Shown piece after piece: positions 1 to 59,112 of a stretch of DNA of 59,112 nt (position 1 is the stretch's first letter; each line of letters begins with the position of its first letter). The stretch spans positions 1 to 59,112 of IMG/VR virus record IMGVR_UViG_3300030333_007526. The stretch is one strand, 5' to 3'. A program made the position numbers and the translations under genes. The DNA is from a virus. The notes below the pieces were generated by a model that was given only the letters and a program-made list of their open reading frames with translations, ran no database searches and was not told the origin of the DNA.

Positions 1-551
1 GGATTCTTGTACTTGTAAGTATCACCATTATAACTTCTTGCCACAAAATAACTAACATTTCCGTCATCATTAAAAGAAGGCACCACAATTCTGTTGCGAT
101 ATTCTCCGCTGAAACAATAGCCGATCTTCCATTTTAATATCTGTTCGTCTGTGACGCCACGCGATTTCAAATAGTTGCGTGCATATAAACCAGTCCTAGG
201 TATATTGTCGTGACATAGACTTATGAACTCTGGCGGGAGTTCCAGGATCTGATCGTGTCTCTCCACGCTTCTCTCAGCAAAGAGATCATCAAATCTTTCC
301 AGATCTTGCCTGCCGAATGTTTGGTCCCATTTCTGTAGTTGAGTATAGGAACCAAAAGACCTAATAAGACGCCTAATAGAGCGGCCCCTATAATCACAAA
401 TCCAACACTTAAATACATTTTTAGACACGTTAACAGAAAGCTTAGATTTGTGGTGATTACATTTCGGGCATTTGAAAAGAATTTCCGAACCATGATCTCG
501 ACCTCTTCCTAAAGCTTCATTTAGTATCTTCTTCGCTGCTGCTTTGTTCAA
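1..551 (-). CDS. DNA primase, N-terminal part (runs off left edge)
   Basis: This is the first 183 codons of a primase that makes RNA primers for replication. The frame opens after a TAG and starts at a TTG at 551, inside the end of the resolvase gene, behind a G-rich stretch that could bind the ribosome. Near residue 28 it has a CPKCNHH motif, followed about 20 residues later by CWICDYRG, the zinc finger of T4 gp61/DnaG-type primases. Further on come a GYCFSGEYRNRIVVPSF block and FVARSY, typical of the segment linking the zinc finger to the catalytic core. The Toprim core lies outside the window. The neighbouring resolvase fits a replication and recombination module. The family is clear; the exact start is less certain because no in-frame ATG exists. 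Confidence 0.8.
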   Translation of the reverse strand, partial: MNKAAAKKILNEALGRGRDHGSEILFKCPKCNHHKSKLSVNVSKNVFKCWICDYRGRSIRRLIRSFGSYTQLQKWDQTFGRQDLERFDDLFAERSVERHDQILELPPEFISLCHDNIPRTGLYARNYLKSRGVTDEQILKWKIGYCFSGEYRNRIVVPSFNDDGNVSYFVARSYNGDTYKYKN

Positions 552-1098
552 TCGCCCACCCCGCTTTTGCTATAACAATTGCATCTGCACGGTCATACGA
601 TTCAGGTTTTGGATTTCCGTGCTTTGTGTATTCTATCTTGAAAGCAGGCTCGTTGTCAAGCAAATATTGTAAAACAACTTGTTTTGCTTTTTGTCCTCTC
701 GGAACTTTAATACCGGCGTGCTTGCGCGCTGACGTAGAGCCGATAAACTTGGGCTCCATGCTGAACATCTCATATACAAGCCATGACACGATGCCATTGA
801 ATCTTGTAAGAGTTGAAAGAGTTTTCGCAGATGATTTGCCGCCCATAAACATATGAAGGGATTGTTCGATATAAATGTGTGAAATTGGATGATCTGATTC
901 TGCTTCCATCCAATGATCATCTTCGCGAGAAAATTGATAATTATCAAAAAGATTAAAGATTGCTTCTTTTATTCTTTCTGCTTTCTCAAATAAGTTTTTG
1001 TATTTTCTTAGGTCGACCGAATCATAAAAAACAATCTCGCCTTCTGCTACGATGGCAAAACCAGTTATGCTCGTCGAAACGTCTATTCCAAGTATCAT
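517..1098 (-). CDS. RuvC-like Holliday junction resolvase
   Basis: A 193-residue RNase H-fold nuclease, close to the usual RuvC length. It is predicted to cut branched DNA formed by recombination and replication, which T4 does with the unrelated endonuclease VII. The four acidic residues of RuvC are in place: Asp6 in the opening strand MILGIDVST, Glu78 in IYIEQ, and Asp169 and Asp172 in YDRADAIVIA, three residues apart as in RuvC. A basic KVPRGQKAKQ segment near residue 131 could contact DNA. Its end overlaps the start of the primase by 35 bases. It follows the tail fibre genes in the same direction and may share their transcript. An alternative is a related RNase H-like nuclease, but the motif spacing favours RuvC. 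Confidence 0.85.
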   Translation of the reverse strand: MILGIDVSTSITGFAIVAEGEIVFYDSVDLRKYKNLFEKAERIKEAIFNLFDNYQFSREDDHWMEAESDHPISHIYIEQSLHMFMGGKSSAKTLSTLTRFNGIVSWLVYEMFSMEPKFIGSTSARKHAGIKVPRGQKAKQVVLQYLLDNEPAFKIEYTKHGNPKPESYDRADAIVIAKAGWAIEQSSSEEDTK

Positions 1099-1110
1099 TT
1101 TAATATTATA

Positions 1111-2484
1111 CTATATATCAAGCTTTAATTTAAACGTATAATCTTGGTCTTCTTTTTTTAGAACAGGATTTGATAATGTTGCAATACCAATTAAATTTTT
1201 ACTCTCGTCGTAAATTGCAACCCTGGAGATATAAACCTGTCTTTCGAACGAGGCAGAATGACCTGTGAAGCTTGAAGACGCAACATTTGCTAATAGTTGA
1301 TCAGGATTTTCTTCATAAATATTTGAAGATGTTAGCTTTAATTTTTGTTGTCCATATAGCAAGAATGTTGGATTATTGGAATAATTAACTTCACCCTTTC
1401 TAGCATGGGTAAACATAGTCATAACTTGTGTCTTATTCACCCCTTCAAATGAAAGATTGAAAGAGCAAGAAACAAAATTTGCGCCAGCAGTGCCAGTATT
1501 GACACCATCACCAGCACCGGCTCCAAAGTAAACCCATTTTGGGCTATCTGATGAGCTTGGATTTGTCATTGGAATTTCATGATCCGGCATCAGCTCCCAT
1601 GAACCTGTTAAAAGCACAAATCCTTCATCGTACATAACAACTCCGGCAACTTTATCATTATGAGATTCAGCATGTAGGCCGCCAGAAACTTGAATTAATT
1701 CTCCATTATGCTTTATATCTCTCAATTCTCCACACAAAGAGCCAGTATAATACCACTTTAATGAAACGCTGCCTGGCTTAATCTTAGATCCAAAAAATAT
1801 AGACGGAATTGAAATTAAATTAATTGTTTGATAATCTTTAATCCATTCGTATGAATCTTCATGAGCGTCTAAATTTCCAGTAACTCTGAAGTGTGGACTC
1901 TGAGCGCCATAAAAATCTAATCTATTTCTTAAAGCCCAATAGTGAGGATATTGTGGTATAAGTCTAGCAGATTCACCGATTCTAGGATCTGTAAACTTAT
2001 CTGATTCAGGGGCGCCAGGAGAATAATAATAATCAATTTTTTGAGTATCTTCATTATCAGAATCGTATACGGCCATTTTATGGCCTGCAACATCCAAATA
2101 CTTTCTGCTTATAGATGCGGTCATTGGATACTGACCATAAAGAACATCACCAACTGAAGCTGTAGTCCATTCGTTCAATCCTCCTGATGAGGTTACAGAA
2201 CGAAAGCTTGAGCCGGCACTATCTTTACTGATAAAAGGTCTAATGAATTCATTAAACGAGTGAGCTTTACCATTTGTACTAGAACCTGATGCCTGTCTGT
2301 CAATGTTATATTCGTATAGACTAAGGTGCCCAGGTGTAGTCACCACATTTGCACTAAATGCTCCTGATTGTTCAGGCTTGCTATTATAATAAACCTTGCT
2401 ATCAAAAATGAAAAACTCACAACGAGGGTGAGTCTTCATTGTATTCAAAACAATATCTTGTGGTCTGAATTTTTTCGTTGCCAT
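1111..2484 (-). CDS. Tail fibre or adhesin-like virion protein (paralogue of its neighbour)
   Basis: A 457-residue protein with no enzyme motif, rich in Ser, Gly and Thr, as expected for an extended beta-rich fibre or receptor-binding protein. It resembles the preceding gene product in its middle (an IKPGS-type strand followed by GVVMYDEGFVLLTGS) and at the C-terminus (YSNNPTFLLYG, then a YISRVAIYD block and a terminal LSNPVLKK module). The N-terminal halves differ, so the pair looks like a shared scaffold with different heads. It is the last virion gene before the nuclease and primase genes; the intergenic gap on the far side is 12 bases. The role as adhesin is inferred from composition and position only. 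No signal peptide or membrane segment is visible. Confidence 0.6.
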   Translation of the reverse strand: MATKKFRPQDIVLNTMKTHPRCEFFIFDSKVYYNSKPEQSGAFSANVVTTPGHLSLYEYNIDRQASGSSTNGKAHSFNEFIRPFISKDSAGSSFRSVTSSGGLNEWTTASVGDVLYGQYPMTASISRKYLDVAGHKMAVYDSDNEDTQKIDYYYSPGAPESDKFTDPRIGESARLIPQYPHYWALRNRLDFYGAQSPHFRVTGNLDAHEDSYEWIKDYQTINLISIPSIFFGSKIKPGSVSLKWYYTGSLCGELRDIKHNGELIQVSGGLHAESHNDKVAGVVMYDEGFVLLTGSWELMPDHEIPMTNPSSSDSPKWVYFGAGAGDGVNTGTAGANFVSCSFNLSFEGVNKTQVMTMFTHARKGEVNYSNNPTFLLYGQQKLKLTSSNIYEENPDQLLANVASSSFTGHSASFERQVYISRVAIYDESKNLIGIATLSNPVLKKEDQDYTFKLKLDI

Positions 2485-2485
2485 T

Positions 2486-3640
2486 TTAGTAGTCTAGTCT
2501 AACACGTAAAGTAATCTCATTTGTAGGAGTTTTCTTTAGCGGCTCTGATAATTTAGCTGTTGCTAATAATTCATTGCTAGAATTATATAGTCCAATAGTT
2601 GTAATATAGGACACAGGCTCATCAGAAGCGATTGACTTGACTCTAATCTGACTGGATGACAGGTAGGTTGGGTTTGAGCTATAGTTATATTTGTTGTGTG
2701 GTACTCTGCAGAAATAAATTGTAGAATTAATTTCCGTAGAATTGTTAAATGATACGTTATAAATTCTGTGTCTTAACGCATCGCAAGATGCAGAAATAAC
2801 AGATCCAGTAAACGCACCAGAAACACTTCTTACATGTGGCTCACCATCTTGCGGAGAGCCACTAAGAAAATAATGGCCATGAGTACCAGCCGGCGAAATA
2901 CCAGGATGATTGTTAGTCTCTGCTGCCATGTCATCAAAAATAGACGAAGTAAGAACAACAACGCCTGCTTGATAGAAAATTACACCCAATGCTCTTGATG
3001 TAAGACTTGCAGTAGTATCATAAAGAAGCCCATAATCACCACCAACAACATTAGTAGTTCCCTCGCCATTTACAGAAGCGGAAAGATCTTGAAGTGTTAG
3101 CATAGCTGATGGCGCATTGGCTGACCCGGTTGGCCATGGTTGGCCCCATGAGCCGGTTCCAATCTTTATGGAAAATGAACCTTTCTTAATTTGATCTTTA
3201 ACAAGAAGTCTAGAAAAGCTAAGGAAAAAGCATGAGGTCATTGAACCTGTCTGGTCCAATGTCAAGTCGCTTTCAAACAATCTTACGGTATTATCTGAAC
3301 CAGTGTATCCCAACAATAGTTGTGAAAATTGATTATAAAGATTAATCTTTTTACTATTTTGTGTAGCAGCAGAACTAGAGAATGCTGAACTTTCGTCGTA
3401 TCCCATTGTGATATCAAAAATATGGTTAGACGACGAGCTTAAATAAGGATAATCGTAAACAGACTGAAACATACCATGGGTATAATTCTTAATGTTTTCG
3501 TTATTATATGTCGCCAAGGCTCCATCACCGGCACCACCGCTAATAATAGCGCCAGTTATAGGAATCACCTCGTGAAGAAGAGTCCTTGTGGTCGTCACAT
3601 CTGTAGTTGTATCTAATGATTCATAATTAATTACTGGCAT
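2486..3640 (-). CDS. Tail fibre or adhesin-like virion protein
   Basis: A 384-residue protein with the Ser/Gly/Thr-rich, beta-strand-like composition of phage fibres. It is related to the 457-residue product that follows it: both carry an IK-GS-type strand, a GV-Y--G-V-LT-S block, a YSSNPTYL or YSNNPTFL motif and an ending built from LSEPLKK and RVRLDY. The relation is clear by eye in the last 110 residues and weak near the N-terminus, which suggests duplication followed by divergence of the exposed part. The start has a GGAG ribosome site four bases upstream of TATAAATG. The gap to the next gene is one base. Function as an adhesin or fibre is inferred; the family is not one I can name. Confidence 0.6.
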   Translation of the reverse strand: MPVINYESLDTTTDVTTTRTLLHEVIPITGAIISGGAGDGALATYNNENIKNYTHGMFQSVYDYPYLSSSSNHIFDITMGYDESSAFSSSAATQNSKKINLYNQFSQLLLGYTGSDNTVRLFESDLTLDQTGSMTSCFFLSFSRLLVKDQIKKGSFSIKIGTGSWGQPWPTGSANAPSAMLTLQDLSASVNGEGTTNVVGGDYGLLYDTTASLTSRALGVIFYQAGVVVLTSSIFDDMAAETNNHPGISPAGTHGHYFLSGSPQDGEPHVRSVSGAFTGSVISASCDALRHRIYNVSFNNSTEINSTIYFCRVPHNKYNYSSNPTYLSSSQIRVKSIASDEPVSYITTIGLYNSSNELLATAKLSEPLKKTPTNEITLRVRLDY

Positions 3641-3652
3641 TTATATCTCCAA

Positions 3653-4648
3653 TCATGTGCCTGCGTATCTGATAATTCTAACTGGCAATTGCATTCTTGC
3701 TGACGAAACTGATCCTTGCACATATATTGTTGTGTCAACATAATCATATTTTTCACTTCCGCCAAATATGGTTTGATTAATAGAGCCATATTTATCAAAT
3801 TTTACAGATCGTGCCGCAGTAGAACGTGATGTTAATTCATTGTCCACAACAATATTAAGAGCAGTTACTGAACCTCTGGGGCCTGCTATAGATGAAATGG
3901 TTGTAGGGTCAACTAAATCATTATAAGTAACTTCATTATTGATTCCTATTCCTGTGAACGTATTATAATTGTCTAGTATAGGTGTAGATGAATTGGCAGT
4001 GCTGTTTCTAAGCGGTGTCATGTTAATCGCAGCAGTTCCGTCTGTATTATTTCTAAAGTATGCAGCTCGACCGGGAGTCAATAGACCAGCGACGAATCTA
4101 CCATCAGCATAAATTGTGTAAGAACTATCTAGTAAATTTGTGTTAAGAATGTAACTTGAACGATTTGTAGAATCGCTTGTTAATTTAGATGTATCAAGGC
4201 CAGACTCTACAAAGATAGCCATATCTGAAACTTGTGAAGATTCTAAAACATAATTTGAGCTACTAAATGCGGTTCGTAATTTTCCAGCCGTTTCTGAATT
4301 TGTAGCAACATAATAAACACTTGATGTAGTTTGCGCTGCAGATGTTACTAATTCGTTAGCCTTGAGGACTGGCAGATAAAGCAAGTCAGTTCTTGTGTGA
4401 GAAGTCAAGCCATAATTAATATTTGCATTAGTTTGAGTGAATGCTTCCAAGATTGGGGTTTGCATTATTTCTAAGTCAAAATAAGCCGAACCACTTGGGT
4501 GGTCTCGGTTAAAAAGTGTATAGTTGATTTCGTCATCGCCAAGTGCAAACTTAGTTATTTTAAAATTTCCTTGAGCGAGCCTTTTTCTACCAATGTCTGT
4601 AAGTACGGCGTCTAATATAATGTCGCCAGAGTTATCTAAAAAAGCCAT
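3653..4648 (-). CDS. Virion protein with conserved LT-GR-L-G-FK N-terminal module
   Basis: A 331-residue protein. I recognise the opening (MAFLDNSGDI, then AVLTDIGRKRLAQGNFK and GDDEINY) as a conserved family in marine phage virion gene clusters, but its exact role is unknown to me. The N-terminal 43 residues line up without gaps with those of the 493-residue virion protein encoded at 11734-13215, with 13 identities between positions 11 and 43, including Gly20, Arg21, Gly27, Phe29, Lys30, Asp38, Asp39 and Tyr43. This suggests a shared attachment domain. The rest is Ser/Thr/Asn-rich and probably fibrous. A GGAGAG sequence lies upstream of the ATG in a 40-base gap that also holds an AT-rich patch. 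Confidence 0.65.
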   Translation of the reverse strand: MAFLDNSGDIILDAVLTDIGRKRLAQGNFKITKFALGDDEINYTLFNRDHPSGSAYFDLEIMQTPILEAFTQTNANINYGLTSHTRTDLLYLPVLKANELVTSAAQTTSSVYYVATNSETAGKLRTAFSSSNYVLESSQVSDMAIFVESGLDTSKLTSDSTNRSSYILNTNLLDSSYTIYADGRFVAGLLTPGRAAYFRNNTDGTAAINMTPLRNSTANSSTPILDNYNTFTGIGINNEVTYNDLVDPTTISSIAGPRGSVTALNIVVDNELTSRSTAARSVKFDKYGSINQTIFGGSEKYDYVDTTIYVQGSVSSARMQLPVRIIRYAGT

Positions 4649-4688
4649 TTAATTATTCTCTCTCCTATAAATAGTTGCTAATTTTGGT

Positions 4689-7484
4689 TTATCCGTTCTC
4701 TAAATTATAAGTAATATTTAAATCAATTTTTTTACCAGTTTTCTTTGATTTGAGTCTGATTTTGAAATTTTTTCCCCAAATTAACTCATCTGCATCTGTG
4801 TTTCCTAAAGTCACATTTTCAAATTGTGTGTTTGATTCTTGTGTATAATCGACATTTGATAAATTAAGAGCAGCTTGTATACCAGCCGGTCTGACATGCA
4901 GAACACTTTTAAATGTTTTTGTTGGATTTGTGTAGCTTGTAACATTTAGTTCATTTTCAGTATAAACTTTTGTTAATAAATAATTATAGCCTCCATCATC
5001 TATTAATTCAATTTCATAAACTTCAGTTAGTGGACCTCTTACTTCAAGCTCGTTAACGGCTCTAAACATATAATAGTATTTTTTATTAGTTAATATCTTA
5101 TCATAACATTCTACCACACCAAACGATGATTTTTCATCTCTTATTCTCATATCGTATGTTTTATATGCAGTATTTCCAAAATCTTTTAAAGTTGTTGGTT
5201 TTTCTGTGGTCCTAAAAACTTCAAATCTTGAAAGGCGAGAGCGACTTGAATACAGAATTTTGTCTGTTTTTAACATATCGTATGAATTTTCATAAGTTAA
5301 ATTGTAAGTTTGATCAAAATCATCTAGTGCATATGGCATTTTAATTTTTGCATATGCGTCATAATTTAATTGAAAGCCAACAACTTTTGAATTATCCTTA
5401 ACAAAAAATGGCATTACATCAATAACTGCTGGAGGGTGATCTTGAATTGTTACGGTTTTTGTCGATATTGGAATTTCATATAATCTCAATCCTGTTTCAT
5501 ATTCCATTGTTGCATCAGCTAAATATTGCATGTCGCTTTTAATCGCATTAGCCACATCAGCAAAAGTATTAACATCTTCCAGCGATGTGTCTTCTGGATC
5601 AAAGTATTGTGAACTTAAAGTTTCACTTTGATAAAATTGTAAACAAAATGAAACTAGTTCATCTTCATCAGTAATAGATGTTTCAGTGGCTATTTGCTGG
5701 CTATAAACAGGATTTGAAAACTTATATCTTAGCTCTTTTGAAACCATATATTTATAAATGTTATAAACATAAGTTCTTCCATGTACTACTTGTGAATCAG
5801 TAAAATTAATATCTTCTAAATTAGTTGAATTATAAATCCAAAAATTTTGAATAGTTTGGCCATTTAGTATTTTTTCTATTCTAAATGCAATTGTTTCGTG
5901 ATATTTAGAATTTGAAGATGATTCATATAATGATTGAACAGAATCTATTTCAAAATAATTAGTAGAAAGAAAATTTACTGTATCGTTTATAACGTTTAAT
6001 GCTTTCATTGTGTTAACTTGTGCTGCGGCATTAGAGTTCATAAGTTTTGCTGCTCTAACATCAGGAGACAATAAACTCATAAAATTACCAAATAGTTTAG
6101 TCCCTCTATCTTGAACAGATGTTTTAACAAAATCAGATATTTGTGATACATCATCATACAGCCTTATGTTTTGCAAAAATTTTATCATATCAATTGATTT
6201 ATAAGTTTGAGTTGATACGGAATCAATATTGGTAACTGAATTTTTTTCTTGCGAACCTGACATGCTTGACATAATTCTTACAAGAGATTTAGAATCAACC
6301 GAAAGCGCTTCTGGCCGAACACCAGGATTAAATACTGCTAATAAGTTTGTCAAAATAACGCTATCAAAAGTATAGTTATCGATAATATCTCGAATATTTT
6401 GATTTTGTCCTTCTTCTAATACTTCTCCGTCAGCCGATGCACAACCAAATAAGTTGTTTACAGACGGAATTGTAACGTCTATATAATAAGGAAATAGCTC
6501 ACGTTTTTGTAAAACTGGCGAATCTGTATTTAATAAAAACTCTGCATTTTCGGCATTATAGAATAAGTTATCTGCTGATTGAATGTACCTATCAGTTATT
6601 GATGCTGAAAGATCTGCATTAATATATGATGAGCTTAAGTATCGTCGTAAATTATAATTTCTGTCAGACATGTAATCATCAGAACTATCACCATCTTCAT
6701 CAACGCCAAAACTTAACGATTCTTCTGGAGGAAGCATTTGATGATCGGTTTTATCTAATAAAGTTGCTATTGGGGTCTCAGAATCGATGCCTTGAAGTTC
6801 TTCAAGCTGATCATCGCGCGTGATGTAATCATATACATACGCTGGGATCAAATTTGAATTTCCGTCGTTTTCAGCTTGTTCTGCTAAAACATACCAGTGA
6901 ATGTTTGGCAGCTGTTTTTCAGATTCAAAAAAAGTATTTGCTACAAATTCATAAAATTCTGGTACATGATAATTGTAGTAAGGTAATATTTTTATTGAAG
7001 AATATGATTCGCCTGTTATTGAATTCAATACTTTTGCTCTTTTATTTTGAAATGGCATATTATATGACACATAGCCATCAATATTATATTCTTCATTACT
7101 AAACACCCCATTAAACGAATAGTCAACAATCTCATCATTAATTGAATCTTCTAAATCAAGCTGTTGAGAACCTCCAATAATGTAGTGCTCCCACATTTTG
7201 TCTGATAAAATGGCGTCAGGATTGCCCTCTAATCTGATTGGAACTTTGCGGCTGTTAATTATTGCAGATGATGAAACAACTTCAACCAATTCAGTATTAA
7301 TATATATATTATTAATATAATTTGGAGTGGTAAATTCTCCAGGCACATCAGCCGATGAACCATATGTGCTATCAACAAGCTCCCACCCTTTTTTAAGTTC
7401 AGTTCTAAAAATATCTGCTGAACCTGAAAAAAGCTCCGGGTTTACTAAAAGCACACTAATTGATTGAATGTCTTCGCTGCTCAT
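4689..7484 (-). CDS. Large tail protein with fibronectin III-like segments
   Basis: A 931-residue protein if started at the ATG at 7484, preferred over an in-frame ATG at 7538 because the upstream gene ends at 7486 and an AGGA site lies close by. No enzyme motif is visible. Two stretches look like fibronectin type III repeats: one with HGRTYVYNIYKY and one near residue 800 where KKYYYMFRAVN is followed by GPLTEVYEIE, the typical strand pattern of that fold. Asp, Asn, Ser and Tyr are abundant. It sits among fibre and baseplate genes and is followed after 40 bases by the LT-GR module protein. It probably forms an extended tail or fibre element. The repeat assignment is by eye and needs a profile search. 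Confidence 0.5.
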   Translation of the reverse strand: MSSEDIQSISVLLVNPELFSGSADIFRTELKKGWELVDSTYGSSADVPGEFTTPNYINNIYINTELVEVVSSSAIINSRKVPIRLEGNPDAILSDKMWEHYIIGGSQQLDLEDSINDEIVDYSFNGVFSNEEYNIDGYVSYNMPFQNKRAKVLNSITGESYSSIKILPYYNYHVPEFYEFVANTFFESEKQLPNIHWYVLAEQAENDGNSNLIPAYVYDYITRDDQLEELQGIDSETPIATLLDKTDHQMLPPEESLSFGVDEDGDSSDDYMSDRNYNLRRYLSSSYINADLSASITDRYIQSADNLFYNAENAEFLLNTDSPVLQKRELFPYYIDVTIPSVNNLFGCASADGEVLEEGQNQNIRDIIDNYTFDSVILTNLLAVFNPGVRPEALSVDSKSLVRIMSSMSGSQEKNSVTNIDSVSTQTYKSIDMIKFLQNIRLYDDVSQISDFVKTSVQDRGTKLFGNFMSLLSPDVRAAKLMNSNAAAQVNTMKALNVINDTVNFLSTNYFEIDSVQSLYESSSNSKYHETIAFRIEKILNGQTIQNFWIYNSTNLEDINFTDSQVVHGRTYVYNIYKYMVSKELRYKFSNPVYSQQIATETSITDEDELVSFCLQFYQSETLSSQYFDPEDTSLEDVNTFADVANAIKSDMQYLADATMEYETGLRLYEIPISTKTVTIQDHPPAVIDVMPFFVKDNSKVVGFQLNYDAYAKIKMPYALDDFDQTYNLTYENSYDMLKTDKILYSSRSRLSRFEVFRTTEKPTTLKDFGNTAYKTYDMRIRDEKSSFGVVECYDKILTNKKYYYMFRAVNELEVRGPLTEVYEIELIDDGGYNYLLTKVYTENELNVTSYTNPTKTFKSVLHVRPAGIQAALNLSNVDYTQESNTQFENVTLGNTDADELIWGKNFKIRLKSKKTGKKIDLNITYNLENG

Positions 7485-7485
7485 T

Positions 7486-8205
7486 TTAATATCCTGCTGC
7501 CGTGCTATCGGCGTCTCCGCCATCAACAAAAGTCTCATCAGATTGATTCATATTGCTTAAATTACTGGGCGATGTAATATCTGTTATATTAATAAGATTT
7601 GATGGCGGACTGCTGGCTATAACTCTTTGTTTAGTACTAATTATTTTATGTGAAGTATCGCTTTGCGCCGTTGTTGATATATAACCATCAATAAGGCTTT
7701 TAACTTTTGTGCTTATTAAAGTTGGTACACGGCTTGAGCCGCCTCGAAATTTGTCTGTTAATTTATCTTGCTCCGAGTAATACCAACTAAAATCATAAAA
7801 TTCAGTGCCTGAAAGACCTTCAGTAAGGTAGTCTTCCGTGGCTGTGGAGTCCTCTGGTGTATAATCACTGATTGTTGGAGGATTATCGCAATAAGAATAG
7901 TATACATATACAGTATAACCTGTAGTTTCATCTTGCCAGTATTCTCTAATAAAACCCAACTCTCCAGCTTGAATATAAGTTTCCATTAGATCAACAGCTG
8001 CGGCACTATATTCAAAATCTATTTCACCATCGTCAGATGGAATAGTGTAACCAATACAACCTTGAACAATAACGCCTTCACTTGTAACGCCATATGCGTT
8101 TTCAAGCATTTCTCTTATAAATTCAGAAGTTTCTGCGGTTGCTTCTTCTGCTTCGCCTTCTGTGGTTGCGCTAGCGCCACCGGGACCTTCTGATGCTGCA
8201 GCCAT
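7486..8205 (-). CDS. Hypothetical virion protein with acidic low-complexity N-terminus
   Basis: A 239-residue protein of unknown function. The first 28 residues are Ala, Gly, Glu and Thr only, apart from one Pro and a few Ser, and are probably disordered. The middle contains a Tyr-rich segment (GYTVYVYYSYCD and FYDFSWYYSEQDK) and the last 60 residues are rich in Ser, Asn and Asp. It overlaps no neighbour: 26 bases separate it from the preceding gene and one base from the next ORF start. Position between large tail genes makes a virion or assembly role likely, but nothing in the sequence proves it. Confidence 0.5.
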   Translation of the reverse strand: MAAASEGPGGASATTEGEAEEATAETSEFIREMLENAYGVTSEGVIVQGCIGYTIPSDDGEIDFEYSAAAVDLMETYIQAGELGFIREYWQDETTGYTVYVYYSYCDNPPTISDYTPEDSTATEDYLTEGLSGTEFYDFSWYYSEQDKLTDKFRGGSSRVPTLISTKVKSLIDGYISTTAQSDTSHKIISTKQRVIASSPPSNLINITDITSPSNLSNMNQSDETFVDGGDADSTAAGY

Positions 8206-8231
8206 TTAAATTACCTCACTAATAATTATCA

Positions 8232-8762
8232 CTAATTGCTAAAATTAAATTGTTTTAATGTACTTGAAGAAGAATCAAGATTTTTAGTAACCACATCTGC
8301 AGTTATATTTTCAACAATTTTTAAAGAATCTTGTGTTGATAAGCTGACTCTTTCAATTGATAAAGTTTCTTCAGGAGCACTATCAAGCGTATAAAAAGGA
8401 TCATCTACGTTTACAAATTTATCATCTGCAATTGTTTTTACATTTTTTGTGTTAGCTAGCGCCACTTGATCAATAATATTTTCATTATCAATGCTTTCTG
8501 TATCTGTTTGTTCTACCAGCAATGACATATTAATAGGCTCTGTCGAAACAGAACAGCCAATAGTGTTTAATATTTCAAGAGCCAGCGAAGTGTCAGATGT
8601 GCTTCCTATTGTTTCTGATACATAGCCAGATTTTTTAAGTCTGCGATATGCTCGATCATTTGCAATCAATGTCTCAGAGCTAGTTCTTGAGCCTCTTACT
8701 TGCTGTCTGCTTTTTCTATCTAAATTTATTTTAATGCTATTTTTTGTTAAATTAAATCCCAT
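8232..8762 (-). CDS. Small hypothetical virion-region protein
   Basis: A 176-residue protein that I do not recognise. The first 50 residues are basic (RKSRQQVRGSR and RAYRRLKKSG) while the rest is acidic and Ser/Thr-rich, with no membrane segment or enzyme motif. Such polarity is common in small structural or adaptor proteins that bind an acidic partner. The partner could be the strongly acidic 990-residue product encoded just upstream, which ends 12 bases before this gene starts; that is inference from position and charge only. The ATG is preceded by an AGGAT sequence at a suitable distance. Confidence 0.5.
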   Translation of the reverse strand: MGFNLTKNSIKINLDRKSRQQVRGSRTSSETLIANDRAYRRLKKSGYVSETIGSTSDTSLALEILNTIGCSVSTEPINMSLLVEQTDTESIDNENIIDQVALANTKNVKTIADDKFVNVDDPFYTLDSAPEETLSIERVSLSTQDSLKIVENITADVVTKNLDSSSSTLKQFNFSN

Positions 8763-8773
8763 TTTGATATCCT

Positions 8774-11746
8774 TTAGAATCCATACCTAAATAATCTAAG
8801 AGCGTTAAGATCATGAGGTTCGCCGATTTCGCTAGTAGCCTCGCTACTTTCTGCCTCGTCTTCAATATCAGAATCCTTATCTAAAATAGCACTATAAGCT
8901 ATAAATGCCATTGTTGTATTTGCAGCGTAAACATCTTTAAATGCCGATGTGTAAGTTGGAAAATGATTATAATCGCCCGCACTGGTTGTTGTAGCGCCGG
9001 CGGTTTCTAATAAACCATTTATAGTATCTGCATAATCTTTAGCGTTGTCTTTGATTTCTCCAATGTATTTTTTAATATCTCTGATGATATCTGCTTTCTC
9101 CAGTTTATTGCCTAGACCAAGATCATCATATTCTTGAATTTTTTCATCAACATATTCTTTTAAGTTTGTATTATACAATGTCATGGTAGTTTCGTAAAGA
9201 TTTGTATAATATTCTAATTCTTCTTCTGCGGCTGCAGCGGCTAGCCCTGGGGCTAAATCTTCTCCATAATCTTCATATGATTCACCCATATCAATAATTG
9301 GCGGCAAGTCTCTAAATTCATTATAATATGATAAATCAAATTCACCAGATTCTGCAGCTGTAATTTGCTGGCCGATTGTTCCGTCAACATCTAAGAAATT
9401 TGTGTAAAGAGACAACATAGAATTGTAAAATGATTCAATTTGATCCATTGTGCCTTCTTCAGGAGTTATTTGTTTTTCCAGACTGGCAGTTTCATTATTA
9501 AGCCTATCTAAGTCACCGTCGAAAAAATTATATAGTATTTCTTGAAACATATTATACACATATGGGGCGCGGCGATACGGAAAATTAGTCGAGTCATTTT
9601 CATAAAATGTATTTATCGAATTAATAAAAAATTGATTGAAATAACCTTTAATATTATTATAAGAACAAAATTCATTTGCTAAATTGTAATATTCTTCAAA
9701 CTTTGTTAACTCTTCATAATACAAATCTCTTAAACCATATAAAACTTCAAGACTTTTATCTTCGCATGTAAGATAAAAAGTGTAATGCTCAAGACTTTGA
9801 TCAATAGCATCGGACTCATCGGCTAACAAAATATCATAATAATCTTGAAATTCAAAACACGCTAAACGATAGCCGCTGCGGGTTTCTGTGGTCGCTTCAA
9901 AATTTCTTAGCAAGCAATACGTATTATCCGGCACCCCATCAACTCCAACATCAATTTCATAATATACCGGAGATCCTTGAAGGCTTGTGGACACTGTTGC
10001 AATAGGAACAATTTCCATAGGGGATGCCGCAACTATATAATCTGTTGTTCGATCTTCATCTTCTATGCCCTCTGATTCTGCTTCAGCTTCTGAATATTGA
10101 TCTGCATATCTGGTTAATATGTAGAATTGAGCATCTTCATCGTAAAATCTTGTCAAGTAATGACTATCAATTTTAATTGCTTTGCTAGTAATTTCTTGAC
10201 CAAAAAAAAGCTCTAACTTGTCTATATCAATTATTGACGATAATGCTGTATCATTTCTAATTATTTTTTCAATATCAGCAAAAATATATCCGGTTGTAAA
10301 TAAAGTATCTGAAGCTTCCCATATGGTTGTATGGTCCATCCCATAATATTCCTTGTGATAAGCATATCTTGTTATAGGCGGATCATCATATATTCTATTG
10401 CTGGCTGTTTCGCCTGCGGTTGCATCTGCCGTGTTTGGAACCGGTTCGGGAAATTCATATGATGTATCATCTTCAACTATTCTTGAGTCAATTAGTTTTG
10501 AATTGAAAAGAAGTGTTTTTTCTAATTGAGGATTTTGGCCATAATTTATAATTTCATTTTGCACTAAAGCATTTAAAGTATCATAAAATATTCCAATTTG
10601 TGTATCAGTTCCTTTTTCCGGATAAACTAATAAAAAATTATTTAGTTCAACTAATAACGTAGGCTCACTAATTTCTGAAACCACTAAACCTTCAAGACTA
10701 TCTAAAATTTCATTAAATTCGTCAGACTGGCTAGTTGAACGCTGAGATTCAATTAAATCTAAAAATTGCCCATATGTTATAGATCTCTCGTCGTAAGAAG
10801 CTGCATGATACGTGCCAATAATTGTTTGCATCCCGGTGCCTTCGTAAATATCACCACTTGGATATTTCCATTTAGTAAGGGGCCCTGTTGCTAATTGACC
10901 ATTATTTTCAAATATTAATTCATAAGCTATTTGTGAAAAAAACATATCTCCATAAATATCATTTTGTATAACTGCCGAATTTAATTCAATTTCAGAATCT
11001 AAATCTAATATTGACGAAAAACTAAATAAATATAAATTAGAAAAATCTTCATTACCGATACCTGACAAAAATTGATAAAGCGTATTAAAGGTAAAATCTG
11101 AATATACCAATTCAAGCGGTAAATTAATTGTTGTTGTATATTTATAAGTTGGAGATTCGTAAGCGTCTTCTAAATATTCTGAGTATGCAACACCAGACTC
11201 GTCAACTTCAAAAAAATCAGAAAAATTAAACATAACATAATTTGTATTTAAATAAACGCCTTGACGAGTAGTTTCTGTAATTGTTGTTCCTTCTTGCATA
11301 GTGTGCACATAATAATTGGCCTCAACAACTTCAAGAGTTGATGTGCTTTCATCTATGCTTTCTTCATCGGAAACAGTTTCTGTTGTTATATCGGTTGAGC
11401 CAACAAACAATGCGTCATCTAAACCAATCGTACCATAGCCAGGAATAAACCAATTTTTATATTTTTTCATATGCTGTTGAACGCTTGCTTGGCCGCTTAT
11501 AATACTATTTGATTTTGAATTGTCAAAAATTATTGCAGCGTATCCAAAATAAGATGAAATTTGTTCAATATAATCAGTTGGTTCAACTCCATCATCTGCG
11601 CTTAAATATATTGATACGTCTATACTTAAGCCATCTTGCGTGGTGGCTGGAGACACTATGCCATTGACATCGCTCCTAATGTAAACTTTATCAATAAATA
11701 CACCGGGCATATTAGTCTGTATTATAGGTGGGTTTAATCCTGGCAT
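8774..11746 (-). CDS. Large acidic, tyrosine-rich tail protein with C-terminal coiled coil
   Basis: A 990-residue protein, strikingly rich in Asp, Glu and Tyr. The N-terminus (MPGLNPPIIQ, then PGVFIDKVYIR) looks like a short beta-rich docking segment. The middle has no motif that I recognise. From about residue 680 the sequence becomes helical, with heptad-like stretches such as LRDLYYEELTKFEEYYNLA and, near residue 850, EEELEYYTNLYETTMTLY followed by KLEKADIIRDIKKYIGEI, which look like coiled coils. The gene overlaps the previous one by 13 bases, so the two are probably translationally coupled. It lies among wedge and fibre genes, so a long fibre or wedge-to-fibre connector is a reasonable guess. 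No homologue of known function can be named. Confidence 0.55.
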   Translation of the reverse strand: MPGLNPPIIQTNMPGVFIDKVYIRSDVNGIVSPATTQDGLSIDVSIYLSADDGVEPTDYIEQISSYFGYAAIIFDNSKSNSIISGQASVQQHMKKYKNWFIPGYGTIGLDDALFVGSTDITTETVSDEESIDESTSTLEVVEANYYVHTMQEGTTITETTRQGVYLNTNYVMFNFSDFFEVDESGVAYSEYLEDAYESPTYKYTTTINLPLELVYSDFTFNTLYQFLSGIGNEDFSNLYLFSFSSILDLDSEIELNSAVIQNDIYGDMFFSQIAYELIFENNGQLATGPLTKWKYPSGDIYEGTGMQTIIGTYHAASYDERSITYGQFLDLIESQRSTSQSDEFNEILDSLEGLVVSEISEPTLLVELNNFLLVYPEKGTDTQIGIFYDTLNALVQNEIINYGQNPQLEKTLLFNSKLIDSRIVEDDTSYEFPEPVPNTADATAGETASNRIYDDPPITRYAYHKEYYGMDHTTIWEASDTLFTTGYIFADIEKIIRNDTALSSIIDIDKLELFFGQEITSKAIKIDSHYLTRFYDEDAQFYILTRYADQYSEAEAESEGIEDEDRTTDYIVAASPMEIVPIATVSTSLQGSPVYYEIDVGVDGVPDNTYCLLRNFEATTETRSGYRLACFEFQDYYDILLADESDAIDQSLEHYTFYLTCEDKSLEVLYGLRDLYYEELTKFEEYYNLANEFCSYNNIKGYFNQFFINSINTFYENDSTNFPYRRAPYVYNMFQEILYNFFDGDLDRLNNETASLEKQITPEEGTMDQIESFYNSMLSLYTNFLDVDGTIGQQITAAESGEFDLSYYNEFRDLPPIIDMGESYEDYGEDLAPGLAAAAAEEELEYYTNLYETTMTLYNTNLKEYVDEKIQEYDDLGLGNKLEKADIIRDIKKYIGEIKDNAKDYADTINGLLETAGATTTSAGDYNHFPTYTSAFKDVYAANTTMAFIAYSAILDKDSDIEDEAESSEATSEIGEPHDLNALRLFRYGF

Positions 11747-13215
11747 ATTTCTGGCTCCGTAACATATCCATAAATATCAAAATACCTAGGCCCATCAGAT
11801 GATTCAAGATCATAAGCAAAATCTTCACAATTGTGATCAAGATTTATAAAATATGATTTTCTAGCGTATGTTTCTTGGCCGCGGCATACTAGTTGTTTAG
11901 AAACTCTTTCATCTACTAAAAAGTCAAAGTAGTATTCAGAGCTACCGGTTGTCATCAAGCTATCCGGACTATGGACCGGTGTTGGCGTTGTCATAAATCC
12001 GTCCACAACTTGATTTATTTCTTGTTTAAAATATTTTCTATTTAGTTGCTCTTTTGCATCTTTTCCGCCAGTAAAAAATCCACCCGATGTAATTATTTTT
12101 TCTTCGTCTGAAGAAGTTACTTTTGCTGTTCCAGGAGATGGCCCGCCCATTGTATTAGTGACGATGCCTGTTCCGTTGGTATTGGTTATAATCACCTTGT
12201 GCATTTCTGTAGACACAGAAACATTAAGGCTGCCGCCTCCAGAAATATAATTTTCAATTGCTGCTTTTGCCCTTAAGGCCATGGCGAAAGTTTCAAGAAC
12301 TCCATCATAACTTGCATCAATCTTTGTATTGGTATCGACAGTGCCGGTGGTCCATGTAAAAGTAACTGAGTTAGTGCCATCATTAATTGTAAAAGTTTCT
12401 CCATTTAATTCAGCATCTGCAGCTTGAAAGCCTATTTCAGCAACCCCATTTGTTGATTCTTCAATAATTCTTTCAAAAAATTCAATATCAAAATTTTCCA
12501 TTAAAAGTTGAGTATTTGTCTCCTCAATATAAACAACGGCGTCTTGTGGTATTATTTTAATAATTTTGTTATCACTAAACTGGCCACTTTCTAAAGCGAA
12601 CGCATCTGTTAAATCTAAGTTGTAGCGCTCGTTAACTCCAAATGACGGAGACAAGTCAGCAGTAACTTTTTTGTAATTTAAATTCATATTAATTTGTGGA
12701 ATTTTTGAAAATTTAGAATATTCATTAGACTCCGAAGAAGATGAAATAAACCCATTTAATGCAATAACCTTCCATGCTGGCGCTGTTTGTTTGCTATTGG
12801 TCAGTATAACATCGCCGATTGCATTATCAAATCTGTAAATATCTGTTGCAGGTTTATTTTGTTTAGGGCTTTCATCAGATGAATATGCTGCCGACTCTTC
12901 TCCGTCAATAGTAGTATCAAGCTGTCCTATTTCATTTTCAATTTCAGAAAAGAGTACTAAACTTTCAAGATATTGTGTTTCGTTTTTTATTCTATGAAAT
13001 ATTTCATTTTGATTTTCGTGAAATTGTAAATTTAAATCAGATTTTTCTGGTGCATTTGAGCCTGTGTAAATTGCATAACGACCATCATAAAGAATGTTAT
13101 CGTCAAAAAATTCGTAGCAATAAGGTTTAAATTTTCCAATTGATAAAAGATACCTACCATAAGTTGTTAACTTTAAATCATATACTTGTTCTTTTTTGTT
13201 TAAAAATTTTGCCAT
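11734..13215 (-). CDS. Virion protein with LT-GR-L-G-FK module and inserted Ig-like domain
   Basis: A 493-residue protein of a family I know from marine phage virion clusters (opening MAKFLNKKEQ, then LKLTTYGRYLLSIGKFK and FFDDNILYDG). Residues 11-43 match, gap-free, the N-terminus of the 331-residue protein encoded at 3653-4648. Residues of about 262-385 form a Thr/Asn/Gly-rich module (FTINDGTNSVTFTW, then TFAMALRAKAAIENY and VIITNTNGTG) that also occurs in the 683-residue protein encoded at 22799-24850, apparently as an insertion in both. The start overlaps the stop of the 3195-residue gene as TAATG, and the end overlaps the next gene by 13 bases. A baseplate or fibre-attachment role is inferred; its biochemical function is unknown. 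Confidence 0.65.
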   Translation of the reverse strand: MAKFLNKKEQVYDLKLTTYGRYLLSIGKFKPYCYEFFDDNILYDGRYAIYTGSNAPEKSDLNLQFHENQNEIFHRIKNETQYLESLVLFSEIENEIGQLDTTIDGEESAAYSSDESPKQNKPATDIYRFDNAIGDVILTNSKQTAPAWKVIALNGFISSSSESNEYSKFSKIPQINMNLNYKKVTADLSPSFGVNERYNLDLTDAFALESGQFSDNKIIKIIPQDAVVYIEETNTQLLMENFDIEFFERIIEESTNGVAEIGFQAADAELNGETFTINDGTNSVTFTWTTGTVDTNTKIDASYDGVLETFAMALRAKAAIENYISGGGSLNVSVSTEMHKVIITNTNGTGIVTNTMGGPSPGTAKVTSSDEEKIITSGGFFTGGKDAKEQLNRKYFKQEINQVVDGFMTTPTPVHSPDSLMTTGSSEYYFDFLVDERVSKQLVCRGQETYARKSYFINLDHNCEDFAYDLESSDGPRYFDIYGYVTEPEICQD

Positions 13216-16200
13216 TAGTATCCACCCATTCCGCCGCCGCCGCGACCACCGGTGCCAGAACCATTGTTGCCATTTCTTCGATTACGAGAGCGGCCATTTC
13301 TACTTGTTCTATTAGTATTGGCACTTCTGTTTCGTGATGTTCTTCTTCTTGTTGTTTGCCCATTAGAAACATTATCAGTTGTATTTTCAGTATTTGTTCT
13401 TGGGGGACTCATATTGGAGACCTCTGGTATTTCATTACTCACACTTGTTGTTTCAGTTCTAGAAAACAAGACTTGTGCATCCATTTTAATTAGCTCAACA
13501 AAGGATAAATAATCATAAGGCCAGTTGAATCCAACTTTATAACCTGTGGTTTCGTCATCAAAACTAAATATATCAGTTGAAGCTTGGCCAACTTGCGGAG
13601 TTACATGATTATAGTAGTGTCCTTGTGATTTTTGTTTTACTTTAAAAACCATCCATCTCAAATTTTCGTTATCTAAAATGTTTGATTCAGATAATAATTC
13701 GGTATCCATCAGCTCATGAGCAACTGATTGATATTGAAAACTAATTTTTTTAGAATCTCTCGGAGATAAATTTTGCCAAATATATGATAAATCGTCTTTA
13801 TCAAACTTATATTCAAACTCAAACATGTACATTACTATTGGCTCAACTAGTGAATTGTTTAAAAAATCAAATTGAGGGGGTAAAACATATTTGTCCATTT
13901 TTTGTATAAGTTTTCTAATTGATTCGCCAGCTGCATCTAATGAGTCTCCTGTTAAAGTTCCTTTTGCAGATGCTAATGCAGCTTTATATCTTAACGTAGG
14001 AATATTAATAAAAGATTTTCTTGTTGAATTAAATGCCCCAGCAGCCTCTGAAGTGCCTTTAACGCTATCAACAATATAAGGCACGGCAACTACTGCTTCT
14101 GATATTGTTCTTGATTCTGATATTTCTCCCAACCTTTTAGATGTTGATGTATCGAATCCGGCTAAATCAGTTAGTGATGCCATTTTTTTATAAACACTTG
14201 TTCCGGTGTCTGCATCCATATTATTATAAATTGTATCGTTTACTATAACATCGTAGTGATTTTTTAACCAATCAGTTGGAATATCGCCAATTTCTAAAAA
14301 GATACCTTTATCGGGTGATTCTGGAACGACGCCGAATTGATGCCACATGCCTCTTGGAACTGATCCGGATGCATATGTGGGCAGTGTTAAATTGCCATCA
14401 GCATTTGTTATAGGGTGAATGCCTTTATCGTTAAAGTTTAACATAGGCGTTTCCCACTTGGGCTGAATAACCCATTTTTTACCCGCAGTTATATTGGTAG
14501 TTTTTAATTTGTTTCCAAACGTATCTGATTCTTGTTGTAAAACTCTTTCGACTCCAAATAAGTTAATACTAGCACTAATTTGCATTGCATTTAAATTAAC
14601 ATTGTGTCCTGAATATATAAAGTTTGTAGACTGTGTAAAGTCAGAATCTTCAAATGAAGATATTAAACAGGGCTTATTGCTAACAACATGTCCAGGGTCG
14701 GCGCGCCAATACGCAGAGCTAACCTCAGATAATATTTGTTCTAAATCATATGACTTATTTGGATCAGGTCTGAAGATTAAATCACACCACGCTTCGCCAT
14801 TTGTATAAGGCGGAGTGAAAGACCAGTTGTAGCCATTAAAGCTGTCCATTGGAAATGTTTTGATAACTGCTGCGGCTATTGATCCTGTGCCATCTGGCTG
14901 GCCTGCTACGGGCGGCCCGAAAGCAGTTGGTCTGGAATACATTGTAAATGATTCTTTAAACAATAAGCCTTGTTTTGGATCTTGTGGCAATGGGAATGTA
15001 GATTTGCCAAAACCAGTGCCGTCGTGAACTAAGGCGCCTGCCATACCATACGCAACATTGTTTCCTGCAGAACCTGAATCTCCTCTATAATCGCGCGATC
15101 CTGAGACAGATCTTCTTAATTTGATTCTTGCTCCATAAACACTGCCAGATGTAAATCTTAAATCATTAGTTACAACTCCAGATTTCAATGATGTGTATGA
15201 GTCATCTTTAAGAAAGAACGAACCAACTTCTCCAAAAAAGTTACTAGCCATCATAGAATAAATTTCGTCTGATGCTGCTCCCATTGATGCTGTCGCATTA
15301 AATGAAGCTGAAGGGTGGGGCTCTACATCAAGTATTTGCACGCCAGCTATATATTTTTCTGGTGCTAAAATGGCCTCAAATGGAACTCGCTGATCCCAAA
15401 ATTCGCCACCACGATAACCATATTTTGTACTGGCGGGCGGTTCTTTAGGAGTGATTGCCCAGTTGTGTGTTGCCGCGCCGTCTGTACTGCCATAGTAAGA
15501 AGCACTTAACTTTGTACTATCAGTTAGAATTGGGTAATCCACTGCAAGGCCAGATTTTATTGAATTAAACAAAATACCGGGCGAATACAATGGCTGCATT
15601 AATGGACGTAACAATCCGCCGCGATTTTGAATTAAATCAAAGCCATTGTATTTTTTAGTTGCGGCAGAATTTGGCTGGATTGAGGCATCAAAACCAGCAC
15701 CATACGATCGAGAAAATTGTGAAACTAAATCCAATGTTCTTTGCGCTGGATAAAAACCTTTATATGGATTAAATCTGATCGCTGCACTACAAACTAATCT
15801 TATTTCAGTAGCGTCTAACAAAGATTCACTTTTAATGTTTAAAAAGTCATTTAAAAATTCTGAATTAGAATAATCTGTGTAGAATGAACTTGTCGAACTA
15901 TTAATATTGGTGCCTGGAATTTCAAATGTGTCTGTTTTATCTGTAGATGAAATTCCATACCTAACATAATCTTCTACATGTTCACTAATTCTATATTCTG
16001 GTACAATAGAAAAATCTCTTGCCATTAGCAATAAATCTTCTTTATAATCATCGTATTTTGAAAACCACGGATTAGAAGCCGTCGCATGAAAAGTTGTGGC
16101 GCCATCAGTAATTGTCACTATTCCTGCTTGCGTTCCTGCCTCCCAAAGCGCCTCGCCTCCAAAAGGATCAATTTGAATTCCAACATTAAATGGCTCTAAG

Positions 16201-19200
16201 CCTTTTTCTATGCTTCCAGTTTCAGCAATATATGGACCTGTCGGAGATGCAACTGAACGAGGTGATGTGATAATATGCTTTCTAGAATATAATGCGCCTG
16301 GGGATAATGTAGCCTCACTATTTGGATCGTTTTGTGCAACGCCCGAATGTACAAGAAAATAATTGTTTTGTAATTCGCCTGCTGATCCTTCTCTAATATT
16401 AGCTAATTCATCGCCGCCTGTGCCTACGTTAGGCACGCCTGAGCGCGTTAAAAAATTTATTTGAGCATCTAATGGCCAACTACTTTGTGATACAGGCACA
16501 ACGCTAACACCAAACGAATTTAATACTGAATTTCCAACAGCAACTCGATCAACCGCGTCATCTCTCCAAAATTTGTTATCGTACCCTATTCTTTCACGCG
16601 AAGATGAAACAAATTCATTTCTTTTAGATGGAAAAATGTTTTCACAATACATTACCCAATTAACCCTGTAGTTGCCGGCGTTTGTTAGCTCCAAAACTTG
16701 GTTTAAAGGTGTTACAGTTTGTAAATTTGGAAGACCTTGTAAATCATTAAATTCAACATCATTAAAATATATTTTTTCATTATTGTGAGTAATTTTTAAT
16801 GTTACATCTCCGTCATTAGAACTAAAATTAAGTAAAGCTGGTCTGCCTCTCATAGAAACAGGGGGCACATTATAAATGCTTATGGCGTTAGTTGATATGT
16901 CGGCCCTTGAGACTACGCCGCTAAGATGTTCATTTCTTAAAATTGGATGATCTTGCATCCTTAATCTTTGCCAATTCCATCCATAATTGCCATTGCGCTT
17001 CGTCATTAAAACATTAAAATAATCTGCTGATGTTGTTAAGAAATTTTCAATTTGAAGTTTATCTACAATTGTTTTATTAAAATATTCATCATTATCAATT
17101 GTTGTCGGAAAACCTAGTGTATTAACATCTCCCGAAGCTGTCAATGAGTCGAAAGCTAAAATATTTATTCTTGACGTTGGCTGATATAAACCTTGTATCA
17201 ATTGAGGCACCACAGAGCTTGCACTGACATAATCAAAATAAGCTACGTACCCGTCAGCCGAACTAGAATGTAAGCCTGCTTGCTCCCCATGCACCGGCAT
17301 GTAAGCGTAAAATCTTTCGCCATCCATTACAACTGATGATGTAAACCAAGAGTATTGTAAATCTGATCTAGGAATTGCATGCTGAACATAGAAGTTGTCA
17401 AACTTAGATGCCGTGGCTGTTGTTATGGTTTTTGGACTATAGGTGTCAGCTGTTTCATTTGTTATTTTCAATGTTGTAAGTTTGTTTCTGTTGATCTTGT
17501 GAAACGATGGCGCTTGATCATATTGAGCGCCTGGCAAATTAGCAGATGAGGTTACAATATGTGAGTCGCGACCAAATCTTGCACTATGTCTTGACAGATG
17601 TGATCTAAGGCCGAAATCTCTACCATGTATATCTTGTACGATTATACCAGCAGAACCCGAACCAATTTCGACAGAAAGCGATCCGGTTGATCCTTGCGAA
17701 GGCTTGATCACTGTTAAGTTTCTGTTTAACAATGAATTGTATACTGAAAATTCTGAAGATCTAAAATCAAGATAGCCGCGGCCCATAACTTCTATGCCGC
17801 CAGGAGCAGCAAATCTGGATACTATAACAGATTTGTTTTCAGTGCCTGTTAGGTAGCCAGCGTTATATTCGTCAATAAATTTAAAATGACTTCCAGAATT
17901 TCTACGTATATCTAAAAACGTTCGCACATTGGTTGTACTTCCAGAATGCGCTAAATAAATAGCATCGGGCAATGTAGGCTGTTCTTCTATAAAAGCTCTT
18001 GGATTGTTGATTGCACCAACGGTACTTACAATTTCATAATTTTTTTGATAATTTCCTAATATAGTTGACCCTGTTCTCATGTGAATATTGCGTATATTAA
18101 CAGGACGCTTAGCTACAAAATCCCTGTAGAGCCATGCTTTTTGTGAAGCAGTCAACGGATATGGCAGAACGCCAATTTCGTTTGCTTCTGGCCAAGGATA
18201 GTCTGGCGAGACCATACCAATTGCACCGGTTAAGCCATGATTTTCATTGTAACCAACACATGTTCCAAACAGAAGTTTCCATGCCTCTGCTCTATTGTAC
18301 CATGCATCAGATCCCGTATTGATTGCGATATGTCTCGATTGGTGTCCTCCAACAGCGTAATTTGTAAATGGGCCCTGCATTGGTACTTCAAACGAATCTC
18401 CATATGTATCGTGATGAAGGTTAACAATCTCAATTCCGCCAGTAACGCTATCAACTATAACTTTATTATACCCACTTACAACAGAAGAACTTATAATGTT
18501 AAAAGGAAATGCAAATGATGATTTTACATTACTATATCCTGTTCCATCATGTTCAAAGTTTCTACCATGAAGAGTACTAAGATATCTTTTTGTAAGCATT
18601 CTAGGTGTTTTATCAGCCCTCCATTGATGTGTTTCGTGAAGATCAACGAAGTGATTTGCAAATCCTAAAATTACATTTTGTGGAATAAAAGTTTGGCCAT
18701 CATTTTCAACTGGGCCGGCTGGTCTAATTGCGTTATAAGTAAAATCAATATTTTTATTATCTGTAAAGTTAACACCGCCTTTAATAAAGGCATCTTTATT
18801 CATTGGGTTTCCAAACTCAATGTTATATAACTTTCCAAAGCTTCCGCTTGAGAAACCACCAGCACTATATGAAGTTCCATCAGAAGTAAATGAAAGCGGA
18901 GAACTTTGACTTAAAGCAGGGGATGAATAAATAATTCTTCTAAAAGTATTTCTTTGTGCATCAATATTCGAATTAACACTAGGAGAGTTTGTAGAACGGC
19001 TTGACGATATTTCAATTGAAGATCTATCAGCTCTTTCATCCCAATATAATCTATTTTCATTTGTTGGTCGAGGCGAGGCTGGTATTGTAGATGAGCCCTC
19101 AGCCCAAGAATATTGGTTTTCTCGGGCGCCCTTCATTGCTACATCTGGATCTGTTTCTTTAAATTCTATGGTTGGAAATTTAAATTGATACTTGTTTCTT

Positions 19201-22200
19201 TCCAATACATGACTTTCAACGACATTTAACATGTCTGGTTCAAAATCTGATGATGCCGGCATTAATTGTGATATAATTGTAGCCAACGAATCGTCAAACC
19301 ACTTATAGTAATCAACAAACTTTTCAACTTGCGTAGTTTTAACTGCTTTTCTAAAAAAAGATTGTCTTAATTTTTCTAAAGCTTTATAATTTTGCCTATA
19401 TCTATTAACAGGTTCTCCGATAATATTATTAAAATCAACCACACCTGCGAAAAACTTAAGCATTTCTTCTGAAATTGCATTGTACATGCTTTTTTCAATA
19501 GTAAAATAATACTTTCCTACATTTGGCTCTCTACCAAAAGTAATATCATCGCCAGATAAAATATTGATCATGTCTGATGATAAAGCTTTTTCAGGATCAA
19601 TAAATTTAAAATAGTTAATTGCTTTTTTATTTATTACATCAGTGGAGGATTCCGCAAAACCAAACCCATATCCAGTATGTTGATTTCCTGCTAAATTGCC
19701 AGCCCAGCCATAGTTATTTCTAATTTCAGCAGAGCCAGAGCTGGTGTCGGTAATAAAAAAGTTACCATTACTATCAGAACCAGTAATATTTTCAAAATTC
19801 CAATTTAATACTAACGAATTTGAATTTAATATATCGTGACCAAAACTATTCAAATCGCGAGGAGATGTATTAAGATACGAACCAGAAACTCCTAAACTAT
19901 CAATATCATTAGCGTGCTGTTGCAAGTTTCCATCTTCAATATATCTTGTCCAATATTTTACTGAGTTAATATTGACATCACAAAGATTTAATATAGACCC
20001 TGTTATATTGGTTCTTCGGGATCCTGCATATACTCTTTTAGAAGCATTTAAAAAATTTGTTGCAACTGAGTGGTTTATTGATGCTGTTAGTTTAAAGCTA
20101 TTTAATGGATATCCATTTTCATTATTATAACCACTAAAAATTAAATCATAATTATTATGTCCAGATTTAAAAGATTCAACCGATCCACTAACAACGCCCG
20201 CTACACCAAATGAACTGCTTAAACTGGGCGCCAGACGAACTGACAAGCTCCATCGACTATTGTTATATACGCCAAGATATGTGCTACTGGTGAGCACTGG
20301 AAACGGGACTTTTCCATTTAAACCTTCATTGGACGATGACAACATAAATCTAACATTTTTTGAATATATTCCATCGCGCACTGCAAAAACTTGAAAGTTA
20401 GCTACATCTGGTCCTGATTCATTATCACCACCCGAGTCCTCAGCTAAACTTGTAATCCATGTTGTCTCTGCTCCTGACTTAATTGCTGTGCTTCCGGTCG
20501 CAACCGTATACATACCGAACAACGATCCAGTTATAAATCTTCGCTCTACTTTATCTAAAGATCTATAAAAAGATGGAAAAATTACATCTGTTTCCATCGT
20601 AAATCCATAAGGATCTTCTAAGCCTCTATTGCTTCCGGCGCCGGGCCCACCAACAGGAGCATTGAGAGCGCTGTAGCCAGCGCCATGGGAGCCAGAAATA
20701 AATCCCGATGTATCTCCAGAAATTACGTCGGATGGGGGTGGTTCAAATGCAGACCCGGTATATTGTTTTTGATAAATTACAGCGCTTAAATTATCGTTTT
20801 CATTAAAATTAATTACATTTTTGTTTATCAATGTTTGCTGTAAATTATTTTTTAATAAATATTCATTTCCGTCTGAATACGTATTAAGACGCATTAGTGA
20901 TTCATCGAGATTAAAACACCTGAAAACATTTCGAATAGATTTTTCTGTTCCCTTACTTTTGAAAATATTAGTTAAGTTATTGTATAAATTTTCATAAATT
21001 AAATTTTTTGTTTCTGTTAAATCAAATTGATAAGAACCAGTTAATGTTTTATTTAAAAACTTTTCTGTAATTGATGCATCGACAAATATTTCTGGAAGAT
21101 TTAATCCTAGTGATTGTGGCAAATGTCTGGCCATTGGATATGGCGTGTATGACGCGCTAGTGTATGTTGCATGTCTTAGTTTAGGAATTTCTTGAATTTG
21201 TAGATATAGTTTATCAAAGTATGTACCGACTATATGTGTCATATACCTTAGATCACTTTGAAATTCTTTTCCTTGATTTTCATCTTCTTCTATCATCCAG
21301 GCTGGCAACAGGCTAAGAAAAGAAGAATTATTTTGTCTGTCGTGATATGAGCCGCTATCCAACAACGCTGTTTTTAAAGCAGAAACATCCGGATGATCAG
21401 CATAAATAATAGGATCTTTGTACTCACTCGTATAATTTGAGCCACTGGCCAGAACGATTGCGGATCCTGTTGCTCTTGAGTTAGAACCATACCCAGTCCA
21501 TATACCATTACTTACGCGGCCACTATAGTCTAAAACAACACTATCTGTCGATGATACGCCAGTTATACCCTCATTAAATTTATAATAAATACCTAAAGTC
21601 GTATTAGAAATATCTGTATTGGATCCGCCTCTTACTTGGTCATACCAATTCATTCCAATTTCTTTAGCTGTTCTTGCTGTTTTCCAAAATCTAAACTCGT
21701 CCATAGATCCGGAAAGCTTACCTGCCCCAGCTAGTGAGCCAGTTGCAGTTGTTTCAGATGGCGCTGTCAAAAGCGCTCCGAGTCGACCCATCATATTTTT
21801 AGTCGGCAGTGTTCCAATCGTGCCAGTATGGTTGAGAATATCATCATATTCTCCATCCACATAGAACTTAATAGCATGGCCACTGCCTGTGTTTTGTAAA
21901 ACAAAAGCGTAATGATGCCAATTAGCTAAAGTATTAACGTTAACATTAGTACCGATAGTTTGTTGAAAGATACCCGGATTAGCATTACCAGATTGAACGG
22001 TTACCATAAATGGAGATGTGCTAGATGTTCCAAGAAGCTCAATAGTTATTCTTCCGTAATCATGATCAGTTTCAGCATTGTTATTCCATAAATCAAAAAC
22101 CACTTGTTTTTCAGTTTCATCGTTCAAGCTAGCAAGAGGCATGGCTGAACCTGTTTTTAGCCAAAATTCAATCGTAACGCCATTATCAAAATCAGATTTT

Positions 22201-22802
22201 AAATTTGATTCACGAGAGCCTGAACCATAAATACTTGGTAACCCAGCAGTGCCATATATGTCTTCGTCATATATATTTGAATGTTTGTTTTTATCGTTAT
22301 AAGGATTTATATGCAAAGCAGCTAAAGAATTGTTATCAGCCGAGCCAGTGCCGGGGCCTCCTTTAAACGTAATATACTCAAATGTGTTTGGAATTCCGTA
22401 ACCATCACAATCATCAGGATCGTTTGTGGTGCCGCCCCAGCCGCCATCATGAGGATTTGCAAAAGTAACAAATCCATTTGTACGAGGATATAATTTATTA
22501 AAAATAAATTTTTCAATATTTAACAGCCCATTAACATATTCATTAATTTCTGCAGCAGAGCCATCATAAGGATAGTAATCGTGGATCCATTCAATAGCCA
22601 CTCTGTAATATAAATAAGCAGAGCCATAGCGAGCAAAATTCTCTGGCTTTGTATAATCAACTTGGGGTACAAACGTTTTTTGATGCTTAGAAACAGCTCT
22701 TATGTTTCTATCTGACTCTGCGTCTTTAAACGCATCTTTGCTGTTGGTTTCTGATAAAAAATTTCTAGAATTTTCTGTATCAAAAAGTTTTTTAATACTC
22801 AT
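13215..22802 (-). CDS. Giant baseplate wedge protein (gp7/gpI-like) with LamG domain and RG-rich tail
   Basis: A 3195-residue protein. Residues of about 200-440 look like a LamG/concanavalin-type lectin domain: TIEFWLKTGS, a WHHYAFVL strand, FYVDGEYDD and GSMDEFRFWKTART. Residues 495-635 resemble P2 gpI-type tail proteins: LPAWMIEEDEN, YFDKLYLQIQEIPKL, a LGLNLPEIF segment and KSKGTEKSIRNVFRCF. gpI and T4 gp7 pair with the gp6/baseplate J protein, which is encoded two genes upstream. The following 2500 residues are Ser/Gly/Asn-rich and beta-like. The last 60 are an Arg/Asn/Gly tail. T4 gp7 has about 1030 residues, so this is three times larger. It overlaps its neighbours by ATGA and TAATG. The wedge role is inferred from order and from the gpI-like segment. 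Confidence 0.6.
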   Translation of the reverse strand: MSIKKLFDTENSRNFLSETNSKDAFKDAESDRNIRAVSKHQKTFVPQVDYTKPENFARYGSAYLYYRVAIEWIHDYYPYDGSAAEINEYVNGLLNIEKFIFNKLYPRTNGFVTFANPHDGGWGGTTNDPDDCDGYGIPNTFEYITFKGGPGTGSADNNSLAALHINPYNDKNKHSNIYDEDIYGTAGLPSIYGSGSRESNLKSDFDNGVTIEFWLKTGSAMPLASLNDETEKQVVFDLWNNNAETDHDYGRITIELLGTSSTSPFMVTVQSGNANPGIFQQTIGTNVNVNTLANWHHYAFVLQNTGSGHAIKFYVDGEYDDILNHTGTIGTLPTKNMMGRLGALLTAPSETTATGSLAGAGKLSGSMDEFRFWKTARTAKEIGMNWYDQVRGGSNTDISNTTLGIYYKFNEGITGVSSTDSVVLDYSGRVSNGIWTGYGSNSRATGSAIVLASGSNYTSEYKDPIIYADHPDVSALKTALLDSGSYHDRQNNSSFLSLLPAWMIEEDENQGKEFQSDLRYMTHIVGTYFDKLYLQIQEIPKLRHATYTSASYTPYPMARHLPQSLGLNLPEIFVDASITEKFLNKTLTGSYQFDLTETKNLIYENLYNNLTNIFKSKGTEKSIRNVFRCFNLDESLMRLNTYSDGNEYLLKNNLQQTLINKNVINFNENDNLSAVIYQKQYTGSAFEPPPSDVISGDTSGFISGSHGAGYSALNAPVGGPGAGSNRGLEDPYGFTMETDVIFPSFYRSLDKVERRFITGSLFGMYTVATGSTAIKSGAETTWITSLAEDSGGDNESGPDVANFQVFAVRDGIYSKNVRFMLSSSNEGLNGKVPFPVLTSSTYLGVYNNSRWSLSVRLAPSLSSSFGVAGVVSGSVESFKSGHNNYDLIFSGYNNENGYPLNSFKLTASINHSVATNFLNASKRVYAGSRRTNITGSILNLCDVNINSVKYWTRYIEDGNLQQHANDIDSLGVSGSYLNTSPRDLNSFGHDILNSNSLVLNWNFENITGSDSNGNFFITDTSSGSAEIRNNYGWAGNLAGNQHTGYGFGFAESSTDVINKKAINYFKFIDPEKALSSDMINILSGDDITFGREPNVGKYYFTIEKSMYNAISEEMLKFFAGVVDFNNIIGEPVNRYRQNYKALEKLRQSFFRKAVKTTQVEKFVDYYKWFDDSLATIISQLMPASSDFEPDMLNVVESHVLERNKYQFKFPTIEFKETDPDVAMKGARENQYSWAEGSSTIPASPRPTNENRLYWDERADRSSIEISSSRSTNSPSVNSNIDAQRNTFRRIIYSSPALSQSSPLSFTSDGTSYSAGGFSSGSFGKLYNIEFGNPMNKDAFIKGGVNFTDNKNIDFTYNAIRPAGPVENDGQTFIPQNVILGFANHFVDLHETHQWRADKTPRMLTKRYLSTLHGRNFEHDGTGYSNVKSSFAFPFNIISSSVVSGYNKVIVDSVTGGIEIVNLHHDTYGDSFEVPMQGPFTNYAVGGHQSRHIAINTGSDAWYNRAEAWKLLFGTCVGYNENHGLTGAIGMVSPDYPWPEANEIGVLPYPLTASQKAWLYRDFVAKRPVNIRNIHMRTGSTILGNYQKNYEIVSTVGAINNPRAFIEEQPTLPDAIYLAHSGSTTNVRTFLDIRRNSGSHFKFIDEYNAGYLTGTENKSVIVSRFAAPGGIEVMGRGYLDFRSSEFSVYNSLLNRNLTVIKPSQGSTGSLSVEIGSGSAGIIVQDIHGRDFGLRSHLSRHSARFGRDSHIVTSSANLPGAQYDQAPSFHKINRNKLTTLKITNETADTYSPKTITTATASKFDNFYVQHAIPRSDLQYSWFTSSVVMDGERFYAYMPVHGEQAGLHSSSADGYVAYFDYVSASSVVPQLIQGLYQPTSRINILAFDSLTASGDVNTLGFPTTIDNDEYFNKTIVDKLQIENFLTTSADYFNVLMTKRNGNYGWNWQRLRMQDHPILRNEHLSGVVSRADISTNAISIYNVPPVSMRGRPALLNFSSNDGDVTLKITHNNEKIYFNDVEFNDLQGLPNLQTVTPLNQVLELTNAGNYRVNWVMYCENIFPSKRNEFVSSSRERIGYDNKFWRDDAVDRVAVGNSVLNSFGVSVVPVSQSSWPLDAQINFLTRSGVPNVGTGGDELANIREGSAGELQNNYFLVHSGVAQNDPNSEATLSPGALYSRKHIITSPRSVASPTGPYIAETGSIEKGLEPFNVGIQIDPFGGEALWEAGTQAGIVTITDGATTFHATASNPWFSKYDDYKEDLLLMARDFSIVPEYRISEHVEDYVRYGISSTDKTDTFEIPGTNINSSTSSFYTDYSNSEFLNDFLNIKSESLLDATEIRLVCSAAIRFNPYKGFYPAQRTLDLVSQFSRSYGAGFDASIQPNSAATKKYNGFDLIQNRGGLLRPLMQPLYSPGILFNSIKSGLAVDYPILTDSTKLSASYYGSTDGAATHNWAITPKEPPASTKYGYRGGEFWDQRVPFEAILAPEKYIAGVQILDVEPHPSASFNATASMGAASDEIYSMMASNFFGEVGSFFLKDDSYTSLKSGVVTNDLRFTSGSVYGARIKLRRSVSGSRDYRGDSGSAGNNVAYGMAGALVHDGTGFGKSTFPLPQDPKQGLLFKESFTMYSRPTAFGPPVAGQPDGTGSIAAAVIKTFPMDSFNGYNWSFTPPYTNGEAWCDLIFRPDPNKSYDLEQILSEVSSAYWRADPGHVVSNKPCLISSFEDSDFTQSTNFIYSGHNVNLNAMQISASINLFGVERVLQQESDTFGNKLKTTNITAGKKWVIQPKWETPMLNFNDKGIHPITNADGNLTLPTYASGSVPRGMWHQFGVVPESPDKGIFLEIGDIPTDWLKNHYDVIVNDTIYNNMDADTGTSVYKKMASLTDLAGFDTSTSKRLGEISESRTISEAVVAVPYIVDSVKGTSEAAGAFNSTRKSFINIPTLRYKAALASAKGTLTGDSLDAAGESIRKLIQKMDKYVLPPQFDFLNNSLVEPIVMYMFEFEYKFDKDDLSYIWQNLSPRDSKKISFQYQSVAHELMDTELLSESNILDNENLRWMVFKVKQKSQGHYYNHVTPQVGQASTDIFSFDDETTGYKVGFNWPYDYLSFVELIKMDAQVLFSRTETTSVSNEIPEVSNMSPPRTNTENTTDNVSNGQTTRRRTSRNRSANTNRTSRNGRSRNRRNGNNGSGTGGRGGGGMGGY

Positions 22803-24850
22803 AGTTTTTCTACTCTAAACCTAAACGTCTGATTTTGTTCAACCCATGACGATAAAGAATTGTCATAAAACGAAAACGCAAATGCATATTCATACCCAGG
22901 TTCTAATAATGTCATGTCAAAATTAAAATAATTACCAGACACGTCATAAGATAAATACGTGTGGTTATCGCTGCCTGTTCCATAATCAACAGCGCGATAA
23001 TTATCTAATGTTCTAAAAACTCTATATGAAGCGCTATGGATTGTATTTGTTTCGACTTTTGATATAGCTTTTGTGTGAATATTGGGGCTCCAATTTTTTT
23101 GTCTGACAAATAAATTGAATCTTGCAGTTTCATCGGCTCGATAGCTATTGCGTAAATTTGTAATGGCCAGATAATTTCTTTCTGTTTGTATGGTGTTTAA
23201 GGTGTCTTGTAAAATTGGTTTTATAGAGCCAGTATGAAATCTTCTTTTTAAATGTTTTCCATCTTCTAAGCTTCCACTTGACCACACATCATATAATGTT
23301 AAGATTGGATCAAATCCTGTAGCCAGCTCAGATGCCGTAATAGCTATAGAAGCTGAATAAATTCCTGTAGAAACCCACCCTCCAGTTGCAAAATATTGTA
23401 AAGTAACATTTGCCCCATCGGTTGTGCCCGCTGTTGATTGGCTATTAATTAAAAGCGCACCACTAGAACCAGTTGGGGCGGTATCATCGACATTTCCAGA
23501 AAACAAACTAACCATAACAGAGCCAGTTTTTTCAATTCCAACAATGTCTTTTAGTTGTCCACGCACATAGTTGTATAAATAAATTGTATTTAAATTATCT
23601 GCTGGTGATGCTACTGAGCTACTATAATAAAAATTACCGCGATCATCTCTTAAGGTATCATCCCAACGTGCTTCAATATATGGACGTTTAAAAAAGTATT
23701 GACTTTTTCTTCCAAAAAATCTTTTAATATAATATGATGTTGTGGAGCCGCTTGGATTTTGTATCAAGCCGTCATCGTCTGCGCGGCCAGAAACTTTTCC
23801 AGCCAAGTAATCAATGGCTCCTGACGCTTCTTGACTAGAGGTAAGCATTATTCCAATACCATAATTAGAATATGTGCCAGCTATCCATTGCTCAACCCAT
23901 GGAGTAATATCAATTTCAACATCTTCTGTTCCGTCTGCTAAAGTTTGATCAAAGATGTAAATTGGTGTATCTACCTGCTTGTTGGAGCCGGCAGAGTACG
24001 TATGATATGAGCCGCCTGCTAGCAATGTTCCGCATATATCTGACCAGTAATTTACAGTAGCTGCTCCAAATTGCGTAGTAGCAGTTATTACACTATCGCT
24101 AATTGCTGTGCCGGCAAAGTTTGTACTCTGTTGATTAAGTGTTGCGTGATTCATTGTTAATGTTACAACGGCACCAGAAGAGGTAGCAGTAATATTCAAT
24201 GTACCAGCATCATCCGCCGCATTAATAGCTGCAGCAATATTTGTAGCAAATTGTGTTGCGTTTTCTGCTGCGTTTGCAAAAGCAATTTTTGTTGCTGTGG
24301 ATGTCGAAATAGTATTATCAATTGTAAAAGATACTGAATTATCGTCGGCATCTAAAATTGTTAACACTCTTGTGTTGGCTTGGCCGGCTGTTTTACTTAA
24401 CGCTGTTAGGGTTGCTTGTGCTCCAGTATTTCCACCGCTGGATGCTGTCATCCAATTGCTACCTTCATTGCCAAGCGTAAGATCTTTATAGCTTTCCATA
24501 TCAAGGCCCACGCCTTCTTGCCATGATTGAGACACCATCATAAAAACATATTTAGCATCTTTTGGAACGGTTTTTGTATGAGATGCGTTAAACATTCGTA
24601 AATAAAAATTTACACTTCCGCTTGCTGGGATTAAATCACTTGTACGATCTGTAGAAATATCAGTTATCGGAAACTGAACTAGAGCGCGAGATAGTTCTGC
24701 AGAACTTGTTGAATATCTTCCATAAATTGAAAACACATCTAAGACATCAGACGCACCCATGTTGGCGCCGGTTGCCCTAGTAGATAAATCTGGTCGATAT
24801 GCGTTCGCAATCGTTGTATCAGCGCTTGCTGTGTAGCGTTTAAGTGCCAT
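22799..24850 (-). CDS. Tail protein with DNRLRE/CBM-like domain and inserted module
   Basis: A 683-residue protein. The first 140 residues (DTTIANAYRPDL, then SRALVQFPI and YVFMMVSQSWQEGVGLD) follow the pattern of DNRLRE or CBM96-like beta-sandwich domains that bind carbohydrate or sit in surface proteins. That domain is interrupted at about residues 145-262 by a Thr/Ala-rich module (SVSFTIDNTISTSTATKIA, FATNIAAAINA, VVTLTMNHATL), related to one in the 493-residue protein. The host domain resumes with NYWSDICGTLL and WVEQWIAG. The C-terminal 150 residues (YLAITNLRNSYRADETARFNL) may form an attachment or Ig-like domain. It overlaps gp6 by TAATG and the giant wedge gene by ATGA. It is probably a wedge-bound surface-binding protein; this is inference. 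Confidence 0.6.
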   Translation of the reverse strand: MALKRYTASADTTIANAYRPDLSTRATGANMGASDVLDVFSIYGRYSTSSAELSRALVQFPITDISTDRTSDLIPASGSVNFYLRMFNASHTKTVPKDAKYVFMMVSQSWQEGVGLDMESYKDLTLGNEGSNWMTASSGGNTGAQATLTALSKTAGQANTRVLTILDADDNSVSFTIDNTISTSTATKIAFANAAENATQFATNIAAAINAADDAGTLNITATSSGAVVTLTMNHATLNQQSTNFAGTAISDSVITATTQFGAATVNYWSDICGTLLAGGSYHTYSAGSNKQVDTPIYIFDQTLADGTEDVEIDITPWVEQWIAGTYSNYGIGIMLTSSQEASGAIDYLAGKVSGRADDDGLIQNPSGSTTSYYIKRFFGRKSQYFFKRPYIEARWDDTLRDDRGNFYYSSSVASPADNLNTIYLYNYVRGQLKDIVGIEKTGSVMVSLFSGNVDDTAPTGSSGALLINSQSTAGTTDGANVTLQYFATGGWVSTGIYSASIAITASELATGFDPILTLYDVWSSGSLEDGKHLKRRFHTGSIKPILQDTLNTIQTERNYLAITNLRNSYRADETARFNLFVRQKNWSPNIHTKAISKVETNTIHSASYRVFRTLDNYRAVDYGTGSDNHTYLSYDVSGNYFNFDMTLLEPGYEYAFAFSFYDNSLSSWVEQNQTFRFRVEKL

Positions 24851-26646
24851 TATCTAATATTTCCTGTAAAATCAACATCTGGAAATTTGATTTCAAAAAT
24901 TGCATTTTTTGGGCAAATTAATTTTGTTCCATTTGGAGACATATTTTTATTAATAAGTATGCTGTTAGATGAGTAATTAGTACCAATTTTAGGTACAATT
25001 TGCACTAATGCAACATCAACTACAGAATCAATTTTATTGAGTTCTTTATAAACTTCTGAAATGTTTAAGTGTTCACCGATGTAAAATTTAGTTTCAAATT
25101 TTCTTTTTAATGCGCTGATACATTCCTCCAAGACTTCATGCTTGTTTGCATTCGGGGTCGCTTGCACAACAAAATCAATACCAAGGTTGATTATAAATGG
25201 ATCTAAAATATCAATTGTATCATTAATCATCCTATATTGATTTAGCCAAATTTTTAAATTATTTTTAATTGTTCGATTCAATAGCATTAATTTATCTGTA
25301 GGGTCTTGAGCTATGACATACATATTTAAGTTTCTTTTCATTGAGTCTGGATCTCTTTGAACGCTGACTCTTTTAACGGAACCAAATTTTTCTGGCATTC
25401 TTAAAGCAATGTTTTCATAATCAGCTTGAGTGACTGCCCTATTTTGAGTGGGAAAGGTATCAAAAATTTGTTGTTTAAGCTCAAGCATTCCAACAGTCGA
25501 TGCATCACCGATTATAGGAGTCTCATTAACAACTTCTAAAGACGCCTCAACATCTTGTATTTTTGTTGAAGATAGTTTTTGTACATCAGAAAAATTATAC
25601 TTAGCGTTTACAACTTTGTTTATTGCTCCAACACCAGCGCTGTTGTTTCTTCCAGAAAGTGTTCTGTATGCCACTGTGATTGTAGTATTTGATGGGGCAA
25701 TTCCAAAATTAGAATTAAGAGAAAGTCTTGTTGGGTCAAATGCTATATCAGTGGTGTAGTTTTTTCCAAATAAATCAATAGCCATTGATTGCGGCTCAGC
25801 CACAACATTGCCAGCGCTTTCGTCTCCAGAGCCAAATTGTATAGTGGTGCTGCTTCTATTTCTGGTAGTTGTAAATTTTCTTGAAACTAGCATGGGTTTC
25901 AAAATAGACGGCACGTTATCATTCAAATAATTATTGTTGGAAATTTCTTTATAAACTATATCTTGAGACAAATAATCAACCTCAAAATATTCATTTCCTT
26001 GAGCATCTACAACTTTAATAATTTCTACAACATTAGGATCATTAATACTTATTGTTTTAAATCTTTCAAAAGGTCCAATATTATATGTATTTTGTTGTAA
26101 AATGCCAGATACAACATCTCCATAAGCTTTCACAGCGTAAAAAGTGGGGGCTCCTGTTGTATCATTAACCCTAGCTACAACTCTCGGATTAGTTGTAAGT
26201 CCAAAATCAACGTTTTGTGTCAAAATGTATGATATGTTATTTTTAGAAGTAAAGGTGGTGCCTCTTTGTAAAACTGGAGTATATAGCTGATCAGGGCCAA
26301 GCCCTGTGGCTGAAGCAGGTATTAAAACAAATAACGCAACTTTACCAAACGCAGAACTTCTAGCTCGTGGTTTATATCCAAGAGCCCTACCATGACGAGT
26401 AATATTTCCATATTGATATGCAGTATCTAAAAAACTTTCATTTACATTATAGTCAAGATAAAAAGATAGTTGATCTGCAACATATGCAACCGAGTCGATC
26501 ATTAGCGAACCAAAAGATCCTTCGCTCCAATCTTGAAATTTATCTGGATAAAATCTTTCAACTATTTCAAGTAAATCATTTCTTATTTCAGAAAATTCAC
26601 GACTTGTATATTTTATTGGTACTGATTTATTTGAATCTTTTGGCAT
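24850..26646 (-). CDS. 6: Baseplate wedge subunit gp6 (baseplate J family)
   Basis: A 598-residue homologue of T4 gp6 (660 residues), the protein that forms the inner ring of the contractile baseplate and links its six wedges. The diagnostic N-terminal block is present: YTSREFSEIRNDLLEIV, then GSFGSLMIDSVAYVADQLS, and YLDYNVNESFLDTA within the first 80 residues. The C-terminal part has the gpJ-type QADYENIALRMPEKFGSVKRV stretch (shown here in part) followed by a domain for ring contacts. It lies directly after the gp25 gene, the same order as in T4. The start follows a TTTCCTCTC-complement purine stretch (AGAGGAAATTGC) that serves as ribosome site. Identification is firm for the family. Confidence 0.9.
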   Translation of the reverse strand: MPKDSNKSVPIKYTSREFSEIRNDLLEIVERFYPDKFQDWSEGSFGSLMIDSVAYVADQLSFYLDYNVNESFLDTAYQYGNITRHGRALGYKPRARSSAFGKVALFVLIPASATGLGPDQLYTPVLQRGTTFTSKNNISYILTQNVDFGLTTNPRVVARVNDTTGAPTFYAVKAYGDVVSGILQQNTYNIGPFERFKTISINDPNVVEIIKVVDAQGNEYFEVDYLSQDIVYKEISNNNYLNDNVPSILKPMLVSRKFTTTRNRSSTTIQFGSGDESAGNVVAEPQSMAIDLFGKNYTTDIAFDPTRLSLNSNFGIAPSNTTITVAYRTLSGRNNSAGVGAINKVVNAKYNFSDVQKLSSTKIQDVEASLEVVNETPIIGDASTVGMLELKQQIFDTFPTQNRAVTQADYENIALRMPEKFGSVKRVSVQRDPDSMKRNLNMYVIAQDPTDKLMLLNRTIKNNLKIWLNQYRMINDTIDILDPFIINLGIDFVVQATPNANKHEVLEECISALKRKFETKFYIGEHLNISEVYKELNKIDSVVDVALVQIVPKIGTNYSSNSILINKNMSPNGTKLICPKNAIFEIKFPDVDFTGNIR

Positions 26647-26658
26647 GCAATTTCCTCT

Positions 26659-27027
26659 CTATGTGGTGACCTGCAAATTATCACGTATTCCTAATCTTGG
26701 AATGCTATATTTAATGGTTAATCCTAATGTACTTGTGTCAGGCGATGAAGAATCGAAAATGATATCGTTAATTTTTACAGCTGGTAAATAAATATTTACC
26801 TGTTCTGTTATTTTTTGCTGTATAGCGCCAAAAACGTTCTCTCCAAAATTAGAAAATAAATACTGCTTTAGGCCAACTCCATATTCAGGAACCATTACTC
26901 GCTCGCCAGGCATGGTTAAAATTAACATTTTTAAATTTTGCCTAACAAGCTGTTTAAAAGTTATAATTGAAGTAAATCCTGTTCCCTCATCAAGGGTTAA
27001 AGGTATTGATATTCCTAATCTAGACAT
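26659..27027 (-). CDS. 25: Baseplate wedge subunit gp25 (GPW/gp25 family)
   Basis: A 122-residue protein, near the 132 residues of T4 gp25, the small wedge protein of contractile tails and type VI secretion that binds gp6 and connects baseplate to sheath. The family signature is clear: TFKQLVRQNLKMLILTMPGE followed by RVMVPEYGVGLKQYLF, matching the conserved Glu-Pro-Arg-like loop and the G-L-x-x-Y-L-F helix. The C-terminal part alternates hydrophobic residues (VKINDIIF, LGLTIKYSIP), consistent with the ferredoxin-like beta sheet. A GAGG ribosome site lies 8 bases upstream. It is encoded 12 bases before gp6, as expected for a gp25-gp6 operon. Confidence 0.92.
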   Translation of the reverse strand: MSRLGISIPLTLDEGTGFTSIITFKQLVRQNLKMLILTMPGERVMVPEYGVGLKQYLFSNFGENVFGAIQQKITEQVNIYLPAVKINDIIFDSSSPDTSTLGLTIKYSIPRLGIRDNLQVTT

Positions 27028-27045
27028 TATAAAACCTCAATATAA

Positions 27046-30000
27046 TTATTCCTTTTCACAAATATTCCCTTTAGAATCAAACGGATTGTTTCTAAATTTG
27101 CTTTTTTTCCACCATGGCAATAGTGGTTTTCCAACCGCAGGCTTTAAATTGGCTCTAAGATTATTCATAAACGCTTCGCCAACATCAGGTAAATCAAATT
27201 GTCCAGGCCGGAGCCTGGCAGAATTATAATGACGCCTAAATTTTCTTTTAATTGTTTTTTTAGTTCTTTGTAATAATTCTTGATCCCATGAATCCCATTC
27301 GGTGACAAATAGCCCACCAATAATTCCAGGTTGCCTATCTGTATAGCTAGCCCATCCGTCAGTACCAATCGAACTTCCAACAACACTTGTTGAGCCATCA
27401 GCATTCTCGAATTGTTCAAATTCGGCGCGCATGCCGGGTTTTTGATCTGCTGAAGTTGAGCCGGCTCCAAAGGAATCATTGTTTGCAACAGTTACTTCGC
27501 CAATTGACGGCAAAAAACCCATTCCGTTATAAATTGCTGCTAGTGACGTAAACTTATTTAATGGAAAAATGTATCGATAAACTAACTTAAATATTTTATC
27601 TTCTTTTAACAAATTTATTAAACACAATAAAAGTTTGCTATTTCCTTGCAATGGTATAAATTGACCAATTGTGGTATCCAAAGAATCTACTTCAACAGAA
27701 GTTAGCTCATAAGTTTCGCCATTAATAATAATTGAAAAACTTATACCATGTCTAACGCCTAGTTCTCCAGTTAAAGAAATTGCCCTATTATCTTCATCAC
27801 GCACAACTTCCATTGTTCCCGGATAAATATCTGAAATGTTTAAAGCATTATCATTTTCTAAAATTAATTCTACTGCATCATTTGGAGAATATCTAACTCC
27901 ATCAATTAAAGTGTATTTTTGTAAGTAGAAGGGCATTTCAGTTGTCGAATCTATTGAATCTCCGTGGTTTGCACAATCACCAATTGGAACTATCATTTTT
28001 GTAGAAAATGGTTTTAAAACATTATGTGCTGCTTGTGTATGAACATCACCGGCCATATATTTTAGAGTGCCATCATCTTCTTCATGCGTATGATAGTAGC
28101 CAGAATATACATCTCCTTTTGAATATTCTGATTCTTCATCATTGACCTCATAAACACTAAACTCATTTCCAGCAGTGTACAGGTTTTCTAAACCTGCCTC
28201 GCTTGGTAGCTCCTCACTAGATTCAATTAAATTTTCTTCAGATATATCTATAGTCGAATCATAAACAAAATTAGAAAAAAGATAAGATGCCAAATCATCA
28301 ATTTCTGGCTTAAGGCCAATGGTTTCTAAGTTTGTTCGCAACGATGAAGACATGTTATTCAGTTCATCAATAACCATCTGGGTTAAAACTTTTTTAGCCA
28401 ACTTTCTTGTTTTATAAATGGAGTTGAGTCTACTTTCTTGTCGATAATTTTTTAATAGTTTTGATTGTTTGATTCTTCCGGATTCTTTTTCTGCTTGTAA
28501 ATCCATCCTATTGGGATAATAAAAATTCTCTTGCAAATCATTTAAGCCTAATAAAGCATCTAAAACATATTGAGTTGGTTCTTGAATAATTTCCAAATCG
28601 ACGTTTCTAGCATATGTTTGAACTGCTTGTTCTAAAAACGAATACCAAAATTCGTCATCTTTAAATAAACTTAAACGCTCTTCAGAATCACTATCTGCTC
28701 CAGATAAAACTTTTTCCATATCTTCAACTATAAAAGCAGCATACAAGCCACTAAAAACATTAGGAAAATCAATTTTAAATTTAGAAAAAGTAGCCAACGA
28801 TCTAACAATATGACTTGTAATAAATATTCTTATTGTTGATATTAAAAGACCTTCAATTGTTGCTGCAGAATCTCTAGACAATAATTTATTATACGCAAGT
28901 TCTGTTACACAATCTTTATCTGTTGCTTTTAGGCGATCATCATGTGGAATTTTTGGCAAACGATCGTTAACAATTTCTGAAATTTCAGAAAAGTTTACTA
29001 AATCTACTTTTTTATTGTCTTTGCAATGTGTAATTTCAGGAAATAAAACATCAATCATACCCATCCAGCCTTCGTTTTTAAGAGGAGAAATATAAACTGC
29101 TGGATTCATATATGTTCCGCCAAATGTGTTTGGATCCAAATAGAACACTCTGTTTGTGTCATCGCGTCCTTCATTTTCAATTTGATATTGCATTCGACTC
29201 ATTCCTAAAATTGAATCGTCTTTAATGATATTACGATATATTGTATTCCCATCTTCGTCTTCTGATTCTATTTCAGCTTCTCCGTATGGCATTCCAGAAT
29301 CTCGAAAGCCGGGACCTAAAACATATTCTACATCGTCTTCAGATAAATTATCGTATTCTGCCCCATAAGTAAATGCGGCCTCATTATCTCCAACTTCAAA
29401 TAAAATTTCTTTCATTAAATCATTCATTAAAGAATCGTAAAAAGACTTTACTTCGTCTAATTCTATTTCAGCGTTTTTATTGGTTATTAATTCTCTCAAC
29501 AAAACAACTTGAGGAATATAATCAGATTTTTGTCTAAAACATTCATTAAATTTAGGATAGTTTTCATCTTGTATATCATCAATTGTGGTGTCTTCAAAAT
29601 ATATTTCATCATATCTTTCGGTAACTACTTTACTTTCATCATTATCAGATCCAAATGGATTTTTCAAACCATCGTCAACTACATTTGAAGCATTAGGGGA
29701 TACAATTTTAGCGCCAGGATTGAATTTTTTTTCAATTAATAATCTTATATTATCTTTAGGGCGATTCACTGTGACTGGAGTTGCTGCTGGTTGGCTTCCG
29801 CCGGGAATATTTCTGGTTGTATAAAGATCTGAAATAAAAACGCTTATATCAAATCCATATGAATAGGCAGAATTTGATGAATTTTCTCCGTATCTATATC
29901 CTTTCGCATTATCTTTAAAAATTAATTTCATGTCTGGGGTGGATTTTCTGGCCTTTCTTACTAATTTTATTTTTTTAGATTCCCACTTAATTGATGTTGT

Positions 30001-33000
30001 AGAAAATAAACCTAAATCAGGCAATTCCCATAGATTTACTTGTGGCGTGTCATAAAGACCACTAGTAAGCCCCATGGTGCTGAAATCGACTAAAGATACT
30101 TCTTTTTCTCCAATACTATTATTGCTTACAAAATTTAAAGATTCATGTAAATCAGAAGTTGTTGCCCATCCAAGATCATTAAAAGAATCATTAATTTGAT
30201 ACTGAAGCCACTCTGCAACTTTAGAAGGATATGCTCCTCTTTGTCTTTGAATCATCGGAACACGACCATCATTATCAGAGGCTCCGTCAATATAAAAATC
30301 AACGTATCGGTTTTGAAAAAAGTTTTTTCTGTGGTGTGCCGTGAGTGGATTACCAAGAGTATCGGACATAATCATGTTAATCATACCCCAGCGACTTTGA
30401 CCAGGGCCATTGCCTATAAAATCGGTTGTGTACGCAAGTTTAATTCTTTTCATTTCATTGTCAATAACATCCATGGAAGAATTCATCATATCTTCTGTTT
30501 CAAAAGGAATCAAACCATTGTTGCAGCCAGGATCTGATACTATATCAGGTAGCGCTAATGCGTTTGGAACACCAAGATGAACTAAATCATTTATCTCATC
30601 TAACGAAGCTCTAAGTCTATCTCTATCTTGCTCACACATTAACGCCGCTTGATCCGGAGTCGCACGACCAGACAACAAAGAAGCTCTTCTTTCACAAAAA
30701 TCTTCAAGGTCTTCTTCAGTGGCACATAATGAGGGATTAGCTGGTAAATTACTAATTGGTTCTTGTTCCAGCTGATCTGCCATGGCATCTCGCAAATCAA
30801 CAGGCATTAAATTACCTATATTATTGAAAAAATCTTCAATGCTTTGTTTGTTAGAAACATTGCCTCTAAAGTCTGAATATTCAAATTCTATCAGTTGATC
30901 GATAATTTGTAAAAATTCAGCTGATGGATTTCCTAACATTGCTGACATAAATTCTGATTGCGTTGTGGATGATGATATATCTCCAACAAATTGATCTACT
31001 CTTTCTTGATTTGCCAAAGCTTCAGGATTGAAACCAAGTTTTTCAAAAAGATCATTAATTGTATCATTGATTTGATTTTCATCAGCGTCATCGCCACAAA
31101 TAGTGTTTCTAATAATATTTTTAAATTCATCTCTTCCGCCAAATCCAGAATTATCACCTGCAATAGCGTTAGCGCCTAATGAAGTTACTGCTCCTAGTCC
31201 TGTACATAAAGCTGAACCAAGTAGCTTACATATCTTAGATAACATCTGAATAATAATTTTTAATATTAATTCAACCATGCCAGCCTTTAAAAGATCAAAC
31301 AAAATTTTTGGAAAATCAAATATTTCTGGTATCCAGCCAAAAGGATTTTGAATTTTTGGAGATACTATATTGAAGGGCGTGCTGCAGTCTACAAGTCTAA
31401 GACTTTGCATAAAATCTGGTATAGATGGCTCAATCACAGGGTCCTGGGGACAATCCATAAATTTAATTGCTTTTGCGATTAAACGAGCGCCTGGATATTT
31501 GTTAAGCATATTTAATACCAAAATCATTTCGCCAGAATAGTAATCCACCAAGGCCAATATATAAGCCTCAATTAATACATTCTTATTTAAGGTAGTGTTA
31601 AGGCCGGCCTCTGATTGTGTAAACTTTACATTGCTTAAAAGTGTTTTTCTATCTGTTTGTTGTGGGGTCGAAGTTATGCTAGTGTCTTGCGTTCTATTTG
31701 AACTTGGGGTAGTTTGATTTCCTTCTGAAAGATCTTGTGGTGTTTCGTTTTCTTCAGGTATATCACTCGTTTCATTAAAAGGATTTAACGAATAAGCTTG
31801 TAGAGATTCTTGATTAGCAGTTCTTGAAATTTCTTCTGCAAGACCTCCTTCCGGAAAAACTTCTCCGTTTTGAAGTTTTCTTTCGGCTAATAATTGTATT
31901 TCTCTCGCTGCGTTTGGTGGTAATGTTTGAGTAAAGAAATCTGTTAAGTTTTCCATTGACATTCCTTTTAAAGCAGATTTTACAATACTTGATGCCGCTT
32001 CTTCAAAAGTTAAGCCTTTCATTAAACAATTTGATGTTTCTATTAATAATTCAAACATTCCGCAAAGTTTAATTTTGTCAAGGCCCTCTGTCCAAATATC
32101 TTCTAATGAAAAAGATGAAAATCCATTTGTCATACCAGCGGAATCTAAAATACCAGCACACAAACTAGAAAATATTTGATCTTCATCTTCCATTGTAGCA
32201 AAAGCTTGCTCAGTAGCCATTTCGAGTATTGTTTTATTCGCGCGATCAACATCGGGTGTAACCTGCAGCCCTAAATCTACATCTTCTTCCTCAAGCTCAT
32301 CAACTTCGTTCAAGCAATTGTTTTGTTTGAATTTTGCAACTATGGCATCTCCAATACTAAACGTTGAGTCAAGCAAATCTTGTCCTAGTTGTTTACTTTC
32401 TTTTGCTAGTGTAGCATTAATACAACTACGTGAATTTGGCTGAGGCTGTACCGCTTGAACAGTGTGATAGACTGGAGGAAACGTGTGTTTTACAATAAAT
32501 TCTTTCCAGTCTGGGCCTTCACGCGATTGAAGTTCTGCATCCATTTCATTTAAATTGACAAAATATGCCACGGCAGTTGGATCTCTAAACGCTTCTTTTT
32601 TGCTTAATGATTTAACTTTTTTACTTCCATATATGATTGATTCTTCGCCACAACCAATGGTAAAAACTTGAATTGTTTTTAATTTATATTTTGAATCAAA
32701 TTCAAATTTTAATTTATCGACTTGCTCTTGAAAAAGACCACCTCCGCCTAGTCCAACTATATTAAAGCCTCTAGCGGATAAAAAAGAATCTATTTCATTA
32801 GCTATAGAGCCAAGTGTGGATTTTGAAAATTTTCCCGAATCACCATAATTATGAAGATTGAATACCGCATTACTATCTTCAATAAGAATATTCCCACTTT
32901 CAAGTGCTCTAAACGCAGTTAAATATTTTGAATATAAGCGTAATGCTTTTCTTACTCTTATAATTTTTGGTTTTATATCTGCTGCATTAATTGTCATAGA

Positions 33001-33549
33001 TATACTGCCGCCAGTGGATATATTATCTTCTTCGTCTTCGTCATCTGAAGATTCTCCTCCGGTGTCGTCTGGCACGCTTTGTAAATCAGCAAACGGAATG
33101 GAATATAATAAAGTTAATCTTGAATTAGGTCGAGAATCTAAATAAAATTGTTCATATTCTAATTTTGGTAATAGTAAAATGCGAGAATTTTCTGAAATTT
33201 CTTTGTTGTTTTCTGCTAAAATAGACTCCAATGCAGCAACAGCATATTCTTCAAATCTTGCATTTGTTCCTTCGGCAGCTTCTTCTTCAGTGACTTCAGT
33301 TTTCTGTAAAATAGAATAATCCATTGTTGATGTGTATCTAGTAACAACAGATACTTGATATTTGCATTCTTTTTCGTTAAAAAATGCTGAATCAATGTCC
33401 AAATCTTTCCAGTTTGGAACAGAAGCGTATGGATTTTTTACACAATCAGGGCACTTAAATGATTCTGGTACGCTTACCACCTCATTACAAACGTCTATAA
33501 GTAAATCGCCATCTTTGTCTTGTAATTTTAAAATATCAGATATTGTCAT
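27046..33549 (-). CDS. Giant tail/baseplate protein of unknown function
   Basis: A 2167-residue protein that I cannot place. It lies between the hub/spike genes and gp25, so it is almost certainly a virion protein. Visible features: a KCPDC pair near residue 35, an acidic low-complexity loop near residue 170 (ESSDDEDEED), many scattered Cys residues, a long helical stretch to about residue 700, a Thr/Ser-rich linker near 650 and one hydrophobic stretch (MVELILKIIIQMLSKICKLL, then a Gly/Ala-rich region). The C-terminus is basic (KKTIKRKFRRHYNSARLR). A single tape measure would show long coiled coils, which are not obvious. Alternatives are a hub-wedge connector or an ejected internal protein. 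An AGGT site precedes the ATG, and a T4-late-like TATAAATA lies 40 bases upstream. Confidence 0.5.
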   Translation of the reverse strand: MTISDILKLQDKDGDLLIDVCNEVVSVPESFKCPDCVKNPYASVPNWKDLDIDSAFFNEKECKYQVSVVTRYTSTMDYSILQKTEVTEEEAAEGTNARFEEYAVAALESILAENNKEISENSRILLLPKLEYEQFYLDSRPNSRLTLLYSIPFADLQSVPDDTGGESSDDEDEEDNISTGGSISMTINAADIKPKIIRVRKALRLYSKYLTAFRALESGNILIEDSNAVFNLHNYGDSGKFSKSTLGSIANEIDSFLSARGFNIVGLGGGGLFQEQVDKLKFEFDSKYKLKTIQVFTIGCGEESIIYGSKKVKSLSKKEAFRDPTAVAYFVNLNEMDAELQSREGPDWKEFIVKHTFPPVYHTVQAVQPQPNSRSCINATLAKESKQLGQDLLDSTFSIGDAIVAKFKQNNCLNEVDELEEEDVDLGLQVTPDVDRANKTILEMATEQAFATMEDEDQIFSSLCAGILDSAGMTNGFSSFSLEDIWTEGLDKIKLCGMFELLIETSNCLMKGLTFEEAASSIVKSALKGMSMENLTDFFTQTLPPNAAREIQLLAERKLQNGEVFPEGGLAEEISRTANQESLQAYSLNPFNETSDIPEENETPQDLSEGNQTTPSSNRTQDTSITSTPQQTDRKTLLSNVKFTQSEAGLNTTLNKNVLIEAYILALVDYYSGEMILVLNMLNKYPGARLIAKAIKFMDCPQDPVIEPSIPDFMQSLRLVDCSTPFNIVSPKIQNPFGWIPEIFDFPKILFDLLKAGMVELILKIIIQMLSKICKLLGSALCTGLGAVTSLGANAIAGDNSGFGGRDEFKNIIRNTICGDDADENQINDTINDLFEKLGFNPEALANQERVDQFVGDISSSTTQSEFMSAMLGNPSAEFLQIIDQLIEFEYSDFRGNVSNKQSIEDFFNNIGNLMPVDLRDAMADQLEQEPISNLPANPSLCATEEDLEDFCERRASLLSGRATPDQAALMCEQDRDRLRASLDEINDLVHLGVPNALALPDIVSDPGCNNGLIPFETEDMMNSSMDVIDNEMKRIKLAYTTDFIGNGPGQSRWGMINMIMSDTLGNPLTAHHRKNFFQNRYVDFYIDGASDNDGRVPMIQRQRGAYPSKVAEWLQYQINDSFNDLGWATTSDLHESLNFVSNNSIGEKEVSLVDFSTMGLTSGLYDTPQVNLWELPDLGLFSTTSIKWESKKIKLVRKARKSTPDMKLIFKDNAKGYRYGENSSNSAYSYGFDISVFISDLYTTRNIPGGSQPAATPVTVNRPKDNIRLLIEKKFNPGAKIVSPNASNVVDDGLKNPFGSDNDESKVVTERYDEIYFEDTTIDDIQDENYPKFNECFRQKSDYIPQVVLLRELITNKNAEIELDEVKSFYDSLMNDLMKEILFEVGDNEAAFTYGAEYDNLSEDDVEYVLGPGFRDSGMPYGEAEIESEDEDGNTIYRNIIKDDSILGMSRMQYQIENEGRDDTNRVFYLDPNTFGGTYMNPAVYISPLKNEGWMGMIDVLFPEITHCKDNKKVDLVNFSEISEIVNDRLPKIPHDDRLKATDKDCVTELAYNKLLSRDSAATIEGLLISTIRIFITSHIVRSLATFSKFKIDFPNVFSGLYAAFIVEDMEKVLSGADSDSEERLSLFKDDEFWYSFLEQAVQTYARNVDLEIIQEPTQYVLDALLGLNDLQENFYYPNRMDLQAEKESGRIKQSKLLKNYRQESRLNSIYKTRKLAKKVLTQMVIDELNNMSSSLRTNLETIGLKPEIDDLASYLFSNFVYDSTIDISEENLIESSEELPSEAGLENLYTAGNEFSVYEVNDEESEYSKGDVYSGYYHTHEEDDGTLKYMAGDVHTQAAHNVLKPFSTKMIVPIGDCANHGDSIDSTTEMPFYLQKYTLIDGVRYSPNDAVELILENDNALNISDIYPGTMEVVRDEDNRAISLTGELGVRHGISFSIIINGETYELTSVEVDSLDTTIGQFIPLQGNSKLLLCLINLLKEDKIFKLVYRYIFPLNKFTSLAAIYNGMGFLPSIGEVTVANNDSFGAGSTSADQKPGMRAEFEQFENADGSTSVVGSSIGTDGWASYTDRQPGIIGGLFVTEWDSWDQELLQRTKKTIKRKFRRHYNSARLRPGQFDLPDVGEAFMNNLRANLKPAVGKPLLPWWKKSKFRNNPFDSKGNICEKE

Positions 33550-33557
33550 TTTTTTAC

Positions 33558-34691
33558 CTAAGTTGCATAAACAGATCTACTACAAATATATTTATATCCA
33601 AATGGTTCACAATAATTAGCTGCCCACATATTTGCATTAATACGAGTTTGATATGTGCTATTGATCACCATTTGCACTAATTGAATTGCTGACGCTGATC
33701 CTGCTACTCCTTTATGTGCTATATTGAGCGGAAATAAATCAAGCCCTAATGCTGCATTTGCTGCGGCTTGAATAGTGGCCATATTTTGCACTGATTGTAT
33801 TAATGATTCAAAAAGAGTAACAAGTTCTTTTAAACCATCCGCTAAATTTTGACTTCGAGTCACTGGCTGGATTACATTAATAAATTGTTGTTTTTGCGGA
33901 ATTGATCTGTTTCTCATAAATGTAAGAAAGTCTTTTGTAAATACTTCTCTAGTACCTTCAACATTCCCTGCTATAAGTTCAATTTTTGGCTGGATTTGTT
34001 TTATTGTTCCTCCAAGAGAGTTGGTTTCTCCATTTTGAAATCCTTCAAAAGGAGCTTTTCCAGTAACAATTTTAACGCCCTCTCTGCCAACAAGTCTAAC
34101 AGCATCTGCCTTAATGCCTATAGCTGATCTAGATTTAATATTACCAGCAATACCATCAACAATTCCAAAATTATTATCAACATCTGTTAATTGGCTAATG
34201 TAAATTCTTGCAGCGTCAGCACCAAAATTAGGATTTACAATAGTTGATCTTGCTGTTGTGTTAACATTTTGTGCAGAGGACATTCTGCCTACTACAATAT
34301 CAATAGTGTCACAATTTAAAGCTCCTTTTCCTCCGTAACCAGAGGCAAGAGTTGAGGGCCTATCTTTGCCAAAAACAATAAAAGCATTTTTTTTGCTTAT
34401 AACCTTTTGGCCAGGAGCAGGTCTTAAAGAAATTCTCGGAGATAAACCATCTGTTTGAAATAAACCTGAATCAGATGGAAGATCTCTTACTGGTAGACCT
34501 GCCTGTAATCTGTCAAATAAACGCAAGCGAGGACGCGGGGAAGGCGTATCTGGATCTGAATCTGTGCCTTGATTTGTTCTTTGTGCTCTTAAATTTGCCG
34601 ATTGTTCTCTATCTCTTACAATATTAGATTCTTCGCTCTCTCTTTGATTAAGACCGAATCTATTGCCGTCAAAAATTTTACGTGGTGACAT
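33558..34691 (-). CDS. Baseplate central spike candidate (gp5 C-terminal beta-helix-like)
   Basis: A 377-residue protein. The N-terminal 80 residues are Arg/Asp/Ser-rich and probably disordered. From about residue 120 a repetitive beta pattern follows (DTIDIVVGR, then RSAIGIKADAVRLVGREG and VKIVTGK), which is the kind of repeat found in gp5 and VgrG spike helices. The C-terminal 100 residues are helical (GLKELVTLFESLIQSVQNMA). It comes directly after the two OB-domain lysins, where a spike fits: T4 gp5 joins OB domain, lysozyme and helix in one chain, and here the helix would be a separate protein. The spike assignment is an inference from repeat pattern and position; it could also be another hub component. 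Confidence 0.5.
   Translation of the reverse strand: MSPRKIFDGNRFGLNQRESEESNIVRDREQSANLRAQRTNQGTDSDPDTPSPRPRLRLFDRLQAGLPVRDLPSDSGLFQTDGLSPRISLRPAPGQKVISKKNAFIVFGKDRPSTLASGYGGKGALNCDTIDIVVGRMSSAQNVNTTARSTIVNPNFGADAARIYISQLTDVDNNFGIVDGIAGNIKSRSAIGIKADAVRLVGREGVKIVTGKAPFEGFQNGETNSLGGTIKQIQPKIELIAGNVEGTREVFTKDFLTFMRNRSIPQKQQFINVIQPVTRSQNLADGLKELVTLFESLIQSVQNMATIQAAANAALGLDLFPLNIAHKGVAGSASAIQLVQMVINSTYQTRINANMWAANYCEPFGYKYICSRSVYAT
33589..33596 (-). promoter_or_regulatory. Candidate late promoter TATAAATA before the giant tail gene
   Basis: On the minus strand the sequence reads TATAAATA, identical to the T4 late -10 element recognised by gp55-type sigma factors, one of which is encoded at 37711-38415. 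It lies 39 bases before the ATG of the 2167-residue gene, which would leave a leader of about 33 bases ending in an AGGT site. It sits inside the last codons of the spike candidate. In DNA this AT-rich the octamer will also occur by chance, and the other occurrence I noted (57845) is not placed as a promoter, so the call is weak. Confidence 0.25.
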
Positions 34692-34713
34692 TTTAATACC
34701 TTAATAATAAATA

Positions 34714-36177
34714 CTATGTTGCTTCTTTACAGGCTATCTCAGAATACATCTTTGGCATCGTAAAATCCACTGCATCTTCTAATACTGAATTAATCGCTTC
34801 TTTTGTGGTTTTACCAGCAAGTTTTGATTTACAATTATTATACCATTCAATTGAATAAGTATTGCTTGAAGGATTACCAGCAATAAATTTTTTAAACCAA
34901 TCTTTCATTATAGCAATAAATCTATTTGGCCGGTCGCGACCGGTTGGCCAAGAACTTGGTATTGTCGGATCAAGGAATGGATTGTACTCCGTTCCTGCAG
35001 CTTCAGCAGCTTGAATTTGTGCGGTAGTCCAGCCGCCTGTGGTGTCTGGTTCTCTAGTAGTTGAAGTACCATCAGGAGAAAGTACAGTGCGGCTGTTATT
35101 TGCCCAGAACTCAAAATGAATATGATCGCCTAAAGAGGCGCCTGTGTTGCCAACTTGGCCTATCTGCATTCCTATTATAACTTTAGTTCCTACTTCTATT
35201 CCTTGCGTGACAGAATACAAATGAGAAAATTGAACCGAATGAGATCCAGCTCCAAGGCCGGCCTTGATTTCAGAAGTGCATTTTATTCGTACAAAATTGC
35301 CTCTGCCGCCGCCACAACACCCGCTAAAGCCGGCATCAACGCACGGGTCCGGGGCTATACAAAGCGATTGTCCAGATCTGGGATACACATCCATTACCAC
35401 TCCATTGCATAGTGAATATGCCGGTGGATTTCCACGAACATTTTGAATATCAACTCCATTGTGCCACTTATATCTGCCTGGTGGAAGTTCTCTATACCCC
35501 CAATCAGCGCCAGATGACGAACCAACTGTGTGGCCGGGGGCTAATAAGTCTTCTGGCCTTGTAGCAAATGAAGTTTCGCTCAACACTGGAGCAGCTGCTC
35601 CTAAAGCTGAAGTAGCTGCGGCGCCACCAAAAATTGTTCTTGTTGAGGCACACAATTCAGCGTCAGTTAAGGGCGCGCCAACATTATTGTCGGCTAAGCC
35701 AACAAATTTACCAAATTGTAAATTATATGAGTGCACATTTTTTTCTAACTCTACTCTAACTTTGTCACCAACGTTAGGAAGACCCTCGCTTGAACGGGTA
35801 TAATCGTCTGAAGAAACAAACGTTGTATGCAAATTGACAACTCGCATAATTGCTCTTTGTTCTTCGGTAGTGGCGCCGTTCATTTTACAAGGATCTGGCA
35901 AGTAGTCATGCGGTGATGGGTTTCCTAAAATTCGTGCTTTAAAGGCAAATTTGCTCAGGCGACCTTCTTCAGTGTTTCTTCTTGTTTGGACATCACCTTC
36001 GTCAGTTATTTGAGCGTCGACAAGATAAAATGGCCTGCTTAGTATAATTGCTTCGAAGACGGTCTTGTCGCCAAAAGAATCATATTGCATTCTTCTCCTA
36101 ACAGAATTAGAATATAAATCCATTGCCTCTTCTGGTCTTGAAAAATCGGTTGCATTTAAAAATTCTCTAACGGGCAT
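34714..36177 (-). CDS. Tail-associated lysin: gp5-like OB domain fused to M23 metallopeptidase
   Basis: A 487-residue hub protein predicted to cut peptide cross-links in the cell wall during entry. Residues 1-186 are about 91% identical (17 differences by eye) to the start of the preceding gene product and resemble the gp5 OB domain in the GDKVRVELEKN then FGKFVGLADN strands. After a linker the M23 domain shows His239 and Asp243 (KWHNGVDIQ), His319 (QFSHLYS) and the DHIHFEF motif at His352 and His354, the full zinc and catalytic set. The domain contains a Cys-rich insertion near residue 280 (CVDAGFSGCCGG). A 110-residue tail follows. The gap to the previous gene is 21 bases, with TTTAATTTTCC. 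No signal peptide is present, as expected for a virion enzyme. Confidence 0.85.
   Translation of the reverse strand: MPVREFLNATDFSRPEEAMDLYSNSVRRRMQYDSFGDKTVFEAIILSRPFYLVDAQITDEGDVQTRRNTEEGRLSKFAFKARILGNPSPHDYLPDPCKMNGATTEEQRAIMRVVNLHTTFVSSDDYTRSSEGLPNVGDKVRVELEKNVHSYNLQFGKFVGLADNNVGAPLTDAELCASTRTIFGGAAATSALGAAAPVLSETSFATRPEDLLAPGHTVGSSSGADWGYRELPPGRYKWHNGVDIQNVRGNPPAYSLCNGVVMDVYPRSGQSLCIAPDPCVDAGFSGCCGGGRGNFVRIKCTSEIKAGLGAGSHSVQFSHLYSVTQGIEVGTKVIIGMQIGQVGNTGASLGDHIHFEFWANNSRTVLSPDGTSTTREPDTTGGWTTAQIQAAEAAGTEYNPFLDPTIPSSWPTGRDRPNRFIAIMKDWFKKFIAGNPSSNTYSIEWYNNCKSKLAGKTTKEAINSVLEDAVDFTMPKMYSEIACKEAT
35620..36177 (-). repeat. Duplicated OB-domain coding segment, copy in M23 lysin gene
   Basis: Codes for the first 186 residues of the M23 lysin. 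The partner copy is at 36865-37422. Many stretches are also nearly identical at DNA level, for example those coding for the end of the domain (residues about 145-186). This indicates a duplication kept similar by recent origin or gene conversion. Confidence 0.85.
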
Positions 36178-36198
36178 TTTAATTTTCCTTATACTAAA

Positions 36199-37422
36199 TT
36201 AACAAACTGCACTACCGATTTCCACATAGTAAGTGGTTGGAAACGTTCCATTTGCATCTGCAAGCTCTGTGCCATCACGCATATCTCTAGCGCCTCCGGC
36301 GCCTCTTAAGTGAGCAGAAGCTAGCATTCCTCCTACATCGTTAGGATTGCTTAAATCTAACTTATTGTTGCGACGAAGATAAGAAAAATGAGTATTTGAA
36401 TGACGACGGATTGCGTCTTCTTGGCAACCATTTTTGTTTGCAAGATAATCAGCTTTGTTGTTAACTCCGTTTTGGCCAGTCCAATTAGAATCATTGTCAA
36501 TAACGCTATCAGTGGTAGGTCGGCATGCCTCAGATTGACCTTTGCAGTCGCCCATAGAATTCCAACTTCCAGTTCTTAAATACCCAGCAGTCTCTAAAGC
36601 AGCAACTCCAAATTGATAATGCCCTAAATATCCCGCTGAGTTTACCGTAGAATAAGACGGCGCTTCGTGAGCGCGAACGGCAGCTAACCAATTCTCCCAC
36701 GAAGTTGGTCCTAAGTATTGTTCAATGTCTGTTGAAGACTGGTTGCCAGGAGGGCATTGTCTTGTTAATTTAAAACAATTAAAATCTATAGTTCTTCTTT
36801 CGCCAGCAGTTCCCATTCTTTCACCACAAGCGCCAGCAGTAGAATATGTTAAAGATGTAGAAAGCGCACCACCAAAAATTGTTCTTGTTGAGGCGCAAAG
36901 TTCTTCATTAGTTAAAGGAGCGCCAACATTATTATCTGCCAAACCAACAAATTTACCAAATTGTAAATTGTACGAATGAACATTTTTTTCTAACTCTACT
37001 CTAACTTTGTCGCCAACATTTGGAAGACCGGTACTAGATCGGGTGTAGTCATCTGAAGAAACAAACGTTGTATGCAAGTTAACAACTCGCATAATTGCGC
37101 TTTGTTCTTCTTCTGTTTCTCCATTCATTTTGCATGGATCAGGAAGATAATCATGTGGAGATGGATTTCCTATAATTCTAGCTTTAAACGCAAACTTTGA
37201 TAGTCGGCCTTCTTCTGTGTTTCTTCTTGTTTGAACATCGCCCTCATCGGTGATTTGGGCATCAACAAGATAAAATGGTCTGCTTAATATGATAGCCTCA
37301 AAAATTGTTTTTTTACCAAAAGAATTATATTCTACTCCCCTTCTAATTGTATTAGAGTACAAATCCATTGCTTCATTAGGACGGGAAAAATCAGTTGCGC
37401 TTAAAAACTCTCTAACAGGCAT
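36199..37422 (-). CDS. Tail lysin: gp5-like OB domain fused to lysozyme/transglycosylase-like domain
   Basis: A 407-residue paralogue of the M23 protein that follows it. Residues 1-186 form the shared OB-like hub domain. After a Cys-rich linker, residues 235-400 look like a glycan-cutting domain: WLAAVRAHEAPSY, with Glu253 as the candidate catalytic acid, then N261SAGYLGHYQFG and ALETAGY, the layout of soluble transglycosylases and goose-type lysozymes (E, then G-x-x-G-x-x-Q-F). A later block (ANKNGCQEDAIRRHSNTHFSYL) follows the helical pattern of these enzymes. Role: opening the murein during penetration together with the peptidase. The start is an ATG with an AGGGAGAAACTTAAA leader. The exact enzyme class is not certain; the duplication is. 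Confidence 0.75.
   Translation of the reverse strand: MPVREFLSATDFSRPNEAMDLYSNTIRRGVEYNSFGKKTIFEAIILSRPFYLVDAQITDEGDVQTRRNTEEGRLSKFAFKARIIGNPSPHDYLPDPCKMNGETEEEQSAIMRVVNLHTTFVSSDDYTRSSTGLPNVGDKVRVELEKNVHSYNLQFGKFVGLADNNVGAPLTNEELCASTRTIFGGALSTSLTYSTAGACGERMGTAGERRTIDFNCFKLTRQCPPGNQSSTDIEQYLGPTSWENWLAAVRAHEAPSYSTVNSAGYLGHYQFGVAALETAGYLRTGSWNSMGDCKGQSEACRPTTDSVIDNDSNWTGQNGVNNKADYLANKNGCQEDAIRRHSNTHFSYLRRNNKLDLSNPNDVGGMLASAHLRGAGGARDMRDGTELADANGTFPTTYYVEIGSAVC
36865..37422 (-). repeat. Duplicated OB-domain coding segment, copy in lysozyme-like gene
   Basis: Codes for the first 186 residues of the lysozyme-like lysin, matching 35620-36177. Only 17 of 186 encoded residues differ, with 10 of the differences within residues 8-40 and one between residues 41 and 101. 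After Ala186 the two proteins no longer align. Confidence 0.85.
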
Positions 37423-37423
37423 T

Positions 37424-37714
37424 TTAAGTTTCTCCCTGAATTAAATCAAACAAGCTATCTTTATCTTTTGCAGAAAGCTCCATAGTATCCTTCTGTCCTT
37501 TATGACGGATACCAATTAATTTAACTAGTTGCTCGTTAGATCTTTGAAGAGTCTCAATATGCTTAGCTGCAACTGGGCTGAGGTATTTATTTTGTTCTGC
37601 GTCAGACGCTATTTGGTTGGCAATTTCATTTAAGAACTCTCTAGCGGCTTTTCTATCGTTTCTAATGTTGTCAAGCGCTTCGTCTATTAAGGATTCTAAA
37701 TCTTTGCTGCTCAT
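37424..37714 (-). CDS. Small helical protein of unknown function
   Basis: A 96-residue, highly charged, all-helical protein (SKDLESLIDEALDNIRNDRK, then AKHIETLQRSNEQLVKLIGI). I chose the ATG at 37714, which overlaps the stop of the sigma factor gene as ATGA, over an in-frame start at 37732. It lies between the late sigma factor and the hub genes, separated from the hub gene by one base. Small helical proteins at such places can be terminase small subunits or tail assembly factors, but no motif supports either here. It is very probably translated, given the coupled start; the function is unknown. Confidence 0.6.
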   Translation of the reverse strand: MSSKDLESLIDEALDNIRNDRKAAREFLNEIANQIASDAEQNKYLSPVAAKHIETLQRSNEQLVKLIGIRHKGQKDTMELSAKDKDSLFDLIQGET

Positions 37715-38415
37715 AACTCTCCATTTTCCCAACCTTGCTTGAACACGCTATATTTTTTACGAAACTTTTTTAACGAATTGACAATTTGTTTTGTATTCAA
37801 ACCGGTAATTTCTCTTAGGTATAAATAAATAGCCTTTTTGTTAAAAATATCGATGTCCTCTTTTGATTCAAAAAGTATTATGATTGCTTTGTATACTTTT
37901 AAATCGTTCTCTTTCATAGAAGACGCGTCCCATGATTTTAATTCAACATAAAATGATTGCCAAAATTCATCGTGCTCTCTTTCTGTTAGATAAGAAACAT
38001 TGGTTGAAAGATATTCTTCCTCAAATTTCTTAGAAATATTACCATAATCAACTTCGCGTTTGTTTTGTTTTTGTTGTTTTTTAACTTTATGAATAAACCA
38101 ATTTTTTGTTATAACAGAAAAGTAGGAGAATGCTTTAGAACCTTTGCTTGGATCATACTTATCAAGAATGGTCATTAGCCATATTTTACACTCATCTCTT
38201 AAAGAATCACAATTTGGCAAATTAGTAAATTTATAAGTAAATACGATTTTGTCCACCATTTCATTAAACGCTGGTTGAATCCATTTGATATAAAGATCTG
38301 TTCTAACTTTAATACAATTAGTGCTTGCGTATTGTATGATAGCGTCTTCGTGTTCTTGAGTAAAATAATAATTTTTACGTTTCGAGCGCGTTCTCTTCTT
38401 CTTCTTGATTGTCAT
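37711..38415 (-). CDS. 55: gp55-like late sigma factor
   Basis: A 234-residue protein resembling T4 gp55 (185 residues), the phage sigma factor that directs host RNA polymerase to late promoters with a TATAAATA -10 box. The sigma region 2 signature is at residues 87-112: KYDPSKGSKAFSYFSVITKN followed by WFIHKVKKQ. The N-terminus is very basic (KKKKRTRSKRK) and the C-terminus is a helical domain that may bind the clamp-coupling machinery. The start lies 41 bases inside the preceding gene, and the stop overlaps the next start as ATGA. It lies at the head of the virion block, where a late regulator is useful. A different small sigma-70-type protein is the only alternative. Confidence 0.85.
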   Translation of the reverse strand: MTIKKKKRTRSKRKNYYFTQEHEDAIIQYASTNCIKVRTDLYIKWIQPAFNEMVDKIVFTYKFTNLPNCDSLRDECKIWLMTILDKYDPSKGSKAFSYFSVITKNWFIHKVKKQQKQNKREVDYGNISKKFEEEYLSTNVSYLTEREHDEFWQSFYVELKSWDASSMKENDLKVYKAIIILFESKEDIDIFNKKAIYLYLREITGLNTKQIVNSLKKFRKKYSVFKQGWENGEL

Positions 38416-38725
38416 CGATTAAATTATTTCCTTCATTTGTTTCTTCCGTCAGCGAATAAATGTACTCAAATGTTTCTAATTGCTCATTAAATGAAATTGC
38501 GTGCTGTAAAAGCCCATTCAATGTTTCATCTCCGTAAAAACTTTCTAACTCATAAACCGCTTTAAGGTGAGCAGCAAATGAATTCACCATTTGTTGAAAA
38601 TCACCCAATTCCTCAGAAACGGATAAAAGTTGTAATATGGCTGTTCTAACATAAATTATCAAACCTATGTTTAAAATAACTGAAAATGTTAGTAACGCTG
38701 AAAGTATAATATCAAGTCTGCTCAT
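38375..38725 (-). CDS. Single-pass membrane protein with coiled-coil-like tail
   Basis: A 116-residue protein, starting at the ATG at 38725 that overlaps the end of the FmdB gene by 14 bases; a longer in-frame start at 38782 is less likely. Residues of about 5-27 form one hydrophobic helix (DIILSALLTFSVILNIGLII). The following 60 residues look helical (SVSEELGDFQQMVNSFAAHL), and the last 15 are strongly acidic (DDNQEEEENALET). The acidic tail is encoded by the same bases that encode the basic start of the sigma factor in another frame. Topology is probably N-in with a cytoplasmic or periplasmic helical tail. Function unknown; it could be a membrane-anchored regulator. Confidence 0.6.
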   Translation of the reverse strand: MSRLDIILSALLTFSVILNIGLIIYVRTAILQLLSVSEELGDFQQMVNSFAAHLKAVYELESFYGDETLNGLLQHAISFNEQLETFEYIYSLTEETNEGNNLIDDNQEEEENALET

Positions 38726-38978
38726 AGTCTTCGCTTTTTGCTTCTTTAATTTGTTCTTGTAAAATCCTACGATTTTCTTCAATATATTCTTTTGTCAATT
38801 CGCCAACTTTGTCTTGGCTAATTTGAATATCGCTTTTTATAATAATCGGCGTTGACAAAAGCTTTTCCATGCTTTGAGTGGCGTCACACTTAGGGCAATC
38901 AACCAGTACTTCATTGATTCCGTGAACTAATGTAAAAGTAAGTGTGCACTCATTACACATATACCTATATCTAGGCAT
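38712..38978 (-). CDS. FmdB-family zinc ribbon protein
   Basis: An 88-residue protein with the FmdB zinc ribbon: MPRYRYMC at the start, Cys8 and Cys11 (CNEC), Cys28 and Cys31 (CPKC), and the typical spacing of about 16 residues. The C-terminal half is a charged helix (VGELTKEYIEENRRILQEQI). Small FmdB-type proteins occur in many T4-like marine phages next to late regulators; their role is thought to be regulatory but is unproven. The start overlaps the previous gene by 8 bases. Both flanks overlap, so it is part of one coupled set with the membrane protein and the gp55-like factor. Confidence 0.8.
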   Translation of the reverse strand: MPRYRYMCNECTLTFTLVHGINEVLVDCPKCDATQSMEKLLSTPIIIKSDIQISQDKVGELTKEYIEENRRILQEQIKEAKSEDYEQT

Positions 38979-39186
38979 TTCTTGGCTTAGCCATTTTTAC
39001 CAAATCTTCGTTTGTGATTTGGCTGTTATCTGTAAATCTAACAGTTGGGGGGTTGGTTACGGTTAGTCCTTCACCAGTGTCCTCAAGTTTAAAACCTTTA
39101 AGAATTGGAACAATATCCAACTCATTTAAAAGGGATTCCTGTAAAGCCATCATAATAGCTCCTAACGCTTGATCTGATAATTGCAT
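38971..39186 (-). CDS. Small conserved hypothetical protein
   Basis: A 71-residue protein beginning at the ATG at 39186, which has a good GGAG ribosome site six bases upstream; an in-frame start at 39204 overlaps the preceding gene and is less likely. The first half is helical (SDQALGAIMMALQESLLNEL) and the second half has a beta-like segment (LEDTGEGLTVTNPPTVRF). I know similar short proteins in T4-like phage genomes but no function. It stands between the end of the sugar island and the FmdB gene and overlaps the latter by 8 bases. Confidence 0.55.
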   Translation of the reverse strand: MQLSDQALGAIMMALQESLLNELDIVPILKGFKLEDTGEGLTVTNPPTVRFTDNSQITNEDLVKMAKPRNA

Positions 39187-39197
39187 TTCTTTCTCCT

Positions 39198-40148
39198 TTA
39201 CCATTTAAAATTGTTTTTATAATAATCAACTATGTTGATAATCTCTTGATCAAATTGTTTTTTTGGCTCCCAGCCAAGTAATCGGAGCCGGCTGTCGTCT
39301 AATGCATAACGAACATCTTGTCCTTCTCTAACATGTGAAAGATCAAGATATTCATCCCAGTTTCTTTTTTCCTCAAAGTAACATTCAAAAATTTTAATCG
39401 CAGTATCAATATTTTTTTGTTCAAATCCACCAGCAACATTATAGATGTTATCAACGGCACCCGACTCAATTAGTGTTATTACTGCCTCTGCTGTATCATC
39501 TGAGTGCAGCCAATTTCTAATTGGCTCTCCTTTGTCGTGTAGCTTAATTTTTTTACCACGCATCAAGTTTTTGACCACTAAAGGAATTAATTTTTCTGGA
39601 TATTGACCGATGCCGTAATTGTTTGTTGGGCGTAAAATTATATAATTTATTCCATAAGTTCTTGCCCATGCAAGTATCAACATATCAGCAGCAGCTTTTG
39701 ATGCAGAATATGGATTGCTAGGTTTAAGAATGTCTGTTTCGCAATGAACACCCAAGTCAATATCACCATATACTTCATCAGTGCTAAAATGAAAAAATAT
39801 TGGTCGATCACTAACGTTGTGCTGTTTGTTACGAATAAGATCTAGTAAATTTTTAACTCCAACAATATTAGATTGCAAGAAATCTGAGCTATCAATAATA
39901 CTATTTCCAACGTGAGACTCAGCAGCTATGTTAATTACGTAATCACAATCAGGTAAGTGCTTTAATCTTGCTATATCTTTTCTTATAAATGAAAAATTTT
40001 CATAATTATTAAATTCATCTAAAAACTCAACATTGGCTGCATATGTGCATTTATCAACACCATATACCTTCCATCCTTTTTCAAGGCACTTTCGAGTTAC
40101 ATAAGAACCAATTAGACCAAGACAGCCCGTAATAACAACTAGCTTCAT
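39198..40148 (-). CDS. rfbB: dTDP-glucose 4,6-dehydratase-like (RmlB family)
   Basis: A 316-residue short-chain dehydrogenase of the RmlB type, which converts a nucleotide-activated glucose to the 4-keto-6-deoxy form, the entry step to deoxysugars. Seen: GCLGLIGS nucleotide-binding loop, VDKCTYAANVEFL, NIAAESHVGNSI, the STDEVYGDI motif with the catalytic Asp-Glu pair, PYSASKAAAD with the Tyr and Lys, NNYGIGQYPEKLIPLV and a C-terminal GWEPKK. It is slightly shorter than E. coli RmlB (about 360). No RmlA, RmlC or RmlD lies in the window, so the sugar nucleotide may differ. It is the last gene of the carbohydrate island, one base after the cupin gene. Confidence 0.85.
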   Translation of the reverse strand: MKLVVITGCLGLIGSYVTRKCLEKGWKVYGVDKCTYAANVEFLDEFNNYENFSFIRKDIARLKHLPDCDYVINIAAESHVGNSIIDSSDFLQSNIVGVKNLLDLIRNKQHNVSDRPIFFHFSTDEVYGDIDLGVHCETDILKPSNPYSASKAAADMLILAWARTYGINYIILRPTNNYGIGQYPEKLIPLVVKNLMRGKKIKLHDKGEPIRNWLHSDDTAEAVITLIESGAVDNIYNVAGGFEQKNIDTAIKIFECYFEEKRNWDEYLDLSHVREGQDVRYALDDSRLRLLGWEPKKQFDQEIINIVDYYKNNFKW

Positions 40149-40517
40149 CTAGTCTCCCTTGATGATCCTATGGCTATCTGAATCAAAATGCTCTGTTGAA
40201 AATTCAAATAATTCACTATCTTCAAGTGCGACCATTTGGTGTCTTAAACCGGTGGCTACATGAAATTTTTCTCCTGGATTAAGGATGATTTGATTTGCTT
40301 GCTCAATATCATCATTTCTAGAGTAGTAGACAATCATCTTGCCCGATTGTAAATAAAAAACTTCATCTTTAATCTTATGAAAGTGCCAAGAACACCGCTT
40401 GCCTTTGTTAAAAAACAAAAGCTTACCGCAGTACTCAGGACAATTTACAATCCAACGTTCCCATCCCCAGCCCTTTGGAACATGCTTCATTGGTAGTGGT
40501 TGTTTCTTTTTGCTCAT
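40149..40517 (-). CDS. Cupin protein, sugar-phosphate isomerase-like
   Basis: A 122-residue single-domain cupin. The first cupin motif fits exactly: WHFHKIKDEVFYLQSG has His45, His47, Glu52 and Gly59 in G-x5-HxH-x4-E-x6-G spacing. The second motif appears as LNPGEKFHVATGLRHQMVAL. Such small cupins in surface-sugar clusters act as isomerases or epimerases or bind sugar phosphates, and the closest pattern is the C-terminal domain of type II mannose-6-phosphate isomerases (the opening VPKGWGWERWIV resembles their KPWG-type start). The start overlaps the HAD gene stop as ATGA. The substrate cannot be told from sequence. Confidence 0.75.
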   Translation of the reverse strand: MSKKKQPLPMKHVPKGWGWERWIVNCPEYCGKLLFFNKGKRCSWHFHKIKDEVFYLQSGKMIVYYSRNDDIEQANQIILNPGEKFHVATGLRHQMVALEDSELFEFSTEHFDSDSHRIIKGD

Positions 40518-40852
40518 TGCTTAACTTCCTTATAAATATCAAAAAACTCAGCGTCTTTAACGCCCTTATCGTCAACATAAACATCACCTGATGGTTTTCC
40601 TAAAAACAATGAGTGATATTTTACTCCCCAAGTTTCTAATTGTTGAACGGTGTAATCATAAAATAGCACATATGCAGCTGTTTGATTATTGTTGGTTCTT
40701 CCCATGCCTCGCGCTGTTTGTAAAACAATCGTATGGCCCTCATCATAAAGACTATTGACCATTTGTATACGAGATTCAATTGGTTCAGCATAATCGTAAT
40801 CGCCTTCTGAATTACTACAAATAGTTCCATCTATATCGAAAACATAAGTCAA
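40514..40852 (-). CDS. HAD-family sugar phosphatase, TTG start
   Basis: A 112-residue HAD protein of the small capless type found in capsule and LPS clusters. Motif I is FDIDGTICSN with Asp6 and Asp8, motif II the Thr of LQTARGMGR, and the acidic motif IV VYVDDKG. The gene starts with TTG in a TTGA overlap with the stop of the nucleotidyltransferase gene. Together with that gene and the HldE-type kinase this could supply the phosphatase step of a heptose or related sugar route (kinase, phosphatase, nucleotidyltransferase), although it lacks the FLDRDG start of GmhB. The substrate is unknown. Confidence 0.75.
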   Translation of the reverse strand: MTYVFDIDGTICSNSEGDYDYAEPIESRIQMVNSLYDEGHTIVLQTARGMGRTNNNQTAAYVLFYDYTVQQLETWGVKYHSLFLGKPSGDVYVDDKGVKDAEFFDIYKEVKQ

Positions 40853-41241
40853 TTGCTTTTCTCCAGTATGCTGGTGGTTGAATACCCCTCTATTCTATCA
40901 AAAAACTTTAATTCTGTGCAATATTCCTCACCTACAACATTTTTACCTTTCCAATCTGAGCCAATTACCATTACATCAGGCTGTAGTTGTCGTATTTCTT
41001 GCTCTAATCCTTCGCGTGAGCTAAAAACAACAACCTCATCGATATACTTAATACACTCTAAAGCAAACTTTCTGTCTTCGACACAATTATGTGGTCGGCT
41101 TGGGCCTTTGTCATTGCGAACTTTTTCATCCGAATCAATGCCGACAATTAATTGATCACCAAAAGACTTAGCATATTTAAACATTTCAAAATGACCGCGA
41201 TGTAAAACATCAAAACAGCCATTAGTCCAGACAATTTTCAT
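40849..41241 (-). CDS. RfaE/HldE-type sugar-phosphate nucleotidyltransferase
   Basis: A 130-residue nucleotidyltransferase domain like the C-terminal half of HldE and like glycerol-3-phosphate cytidylyltransferase. The HxGH motif is at residues 14-17 (GCFDVLHRGHFEM), a GIDSDEKVRNDKG loop follows, and the sequence ends with the YSTTSILEK version of the family TTSI motif. I start it at the ATG at 41241, preceded by GGAGAT; an in-frame ATG at 41262 is within the upstream gene. HldE is usually one chain of about 470 residues; here kinase (42281-43024) and transferase are separate genes with two other genes between. ADP-heptose or another nucleotide sugar could be the product. Confidence 0.85.
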   Translation of the reverse strand: MKIVWTNGCFDVLHRGHFEMFKYAKSFGDQLIVGIDSDEKVRNDKGPSRPHNCVEDRKFALECIKYIDEVVVFSSREGLEQEIRQLQPDVMVIGSDWKGKNVVGEEYCTELKFFDRIEGYSTTSILEKSN

Positions 41242-41242
41242 T

Positions 41243-42007
41243 TTATCTCCATATTTTGACATCGGGCATTGCGGTGTATTTTCTATATAAAGAGCCGTAT
41301 ACGTTTTCTATTTCATCTTTAAATACACTATTTCGCCAATCAGTTTTTCTTAATTTAAAATCATCAAAATTTAATTTATCAAATCCAAATCCTAAAAACT
41401 TTCTAAGTTTATCAATATTTTCAGGCTTTGACATAGTTTCATATTTTATTGTAATCATCTTGATGTCTAAACTATTATTTATAATTCTATCAAAATGATG
41501 TTCATATTGTAAAAAATCACATCTCAACATTAATTCTTGATAATTGTTTTTTTGAAAATCGCTTGGTGCATATTTTTTCATAGAGTTTCTCACAGCAGGT
41601 GAAAAAGAACAATCAGGACCACTCATGTGGATTGCAAAACTATTATGACAATTTTCAATAATATCAATTGGCAAAGGGTTTATTTGATTATCAGAAAGTT
41701 TATAGCCAGGATTTTTGTTTTTTTCATATCCCGACTCTGGCCATCTATTGAAAAACGAAGTAACACTATTGTAAGGATTTGCTATGAGGTGTATAAAAAT
41801 ATCTGTGCTTTTTAGTTCGTTGTGCTGGTACAAAAAATCAACATTTCTATCATGTGTTGATAAAACATGCATGCCTTGTTTGAAAAGTTGTTTTTGATAT
41901 TCTTTATTGTAATTTGGATCCGAAGGGTGTGGATTAAAACACTCATTGATTTTACTATTAAGATATCTGTTGCCTACCCTTGGGTAGCATAGGATCATAA
42001 TCTTCAC
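41243..42007 (-). CDS. Sulfotransferase-like protein, GTG start
   Basis: A 254-residue protein that looks like a P-loop sulfotransferase using PAPS. Seen: a P-loop-like start with CYPRVGNRYLNSKI, an ANPYNSVTSFFNRW segment in the place of the PAPS 3-prime-phosphate loop, then TIKYETMSKPENIDKLRKFL and the GFGFDKLNFDDFKL end typical of the family. The gene starts with GTG in a GTGA overlap with the stop of the Mpo1-like gene; a later ATG at 41998 is possible. It would add sulfate to a carbohydrate or lipid. The P-loop is degenerate, so a non-catalytic or different transferase cannot be ruled out. Confidence 0.6.
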   Translation of the reverse strand: MKIMILCYPRVGNRYLNSKINECFNPHPSDPNYNKEYQKQLFKQGMHVLSTHDRNVDFLYQHNELKSTDIFIHLIANPYNSVTSFFNRWPESGYEKNKNPGYKLSDNQINPLPIDIIENCHNSFAIHMSGPDCSFSPAVRNSMKKYAPSDFQKNNYQELMLRCDFLQYEHHFDRIINNSLDIKMITIKYETMSKPENIDKLRKFLGFGFDKLNFDDFKLRKTDWRNSVFKDEIENVYGSLYRKYTAMPDVKIWR

Positions 42008-42291
42008 TTAAGTTTTCCTGTTAAAATATCTTTAAGCATAACCCAGTCGCATGCCTTCGCCCAAATAGGATTTGTAAACGCAGCAGGCTCATTTTTTTCA
42101 AAAAAATAATGACCACTCCAAGCAAATGGATACACCACAAACGGTGCAGCTAATAACGCCCACCACCAGCCAACATAAATTGAAAATGCAACGTAGCTAA
42201 TTGTTGCCATCTGTCCGAGTACATGTAAATATCTATTTGTTTTGTTCTGGTGTAGTGTGAGATAGTATTCGTAATATTCTTTAAACGTCAT
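42004..42291 (-). CDS. Mpo1-like (DUF962) small membrane protein
   Basis: A 95-residue protein of the DUF962/Mpo1 family. The signature MTFKEYYEYYLTLHQNKTNR then YLHVLGQ, a double hydrophobic stretch (residues about 28-62) and the closing GHYFFEKNEPAAFTNP with NPIWAK are all present. Yeast Mpo1 is an iron-dependent dioxygenase that shortens 2-hydroxy fatty acids; the role of short bacterial versions is not settled. I start it at the ATG at 42291, which lies inside the kinase stop; a longer in-frame start at 42375 is embedded in the kinase. It is odd to find this gene between the heptose-type kinase and the sulfotransferase; lipid modification is a guess. Confidence 0.75.
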   Translation of the reverse strand: MTFKEYYEYYLTLHQNKTNRYLHVLGQMATISYVAFSIYVGWWWALLAAPFVVYPFAWSGHYFFEKNEPAAFTNPIWAKACDWVMLKDILTGKLK

Positions 42292-43024
42292 TGATTGTAT
42301 TAACTCCTTTTTGTTGCACAACTTTTGTTGCGCAATCGTTTGCGTATTTAATTGCAATAAAAATATCTCTATCATTCAAATAGCTATAAACTAAAGCAGA
42401 AAGAAACGAGTCGCCTGCACCTGTTAGATCTTTAATCTCGACTTTATCAACAGGAAATATCAAGCTTTTATAAAAGCAACCTTTTTCGCCAGCTGTAACT
42501 ATTAACTTGTCCGAAATCCAATCAAAATCTTTAATAGATGTCCGTGTTTTATTATGTTCAACTTCGTTGATTTTAATAAAATCAACATCCATGGCCCAAT
42601 CATCGATAATTTTTTTGGTATCTAAAAAAACAAGCGGGTGGCTGGCTGCGATTGTTTCTATGTCATGCTCTAGTAGAAATCCTTTGTTATAGTCAGAAAT
42701 AATGACTGCGTTGTAATCTTCAAAATTAATATCGGATATGTTTTCAATTCTGTCTACTTTTTGCTCTCCGGTATCAACACGAACAATCATATGATTTGTT
42801 TTCTTTTCCACGTATCTTGTTTTTACAATCTCAGCAGAATTAGTAATCAAATCACATTCAATACCAAAAGACAATACATTCTCATAAACATTGCCCGCCA
42901 TGCCTCTGTTAGACTTTCGATGTGTCTCAACAAAAACAGGCACGGGGGCTGCAGGAGCTAGACGATCACAATTTCCATAAATAAATACGTCTTCGCAACT
43001 ATCGCCTATAACAAGGACTTTCAT
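42281..43024 (-). CDS. HldE-type sugar kinase (PfkB family)
   Basis: A 247-residue PfkB-family kinase closest to the N-terminal domain of HldE, which phosphorylates heptose-7-phosphate at O-1. Seen: GDSCEDVFIYGNCDRLAPAA followed by PVPVF (HldE has GD-x-L-D-x-Y and RISPEAPVPV), a SDYNKG motif at residues 110-115, and the anion-hole DLTGAGDSFLSA with Asp205 as catalytic base. It is shorter than the usual 315-residue kinase domain. The start is the ATG in a TGATG overlap with the stop of the DegT gene. The separate nucleotidyltransferase at 40849-41241 completes a split HldE pair. No GmhA isomerase is visible in the window. Confidence 0.85.
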   Translation of the reverse strand: MKVLVIGDSCEDVFIYGNCDRLAPAAPVPVFVETHRKSNRGMAGNVYENVLSFGIECDLITNSAEIVKTRYVEKKTNHMIVRVDTGEQKVDRIENISDINFEDYNAVIISDYNKGFLLEHDIETIAASHPLVFLDTKKIIDDWAMDVDFIKINEVEHNKTRTSIKDFDWISDKLIVTAGEKGCFYKSLIFPVDKVEIKDLTGAGDSFLSALVYSYLNDRDIFIAIKYANDCATKVVQQKGVNTINDV

Positions 43025-44211
43025 CACTCACCTTTAATTACGCTACAAATATAATCAATATCTTCGTTTGTAAGCTCAGGATAGTTTGGTACAAAAAATC
43101 CTCGCGAGTGAATAATGTTACTCATTTCATCATCAAATTTGCCGTATCTACGCACCCAAAAAGGATGAAGACCTAAGTTACCAGCACTAAAAATTCTTGT
43201 CTCAATTTTGCTGTCAACTAATCTATTGACAATTTCTGTGCGGTGTTCTTTGCTGGTGGCCAGCGCTCCAAAAGAAATAGATACCGGCTTATGGTTTCGC
43301 CAATCTTGAAACTGAACATGCCCCTCAAGATTCTGTGCATACCGAACGTGATTTTCATATCTTCTTTGTGCGACCCACTTAGCCTTTTCCATTTGCCTAA
43401 TGCCAATAAATGCCTGCAAGTCTGTAGAGCGTAAGTTAAATCCAGCAACGAAGAAAGTAAACGGTTTATGAAAATCATCAATGCCGTGTTCCTCGATCAT
43501 GCCATCATATGTTTCTTGATCTAAATCCTTACCCCAGCCATGACTACGAAGCATTAGCATCAAGTCATATAATTCCTTGCTATCTGTGTTTACCATACCG
43601 CCTTCAATTGATGAAAGTTGGTGGCCAAAGTAAAAAGAAAAACTAGACATGTCGCCAAGTGTTCCGACCATAGATCCATCAGAATACTCAGCACCGAGTG
43701 CAGCGCATGAATCTTCCAAAAGAATAAATCCATACTTTTCTTTTAGCTCCATCATTCTTTCTTTGTAGTGGGGCACTCCCAAAACTTGAACAAAAATAAC
43801 GGCGTCAGGACAATCATCCTCACAAAGTTTTTCAAGCTGATCTAGATCCATGCCAAATGTATTTGGATCTGCGCCTACCATTACTGGCTCTAAACCAAAC
43901 TGAATTGCTGGAGATAATGTGGTGACCCATCCTACAGATGGAACAGCAATCTTTTTATTCTCAATATGTCCATTGTGCAGCGCAGCATAAACCATCAAAA
44001 GATTAGCTGATGAGCCCGAATTGCAAAAAACAGCGTATTTAGTTCCAACATAGTCAGCCCATAGTTTTTCAAATTCTAAAGTTAAATCGCCCTTTGTAAG
44101 TTTTGGGTATGACTTAAGCCATTCGCTAAGCGCATCAATATCTTCATCGCTAATTGTCTCCATAGCAAGAGGATACTTAATATCGTTTGCTCTAAATTTT
44201 TTATATGTCAT
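43024..44211 (-). CDS. DegT-family sugar 3-dehydratase-like enzyme with His for the PLP lysine
   Basis: A 395-residue DegT/DnrJ/EryC1 protein. The fold motifs are present: NSGSSANL near residue 64, VPSVGWVTT, LLEDSCAALGAEY with the cofactor Asp, and SFYFGHQLSSIEGGM. At the place of the Schiff-base lysine stands His197. The same exchange defines ColD (GDP-4-keto-6-deoxymannose 3-dehydratase) and the RfbH/E1 enzymes, which use PMP to remove the 3-hydroxyl instead of transaminating. So the product is probably a 3,6-dideoxy sugar or its keto form. It overlaps the kinase by one base (TGATG). A reductase partner such as RfbI is not obvious in the window. Confidence 0.85.
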   Translation of the reverse strand: MTYKKFRANDIKYPLAMETISDEDIDALSEWLKSYPKLTKGDLTLEFEKLWADYVGTKYAVFCNSGSSANLLMVYAALHNGHIENKKIAVPSVGWVTTLSPAIQFGLEPVMVGADPNTFGMDLDQLEKLCEDDCPDAVIFVQVLGVPHYKERMMELKEKYGFILLEDSCAALGAEYSDGSMVGTLGDMSSFSFYFGHQLSSIEGGMVNTDSKELYDLMLMLRSHGWGKDLDQETYDGMIEEHGIDDFHKPFTFFVAGFNLRSTDLQAFIGIRQMEKAKWVAQRRYENHVRYAQNLEGHVQFQDWRNHKPVSISFGALATSKEHRTEIVNRLVDSKIETRIFSAGNLGLHPFWVRRYGKFDDEMSNIIHSRGFFVPNYPELTNEDIDYICSVIKGE

Positions 44212-44216
44212 TGTGA

Positions 44217-45497
44217 TTATCTCTCCTCAACTAATTTTAACATATCATTAAATTTTTGTGTTAATGATTTTAATCTATTATGTAAATTATGTATTTTTAA
44301 TCTCGCATCTATTGTTTTGTGCAATTTGAAATCAAACAAGCCTGCATAATCACATGAAGGATTTGGACAATTATATTCTTGTCCTGAAAAAAAATAAGAC
44401 ACATCACACCCTTCAACGGCGCAATCTGTCCAAAGATCAAAATCTTTACAATACTTGTCATTATTTTTAGCTAAAATTCTAGCAAACATGGGCTTATCAG
44501 GATGATGAGGGCACGTTGGAGGTTTTACAGATTCCATATTAATATCTTCAAACTTACACTTTGGACAATCCATCATTACTTGTGTGCAAGTTGGCTCTAT
44601 CAAATCACATGATTTTTTTAATGAAATCATTTCAGCTGCTAAATAATTAATCGGGTCTGCCATCGATTCAAAGCTAATTCTTGATGGAGCATATTTTCTA
44701 TAAACGTTATTGTTAACAAGTATATTAACATATTTATTTATAACTTCTTCCTCTTTTTTATATAGCGCGCCTGCCATTTCACACTCTGAACTAATATTTT
44801 CACTATTTTTATTAGTCTCATCTTTTTCTCTTATATAATCTGAATTGTTATTAGCCCACGACCAGTGCGCTACTTTAATTTCAGATAAGGATAATACGAA
44901 GCCGGCCCTTCTATAAATTTCTCCAAGGCCATAATCAGCACCCCAAAATTTCCATTCATGAGGTGCGAAAAAATTTAATTTTTCAAAAGCTTCGCGAGTT
45001 ATAATTGGAAAAGAACATCGACAAATAGAAAAATCTTGAAAATCATTATCTCCACAATCAATATTAATGTAAAATGCTTTTTGTCCAGGCTTCCAGCAAT
45101 AAAAATGATTTGCTAATTGTCCATGTTCTACAAATTTTTCAAACTCATTTACTTTGTTTAATAAAACATCATCCCAATTATCTACAATAATCTCTACATC
45201 ATCAGCGATGCCCCAAATTAAATCTCCAGAAGACTTGGAGGCACCAAATGTTAAATAATCTCTATTAAAAAACTTGCTTCTTTCTCTTGTTATCAGTTTT
45301 ATTGTTTTGTTTTCAGACAAGTTGTTGTTATAAAATTCTATAGTCTCATCGTCATCATCATCAACAATTAAAAGAAGCTCAAACACATCTGTATTTAAAA
45401 GATTGCTAGAGCCACGTTCGTACAAACTGTTAACAAATCTTTCTAACATTTTTGGGCGCCCTCTTGTTGGGCATATCATAGATATTTTTTGCCTCAT
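44217..45497 (-). CDS. Family 2-type glycosyltransferase with C-terminal zinc-ribbon region
   Basis: A 426-residue protein. Residues 1-215 form a GT-A glycosyltransferase domain: MICPTRGRPKMLERFVNSL, an acidic VDDDDDE loop, GIADDVEI with the metal-binding Asp pair (Asp99-Asp100) and EWKFWGADYG with an acidic residue near the acceptor site. Residues 295-385 carry ten Cys, including CPKC at 311-314, CPHH at 329 and a C-x4-C at 377-382 (CPNPSC), which look like one or two zinc ribbons; this is unusual for the family. A coiled-coil-like stretch ends the chain. The start overlaps the stop of the radical SAM gene (TAATG). The sugar donor and acceptor are unknown. Confidence 0.7.
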   Translation of the reverse strand: MRQKISMICPTRGRPKMLERFVNSLYERGSSNLLNTDVFELLLIVDDDDDETIEFYNNNLSENKTIKLITRERSKFFNRDYLTFGASKSSGDLIWGIADDVEIIVDNWDDVLLNKVNEFEKFVEHGQLANHFYCWKPGQKAFYINIDCGDNDFQDFSICRCSFPIITREAFEKLNFFAPHEWKFWGADYGLGEIYRRAGFVLSLSEIKVAHWSWANNNSDYIREKDETNKNSENISSECEMAGALYKKEEEVINKYVNILVNNNVYRKYAPSRISFESMADPINYLAAEMISLKKSCDLIEPTCTQVMMDCPKCKFEDINMESVKPPTCPHHPDKPMFARILAKNNDKYCKDFDLWTDCAVEGCDVSYFFSGQEYNCPNPSCDYAGLFDFKLHKTIDARLKIHNLHNRLKSLTQKFNDMLKLVEER

Positions 45498-47017
45498 TAA
45501 TCACCCAGAAGCTTACGCTTAAGTTTAATCTTGGTAGATTTTTCTACATTTTTCCTTGCTTTAACGCCAAACTTATCTTCAAGTAATTTAAGATATGACT
45601 GATCGGTGTGGTATGTCATCCAAGCTTTATCTCTAAATGCAAGAATCTGCTTTGCTGTAAGGTTGTCATTCGATAAGTTTAACGTTTCATATGCATGCTG
45701 GCTATAGCCAACATATGTATCAGGAAGCTTCCAACCTTTCTTTTTTGCTGTGAGGTGTAGTGGGCTACCGGGATATGCCATGGCGCAATACATATTAGTC
45801 ATTTCTGTTTTGTGCTCTAGTGCAAAATCTAACGTTGCCTGTAGTGATTCCTCAGTATCCATTGGTAAGCCAAAAATATAGTTTCCGCCAATGTTGATAC
45901 CGGCATTTCTAACTTCGTTCATAATATCAAGAATACGAACTTCTTTAAATCCATCTTTGTGAATTTCTTTTCTAAGCACCTGATCTGGATTTTCAATACC
46001 AAGCCCAAGCCAGTTTACACCAGCTTTCTTTAGTGTTTCTAAATACTTTGGCTTGCAAGTATCAATTCTAGAATATGCCCAGATATTAAAACCATAATCT
46101 CTTTCAATTAACATCTCACATATCTTTAAAAAGTGTCGCGGATTAAGAACAAATAATTCGTCTGCAATCTTGACGTTTTTAACGCCCATTGCTGCAATCT
46201 CATCAAATTGTCTAATCATAAACTCAGGCTCCCAAAACCTAAACACATTACTATCAGCGCTAGCTATGTCTAGTGCGGGATTTGTTCTGTTGATAATATT
46301 AATCATACAAAATGAACACCTAAAAGGACAACCCAGGCTTGTGTATAACGCTGCAAACGGAGCATTTTCCGTATTATTTGACCAAGAGTGCCAACCAGCA
46401 GTTCTATATTTGCTAATATCTGGTAGCAAATCCCACGCCATACCTGGCAAGTCACGTGATAAGTCTTTCTTAGCAACAATTATAGACGGCTCATTTAATA
46501 CAGGCGTTCCGTCGACCTTGTATCCTAATCCCTTTACTTTGTTTATTTGAGATTGATCATCTAAATTGTTAATTGATAATAACCCGCTTATTGTATAGAC
46601 ACCCTCATTTTGACAAATCATATCAATGCTAGGTTCTTTTAGTGTTTCTCGCGGCAATGCAGCCACGTGACCGCCAACAAAAAGTGTTCTTAGGTTAGGA
46701 GCAATCTTTTTTAATTCATCAGCCAGACCAACCGCTCCGTGCATATTCTGTGTTGATGCAGACGGCTGTTGGCCATATACGACAAAACATGCAATTCTTG
46801 GATTCACATCTTTAATTACCTGAGCAGCTTCAATGTAATTTAACCTTTCTGCTTCGCAATCTAATATTTGACTACCAAATCCATTAGAACGGCAATGTTG
46901 TGCCAGCATAGCAGCCCAAATCGGAGGCTCAATTGCAGAATAATCATTACTAAGATCTTGATAAATCTTTTTTGATGCGTTTGGGTGTATAAATAAAATA
47001 TCTAATTGTCTATTCAT
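45497..47017 (-). CDS. B12-binding-type radical SAM protein
   Basis: A 506-residue radical SAM enzyme of the B12-dependent class. Residues 1-140 have the cobalamin-type Rossmann pattern (DILFIHPNAS, then TLFVGGHVAALPRE), without a clear DxHxxG lower ligand. The iron-sulfur motif is at Cys230, Cys234 and Cys237 (LGCPFRCSFCMI). A GIENPDQVLRKEI stretch and GLPMDTEESLQATL continue the barrel. These enzymes methylate unreactive carbons or perform other radical steps, in LPS clusters often on sugars or lipids. The ATG at 47017 has AGGT upstream and overlaps the oxygenase gene; a TTG two codons earlier is possible. Substrate unknown. Confidence 0.85.
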   Translation of the reverse strand: MNRQLDILFIHPNASKKIYQDLSNDYSAIEPPIWAAMLAQHCRSNGFGSQILDCEAERLNYIEAAQVIKDVNPRIACFVVYGQQPSASTQNMHGAVGLADELKKIAPNLRTLFVGGHVAALPRETLKEPSIDMICQNEGVYTISGLLSINNLDDQSQINKVKGLGYKVDGTPVLNEPSIIVAKKDLSRDLPGMAWDLLPDISKYRTAGWHSWSNNTENAPFAALYTSLGCPFRCSFCMINIINRTNPALDIASADSNVFRFWEPEFMIRQFDEIAAMGVKNVKIADELFVLNPRHFLKICEMLIERDYGFNIWAYSRIDTCKPKYLETLKKAGVNWLGLGIENPDQVLRKEIHKDGFKEVRILDIMNEVRNAGINIGGNYIFGLPMDTEESLQATLDFALEHKTEMTNMYCAMAYPGSPLHLTAKKKGWKLPDTYVGYSQHAYETLNLSNDNLTAKQILAFRDKAWMTYHTDQSYLKLLEDKFGVKARKNVEKSTKIKLKRKLLGD

Positions 47018-47939
47018 TTTCAATACCTAAATCTAAAACGTGTAAATTAGTAGGATGTTTAAATCCACCTTCGCTATCGACAAACTGGTCGGCGCCGTCA
47101 GGAAAAAAGAACAACTTATGACTGCCAAGTGTAGACAACGTTTCTTGACTTGCTCTCTCGTTTTCTCTCCAGTGGTGAATTTTTTCTGGGTCTCTATTGT
47201 CACCAGGGCGACGAAGCACAAAAGTAGTGTCAATAGAAATTCTACTTTGTGCATTAGCAAGTCTAGTGCTAGAGTGTAAGCCAGCAAAATCCGCCAACAA
47301 AATCGTACCTTTTGATGGCACATATTCTAATTTTGTATATTTTTTAGCTATGTCTTCTCCATCTTTATATGAAGGCAGTGCTCCTAGCCAGCTTTCCTCA
47401 AAGGTTTCTGGAGGATCATAAAACGCTACATGATTTCTTTCTATATCTCCAAAAATTGGAATATGAACAGTGACACTTTCACTCGACTCTCCAGCCCAGC
47501 TATCAGAGTGTATATGCTCTGTAGGGTGATGTCTCAGCATGTTTGCTTGATTTACTGCCCCTTGTTTATAGCGCAGATTTAAAGGAATGTGCCAAGAGGA
47601 TATCAAATCATTAATACCAAGCGAATCAATAATTGACGAAAAAGCTCGCACTAATAAATTGTATTCTAAAATATTATATCTTTTTGGAACAACCATTCCG
47701 TTAGGAGTGATATTGGAAATTTGCTCATATTGTTCATCAAGAGTTTTTAGCAATTCAAATTCATCATGAACATAACAATCACCACTGAAACCTCTGGAAA
47801 TATAAAGCGCTGCAGCAGTTTGTAGCTTTTTAAATAAATCAGGTCTAATCTCATGTGCCACAAGCAACGCTCCGACTCTATCGTGCTCAAACCTTGATTG
47901 AAAAATATCAAATGCATCTATTCTGTTTTGTAAACTCAA
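47010..47939 (-). CDS. Fe(II)/2-oxoglutarate-type oxygenase, TTG start
   Basis: A 309-residue protein of the 2-oxoglutarate, Fe(II)-dependent oxygenase superfamily. The facial triad is visible as His144 and Asp146 (EHIHSDSW) and His222 (ADFAGLHSSTR), with Arg233 (SRISID) as the oxoglutarate anchor. The layout is like phytanoyl-CoA dioxygenase-type hydroxylases. The start is a TTG in a TTGA overlap with the stop of the E1-beta gene; no in-frame ATG follows until residue 82. The stop overlaps the radical SAM gene. It could hydroxylate a sugar, lipid or amino acid made by this run of genes; the substrate is not known. Confidence 0.75.
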   Translation of the reverse strand: MSLQNRIDAFDIFQSRFEHDRVGALLVAHEIRPDLFKKLQTAAALYISRGFSGDCYVHDEFELLKTLDEQYEQISNITPNGMVVPKRYNILEYNLLVRAFSSIIDSLGINDLISSWHIPLNLRYKQGAVNQANMLRHHPTEHIHSDSWAGESSESVTVHIPIFGDIERNHVAFYDPPETFEESWLGALPSYKDGEDIAKKYTKLEYVPSKGTILLADFAGLHSSTRLANAQSRISIDTTFVLRRPGDNRDPEKIHHWRENERASQETLSTLGSHKLFFFPDGADQFVDSEGGFKHPTNLHVLDLGIENE

Positions 47940-48850
47940 TTGTAAATCCCCATAATTTGTAAAACTCGTTGCGTAATTTGTTCTGCTGAAGGAGGTAGAT
48001 TATCTACATCTTTGTAAAATCCAGCTGTTCTGTTTTCAAGGCCCATCGTCCAGACTGGCTTGTGCGTTCCCATCATAATATCATGGGCAATACTTTTTGC
48101 CACTCCATCCACATAATCATCATCTAATACTATCGCACCTTTCTTAGAATTTAAAACTTCTTGGCGCCATTTATCTCTAAGATTAAAAGGCTTTATCCAT
48201 CTTAAATGAATAATACTAGCATTGACGCCTTTTGCCGCCAACATCTTTTTCGCTTTGACTGCTTCAAATCTTGTTATAGAAATAGGAAATAAAACAATAT
48301 CTGGATTTTGATGCAGGATATCCGGCATCTCTTCGGTATTTAAATAGCTACCTCTGTGTTCTGAAACATATAAAACGTCATCATTGCTCATAAAATAATC
48401 ATATGCTTGTTGGTATTCATCAGGTGTCATTGGAGATACAATGCTAAGCCCTGGCATTCTGTAGTATAGTGAATGGTGGGATGATCCCGCAACAGGACCA
48501 ATTGCCCCCTCCATGCCAATACCTCTGACCATAAGTGGGCACGGCGTTTTCCAAATTTCTTTTGATTTTGCTGCATAGTTTACAACACTTGGACAATTAT
48601 ACCAATTGAATCCTTGATAGCGTATAACATACATGGGCCTTCTACCGGCCAAAGCTGAGCCAACAACAATACCGCCGCCGGCAACGTCAGCCATAGAAAG
48701 CTCTACCATGCCGTCTTCTTCATATAACTCTGGTAAAGTACCTCCAACCCAGCCAACAGCAGTTAGGCATTGTCCAAAAGCTAAACCATTATGCTCAGTT
48801 AGATGTTTTCTAGTGATTTCTTTTATTGTATCTCTAACTGTCTTTGCCAT
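47936..48850 (-). CDS. Thiamine-enzyme E1 beta subunit (pyruvate dehydrogenase-like)
   Basis: A 304-residue protein of the E1-beta/transketolase pyrimidine-domain family. Typical blocks are VVNYAAKSKEIWKTPCPLMV, the GIGMEGAIGPVAGSSHHS loop and MPGLSIVSPMTPDEY, followed by a C-terminal transketolase-type domain with DDDYVDGVAK. The Glu that activates the cofactor (TPI-x-E in the family) appears to be replaced by Asp55 in SMADVAGGG. Together with the next-upstream gene it should form an alpha2-beta2 enzyme that transfers a two-carbon or acyl unit. The start lies 28 bases inside the alpha gene, so the two are coupled. No E2 or E3 partner is in the window. Confidence 0.8.
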   Translation of the reverse strand: MAKTVRDTIKEITRKHLTEHNGLAFGQCLTAVGWVGGTLPELYEEDGMVELSMADVAGGGIVVGSALAGRRPMYVIRYQGFNWYNCPSVVNYAAKSKEIWKTPCPLMVRGIGMEGAIGPVAGSSHHSLYYRMPGLSIVSPMTPDEYQQAYDYFMSNDDVLYVSEHRGSYLNTEEMPDILHQNPDIVLFPISITRFEAVKAKKMLAAKGVNASIIHLRWIKPFNLRDKWRQEVLNSKKGAIVLDDDYVDGVAKSIAHDIMMGTHKPVWTMGLENRTAGFYKDVDNLPPSAEQITQRVLQIMGIYN

Positions 48851-49656
48851 GTTTCTTCTACCAATGTTTTAGTTTTTTCATTAATTTCAGCAGCTTCATC
48901 TCCTAGCTCTGACATTTCATACTTAAATCTATCAAAAATATCTGGGTTATCGCAACCAGCGCCGGCATGCCAATAAAGTCTATGTGTTTTAATGTTTAGC
49001 AATCTGGGTGATTCAATCAACCCGTCGCAATGATTTAGTATCTCCATGGGATCGTCATCAATATTGTACGCTTCCATTTGAAAAGCTTTTGCAACATCAT
49101 CCATCTCCCAATTTCTTCTTACTTTTTTCTCAGTAAGAATTGATAAATTGTTATCTTCAACAACAAATAATATTGGTAAATGTTTTGTTGATGCCCAGCC
49201 CATAGCTCCTAAAACATAATCTTCTTCTGCGGATGCATCTCCCATCACTGTGATGGTTGGTTTTCTATTTGAGTAACACGAACCAACTGCAATTGGAACT
49301 TGGCTTCCCATCAGACCATCGTGACCAAACATATTAATTTCAGGACAATGAATGCTAGCAGAGCCGCCCATGCCATATGCACAGCCAGTTTTTCTTCCAA
49401 GCAGTTCGTCGATAAGTTTAATCATATCTCCACCAAAACACAAGTACCAAGAGTGTGCTCTATGTTGTGCAAATATATAAGGATCTACGCTAATAGTCTC
49501 AGATAAAGTTGCAGGAGTATATTCTTGACCAGCTGACATATAAGTTGGAAGTTGAATGTTTTTTTGCTTGATATTGTCGTATACGCAATTTTCAAAGTTT
49601 CTACACAAGGAAGCTTTTTTAAAAACGTCAAGTCTAAATTGCCTCTCGTTTAAAAT
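48823..49656 (-). CDS. Thiamine-enzyme E1 alpha subunit, probable ATT start
   Basis: A 277-residue E1-alpha-type protein. Motifs: AQHRAHSWYLCFGGD, GMGGSASIHCPE, and the cofactor stretch beginning with GDASAEEDYVLGA and ending with EDNN. It is somewhat shorter than normal alpha subunits (about 330). A TTG at 49608 is the only usual start codon, but it has no ribosome site, and the reading frame continues upstream for 16 residues (LNERQFRLDVFKKASLC) that match the first helix of the family. That extension begins with ATT at 49656, five bases after GGAGG. I therefore prefer the ATT start; the TTG version (48823-49608) is the fallback. The pair sits among sugar genes and probably works on a sugar-derived or keto substrate. 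Confidence 0.75.
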   Translation of the reverse strand: MLNERQFRLDVFKKASLCRNFENCVYDNIKQKNIQLPTYMSAGQEYTPATLSETISVDPYIFAQHRAHSWYLCFGGDMIKLIDELLGRKTGCAYGMGGSASIHCPEINMFGHDGLMGSQVPIAVGSCYSNRKPTITVMGDASAEEDYVLGAMGWASTKHLPILFVVEDNNLSILTEKKVRRNWEMDDVAKAFQMEAYNIDDDPMEILNHCDGLIESPRLLNIKTHRLYWHAGAGCDNPDIFDRFKYEMSELGDEAAEINEKTKTLVEETWQRQLEIQ

Positions 49657-50138
49657 AACTGCCTCCAGTCTGCAAAGCTTTTTCTATCAACTACAACAAC
49701 ATTATCAAGTTTGAGTGCCGGTACTATGTGATGCTCGGCATCATCAAAAAATACACACTCTCCAAACTTTTCTAAATGTTCTTCTTTTTTAACTGTCTTG
49801 TATTCTAAAAGCTTGTGAGAATTAAAATGATCGTAAATACCAAGCATTTTCATAAGAATAATAGATGGTTGCTTTTCGTAATCAACATCTAATAAAGCAC
49901 CAGCGGATAAAAATCCGATTTGCTTTTCTTGACTTGATAAGTGTTCAAGCATTTCTCTTACACCTAGGTGTAGATATGCAGTTGCACCATTGCGATCTCT
50001 AATTGTATCATCATCAACATTTATAAATGGCGGCTCCATGTTTTTCAACCAAATTAAATCACCATATTCAGTTTCGCTAGTAATCAAAGTGCGATCAATA
50101 TCAAAAATATATAAGTCTTTATTTTCAAGGACACCCAT
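49650..50138 (-). CDS. HAD-family phosphatase-like protein
   Basis: A 162-residue HAD protein. Motif I is FDIDRTLITS with both Asp residues, a Ser in GFLSAGALLD fits motif II and FFDDAEHHIVPAL is motif IV. A substituted motif I (DRT instead of DGT) is tolerated in MDP-1-like members. The ATG at 50138 follows AAAGGAACGGG, a better site than the in-frame ATG at 50168, and lies 14 bases inside the upstream gene. Its last seven bases overlap the proposed ATT start of the thiamine-enzyme gene. The substrate is likely a sugar or nucleotide phosphate; this is inference from the neighbours. Confidence 0.75.
   Translation of the reverse strand: MGVLENKDLYIFDIDRTLITSETEYGDLIWLKNMEPPFINVDDDTIRDRNGATAYLHLGVREMLEHLSSQEKQIGFLSAGALLDVDYEKQPSIILMKMLGIYDHFNSHKLLEYKTVKKEEHLEKFGECVFFDDAEHHIVPALKLDNVVVVDRKSFADWRQLF
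49662..49666 (-). promoter_or_regulatory. Strong Shine-Dalgarno site (GGAGG) that decides the E1-alpha start
   Basis: On the minus strand GGAGG lies inside the last codons of the HAD gene, five bases before the ATT at 49656. No ATG, GTG or TTG in the E1-alpha frame lies within range. It is the best ribosome site seen in this part of the island. Confidence 0.55.
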
Positions 50139-50817
50139 ATCCCGTTCCTTTTGTGTTTTCTGCTGCAATAGAAAGCAGCACTATTTCATCTGTAATTTCA
50201 AAAACCCTTGCTAGTCTATTAAGGGTCGAGCCATCTAATACATCTCCCGGCTGAGCAATATAGCTATCGCCGCTTATAAGGCCACCGCGAAGAAAAACAA
50301 ATATGTCGTTAGGGGGCCTGTCAAATAGCTTCTGCTTGTTTAAAATACTTTCTGCATACATTGTGCAGTCACAAAAATTATAAACATTACAGCTGCCTTT
50401 TTCAGGGTCTTTTACCCATAAGCAATCATCAGTTTTTCTTTGCTCTTTGTTCTTACCTTCGTATGGAGATAGTTTTCTTCCATAGCTATCCTCAAGTCTA
50501 ACTAAGTCTTTTTTATCTTTTGGAGTTTCAATTTCAAATATATGGGCGCCTTGTTCAGATAAGCCCATAGTAGAATGAAACAGCCCTCGCCTAATCATAA
50601 CCTTTTTAAGCGAAGACATTCTAATACTATTGTTGAGAAAAGATGTTTCAGCGCTACCCTTTAAAAGAACCAATCCAGTGTTCTTTTTTGGATGGCAGTG
50701 CATCGAGGTTTTTTGATCCTTGTCAATATGCAGATACCATAGGCCAACATGCTCGTTTTCATAAACAAGATATTCGTGACCCCAAGGTTTATTTACTACG
50801 ACATCTGCGTATGACAT
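50125..50817 (-). CDS. Bicupin-type protein, mannose-6-phosphate isomerase-like
   Basis: A 230-residue protein with two cupin-like halves. The N-terminal half resembles type II phosphomannose isomerases (VNKPWGHEYLVYEN), with SMHCHPKKNTGLVLLKGSAE giving the HxH metal site. The C-terminal half has a shorter pattern (FVFLRGGLISGDSYIAQPGD) with no clear HxH. It may bind or isomerise a sugar phosphate or nucleotide sugar. It overlaps the HAD gene by 14 bases and is separated by two bases from the DJ-1-like gene. A role as a carbohydrate-binding or isomerase subunit is a fair guess. Confidence 0.7.
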   Translation of the reverse strand: MSYADVVVNKPWGHEYLVYENEHVGLWYLHIDKDQKTSMHCHPKKNTGLVLLKGSAETSFLNNSIRMSSLKKVMIRRGLFHSTMGLSEQGAHIFEIETPKDKKDLVRLEDSYGRKLSPYEGKNKEQRKTDDCLWVKDPEKGSCNVYNFCDCTMYAESILNKQKLFDRPPNDIFVFLRGGLISGDSYIAQPGDVLDGSTLNRLARVFEITDEIVLLSIAAENTKGTGYGCP

Positions 50818-50819
50818 AT

Positions 50820-51356
50820 TTACTTTCTCTGATTGTAAACATCAATAGCAGACTTCATCCATTCTCCCATCCACTTATAGTGCGGAGAAGAAACTAAGTT
50901 GCCATCAACAACCGCAGGCGCATCAACATAAGTTGCTCCAGCATTGTTAATGTCGTCCTTAATACTATAATATCCAGAAACCTTTCGTCCATTAACAATA
51001 TTAGAAGAAATTAATAATTGTGCACCATGACACGTGCTTGCAATAACCTTCTTCTTGCTATCCCAAGCATTAATAAACTTTAAAACATTGCTCTCTTGGC
51101 GTAGCTTTTCAAGTGCTTTTACTCCTCCTGGGACAACCATGATATCATAGCGTTCCAATAACTCATCAAACCTACTAGCATCATCTAATTCAGATGTTAG
51201 AAGACTGCTTTCCATATTTGTACCCATAATACCATGGATTCTACCGAGAGCGTTAGACATAATATCAACTTCAAATCCCTCTTCTAGAAGCCTGTAATAC
51301 GGATAAATTACTTCGTGATCTTGGAACTTCTCCCAAGTAACAATAATTGCCTTCAT
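50820..51356 (-). CDS. DJ-1/PfpI-family protein
   Basis: A 178-residue protein of the DJ-1/PfpI superfamily. The triad is visible as Glu15 (DHEVIYPY), Cys109 and His110 (ASTCHGAQLL), with the VVPGG loop near residue 75. Members act as glyoxalase-type hydratases, deglycases, peptidases or chaperones. The sequence cannot tell which. It lies in the carbohydrate island between a bicupin and a DUF4254-like gene, so a function in detoxifying reactive carbonyls or in sugar modification is possible. The gene ends two bases before the bicupin start. Phage-borne members are uncommon in my experience, but this is not a measured statement. Confidence 0.8.
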   Translation of the reverse strand: MKAIIVTWEKFQDHEVIYPYYRLLEEGFEVDIMSNALGRIHGIMGTNMESSLLTSELDDASRFDELLERYDIMVVPGGVKALEKLRQESNVLKFINAWDSKKKVIASTCHGAQLLISSNIVNGRKVSGYYSIKDDINNAGATYVDAPAVVDGNLVSSPHYKWMGEWMKSAIDVYNQRK

Positions 51357-51358
51357 TT

Positions 51359-51784
51359 TTACTCCTTATTCCAGCTAATTTCCCAATCTTGAAACTCTGC
51401 CGCTAGGCAGTCAATCTTGTAATCTTTTCTACCACCAGCCAATTCTTGAATTTTGTTCTTGGCTGTGTTGCGAATACCATTTAGACCATGTGTAAGTTCT
51501 AAATTGTTGCCGTCTTTAATGCCCTTACGATAATTTGACTCATTGTGCCAAATATGCAAGTTCATTTGTGACAAAACTACAATCGCTCTGACAGTATCAG
51601 CATCTAATATAACTTGTTTTTCTTGCAAAGTCAAGCCAATATCGTGAACAATGTCAGAAATTTCTTGTGCATACTCTTCTTTGTGCCCTGCAATAAACAC
51701 TTCTTTAAGTTGTACAATCGATAATCGATCAATTAGCTCTGATAAAGTTGGTAAATATTTTCTAGTGTTTGAATTTGAACTCAC
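51359..51784 (-). CDS. DUF4254-like protein, GTG start
   Basis: A 141-residue helical protein. The blocks SELIDRLSIVQLK, QMNLHIWHNESNYRKG and LNGIRNTAKNKIQEL match my memory of DUF4254, a family of unknown function found in LPS and glycosyltransferase clusters. The GTG at 51784 has AGGA five bases upstream and lies within the last codons of the upstream glycosyltransferase gene; no in-frame ATG is nearby. It ends two bases before the DJ-1-like gene. It may be a partner of a glycosyltransferase; function unknown. Confidence 0.6.
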   Translation of the reverse strand: MSSNSNTRKYLPTLSELIDRLSIVQLKEVFIAGHKEEYAQEISDIVHDIGLTLQEKQVILDADTVRAIVVLSQMNLHIWHNESNYRKGIKDGNNLELTHGLNGIRNTAKNKIQELAGGRKDYKIDCLAAEFQDWEISWNKE

Positions 51785-52736
51785 TTTGTCCTTTCTCCAT
51801 GTCTCTGTAAAGTTTTTCTGCTGTGTAAAGCTTCATTGCTTTATTATATGCATTATCAGTAATATGCTTATACTTGTCCCAATTGCTTGTAATCTCTCTT
51901 ATCATGTGCTCTAATTCATTATTATTTTTGTAATAAATAAAATCTTTATCCGGCTCAAACCAGTAATCAAATATACGCCAAGGATCTTCTTTTAGCAAAA
52001 CTAAAGTTTTATTAAAAATAGCCTCTATCGGCCTTGTTTTAATTTGCGGCATGATATATTGGTCTATGTGAGAAAATGCTTCGTTTTCATTCCACCTAGG
52101 TAGTGTTTTAGTTATATTTACTTCATCTTGTGTAAGATATAACTGATTAGAAGTAACCATTATTTTTGATTTACGTAACGATTTCCACATTTCGGTGCGG
52201 GGCGCGCCAAACGCCGTAACGTGTTGTTTCATTTCTCTTGTCATTCCATATCCGAGAGAATAAAAACTATGCTTAAATTTAGGTATTGTTTCAATTATAT
52301 GTTTTACGTCAGCAGCTCCATTCGGAAGATTGCCCCAATAAATAACATCCATAGACTTTTCCGGATTTTCTTCAGCAGGACATGCCCATTTTTTATTATG
52401 TGGAAATATCGCTGGTCTATATCTGTCATATCCGTTTATTTCGTTCATCCATTTTGCACTATATGGGCAAGTAGAATAAACTTCATGAAAAACATCTCCA
52501 ATTTTTAAACTATTAATTCGTTCATTATCATCAAGCGAATAAAACCCACAAGGCTGCTCTCCTTGATAAAAAATTCTTTTATGTTCTGCGTGTTGTTTGA
52601 TTAAGTTTATGTTTCGACCAGACGCATATCCATAGAAAAAAGCCACATTTGAGCTTTCATCGCTAAATCTTTCGAAGTCCAAATATCTATAACCACAATC
52701 TGGGTATTCGCCGCTTTTGTCTCTTACTACTTTCAT
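51762..52736 (-). CDS. Glycosyltransferase-like protein (GT-B type)
   Basis: A 324-residue protein with a GT-B pattern. The N-terminal half binds acceptor (VAFFYGYASGRN), the middle contains MDVIYWGNLPNGAADVKHI, and the C-terminal region has TRPIEAIFNKTLVLLKEDPW followed by FEPDKDFIYYKN, which corresponds to the nucleotide-sugar binding end of family 1-like glycosyltransferases (where a Glu or Asp then binds the donor). The final helix (AYNKAMKLYTAEKLYRDME) packs back on the first domain. It overlaps the DUF4254-like gene by 23 bases and follows the epimerase gene directly. The donor is unknown; GDP-fucose from the neighbours is possible. Confidence 0.65.
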   Translation of the reverse strand: MKVVRDKSGEYPDCGYRYLDFERFSDESSNVAFFYGYASGRNINLIKQHAEHKRIFYQGEQPCGFYSLDDNERINSLKIGDVFHEVYSTCPYSAKWMNEINGYDRYRPAIFPHNKKWACPAEENPEKSMDVIYWGNLPNGAADVKHIIETIPKFKHSFYSLGYGMTREMKQHVTAFGAPRTEMWKSLRKSKIMVTSNQLYLTQDEVNITKTLPRWNENEAFSHIDQYIMPQIKTRPIEAIFNKTLVLLKEDPWRIFDYWFEPDKDFIYYKNNNELEHMIREITSNWDKYKHITDNAYNKAMKLYTAEKLYRDMEKGQSEFKFKH

Positions 52737-53684
52737 TTATAACCTCTTTTTGTCGCTTGAATTTAAATACCAATCAATAGTTTTTCTAAGACCTTCTCGC
52801 AACGATGTGCTTGGAACATAGCCCATATGCTTTTTAAATCTTTCCATGCAGTAAAATCTTCTTGCTTGACCATCAGGACGATCTGTATTCCATATAACTT
52901 GGCCATCATACTCAGTCAGTTCAACGATTGTTTCCACCAGTTCTTTAATTGATGTTTCTACGCCGGTACCAAGATTTAAAGGGCCGCTTTGATTGAATTT
53001 TTCAGCAACATCAAGTATTGCTTTAGCTGTATCTTCAACATATAAAAATTCTCTTGTAGCGCTTCCAGTTCCCCAAACCTCTACGATTGGAATATTTTCT
53101 TTTTTTGCTTGAAGAAACTTTCTAATAAGCGCCGGGACTACATGACTTTTTTCTAAATCAAAATTATCGTTAGGGCCATAAAGATTAGCCGGCAGCAGTA
53201 TAGACGAATTAAAGCCATACTGGGCTCTATACGTCCAGGATTGAACAATCAGCATTTTTTTACCCATTGAGTATCCCATAGATTCTTCTTGGGGTAGTCC
53301 ATTCCAAAAATCATTTTCAGTATACGGCACCTCTAGGTCAAGCGGATAGCCACAACCTGCGGCAAGTGCTACAATTTTTTTAACATTATAACGTCGAGCA
53401 TAATCCATAACAAGAGTTCCCATCATTATGTTGTCATAAAAAAATGTGCCGGGTTCTGATTTGTTTGCAGCAATTCCTCCAACTTTACCAGCAAGATGAA
53501 TAACCACTTCAGGTTTCAAATGTTTAAACATTAAATCCACCTGATGCTCTACGGTGAGATCATAGTCATATCTTGAAGGCGCATGAACAACGGCTTCTAA
53601 ATCTTTCAACATTCGCACAACATGAGTGCCAACAAACCCATGACCGCCGGTTACTAGTACTATTTTATCTTTCCAAAATGTCAT
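52737..53684 (-). CDS. GDP-L-fucose synthase-like epimerase/reductase
   Basis: A 315-residue SDR enzyme. Seen: VLVTGGHGFVGTHV, AGKVGGIAANKSEPGTFFYD followed by NIMMGTLVMDY (the hallmark of GDP-fucose synthases), an AAGCGYP block where the usual SSCIYP serine is missing, and GYSMGKKM with Tyr and Lys of the active site. Position and motifs suggest conversion of GDP-4-keto-6-deoxymannose to GDP-fucose or a similar product. The ATG at 53684 follows AGGATTAATT; the in-frame TTG/ATG at 53711 overlaps the next gene. A GDP-mannose 4,6-dehydratase is not visible in the window. It shares its start (FWKDKIVLVTGG) with the 55611 gene. Confidence 0.75.
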   Translation of the reverse strand: MTFWKDKIVLVTGGHGFVGTHVVRMLKDLEAVVHAPSRYDYDLTVEHQVDLMFKHLKPEVVIHLAGKVGGIAANKSEPGTFFYDNIMMGTLVMDYARRYNVKKIVALAAGCGYPLDLEVPYTENDFWNGLPQEESMGYSMGKKMLIVQSWTYRAQYGFNSSILLPANLYGPNDNFDLEKSHVVPALIRKFLQAKKENIPIVEVWGTGSATREFLYVEDTAKAILDVAEKFNQSGPLNLGTGVETSIKELVETIVELTEYDGQVIWNTDRPDGQARRFYCMERFKKHMGYVPSTSLREGLRKTIDWYLNSSDKKRL

Positions 53685-53692
53685 AATTAATC

Positions 53693-54622
53693 CTAATAAT
53701 TTGCATACCAAGGAGATTCAATGATACTATAAGCTTTAATAAGCTGACGAATCCCATCATCCAAATCATACTTGCATTCAAACCCCTTATCATAAAATTT
53801 CTGGCTACTAACAATATAATCGCGGGTGTCTGGATCAGAGGTAAACTCTGCCTTTATAATCTCAAGCGGAACGTGTTCTTTAATTTTTTGAGCTAGCTGA
53901 AGCTTATTCATATTAATTGAGTCGTTACCTACATTATATGTTTCATTTTTACAATCTTCCCAATTGTCTATTACAAACATAAAGGCCCTACAGACATCTT
54001 GTAAGTGTACATAATTGCGCATAAACTCACACTCATAAAGCACCAAAACGCGATCGCGGAGGGCCTTAAGAACAAAATTATTAACCAATAAATCCGTGCG
54101 CATGCGCGAGCCAGGACCGAATACTGTGGCTAGTCTAAAAGTAACATGATTTTCGACGTTCTTAAATTCTTCCTCAGCTGCTACTTTAGTTTGACCATAA
54201 AGAGAAATTGGATTAAGTGGAGATTCTTCTGTACAAACAGAACCATCGACACTAACTCCATATCCAGAGTTTGTACAAGGATAAATTACCTTTTGTTCTG
54301 GTGTTTTGTTTTTAGCAATCCAAGCATTAACTCCGTGATTAATCTCTACCGCTCCTCTCTTATCTCTATCGCACAACGGAAAGCCCACAAGGGCGGCCAG
54401 AGGAATAATAACATCAGCTTTTGGAAGTTCCTCTTTCAAAATATCTAAATTAACAACATCGCCCTTTATAAAATTAAATTTCTCTTCAATAGCGTATCTT
54501 ACCAACGATGTTGGATCATACATTAGATTATCTATTACAGTCACATTATGACCTGCTAATAGTAAGTGGTTGGTGAGTTCGCTGCCAATATAGCCAGCGC
54601 CACCCGTAATTAAAACGTTCAT
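53693..54622 (-). CDS. NAD-dependent nucleotide-sugar epimerase
   Basis: A 309-residue extended SDR enzyme. Seen: MNVLITGGAGYIGSELTNHL, GDVVNLDIL, IPLAALVGFPLCD, PCTNSGYGVS with catalytic Ser/Thr, LYGQTKVAAEEEF with Tyr and Lys, and a C-terminal YNVGNDSINMNKLQLA. It resembles UDP-glucose/UDP-galactose 4-epimerases and NAD-dependent dehydratases, but the substrate is not clear. It overlaps the next gene (ATGA-like) and forms a row of three related SDR genes with those at 52737 and 54619. All three probably act on the same or successive nucleotide sugars. Confidence 0.8.
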   Translation of the reverse strand: MNVLITGGAGYIGSELTNHLLLAGHNVTVIDNLMYDPTSLVRYAIEEKFNFIKGDVVNLDILKEELPKADVIIPLAALVGFPLCDRDKRGAVEINHGVNAWIAKNKTPEQKVIYPCTNSGYGVSVDGSVCTEESPLNPISLYGQTKVAAEEEFKNVENHVTFRLATVFGPGSRMRTDLLVNNFVLKALRDRVLVLYECEFMRNYVHLQDVCRAFMFVIDNWEDCKNETYNVGNDSINMNKLQLAQKIKEHVPLEIIKAEFTSDPDTRDYIVSSQKFYDKGFECKYDLDDGIRQLIKAYSIIESPWYANY

Positions 54623-55611
54623 TTCATTCTTCCTCGTATATCATTATAGACTCTTTTTAATCCTTCTTGTAGGCTCGTCTTAGCTTCAAATCCAATTTCT
54701 TCTTTTGCTTTTGAACAATCACACCATTGGCCCCAGATTAATGTGTCTTTTGTTAAGTCATATTCTATGCTTATATCTTTTTTGGAAACCTCAACAACAG
54801 CTTTAGCTAAATCACCGATTGAAATTCTTTCTTGCTTGCCAACATTATATGGGCCAACTATTTCTTGTTCTTCCATCTTCTCAATCATAAGCTTTGTGCA
54901 ATCTATAGCATCATCAATAAAACAATAGGAACGTGTTTCTTTACCCGTTCCCCAAATTCTAAAGGGAATCTCTGGATAATTTATAGCGCGATTAGTAAAT
55001 ACGGGAATACAAGAGCCTGTATCTAGATTATAGTCTTGGTTCTCGCCATAAATTCCAATGTATCTTGCAATTGCAACTCGCAAATTTGGATTTTCAACTC
55101 GTGCATATTCAATTTCTTTTTCAGATATAAGTTTTGCCCATCCGTAAGCAAGTTCTGACTCTGCAGGATATGCTTGTTGTTCAACAATAGCAGGAGAATC
55201 AGGTGTTCCTTGTAATTCCTTGGGATACACATGAGCACTGCTAGCATAAAAATATCTATTAATATTATTTTGAATAATTGCTTTTAAAACATTTGAATCC
55301 ATAAGCATATTTTCACTCATGACGGTGTATGGTTTCGAAGTATAGAGACCAATACCGCCAACTTTTGATGCCATATGAATAACAATATCAAAGTTTTTTA
55401 TGGTTTCGATACAAAAATCTAAATTTTTTAGGTCACCTTCAATTAATTCTATCGAGTCTATAATATCCAATATATATTCTCTTCTTCCTCTTTCAAAATT
55501 ATCGATAATTGTAACATGCGCGCCATCATAAACTAAATCTTTACAAAGATTTGAACCAATAAAGCCAGCCCCACCGGTCACAAGCACACTTTTATCTTGC
55601 CAATAGCTCAT
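54619..55611 (-). CDS. NAD-dependent epimerase, GDP-mannose 3,5-epimerase/fucose synthase-like
   Basis: A 330-residue extended SDR enzyme. Seen: SVLVTGGAGFIGSNL, IDNFERGRREYIL, MASKVGGIGLYTSKPYTV followed by SENMLMDSNV, ASSAHVYPKELQG, AYGWAKLISE with Tyr and Lys, and a GTGKETRSYCFIDDA region. The combination resembles GDP-mannose 3,5-epimerase and related GDP-sugar enzymes. The start at 55611 is an ATG in an ATGA overlap with the fucosyltransferase stop; an in-frame TTG at 55623 is less likely. It is the first of three SDR genes in a row and lies next to the GT11 fucosyltransferase. Confidence 0.78.
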   Translation of the reverse strand: MSYWQDKSVLVTGGAGFIGSNLCKDLVYDGAHVTIIDNFERGRREYILDIIDSIELIEGDLKNLDFCIETIKNFDIVIHMASKVGGIGLYTSKPYTVMSENMLMDSNVLKAIIQNNINRYFYASSAHVYPKELQGTPDSPAIVEQQAYPAESELAYGWAKLISEKEIEYARVENPNLRVAIARYIGIYGENQDYNLDTGSCIPVFTNRAINYPEIPFRIWGTGKETRSYCFIDDAIDCTKLMIEKMEEQEIVGPYNVGKQERISIGDLAKAVVEVSKKDISIEYDLTKDTLIWGQWCDCSKAKEEIGFEAKTSLQEGLKRVYNDIRGRMK

Positions 55612-56504
55612 ACTAAAGTCCAACTCTCAGGGTAAAAACCTTTTCTATGTGTATACTCTGGCATATCTGGATGATAATGATTAGGAGCAACAACAATTTT
55701 ATCTGGATTTTGATTTAGGTAAGCTGCCCACCAACCAAATGAGCTTATATGGCTTATAATATTATGATCGCAGCACATGATTAGTGAAAAATCATTCATT
55801 GTAGTGTTGTTTTTTGAAAAAATAAAATCTTTACCCTTGAGATTTTCTTTACACCAATCAATATCAGACGTATTATTGTCTCCAGAAAATCTTAAGCCTC
55901 CAGAAAATACCAAATATTTAACTTTTTTTCCTTCAAATTTTTGTAATGCAGAGTTCAAATATCTTCCATAAAAGCTATTGTTATCTAATTTGTTTGTTTT
56001 TCCATACATTTCATTTAATTCTTTACTGGGGTTTGAGCCATTTGTGTTGTCTCCGCGTCTTAAGTGAAGCGAAACAACTTCATACCCAGGAAATTTTTCT
56101 TTTATAGAAGCAATCGTCTTGCTTGCTTTTTCAATGTATTGTTTTTTAGGAGTTAATTCTTTTTTAATTTGAGTTTTATAGTCATCAAAATAATAAGTGC
56201 TTTGAAAAAAACCATGCAGGTTTGTACCATCTTGTAAATTAAAAAAGTTTTTATCGAATTCCATATGGCTTGGTTCTTTGTATTGTTTTAAATGTTTTAA
56301 AATTGATTCATTTCTAATGTCAATATAATCACATTCAATATTAAATTCTCCTAGTAGGCAATTTTGGCCATGCCAATTTCTATTGTCTGGATCAGGAATA
56401 GCAACATTATAACCATTACGCAAAGCTAACGATTTCAAAGCGCTATACTGAAAAAGTTGATTACCCAGGCGACCAAGTTTTCCTAATTCTAAAAAAGTAA
56501 TCAT
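55608..56504 (-). CDS. Alpha-1,2-fucosyltransferase (GT11 family)
   Basis: A 298-residue glycosyltransferase of family GT11, close to the length of bacterial FutC-type enzymes. It transfers L-fucose from GDP-fucose to a galactose-type acceptor by an alpha-1,2 link. Seen: GKLGRLGNQLFQYSALKSLA at the start, the donor-binding VVSLHLRRGDN motif (HxRRGD), and SHISSFGWWAAYLNQNPDK with APNHYHPD at the end. It has no membrane anchor. The neighbouring SDR genes resemble GDP-fucose and GDP-mannose enzymes, which fits a shared fucose pathway. It overlaps both neighbours (ATGA at its end; one base at its start). Confidence 0.9.
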   Translation of the reverse strand: MITFLELGKLGRLGNQLFQYSALKSLALRNGYNVAIPDPDNRNWHGQNCLLGEFNIECDYIDIRNESILKHLKQYKEPSHMEFDKNFFNLQDGTNLHGFFQSTYYFDDYKTQIKKELTPKKQYIEKASKTIASIKEKFPGYEVVSLHLRRGDNTNGSNPSKELNEMYGKTNKLDNNSFYGRYLNSALQKFEGKKVKYLVFSGGLRFSGDNNTSDIDWCKENLKGKDFIFSKNNTTMNDFSLIMCCDHNIISHISSFGWWAAYLNQNPDKIVVAPNHYHPDMPEYTHRKGFYPESWTLV

Positions 56505-57232
56505 TATGTATTCCTTAAAACAATTACTGGTTGATAGGGTGACTCTCTAATCGTGTTGTAGTTGTTGGTGAATGACTCTTTAGCAAAACCATATTTGGCA
56601 ACAGATTCCCATCCTTCTATCAATAAAGGAAATCTTTTTTCTCCATATACCCTATGGACGTTAAAACAAACTTTATCTCGACCTACGGGAACAGCCAAAT
56701 ACATTAATCCATCTTTTTTTAATAAATTTTTCATGTTCTGCATTGCCTCAAGATCTCCATTTGGATTAAGAGGATCACCATACCTACCTAATCCATCATG
56801 CTCATAAGAAGAAATTGATAAACAAGCGTCGAACAAGACATCACCTTCATTTTCAGGTTTTACATATTCAATATCAGGGTGAAAACTTTGCCTATCAGAA
56901 TATTCAATAACGGTGCATTTTTTAGCACCAAATACAATTGCCATTGCTTCATACCATGGATAAGCTGAGCCGGCTATACAAACATGCTTTCCTTTAATAG
57001 GATAAGCGTTTAATGCTTCGTATAGCCATAAGTCTGTATGTTGATAATAATTTACCTCTCTTTTGTTGATTCTTTCCACACATTTATCAAACTCTTCTTG
57101 CGTAAAATTTGCGTTTATCATATCTTGAATTTCATCACTACAATCGTTACGATAGTTATACAGGACTGAGATCTCACCATCCATTGAGTATGCATCATAA
57201 AGTTCTCCTGGGATTCCTTCAGGCGCTTTCAT
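56504..57232 (-). CDS. DUF268 family, methyltransferase-like protein
   Basis: A 242-residue protein of the DUF268 family. The block SSYEHDGLGRYGDPLNPNGD followed by LLKKDGLMYLAVPVGRDKV and HRVYGEKRFPLL is diagnostic. A glycine-containing VCIAGSAYPWYEAMAIVFGA strand and TVIEYSD resemble an S-adenosylmethionine-binding Rossmann fold, so methylation of a sugar is plausible, but the family has no proven activity known to me. It overlaps the mini-DegT gene as ATGA and the fucosyltransferase by one base, and so belongs to the same coupled run. Confidence 0.75.
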   Translation of the reverse strand: MKAPEGIPGELYDAYSMDGEISVLYNYRNDCSDEIQDMINANFTQEEFDKCVERINKREVNYYQHTDLWLYEALNAYPIKGKHVCIAGSAYPWYEAMAIVFGAKKCTVIEYSDRQSFHPDIEYVKPENEGDVLFDACLSISSYEHDGLGRYGDPLNPNGDLEAMQNMKNLLKKDGLMYLAVPVGRDKVCFNVHRVYGEKRFPLLIEGWESVAKYGFAKESFTNNYNTIRESPYQPVIVLRNT

Positions 57233-57843
57233 TTTATTACCTCCACGTCTTTAAACAAATCAAACTCTCTTAAATCTCTATAAAAAGGTTCTTCTGGTAA
57301 ATCTTCCATATACTCAGGATAGTTTTGCATGAGCATTAAGCCTCTGGCAGCTTGCTCGGGACTCATATAGGCATTCCAACCATTAATTTGAATATTATCT
57401 TCGTGATACATTACCTCGCCACGACCTTCGTAGCGGCCTTTTCTAAACCACTTAGCAGCCTCTTCATCGTCAGTTAAAATCATACCCCCCTTACCTATCT
57501 TCAAATGTTTTTTGATGTGAAAGGAAAGGCACATAAAGCTTTCTGGGATATACATATTGCTTGTTAGACGCTTGGCTGCGTCATAAATTGGGTAAGGCTC
57601 AAGTTGGTAGATACCTTTCCATCTATAATCGCGAAACTTAAGTGTTCCGCCAGCATGCAAAATTGATTGTGGAACTGATAGATATGTTCTCGCTGGAATG
57701 ATTACCTCTTGAACGTTAAGATATTCGCAGCATAATAGCAAAGCATCTGTACAATTATCTGTTGAAACTGCGTATTTTGAGCCGCAATAATCAGCTACGG
57801 TTTCTTCAAACATCTTTACAATTTTATATGGGTTATGTCTCAT
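57229..57843 (-). CDS. Short DegT-family aminotransferase-like protein
   Basis: A 204-residue member of the DegT/DnrJ/EryC1 family, only about half of the usual 370-400 residues. It keeps EETVADYCGSKYAVSTDNCT near the start, IPARTYLSV, the cofactor Asp88 (YDAAKR), and the Schiff-base lysine (Lys112 in FHIKKHLKIGKGGM), but lacks the whole small C-terminal domain. Because it is intact, overlaps both neighbours and is followed by a coupled gene, it is not simply a degraded copy. A half-size aminotransferase might pair with another subunit or act with a different reaction. It is distinct from the full-length His197 enzyme at 43024. Confidence 0.75.
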   Translation of the reverse strand: MRHNPYKIVKMFEETVADYCGSKYAVSTDNCTDALLLCCEYLNVQEVIIPARTYLSVPQSILHAGGTLKFRDYRWKGIYQLEPYPIYDAAKRLTSNMYIPESFMCLSFHIKKHLKIGKGGMILTDDEEAAKWFRKGRYEGRGEVMYHEDNIQINGWNAYMSPEQAARGLMLMQNYPEYMEDLPEEPFYRDLREFDLFKDVEVIK

Positions 57844-58529
57844 TTATTTATAAAACCTAAAACTTGATTAAAGTGCGAAATTCTATTTGTAACAGATGGA
57901 TGAATGTTGTTTTTGTCGTATAAGCAACAATTAAAACCTACTTTTTGCCCAGGAACATAATCCAGCACATAACTATCGCCGATATATAGTGTCTTTTTTG
58001 GATCCAACTTATTGTTTTTTATCACATATTCGTAAAATTTGATATCTGGCTTTTCTAATCCGATGCATTGTGAAACTTCTAAAAAATCAAGATTGTTTAC
58101 AAGATCTAATTTGGCAGCTAACTTTTCTTTGAGAGTTGTATCGAAATTAGATGCTACTCCCACAGTATAACCCATTTTTCTTAGTTGTTTAATTGTATCC
58201 ATTGCCCCATCGTGCAAAATCCATTCTTTATATATTTTATCAAAATAATCATATAGTGCAACACAATTTCTGTTTGTGTAATCAATTTCTAAAGCAGCTA
58301 AAAGAGCTTTATTATATTTTGTTTGAAAAAAATTCTTTTTTGATTCTTTATCTACAATTTCAAAACAGCTATAATGGCATTGATCGTCTGCTATCTTTAG
58401 TGCGTCGACAATTTTACTTTTGCTAATATTAATATCTTTTTCTGTTAAAAAATTATAAATAACATCTTCTCTCTTTGGATTCAAATAAGCTAACGTATTT
58501 ACAAAATCAAATACAACAGTATTAATCAT
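57840..58529 (-). CDS. HAD-superfamily hydrolase with altered motif I
   Basis: A 229-residue HAD protein with a C1-type cap (about residues 15-110). Motif I reads FDFVNTLAYL: Asp8 is kept but the second Asp of DxD is Val10, as in some dehalogenase-like members (DxxGT). Motif II is GVASNFDTT, motif III Lys in GLEKPDIKFY and motif IV YIGDSYVLDYVPG. Thus phosphatase activity is possible but weakened. It ends in codons that overlap the mini-DegT start, and its start overlaps the ATP-grasp gene by eight bases. The substrate is unknown; a sugar phosphate is likely from the setting. Confidence 0.8.
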   Translation of the reverse strand: MINTVVFDFVNTLAYLNPKREDVIYNFLTEKDINISKSKIVDALKIADDQCHYSCFEIVDKESKKNFFQTKYNKALLAALEIDYTNRNCVALYDYFDKIYKEWILHDGAMDTIKQLRKMGYTVGVASNFDTTLKEKLAAKLDLVNNLDFLEVSQCIGLEKPDIKFYEYVIKNNKLDPKKTLYIGDSYVLDYVPGQKVGFNCCLYDKNNIHPSVTNRISHFNQVLGFINK

Positions 58530-59112
58530 TTTTACTCCTTGCTAAAAGATTGTTTCTCTGCTCTTCAGTTGCATAAATTTCTTCAAAGTATCTCATAACA
58601 TAAAATTTATTACCATGCAAGTGAGGAACGATATTTTCTTTTAATACCAGTTCTCTTACAGCCATTTCTGGAGCATTAAAAACATTACTAATAATTCCAG
58701 TTGTGCCTGAGAATCTACCATTTAATTCAAAGGGGCAAACTTTGCCGTTTTTTAATCTAAACTGAATATTCAAATATTTCATTTGAACATGCTTGGCAAT
58801 TGTTGCAATTTCTTCTTCTAATTGTAAATTTAATATTCTTTCAGCAGTATATGTGGATCCATCTTTAAGTGTTCTTTTTAAGACACAAACCCCTTTGATT
58901 TTATTATCGTCCCCAAGATATACGCCAGCAGTGTATTCATCTCCCTCAAGATATTCTTGAATAATGTAATCTTTATTGTTTAAAAAAGGTTTTATCTGCT
59001 CTTTGTTTTGGATTAGATGAATATCTTTTGACCCACACCCTTCTCTTGATTTGATAATGACAGGAAATTTATTGTGCTCAATAGTAGCCACCAAATCTGT
59101 TTCAGGATATGG
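58522..59112 (-). CDS. ATP-grasp enzyme, C-terminal part (runs off right edge)
   Basis: The last 196 codons of an ATP-grasp ligase; the frame is open to the window edge, so the 5-prime end is missing. Seen: PVIIKSREGCGSKDIHLIQN (ATP-binding lysine and glycine-rich loop), DYIIQEYLEGDEYTAGVYLG, and the metal-binding end QFRLKNGKVCPFELNGRFSG. It is similar to carbamoyl-phosphate-synthase-like ATP-grasp proteins that are common in surface-sugar clusters. These join an acid to an amine or thiol with ATP. It would be the first gene of the island seen here. The substrate cannot be inferred from this fragment. Confidence 0.85.
   Translation of the reverse strand, partial: PYPETDLVATIEHNKFPVIIKSREGCGSKDIHLIQNKEQIKPFLNNKDYIIQEYLEGDEYTAGVYLGDDNKIKGVCVLKRTLKDGSTYTAERILNLQLEEEIATIAKHVQMKYLNIQFRLKNGKVCPFELNGRFSGTTGIISNVFNAPEMAVRELVLKENIVPHLHGNKFYVMRYFEEIYATEEQRNNLLARSKND

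Follow-up and report, generated by a model that had tools for sequence, protein, structure and literature searches.

Two hub-type genes within a baseplate block

The window considered here, the whole of the 59-kb virus record IMGVR_UViG_3300030333_007526 (59,112 nucleotides, a single metagenomic contig from an uncultured phage related to T4), carries two neighbouring genes that are arranged head-to-tail on the minus strand. ORF B (36199..37422, 407 aa) joins a predicted hub-type OB N-domain to a lysozyme-like C-domain predicted to cut glycan, and ORF A (34714..36177, 487 aa) joins the same type of N-domain to an M23 endopeptidase C-domain. The 21-nt gap between them (36178..36198) provides ORF A with its own ribosome-binding-like sequence, a purine-rich AAGGA immediately 5' of its ATG. 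The original prediction held that the two genes share a 186-residue N-terminus with only 17 differences, and coordinates, alignment and BLASTP show this description to be exact and the twin genes to be real. The N-domains (aa 1-186; 36865..37422 in ORF B and 35620..36177 in ORF A, both minus strand) are 91% identical, with differences at residues 8, 16, 25, 26, 29, 30, 31, 33, 37, 40, 84, 102, 104, 108, 131, 172 and 173, and similarity ends after residue 186. The BLASTP alignment (91% over aa 1-183, E 6e-122) rules out chance similarity of the N-domains, and the same comparison detected no similarity between the C-termini.

The enzyme domains had been labelled M23 and transglycosylase-like, and both labels are correct. 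The C-terminus of ORF A is a Pfam Peptidase_M23 domain (E 6e-10, 39.6 bits against a curated cut-off of 28.7) that spans aa 239-362 (35092..35463, minus strand) and in which the zinc-site motifs are complete, namely HxxxD (HNGVD, 239-243), H319 and HxH (HIH, 352-354); no close relative that could be the source of this domain was found in viral contigs with the patterns used. The C-terminus of ORF B has no Pfam match, but residues 236-405 (36208..36717, minus strand) match phrog_27932, 'baseplate hub subunit and tail lysozyme' (E 5e-21), a domain that is part of gp5 in T4-like phages of Rhizobium and Agrobacterium, phiM9 among them, and the predicted catalytic Glu253, in the motif RAHEA, lines up by eye with KESSG of phiM9. 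Neither protein matched the T4-type (GH24) lysozyme family in Pfam or PHROG, and 'lysozyme-like glycosidase' is probably the safer label for the domain of ORF B; in a model of full-length ORF B the lysozyme part is poorly predicted. In both proteins the cell-wall hydrolase lies in the same chain as the OB domain, and both chains end after the enzyme, with no C-terminal beta-helix needle. The usual targets are peptide cross-links for M23 enzymes and glycan for lysozyme-like domains. A and B are most likely both gp5-like hub lysins, cutting peptide and glycan, respectively.

The twins are located in a baseplate block whose arrangement is conserved among relatives, and its genes, from gp55 to the gp6-type wedge subunit, lie on the minus strand. 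Immediately downstream is a 377-aa spike-like protein (33558..34691) with the conserved core IGIKAD.VR.IGREGIKIVTG, which also directly follows the hub slot in relatives. Position and motif suggest that it is the separate counterpart of the C-terminal needle of gp5, although its profile had no significant match to T4 gp5C or phiM9 gp5. It is followed by a 2167-aa protein (27046..33549), also present in relatives L004 and L005, that is probably a hub or baseplate component, by a gp25-like baseplate wedge subunit (26659..27027; phrog_261, E 9e-18) and by a wedge subunit matching gp6-type PHROGs (24850..26646; phrog_219, E 2e-23). Just upstream of the hub slot is a 102-aa conserved protein (37424..37732), found at this position in nearly all relatives, and then a gp55-like late sigma factor (37711..38415), which served as an anchor for finding relatives. 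The T4 late-promoter motif TATAAATA occurs 13 times in the window, not above the chance expectation of 9.2, and never just upstream of either twin. A host lookup with gp55 in bacterial and archaeal genomes gave no match. Directly upstream of gp55, at 39198-53711, the window carries sugar-nucleotide genes (an epimerase, a cytidylyltransferase-like gene and others), as do L001 and L005.

Fold and constraint of the shared N-domain

The original prediction of an OB-like shared domain is upheld at the level of predicted fold. An AlphaFold2 model of aa 1-186, built with 72 relatives, has a pLDDT of 76, with the core mostly at 85-95, and a five-stranded OB topology with a helix between strands 3 and 4 (elements predicted for ORF B: helix 15-35, strands 40-45, 77-84, 118-122, 139-146 and 151-161, and helix 104-114). 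Foldseek searches of the PDB returned OB-fold proteins and contractile-tail parts, all of them weak (E above 0.01, low TM-scores) and including the cyanophage A-1(L) baseplate (8kea_D), the phage P1 baseplate (9vzk_q) and P2 gpV (3qr8). The best match in a viral structure library was a 'Peptidase M23B' of an uncultured marine virus (E 7e-7), which presumably belongs to the same N-domain family. A profile of eight gp5 OB domains aligned co-linearly with the N-domain profile over 72 columns (P 5e-4, at a probability of only 33%), while none of the 72 N-domains matched the Pfam gp5/VgrG OB models or any other Pfam family. PDB sequence searches with P0002 and with the N-domain profile gave nothing useful. 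Among 50,697 cultured-phage records there was no direct homologue of the N-domain or the spike; tblastn likewise found no cultured relatives of the N-domain (within P0001/P0002), the spike or the 2167-aa protein, and cultured relatives of gp55 at no more than 33% identity. With moderate confidence, the model and the profile alignment point to a remote gp5-type OB domain.

The two copies are old. Over the shared part 110 of 558 bases differ, nearly all silently: 75 codons carry synonymous and 17 nonsynonymous changes, with dS about 1.6, dN 0.07 and dN/dS about 0.045. Because synonymous sites are close to saturation and the changes mostly silent, the duplication cannot be recent, which rules out a recent duplication or copy error as the origin of the twins, and both N-domains are under strong purifying selection. 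For comparison, the gp55 genes of the window and its relative L005 differ with a dS of 1.58 at 85% protein identity, and the hub N-domains of these two phages are only 45% identical, so that the twins are far more alike than orthologues from sister phages.

These observations bear on two further explanations. Endolysins, too, often contain M23 or lysozyme domains, as PHROG matches illustrate, and one twin might be the hub lysin while the other retained the N-domain but had come to serve as an endolysin or some other hydrolase outside the virion. This is improbable, given that an endolysin would need no hub domain, that both N-domains are almost identical and strongly constrained, that both genes lie inside the baseplate block, and that the copies in other tandems retain the N-domain too. 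It might also be supposed, the window being one metagenomic contig, that assembly had joined the hub genes of two strains. We regard such an artefact as barely credible: at only 80% DNA identity the twins differ more than a simple collapse would allow, other contigs contain unrelated tandems, and two of these tandems, L009/L010 and L047/L048, were each recovered in two contigs.

A swap site with one to three hub genes

To place the twins among relatives, 151 IMG/VR loci, many of them overlapping or from the same contigs, were fetched with gp55 and the downstream spike-like protein as anchors. The order gp55, a gene of about 100 aa, hub slot and spike-like gene recurs in about 97 non-redundant slots, 92 of which have both flanks present, and iterated profiles detect the hub N-domain in most of them. 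The C-termini of the hub proteins are highly diverse between relatives. Pfam searches of 100 C-terminal segments identified VanY (27), M23 (7), Amidase_2 (7), M15_4 (3), DUF2272 (3) and SLT (2) domains, with one each of muramidase, GH46, Phage_lysozyme2, CHAP, GDSL, OmpA and dual-specificity phosphatase (DSP). Domain swapping at the hub slot is shown by sequence identities that run in opposite directions within one protein pair: the C-domains of ORF B and of the first hub of L001 are 78% identical and their N-domains 20%. Close relatives by gp55 (80-85% identity) differ both in enzyme, with VanY in L005 and a weakly matched DUF2272-like domain in L007 (E 0.004), and in the number of hub genes, with three in L001, three in L008 and two in L009.

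The hub slots also vary in size. Minimal hubs of about 203-214 aa that lack an enzyme domain are found in L052, L064 and L156, and a few hub proteins exceed 1200 aa and carry two enzymes. L138 (5532-9800), L140 and L142 encode single hub proteins of about 1400 aa, of which that of L138 combines an amidase and an M23 domain in one chain, another way of joining two wall cutters. Other genes intervene at some loci. Between gp55 and the hub block of one large phage contig (L020, 10700-11707, and the same region in L021) lies a 335-aa protein. It combines domains of cytochrome c oxidase subunit II (COX2, E 7e-20) and of cytochrome c and is possibly a phage-encoded respiratory oxidase subunit. L153 (6766-8175) has a 469-aa protein of no assigned family between gp55 and the gene of about 100 aa.

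Most phages of the clade have one hub gene. The original prediction suggested a search for the same tandem in other phages, and the IMG/VR slots yielded tandems in six further lineages, giving seven with two or three hub genes (the window, L001, L008, L009, L047, L067 and L134). The M23 and lysozyme pair of the window is paralleled by phosphatase-like and Phage_lysozyme2 domains in L009/L010, by VanY and a hydrolase-like domain without a Pfam match in L134, and by a lysozyme-like domain (assigned by eye) and GDSL in L047/L048, where the N-domains, 45% identical to each other and located in the slot, are too diverged for the family profile. Three hub genes occur in L067 (SLT, VanY and OmpA), in L001/L016 (lysozyme, a bare OB domain and a third hub of no assigned type) and in L008 (two DUF2272-like and one endolysin-like, where the contig ends). 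The C-termini within each set are unrelated, except for the shared domain of the two DUF2272-like copies of L008. No genome has more than three copies, a number that matches the three chains of a hub trimer, although only three triples exist. The twin pair is thus one instance of a swap site shared across an uncultured clade, where as many as three copies and a wide range of enzymes occur.

In one hub of L009 (10958-12454) the N-domain is followed by a domain resembling tyrosine/dual-specificity phosphatases, in which the HCTHGADRT (CX5R) motif is intact. The third paralogue of L067 (13542-15203), beside the SLT and VanY hubs, carries an OmpA-type domain, a type that often binds peptidoglycan, and towards its C-terminus residues 488-533 again resemble part of the N-domain. 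The second hub of L134 (1224-2582, its true start probably near 1443) has an alpha/beta-hydrolase-like region without a Pfam match, in which GxSxG is recognizable by eye.

In the six sets detected by profile, N-domains match best to another copy from their own genome, with the exception of one L001 copy that matches L088 slightly better, and within-genome copies form clades with 96-100% SH-aLRT in the five sets scored (L067, with only one of its rows in the tree, was left out). On a gp55 tree of 88 rows the tandem state changes six times, and strong branches force at least three of these changes. Together, the within-genome clades and the changes on the tree indicate that tandems arose several times; gene conversion is an alternative to repeated duplication and would likewise imply matched N-domains. 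Tandems are a minority, in 7 of about 97 slots, and are scattered on the gp55 tree, as might be expected if a second copy were a transient, redundant duplicate heading for loss. We give this explanation very little credence, as the twins retain 91% protein identity with synonymous sites near saturation, both catalytic motifs are intact, and twins recur independently.

Hub assembly and relation to known systems

As far as is known, every contractile-tail phage has to breach the wall of its host at a single tip. The explanation we favour, at a probability of about 0.62, is that the twins are paralogous gp5-like hub lysins of a T4-superfamily myovirus that arose through duplication and C-terminal enzyme exchange and have kept matched OB docking domains. 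A single hub-lysin gene would have given rise to two copies, at least one of which acquired another C-terminal enzyme by exchange at the border between the domains; as a result, B would bear a lysozyme-like domain that cuts glycan and A an M23 domain directed at peptide. The tip of the tail tube would offer one docking site to both OB domains, with a needle supplied by the separate next gene lying below it, and these domains would have remained nearly identical because both must fit that site. Both twins would then be present in virions, and upon tail contraction the needle would pierce the outer membrane and the tethered enzymes would act together to open the peptidoglycan, B on the strands and A on the cross-links.

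Chains of A and B might share one trimer, as a mixed hub, or each might form trimers of its own. Because the docking surfaces match, a mixed trimer is possible, and by analogy with the VgrG proteins of type VI secretion systems (T6SS) it is plausible, at odds a little short of even. If both are hub lysins that form only homotrimers, a population of virions would contain M23 tips or lysozyme tips, a form of bet-hedging or of breadth in host range. Single-enzyme hubs are the rule among relatives, and 10 of the 17 differences between A and B fall within residues 1-40 (Fisher p 5e-4), a clustering that synonymous changes do not show, so that this segment could be a self-sorting element. The remainder of the domain (aa 41-186), including loops that are variable among orthologues, differs at only 7 of 146 positions and offers no obvious exclusive interface, and mixed hubs with different C-terminal effectors are known for T6SS VgrG, a precedent that favours mixing (PMC8668125, PMC10433429). 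On balance exclusive homotrimers seem rather unlikely. Under the favoured reading of the twins as paralogous hub lysins, a single virion may be equipped with drill tips of several kinds. A broader and tentative proposal, to which we incline somewhat less than to its negation, is that the clade encodes heteromeric puncturing hubs resembling those of VgrG, in which two or three OB paralogues at one tail tip would bear different envelope-attacking domains drawn from the swap site: glycosidase, endopeptidase, esterase-like, peptidoglycan-binding or even phosphatase-like.

In T4, gp5 is one chain with OB, lysozyme and beta-helix parts that is cleaved and sits as a trimer on gp27, and its lysozyme is thought to open peptidoglycan at injection (PMC3004832). 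The twins resemble it in having an N-terminal OB domain followed by a cell-wall hydrolase and in being encoded among baseplate genes. They differ in that T4 has one gene, with a T4-type lysozyme in mid-chain and the needle in the same chain, whereas here there are two genes with other enzymes, each placed C-terminally, and the needle-like protein is encoded separately. The marine T4-like Synechococcus phage S-PM2 (Kyanoviridae) has a large gp5 with an OB N-terminus, followed by a separate repeat-rich gene, S-PM2p213; hub and needle thus appear to be split as in the window, and a split needle is not new. Unlike the window, S-PM2 has a single OB gene. Its p213, annotated 'hub and tail lysozyme', was considered as a second tandem case and rejected, as it lacks an OB domain and is not a gp5 paralogue. 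The gp5 of phiM9 and Atu_ph04 (Pootjesviridae, phrog_27932) has the same lysozyme-like domain as ORF B, at about 34% identity, but a different N-terminus, a needle-like part in the same chain and another hub architecture. In pelagimyophages, gp5 clusters are far more divergent than the VrlC baseplate protein, which has been ascribed to differences in host cell walls, and the portions of that study drawn on here describe neither tandem paralogues nor an enzyme catalogue (PMC7029224). The gp147 hub of Bacillus phage 0305phi8-36 has been remodelled with exchangeable wall-degrading domains (PMC2147016), although it was a gp27-type hub that received them rather than a set of duplicated OB proteins. 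A search of the open-licence literature turned up no phage described as having tandem OB hub paralogues that carry different enzymes.

A further parallel is with evolved VgrG proteins of the T6SS, gp5-like trimeric hubs that have exchangeable C-terminal effectors and occur as several paralogues, one of them bare, and whose heterotrimers are supported genetically (PMC8668125). Like VgrG systems, the seven tandem lineages have several OB hub paralogues with different C-terminal domains per genome, and L001, with its lysozyme hub, bare hub and third hub, mirrors such a set. Unlike VgrG, in which gp27-like and gp5-like parts are fused and which acts in secretion, the twins have only about 186 residues before the enzyme and belong to a phage tail. 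The clade amounts to a naturally assembled collection of enzymes that share one carrier domain, and it enables a direct test of the co-assembly of tandem hubs. A tip made of a mixed trimer, with its glycan and peptide cutters matched, would be a phage counterpart of the VgrG heterotrimer and would show how such hubs could evolve through duplication and domain swapping.
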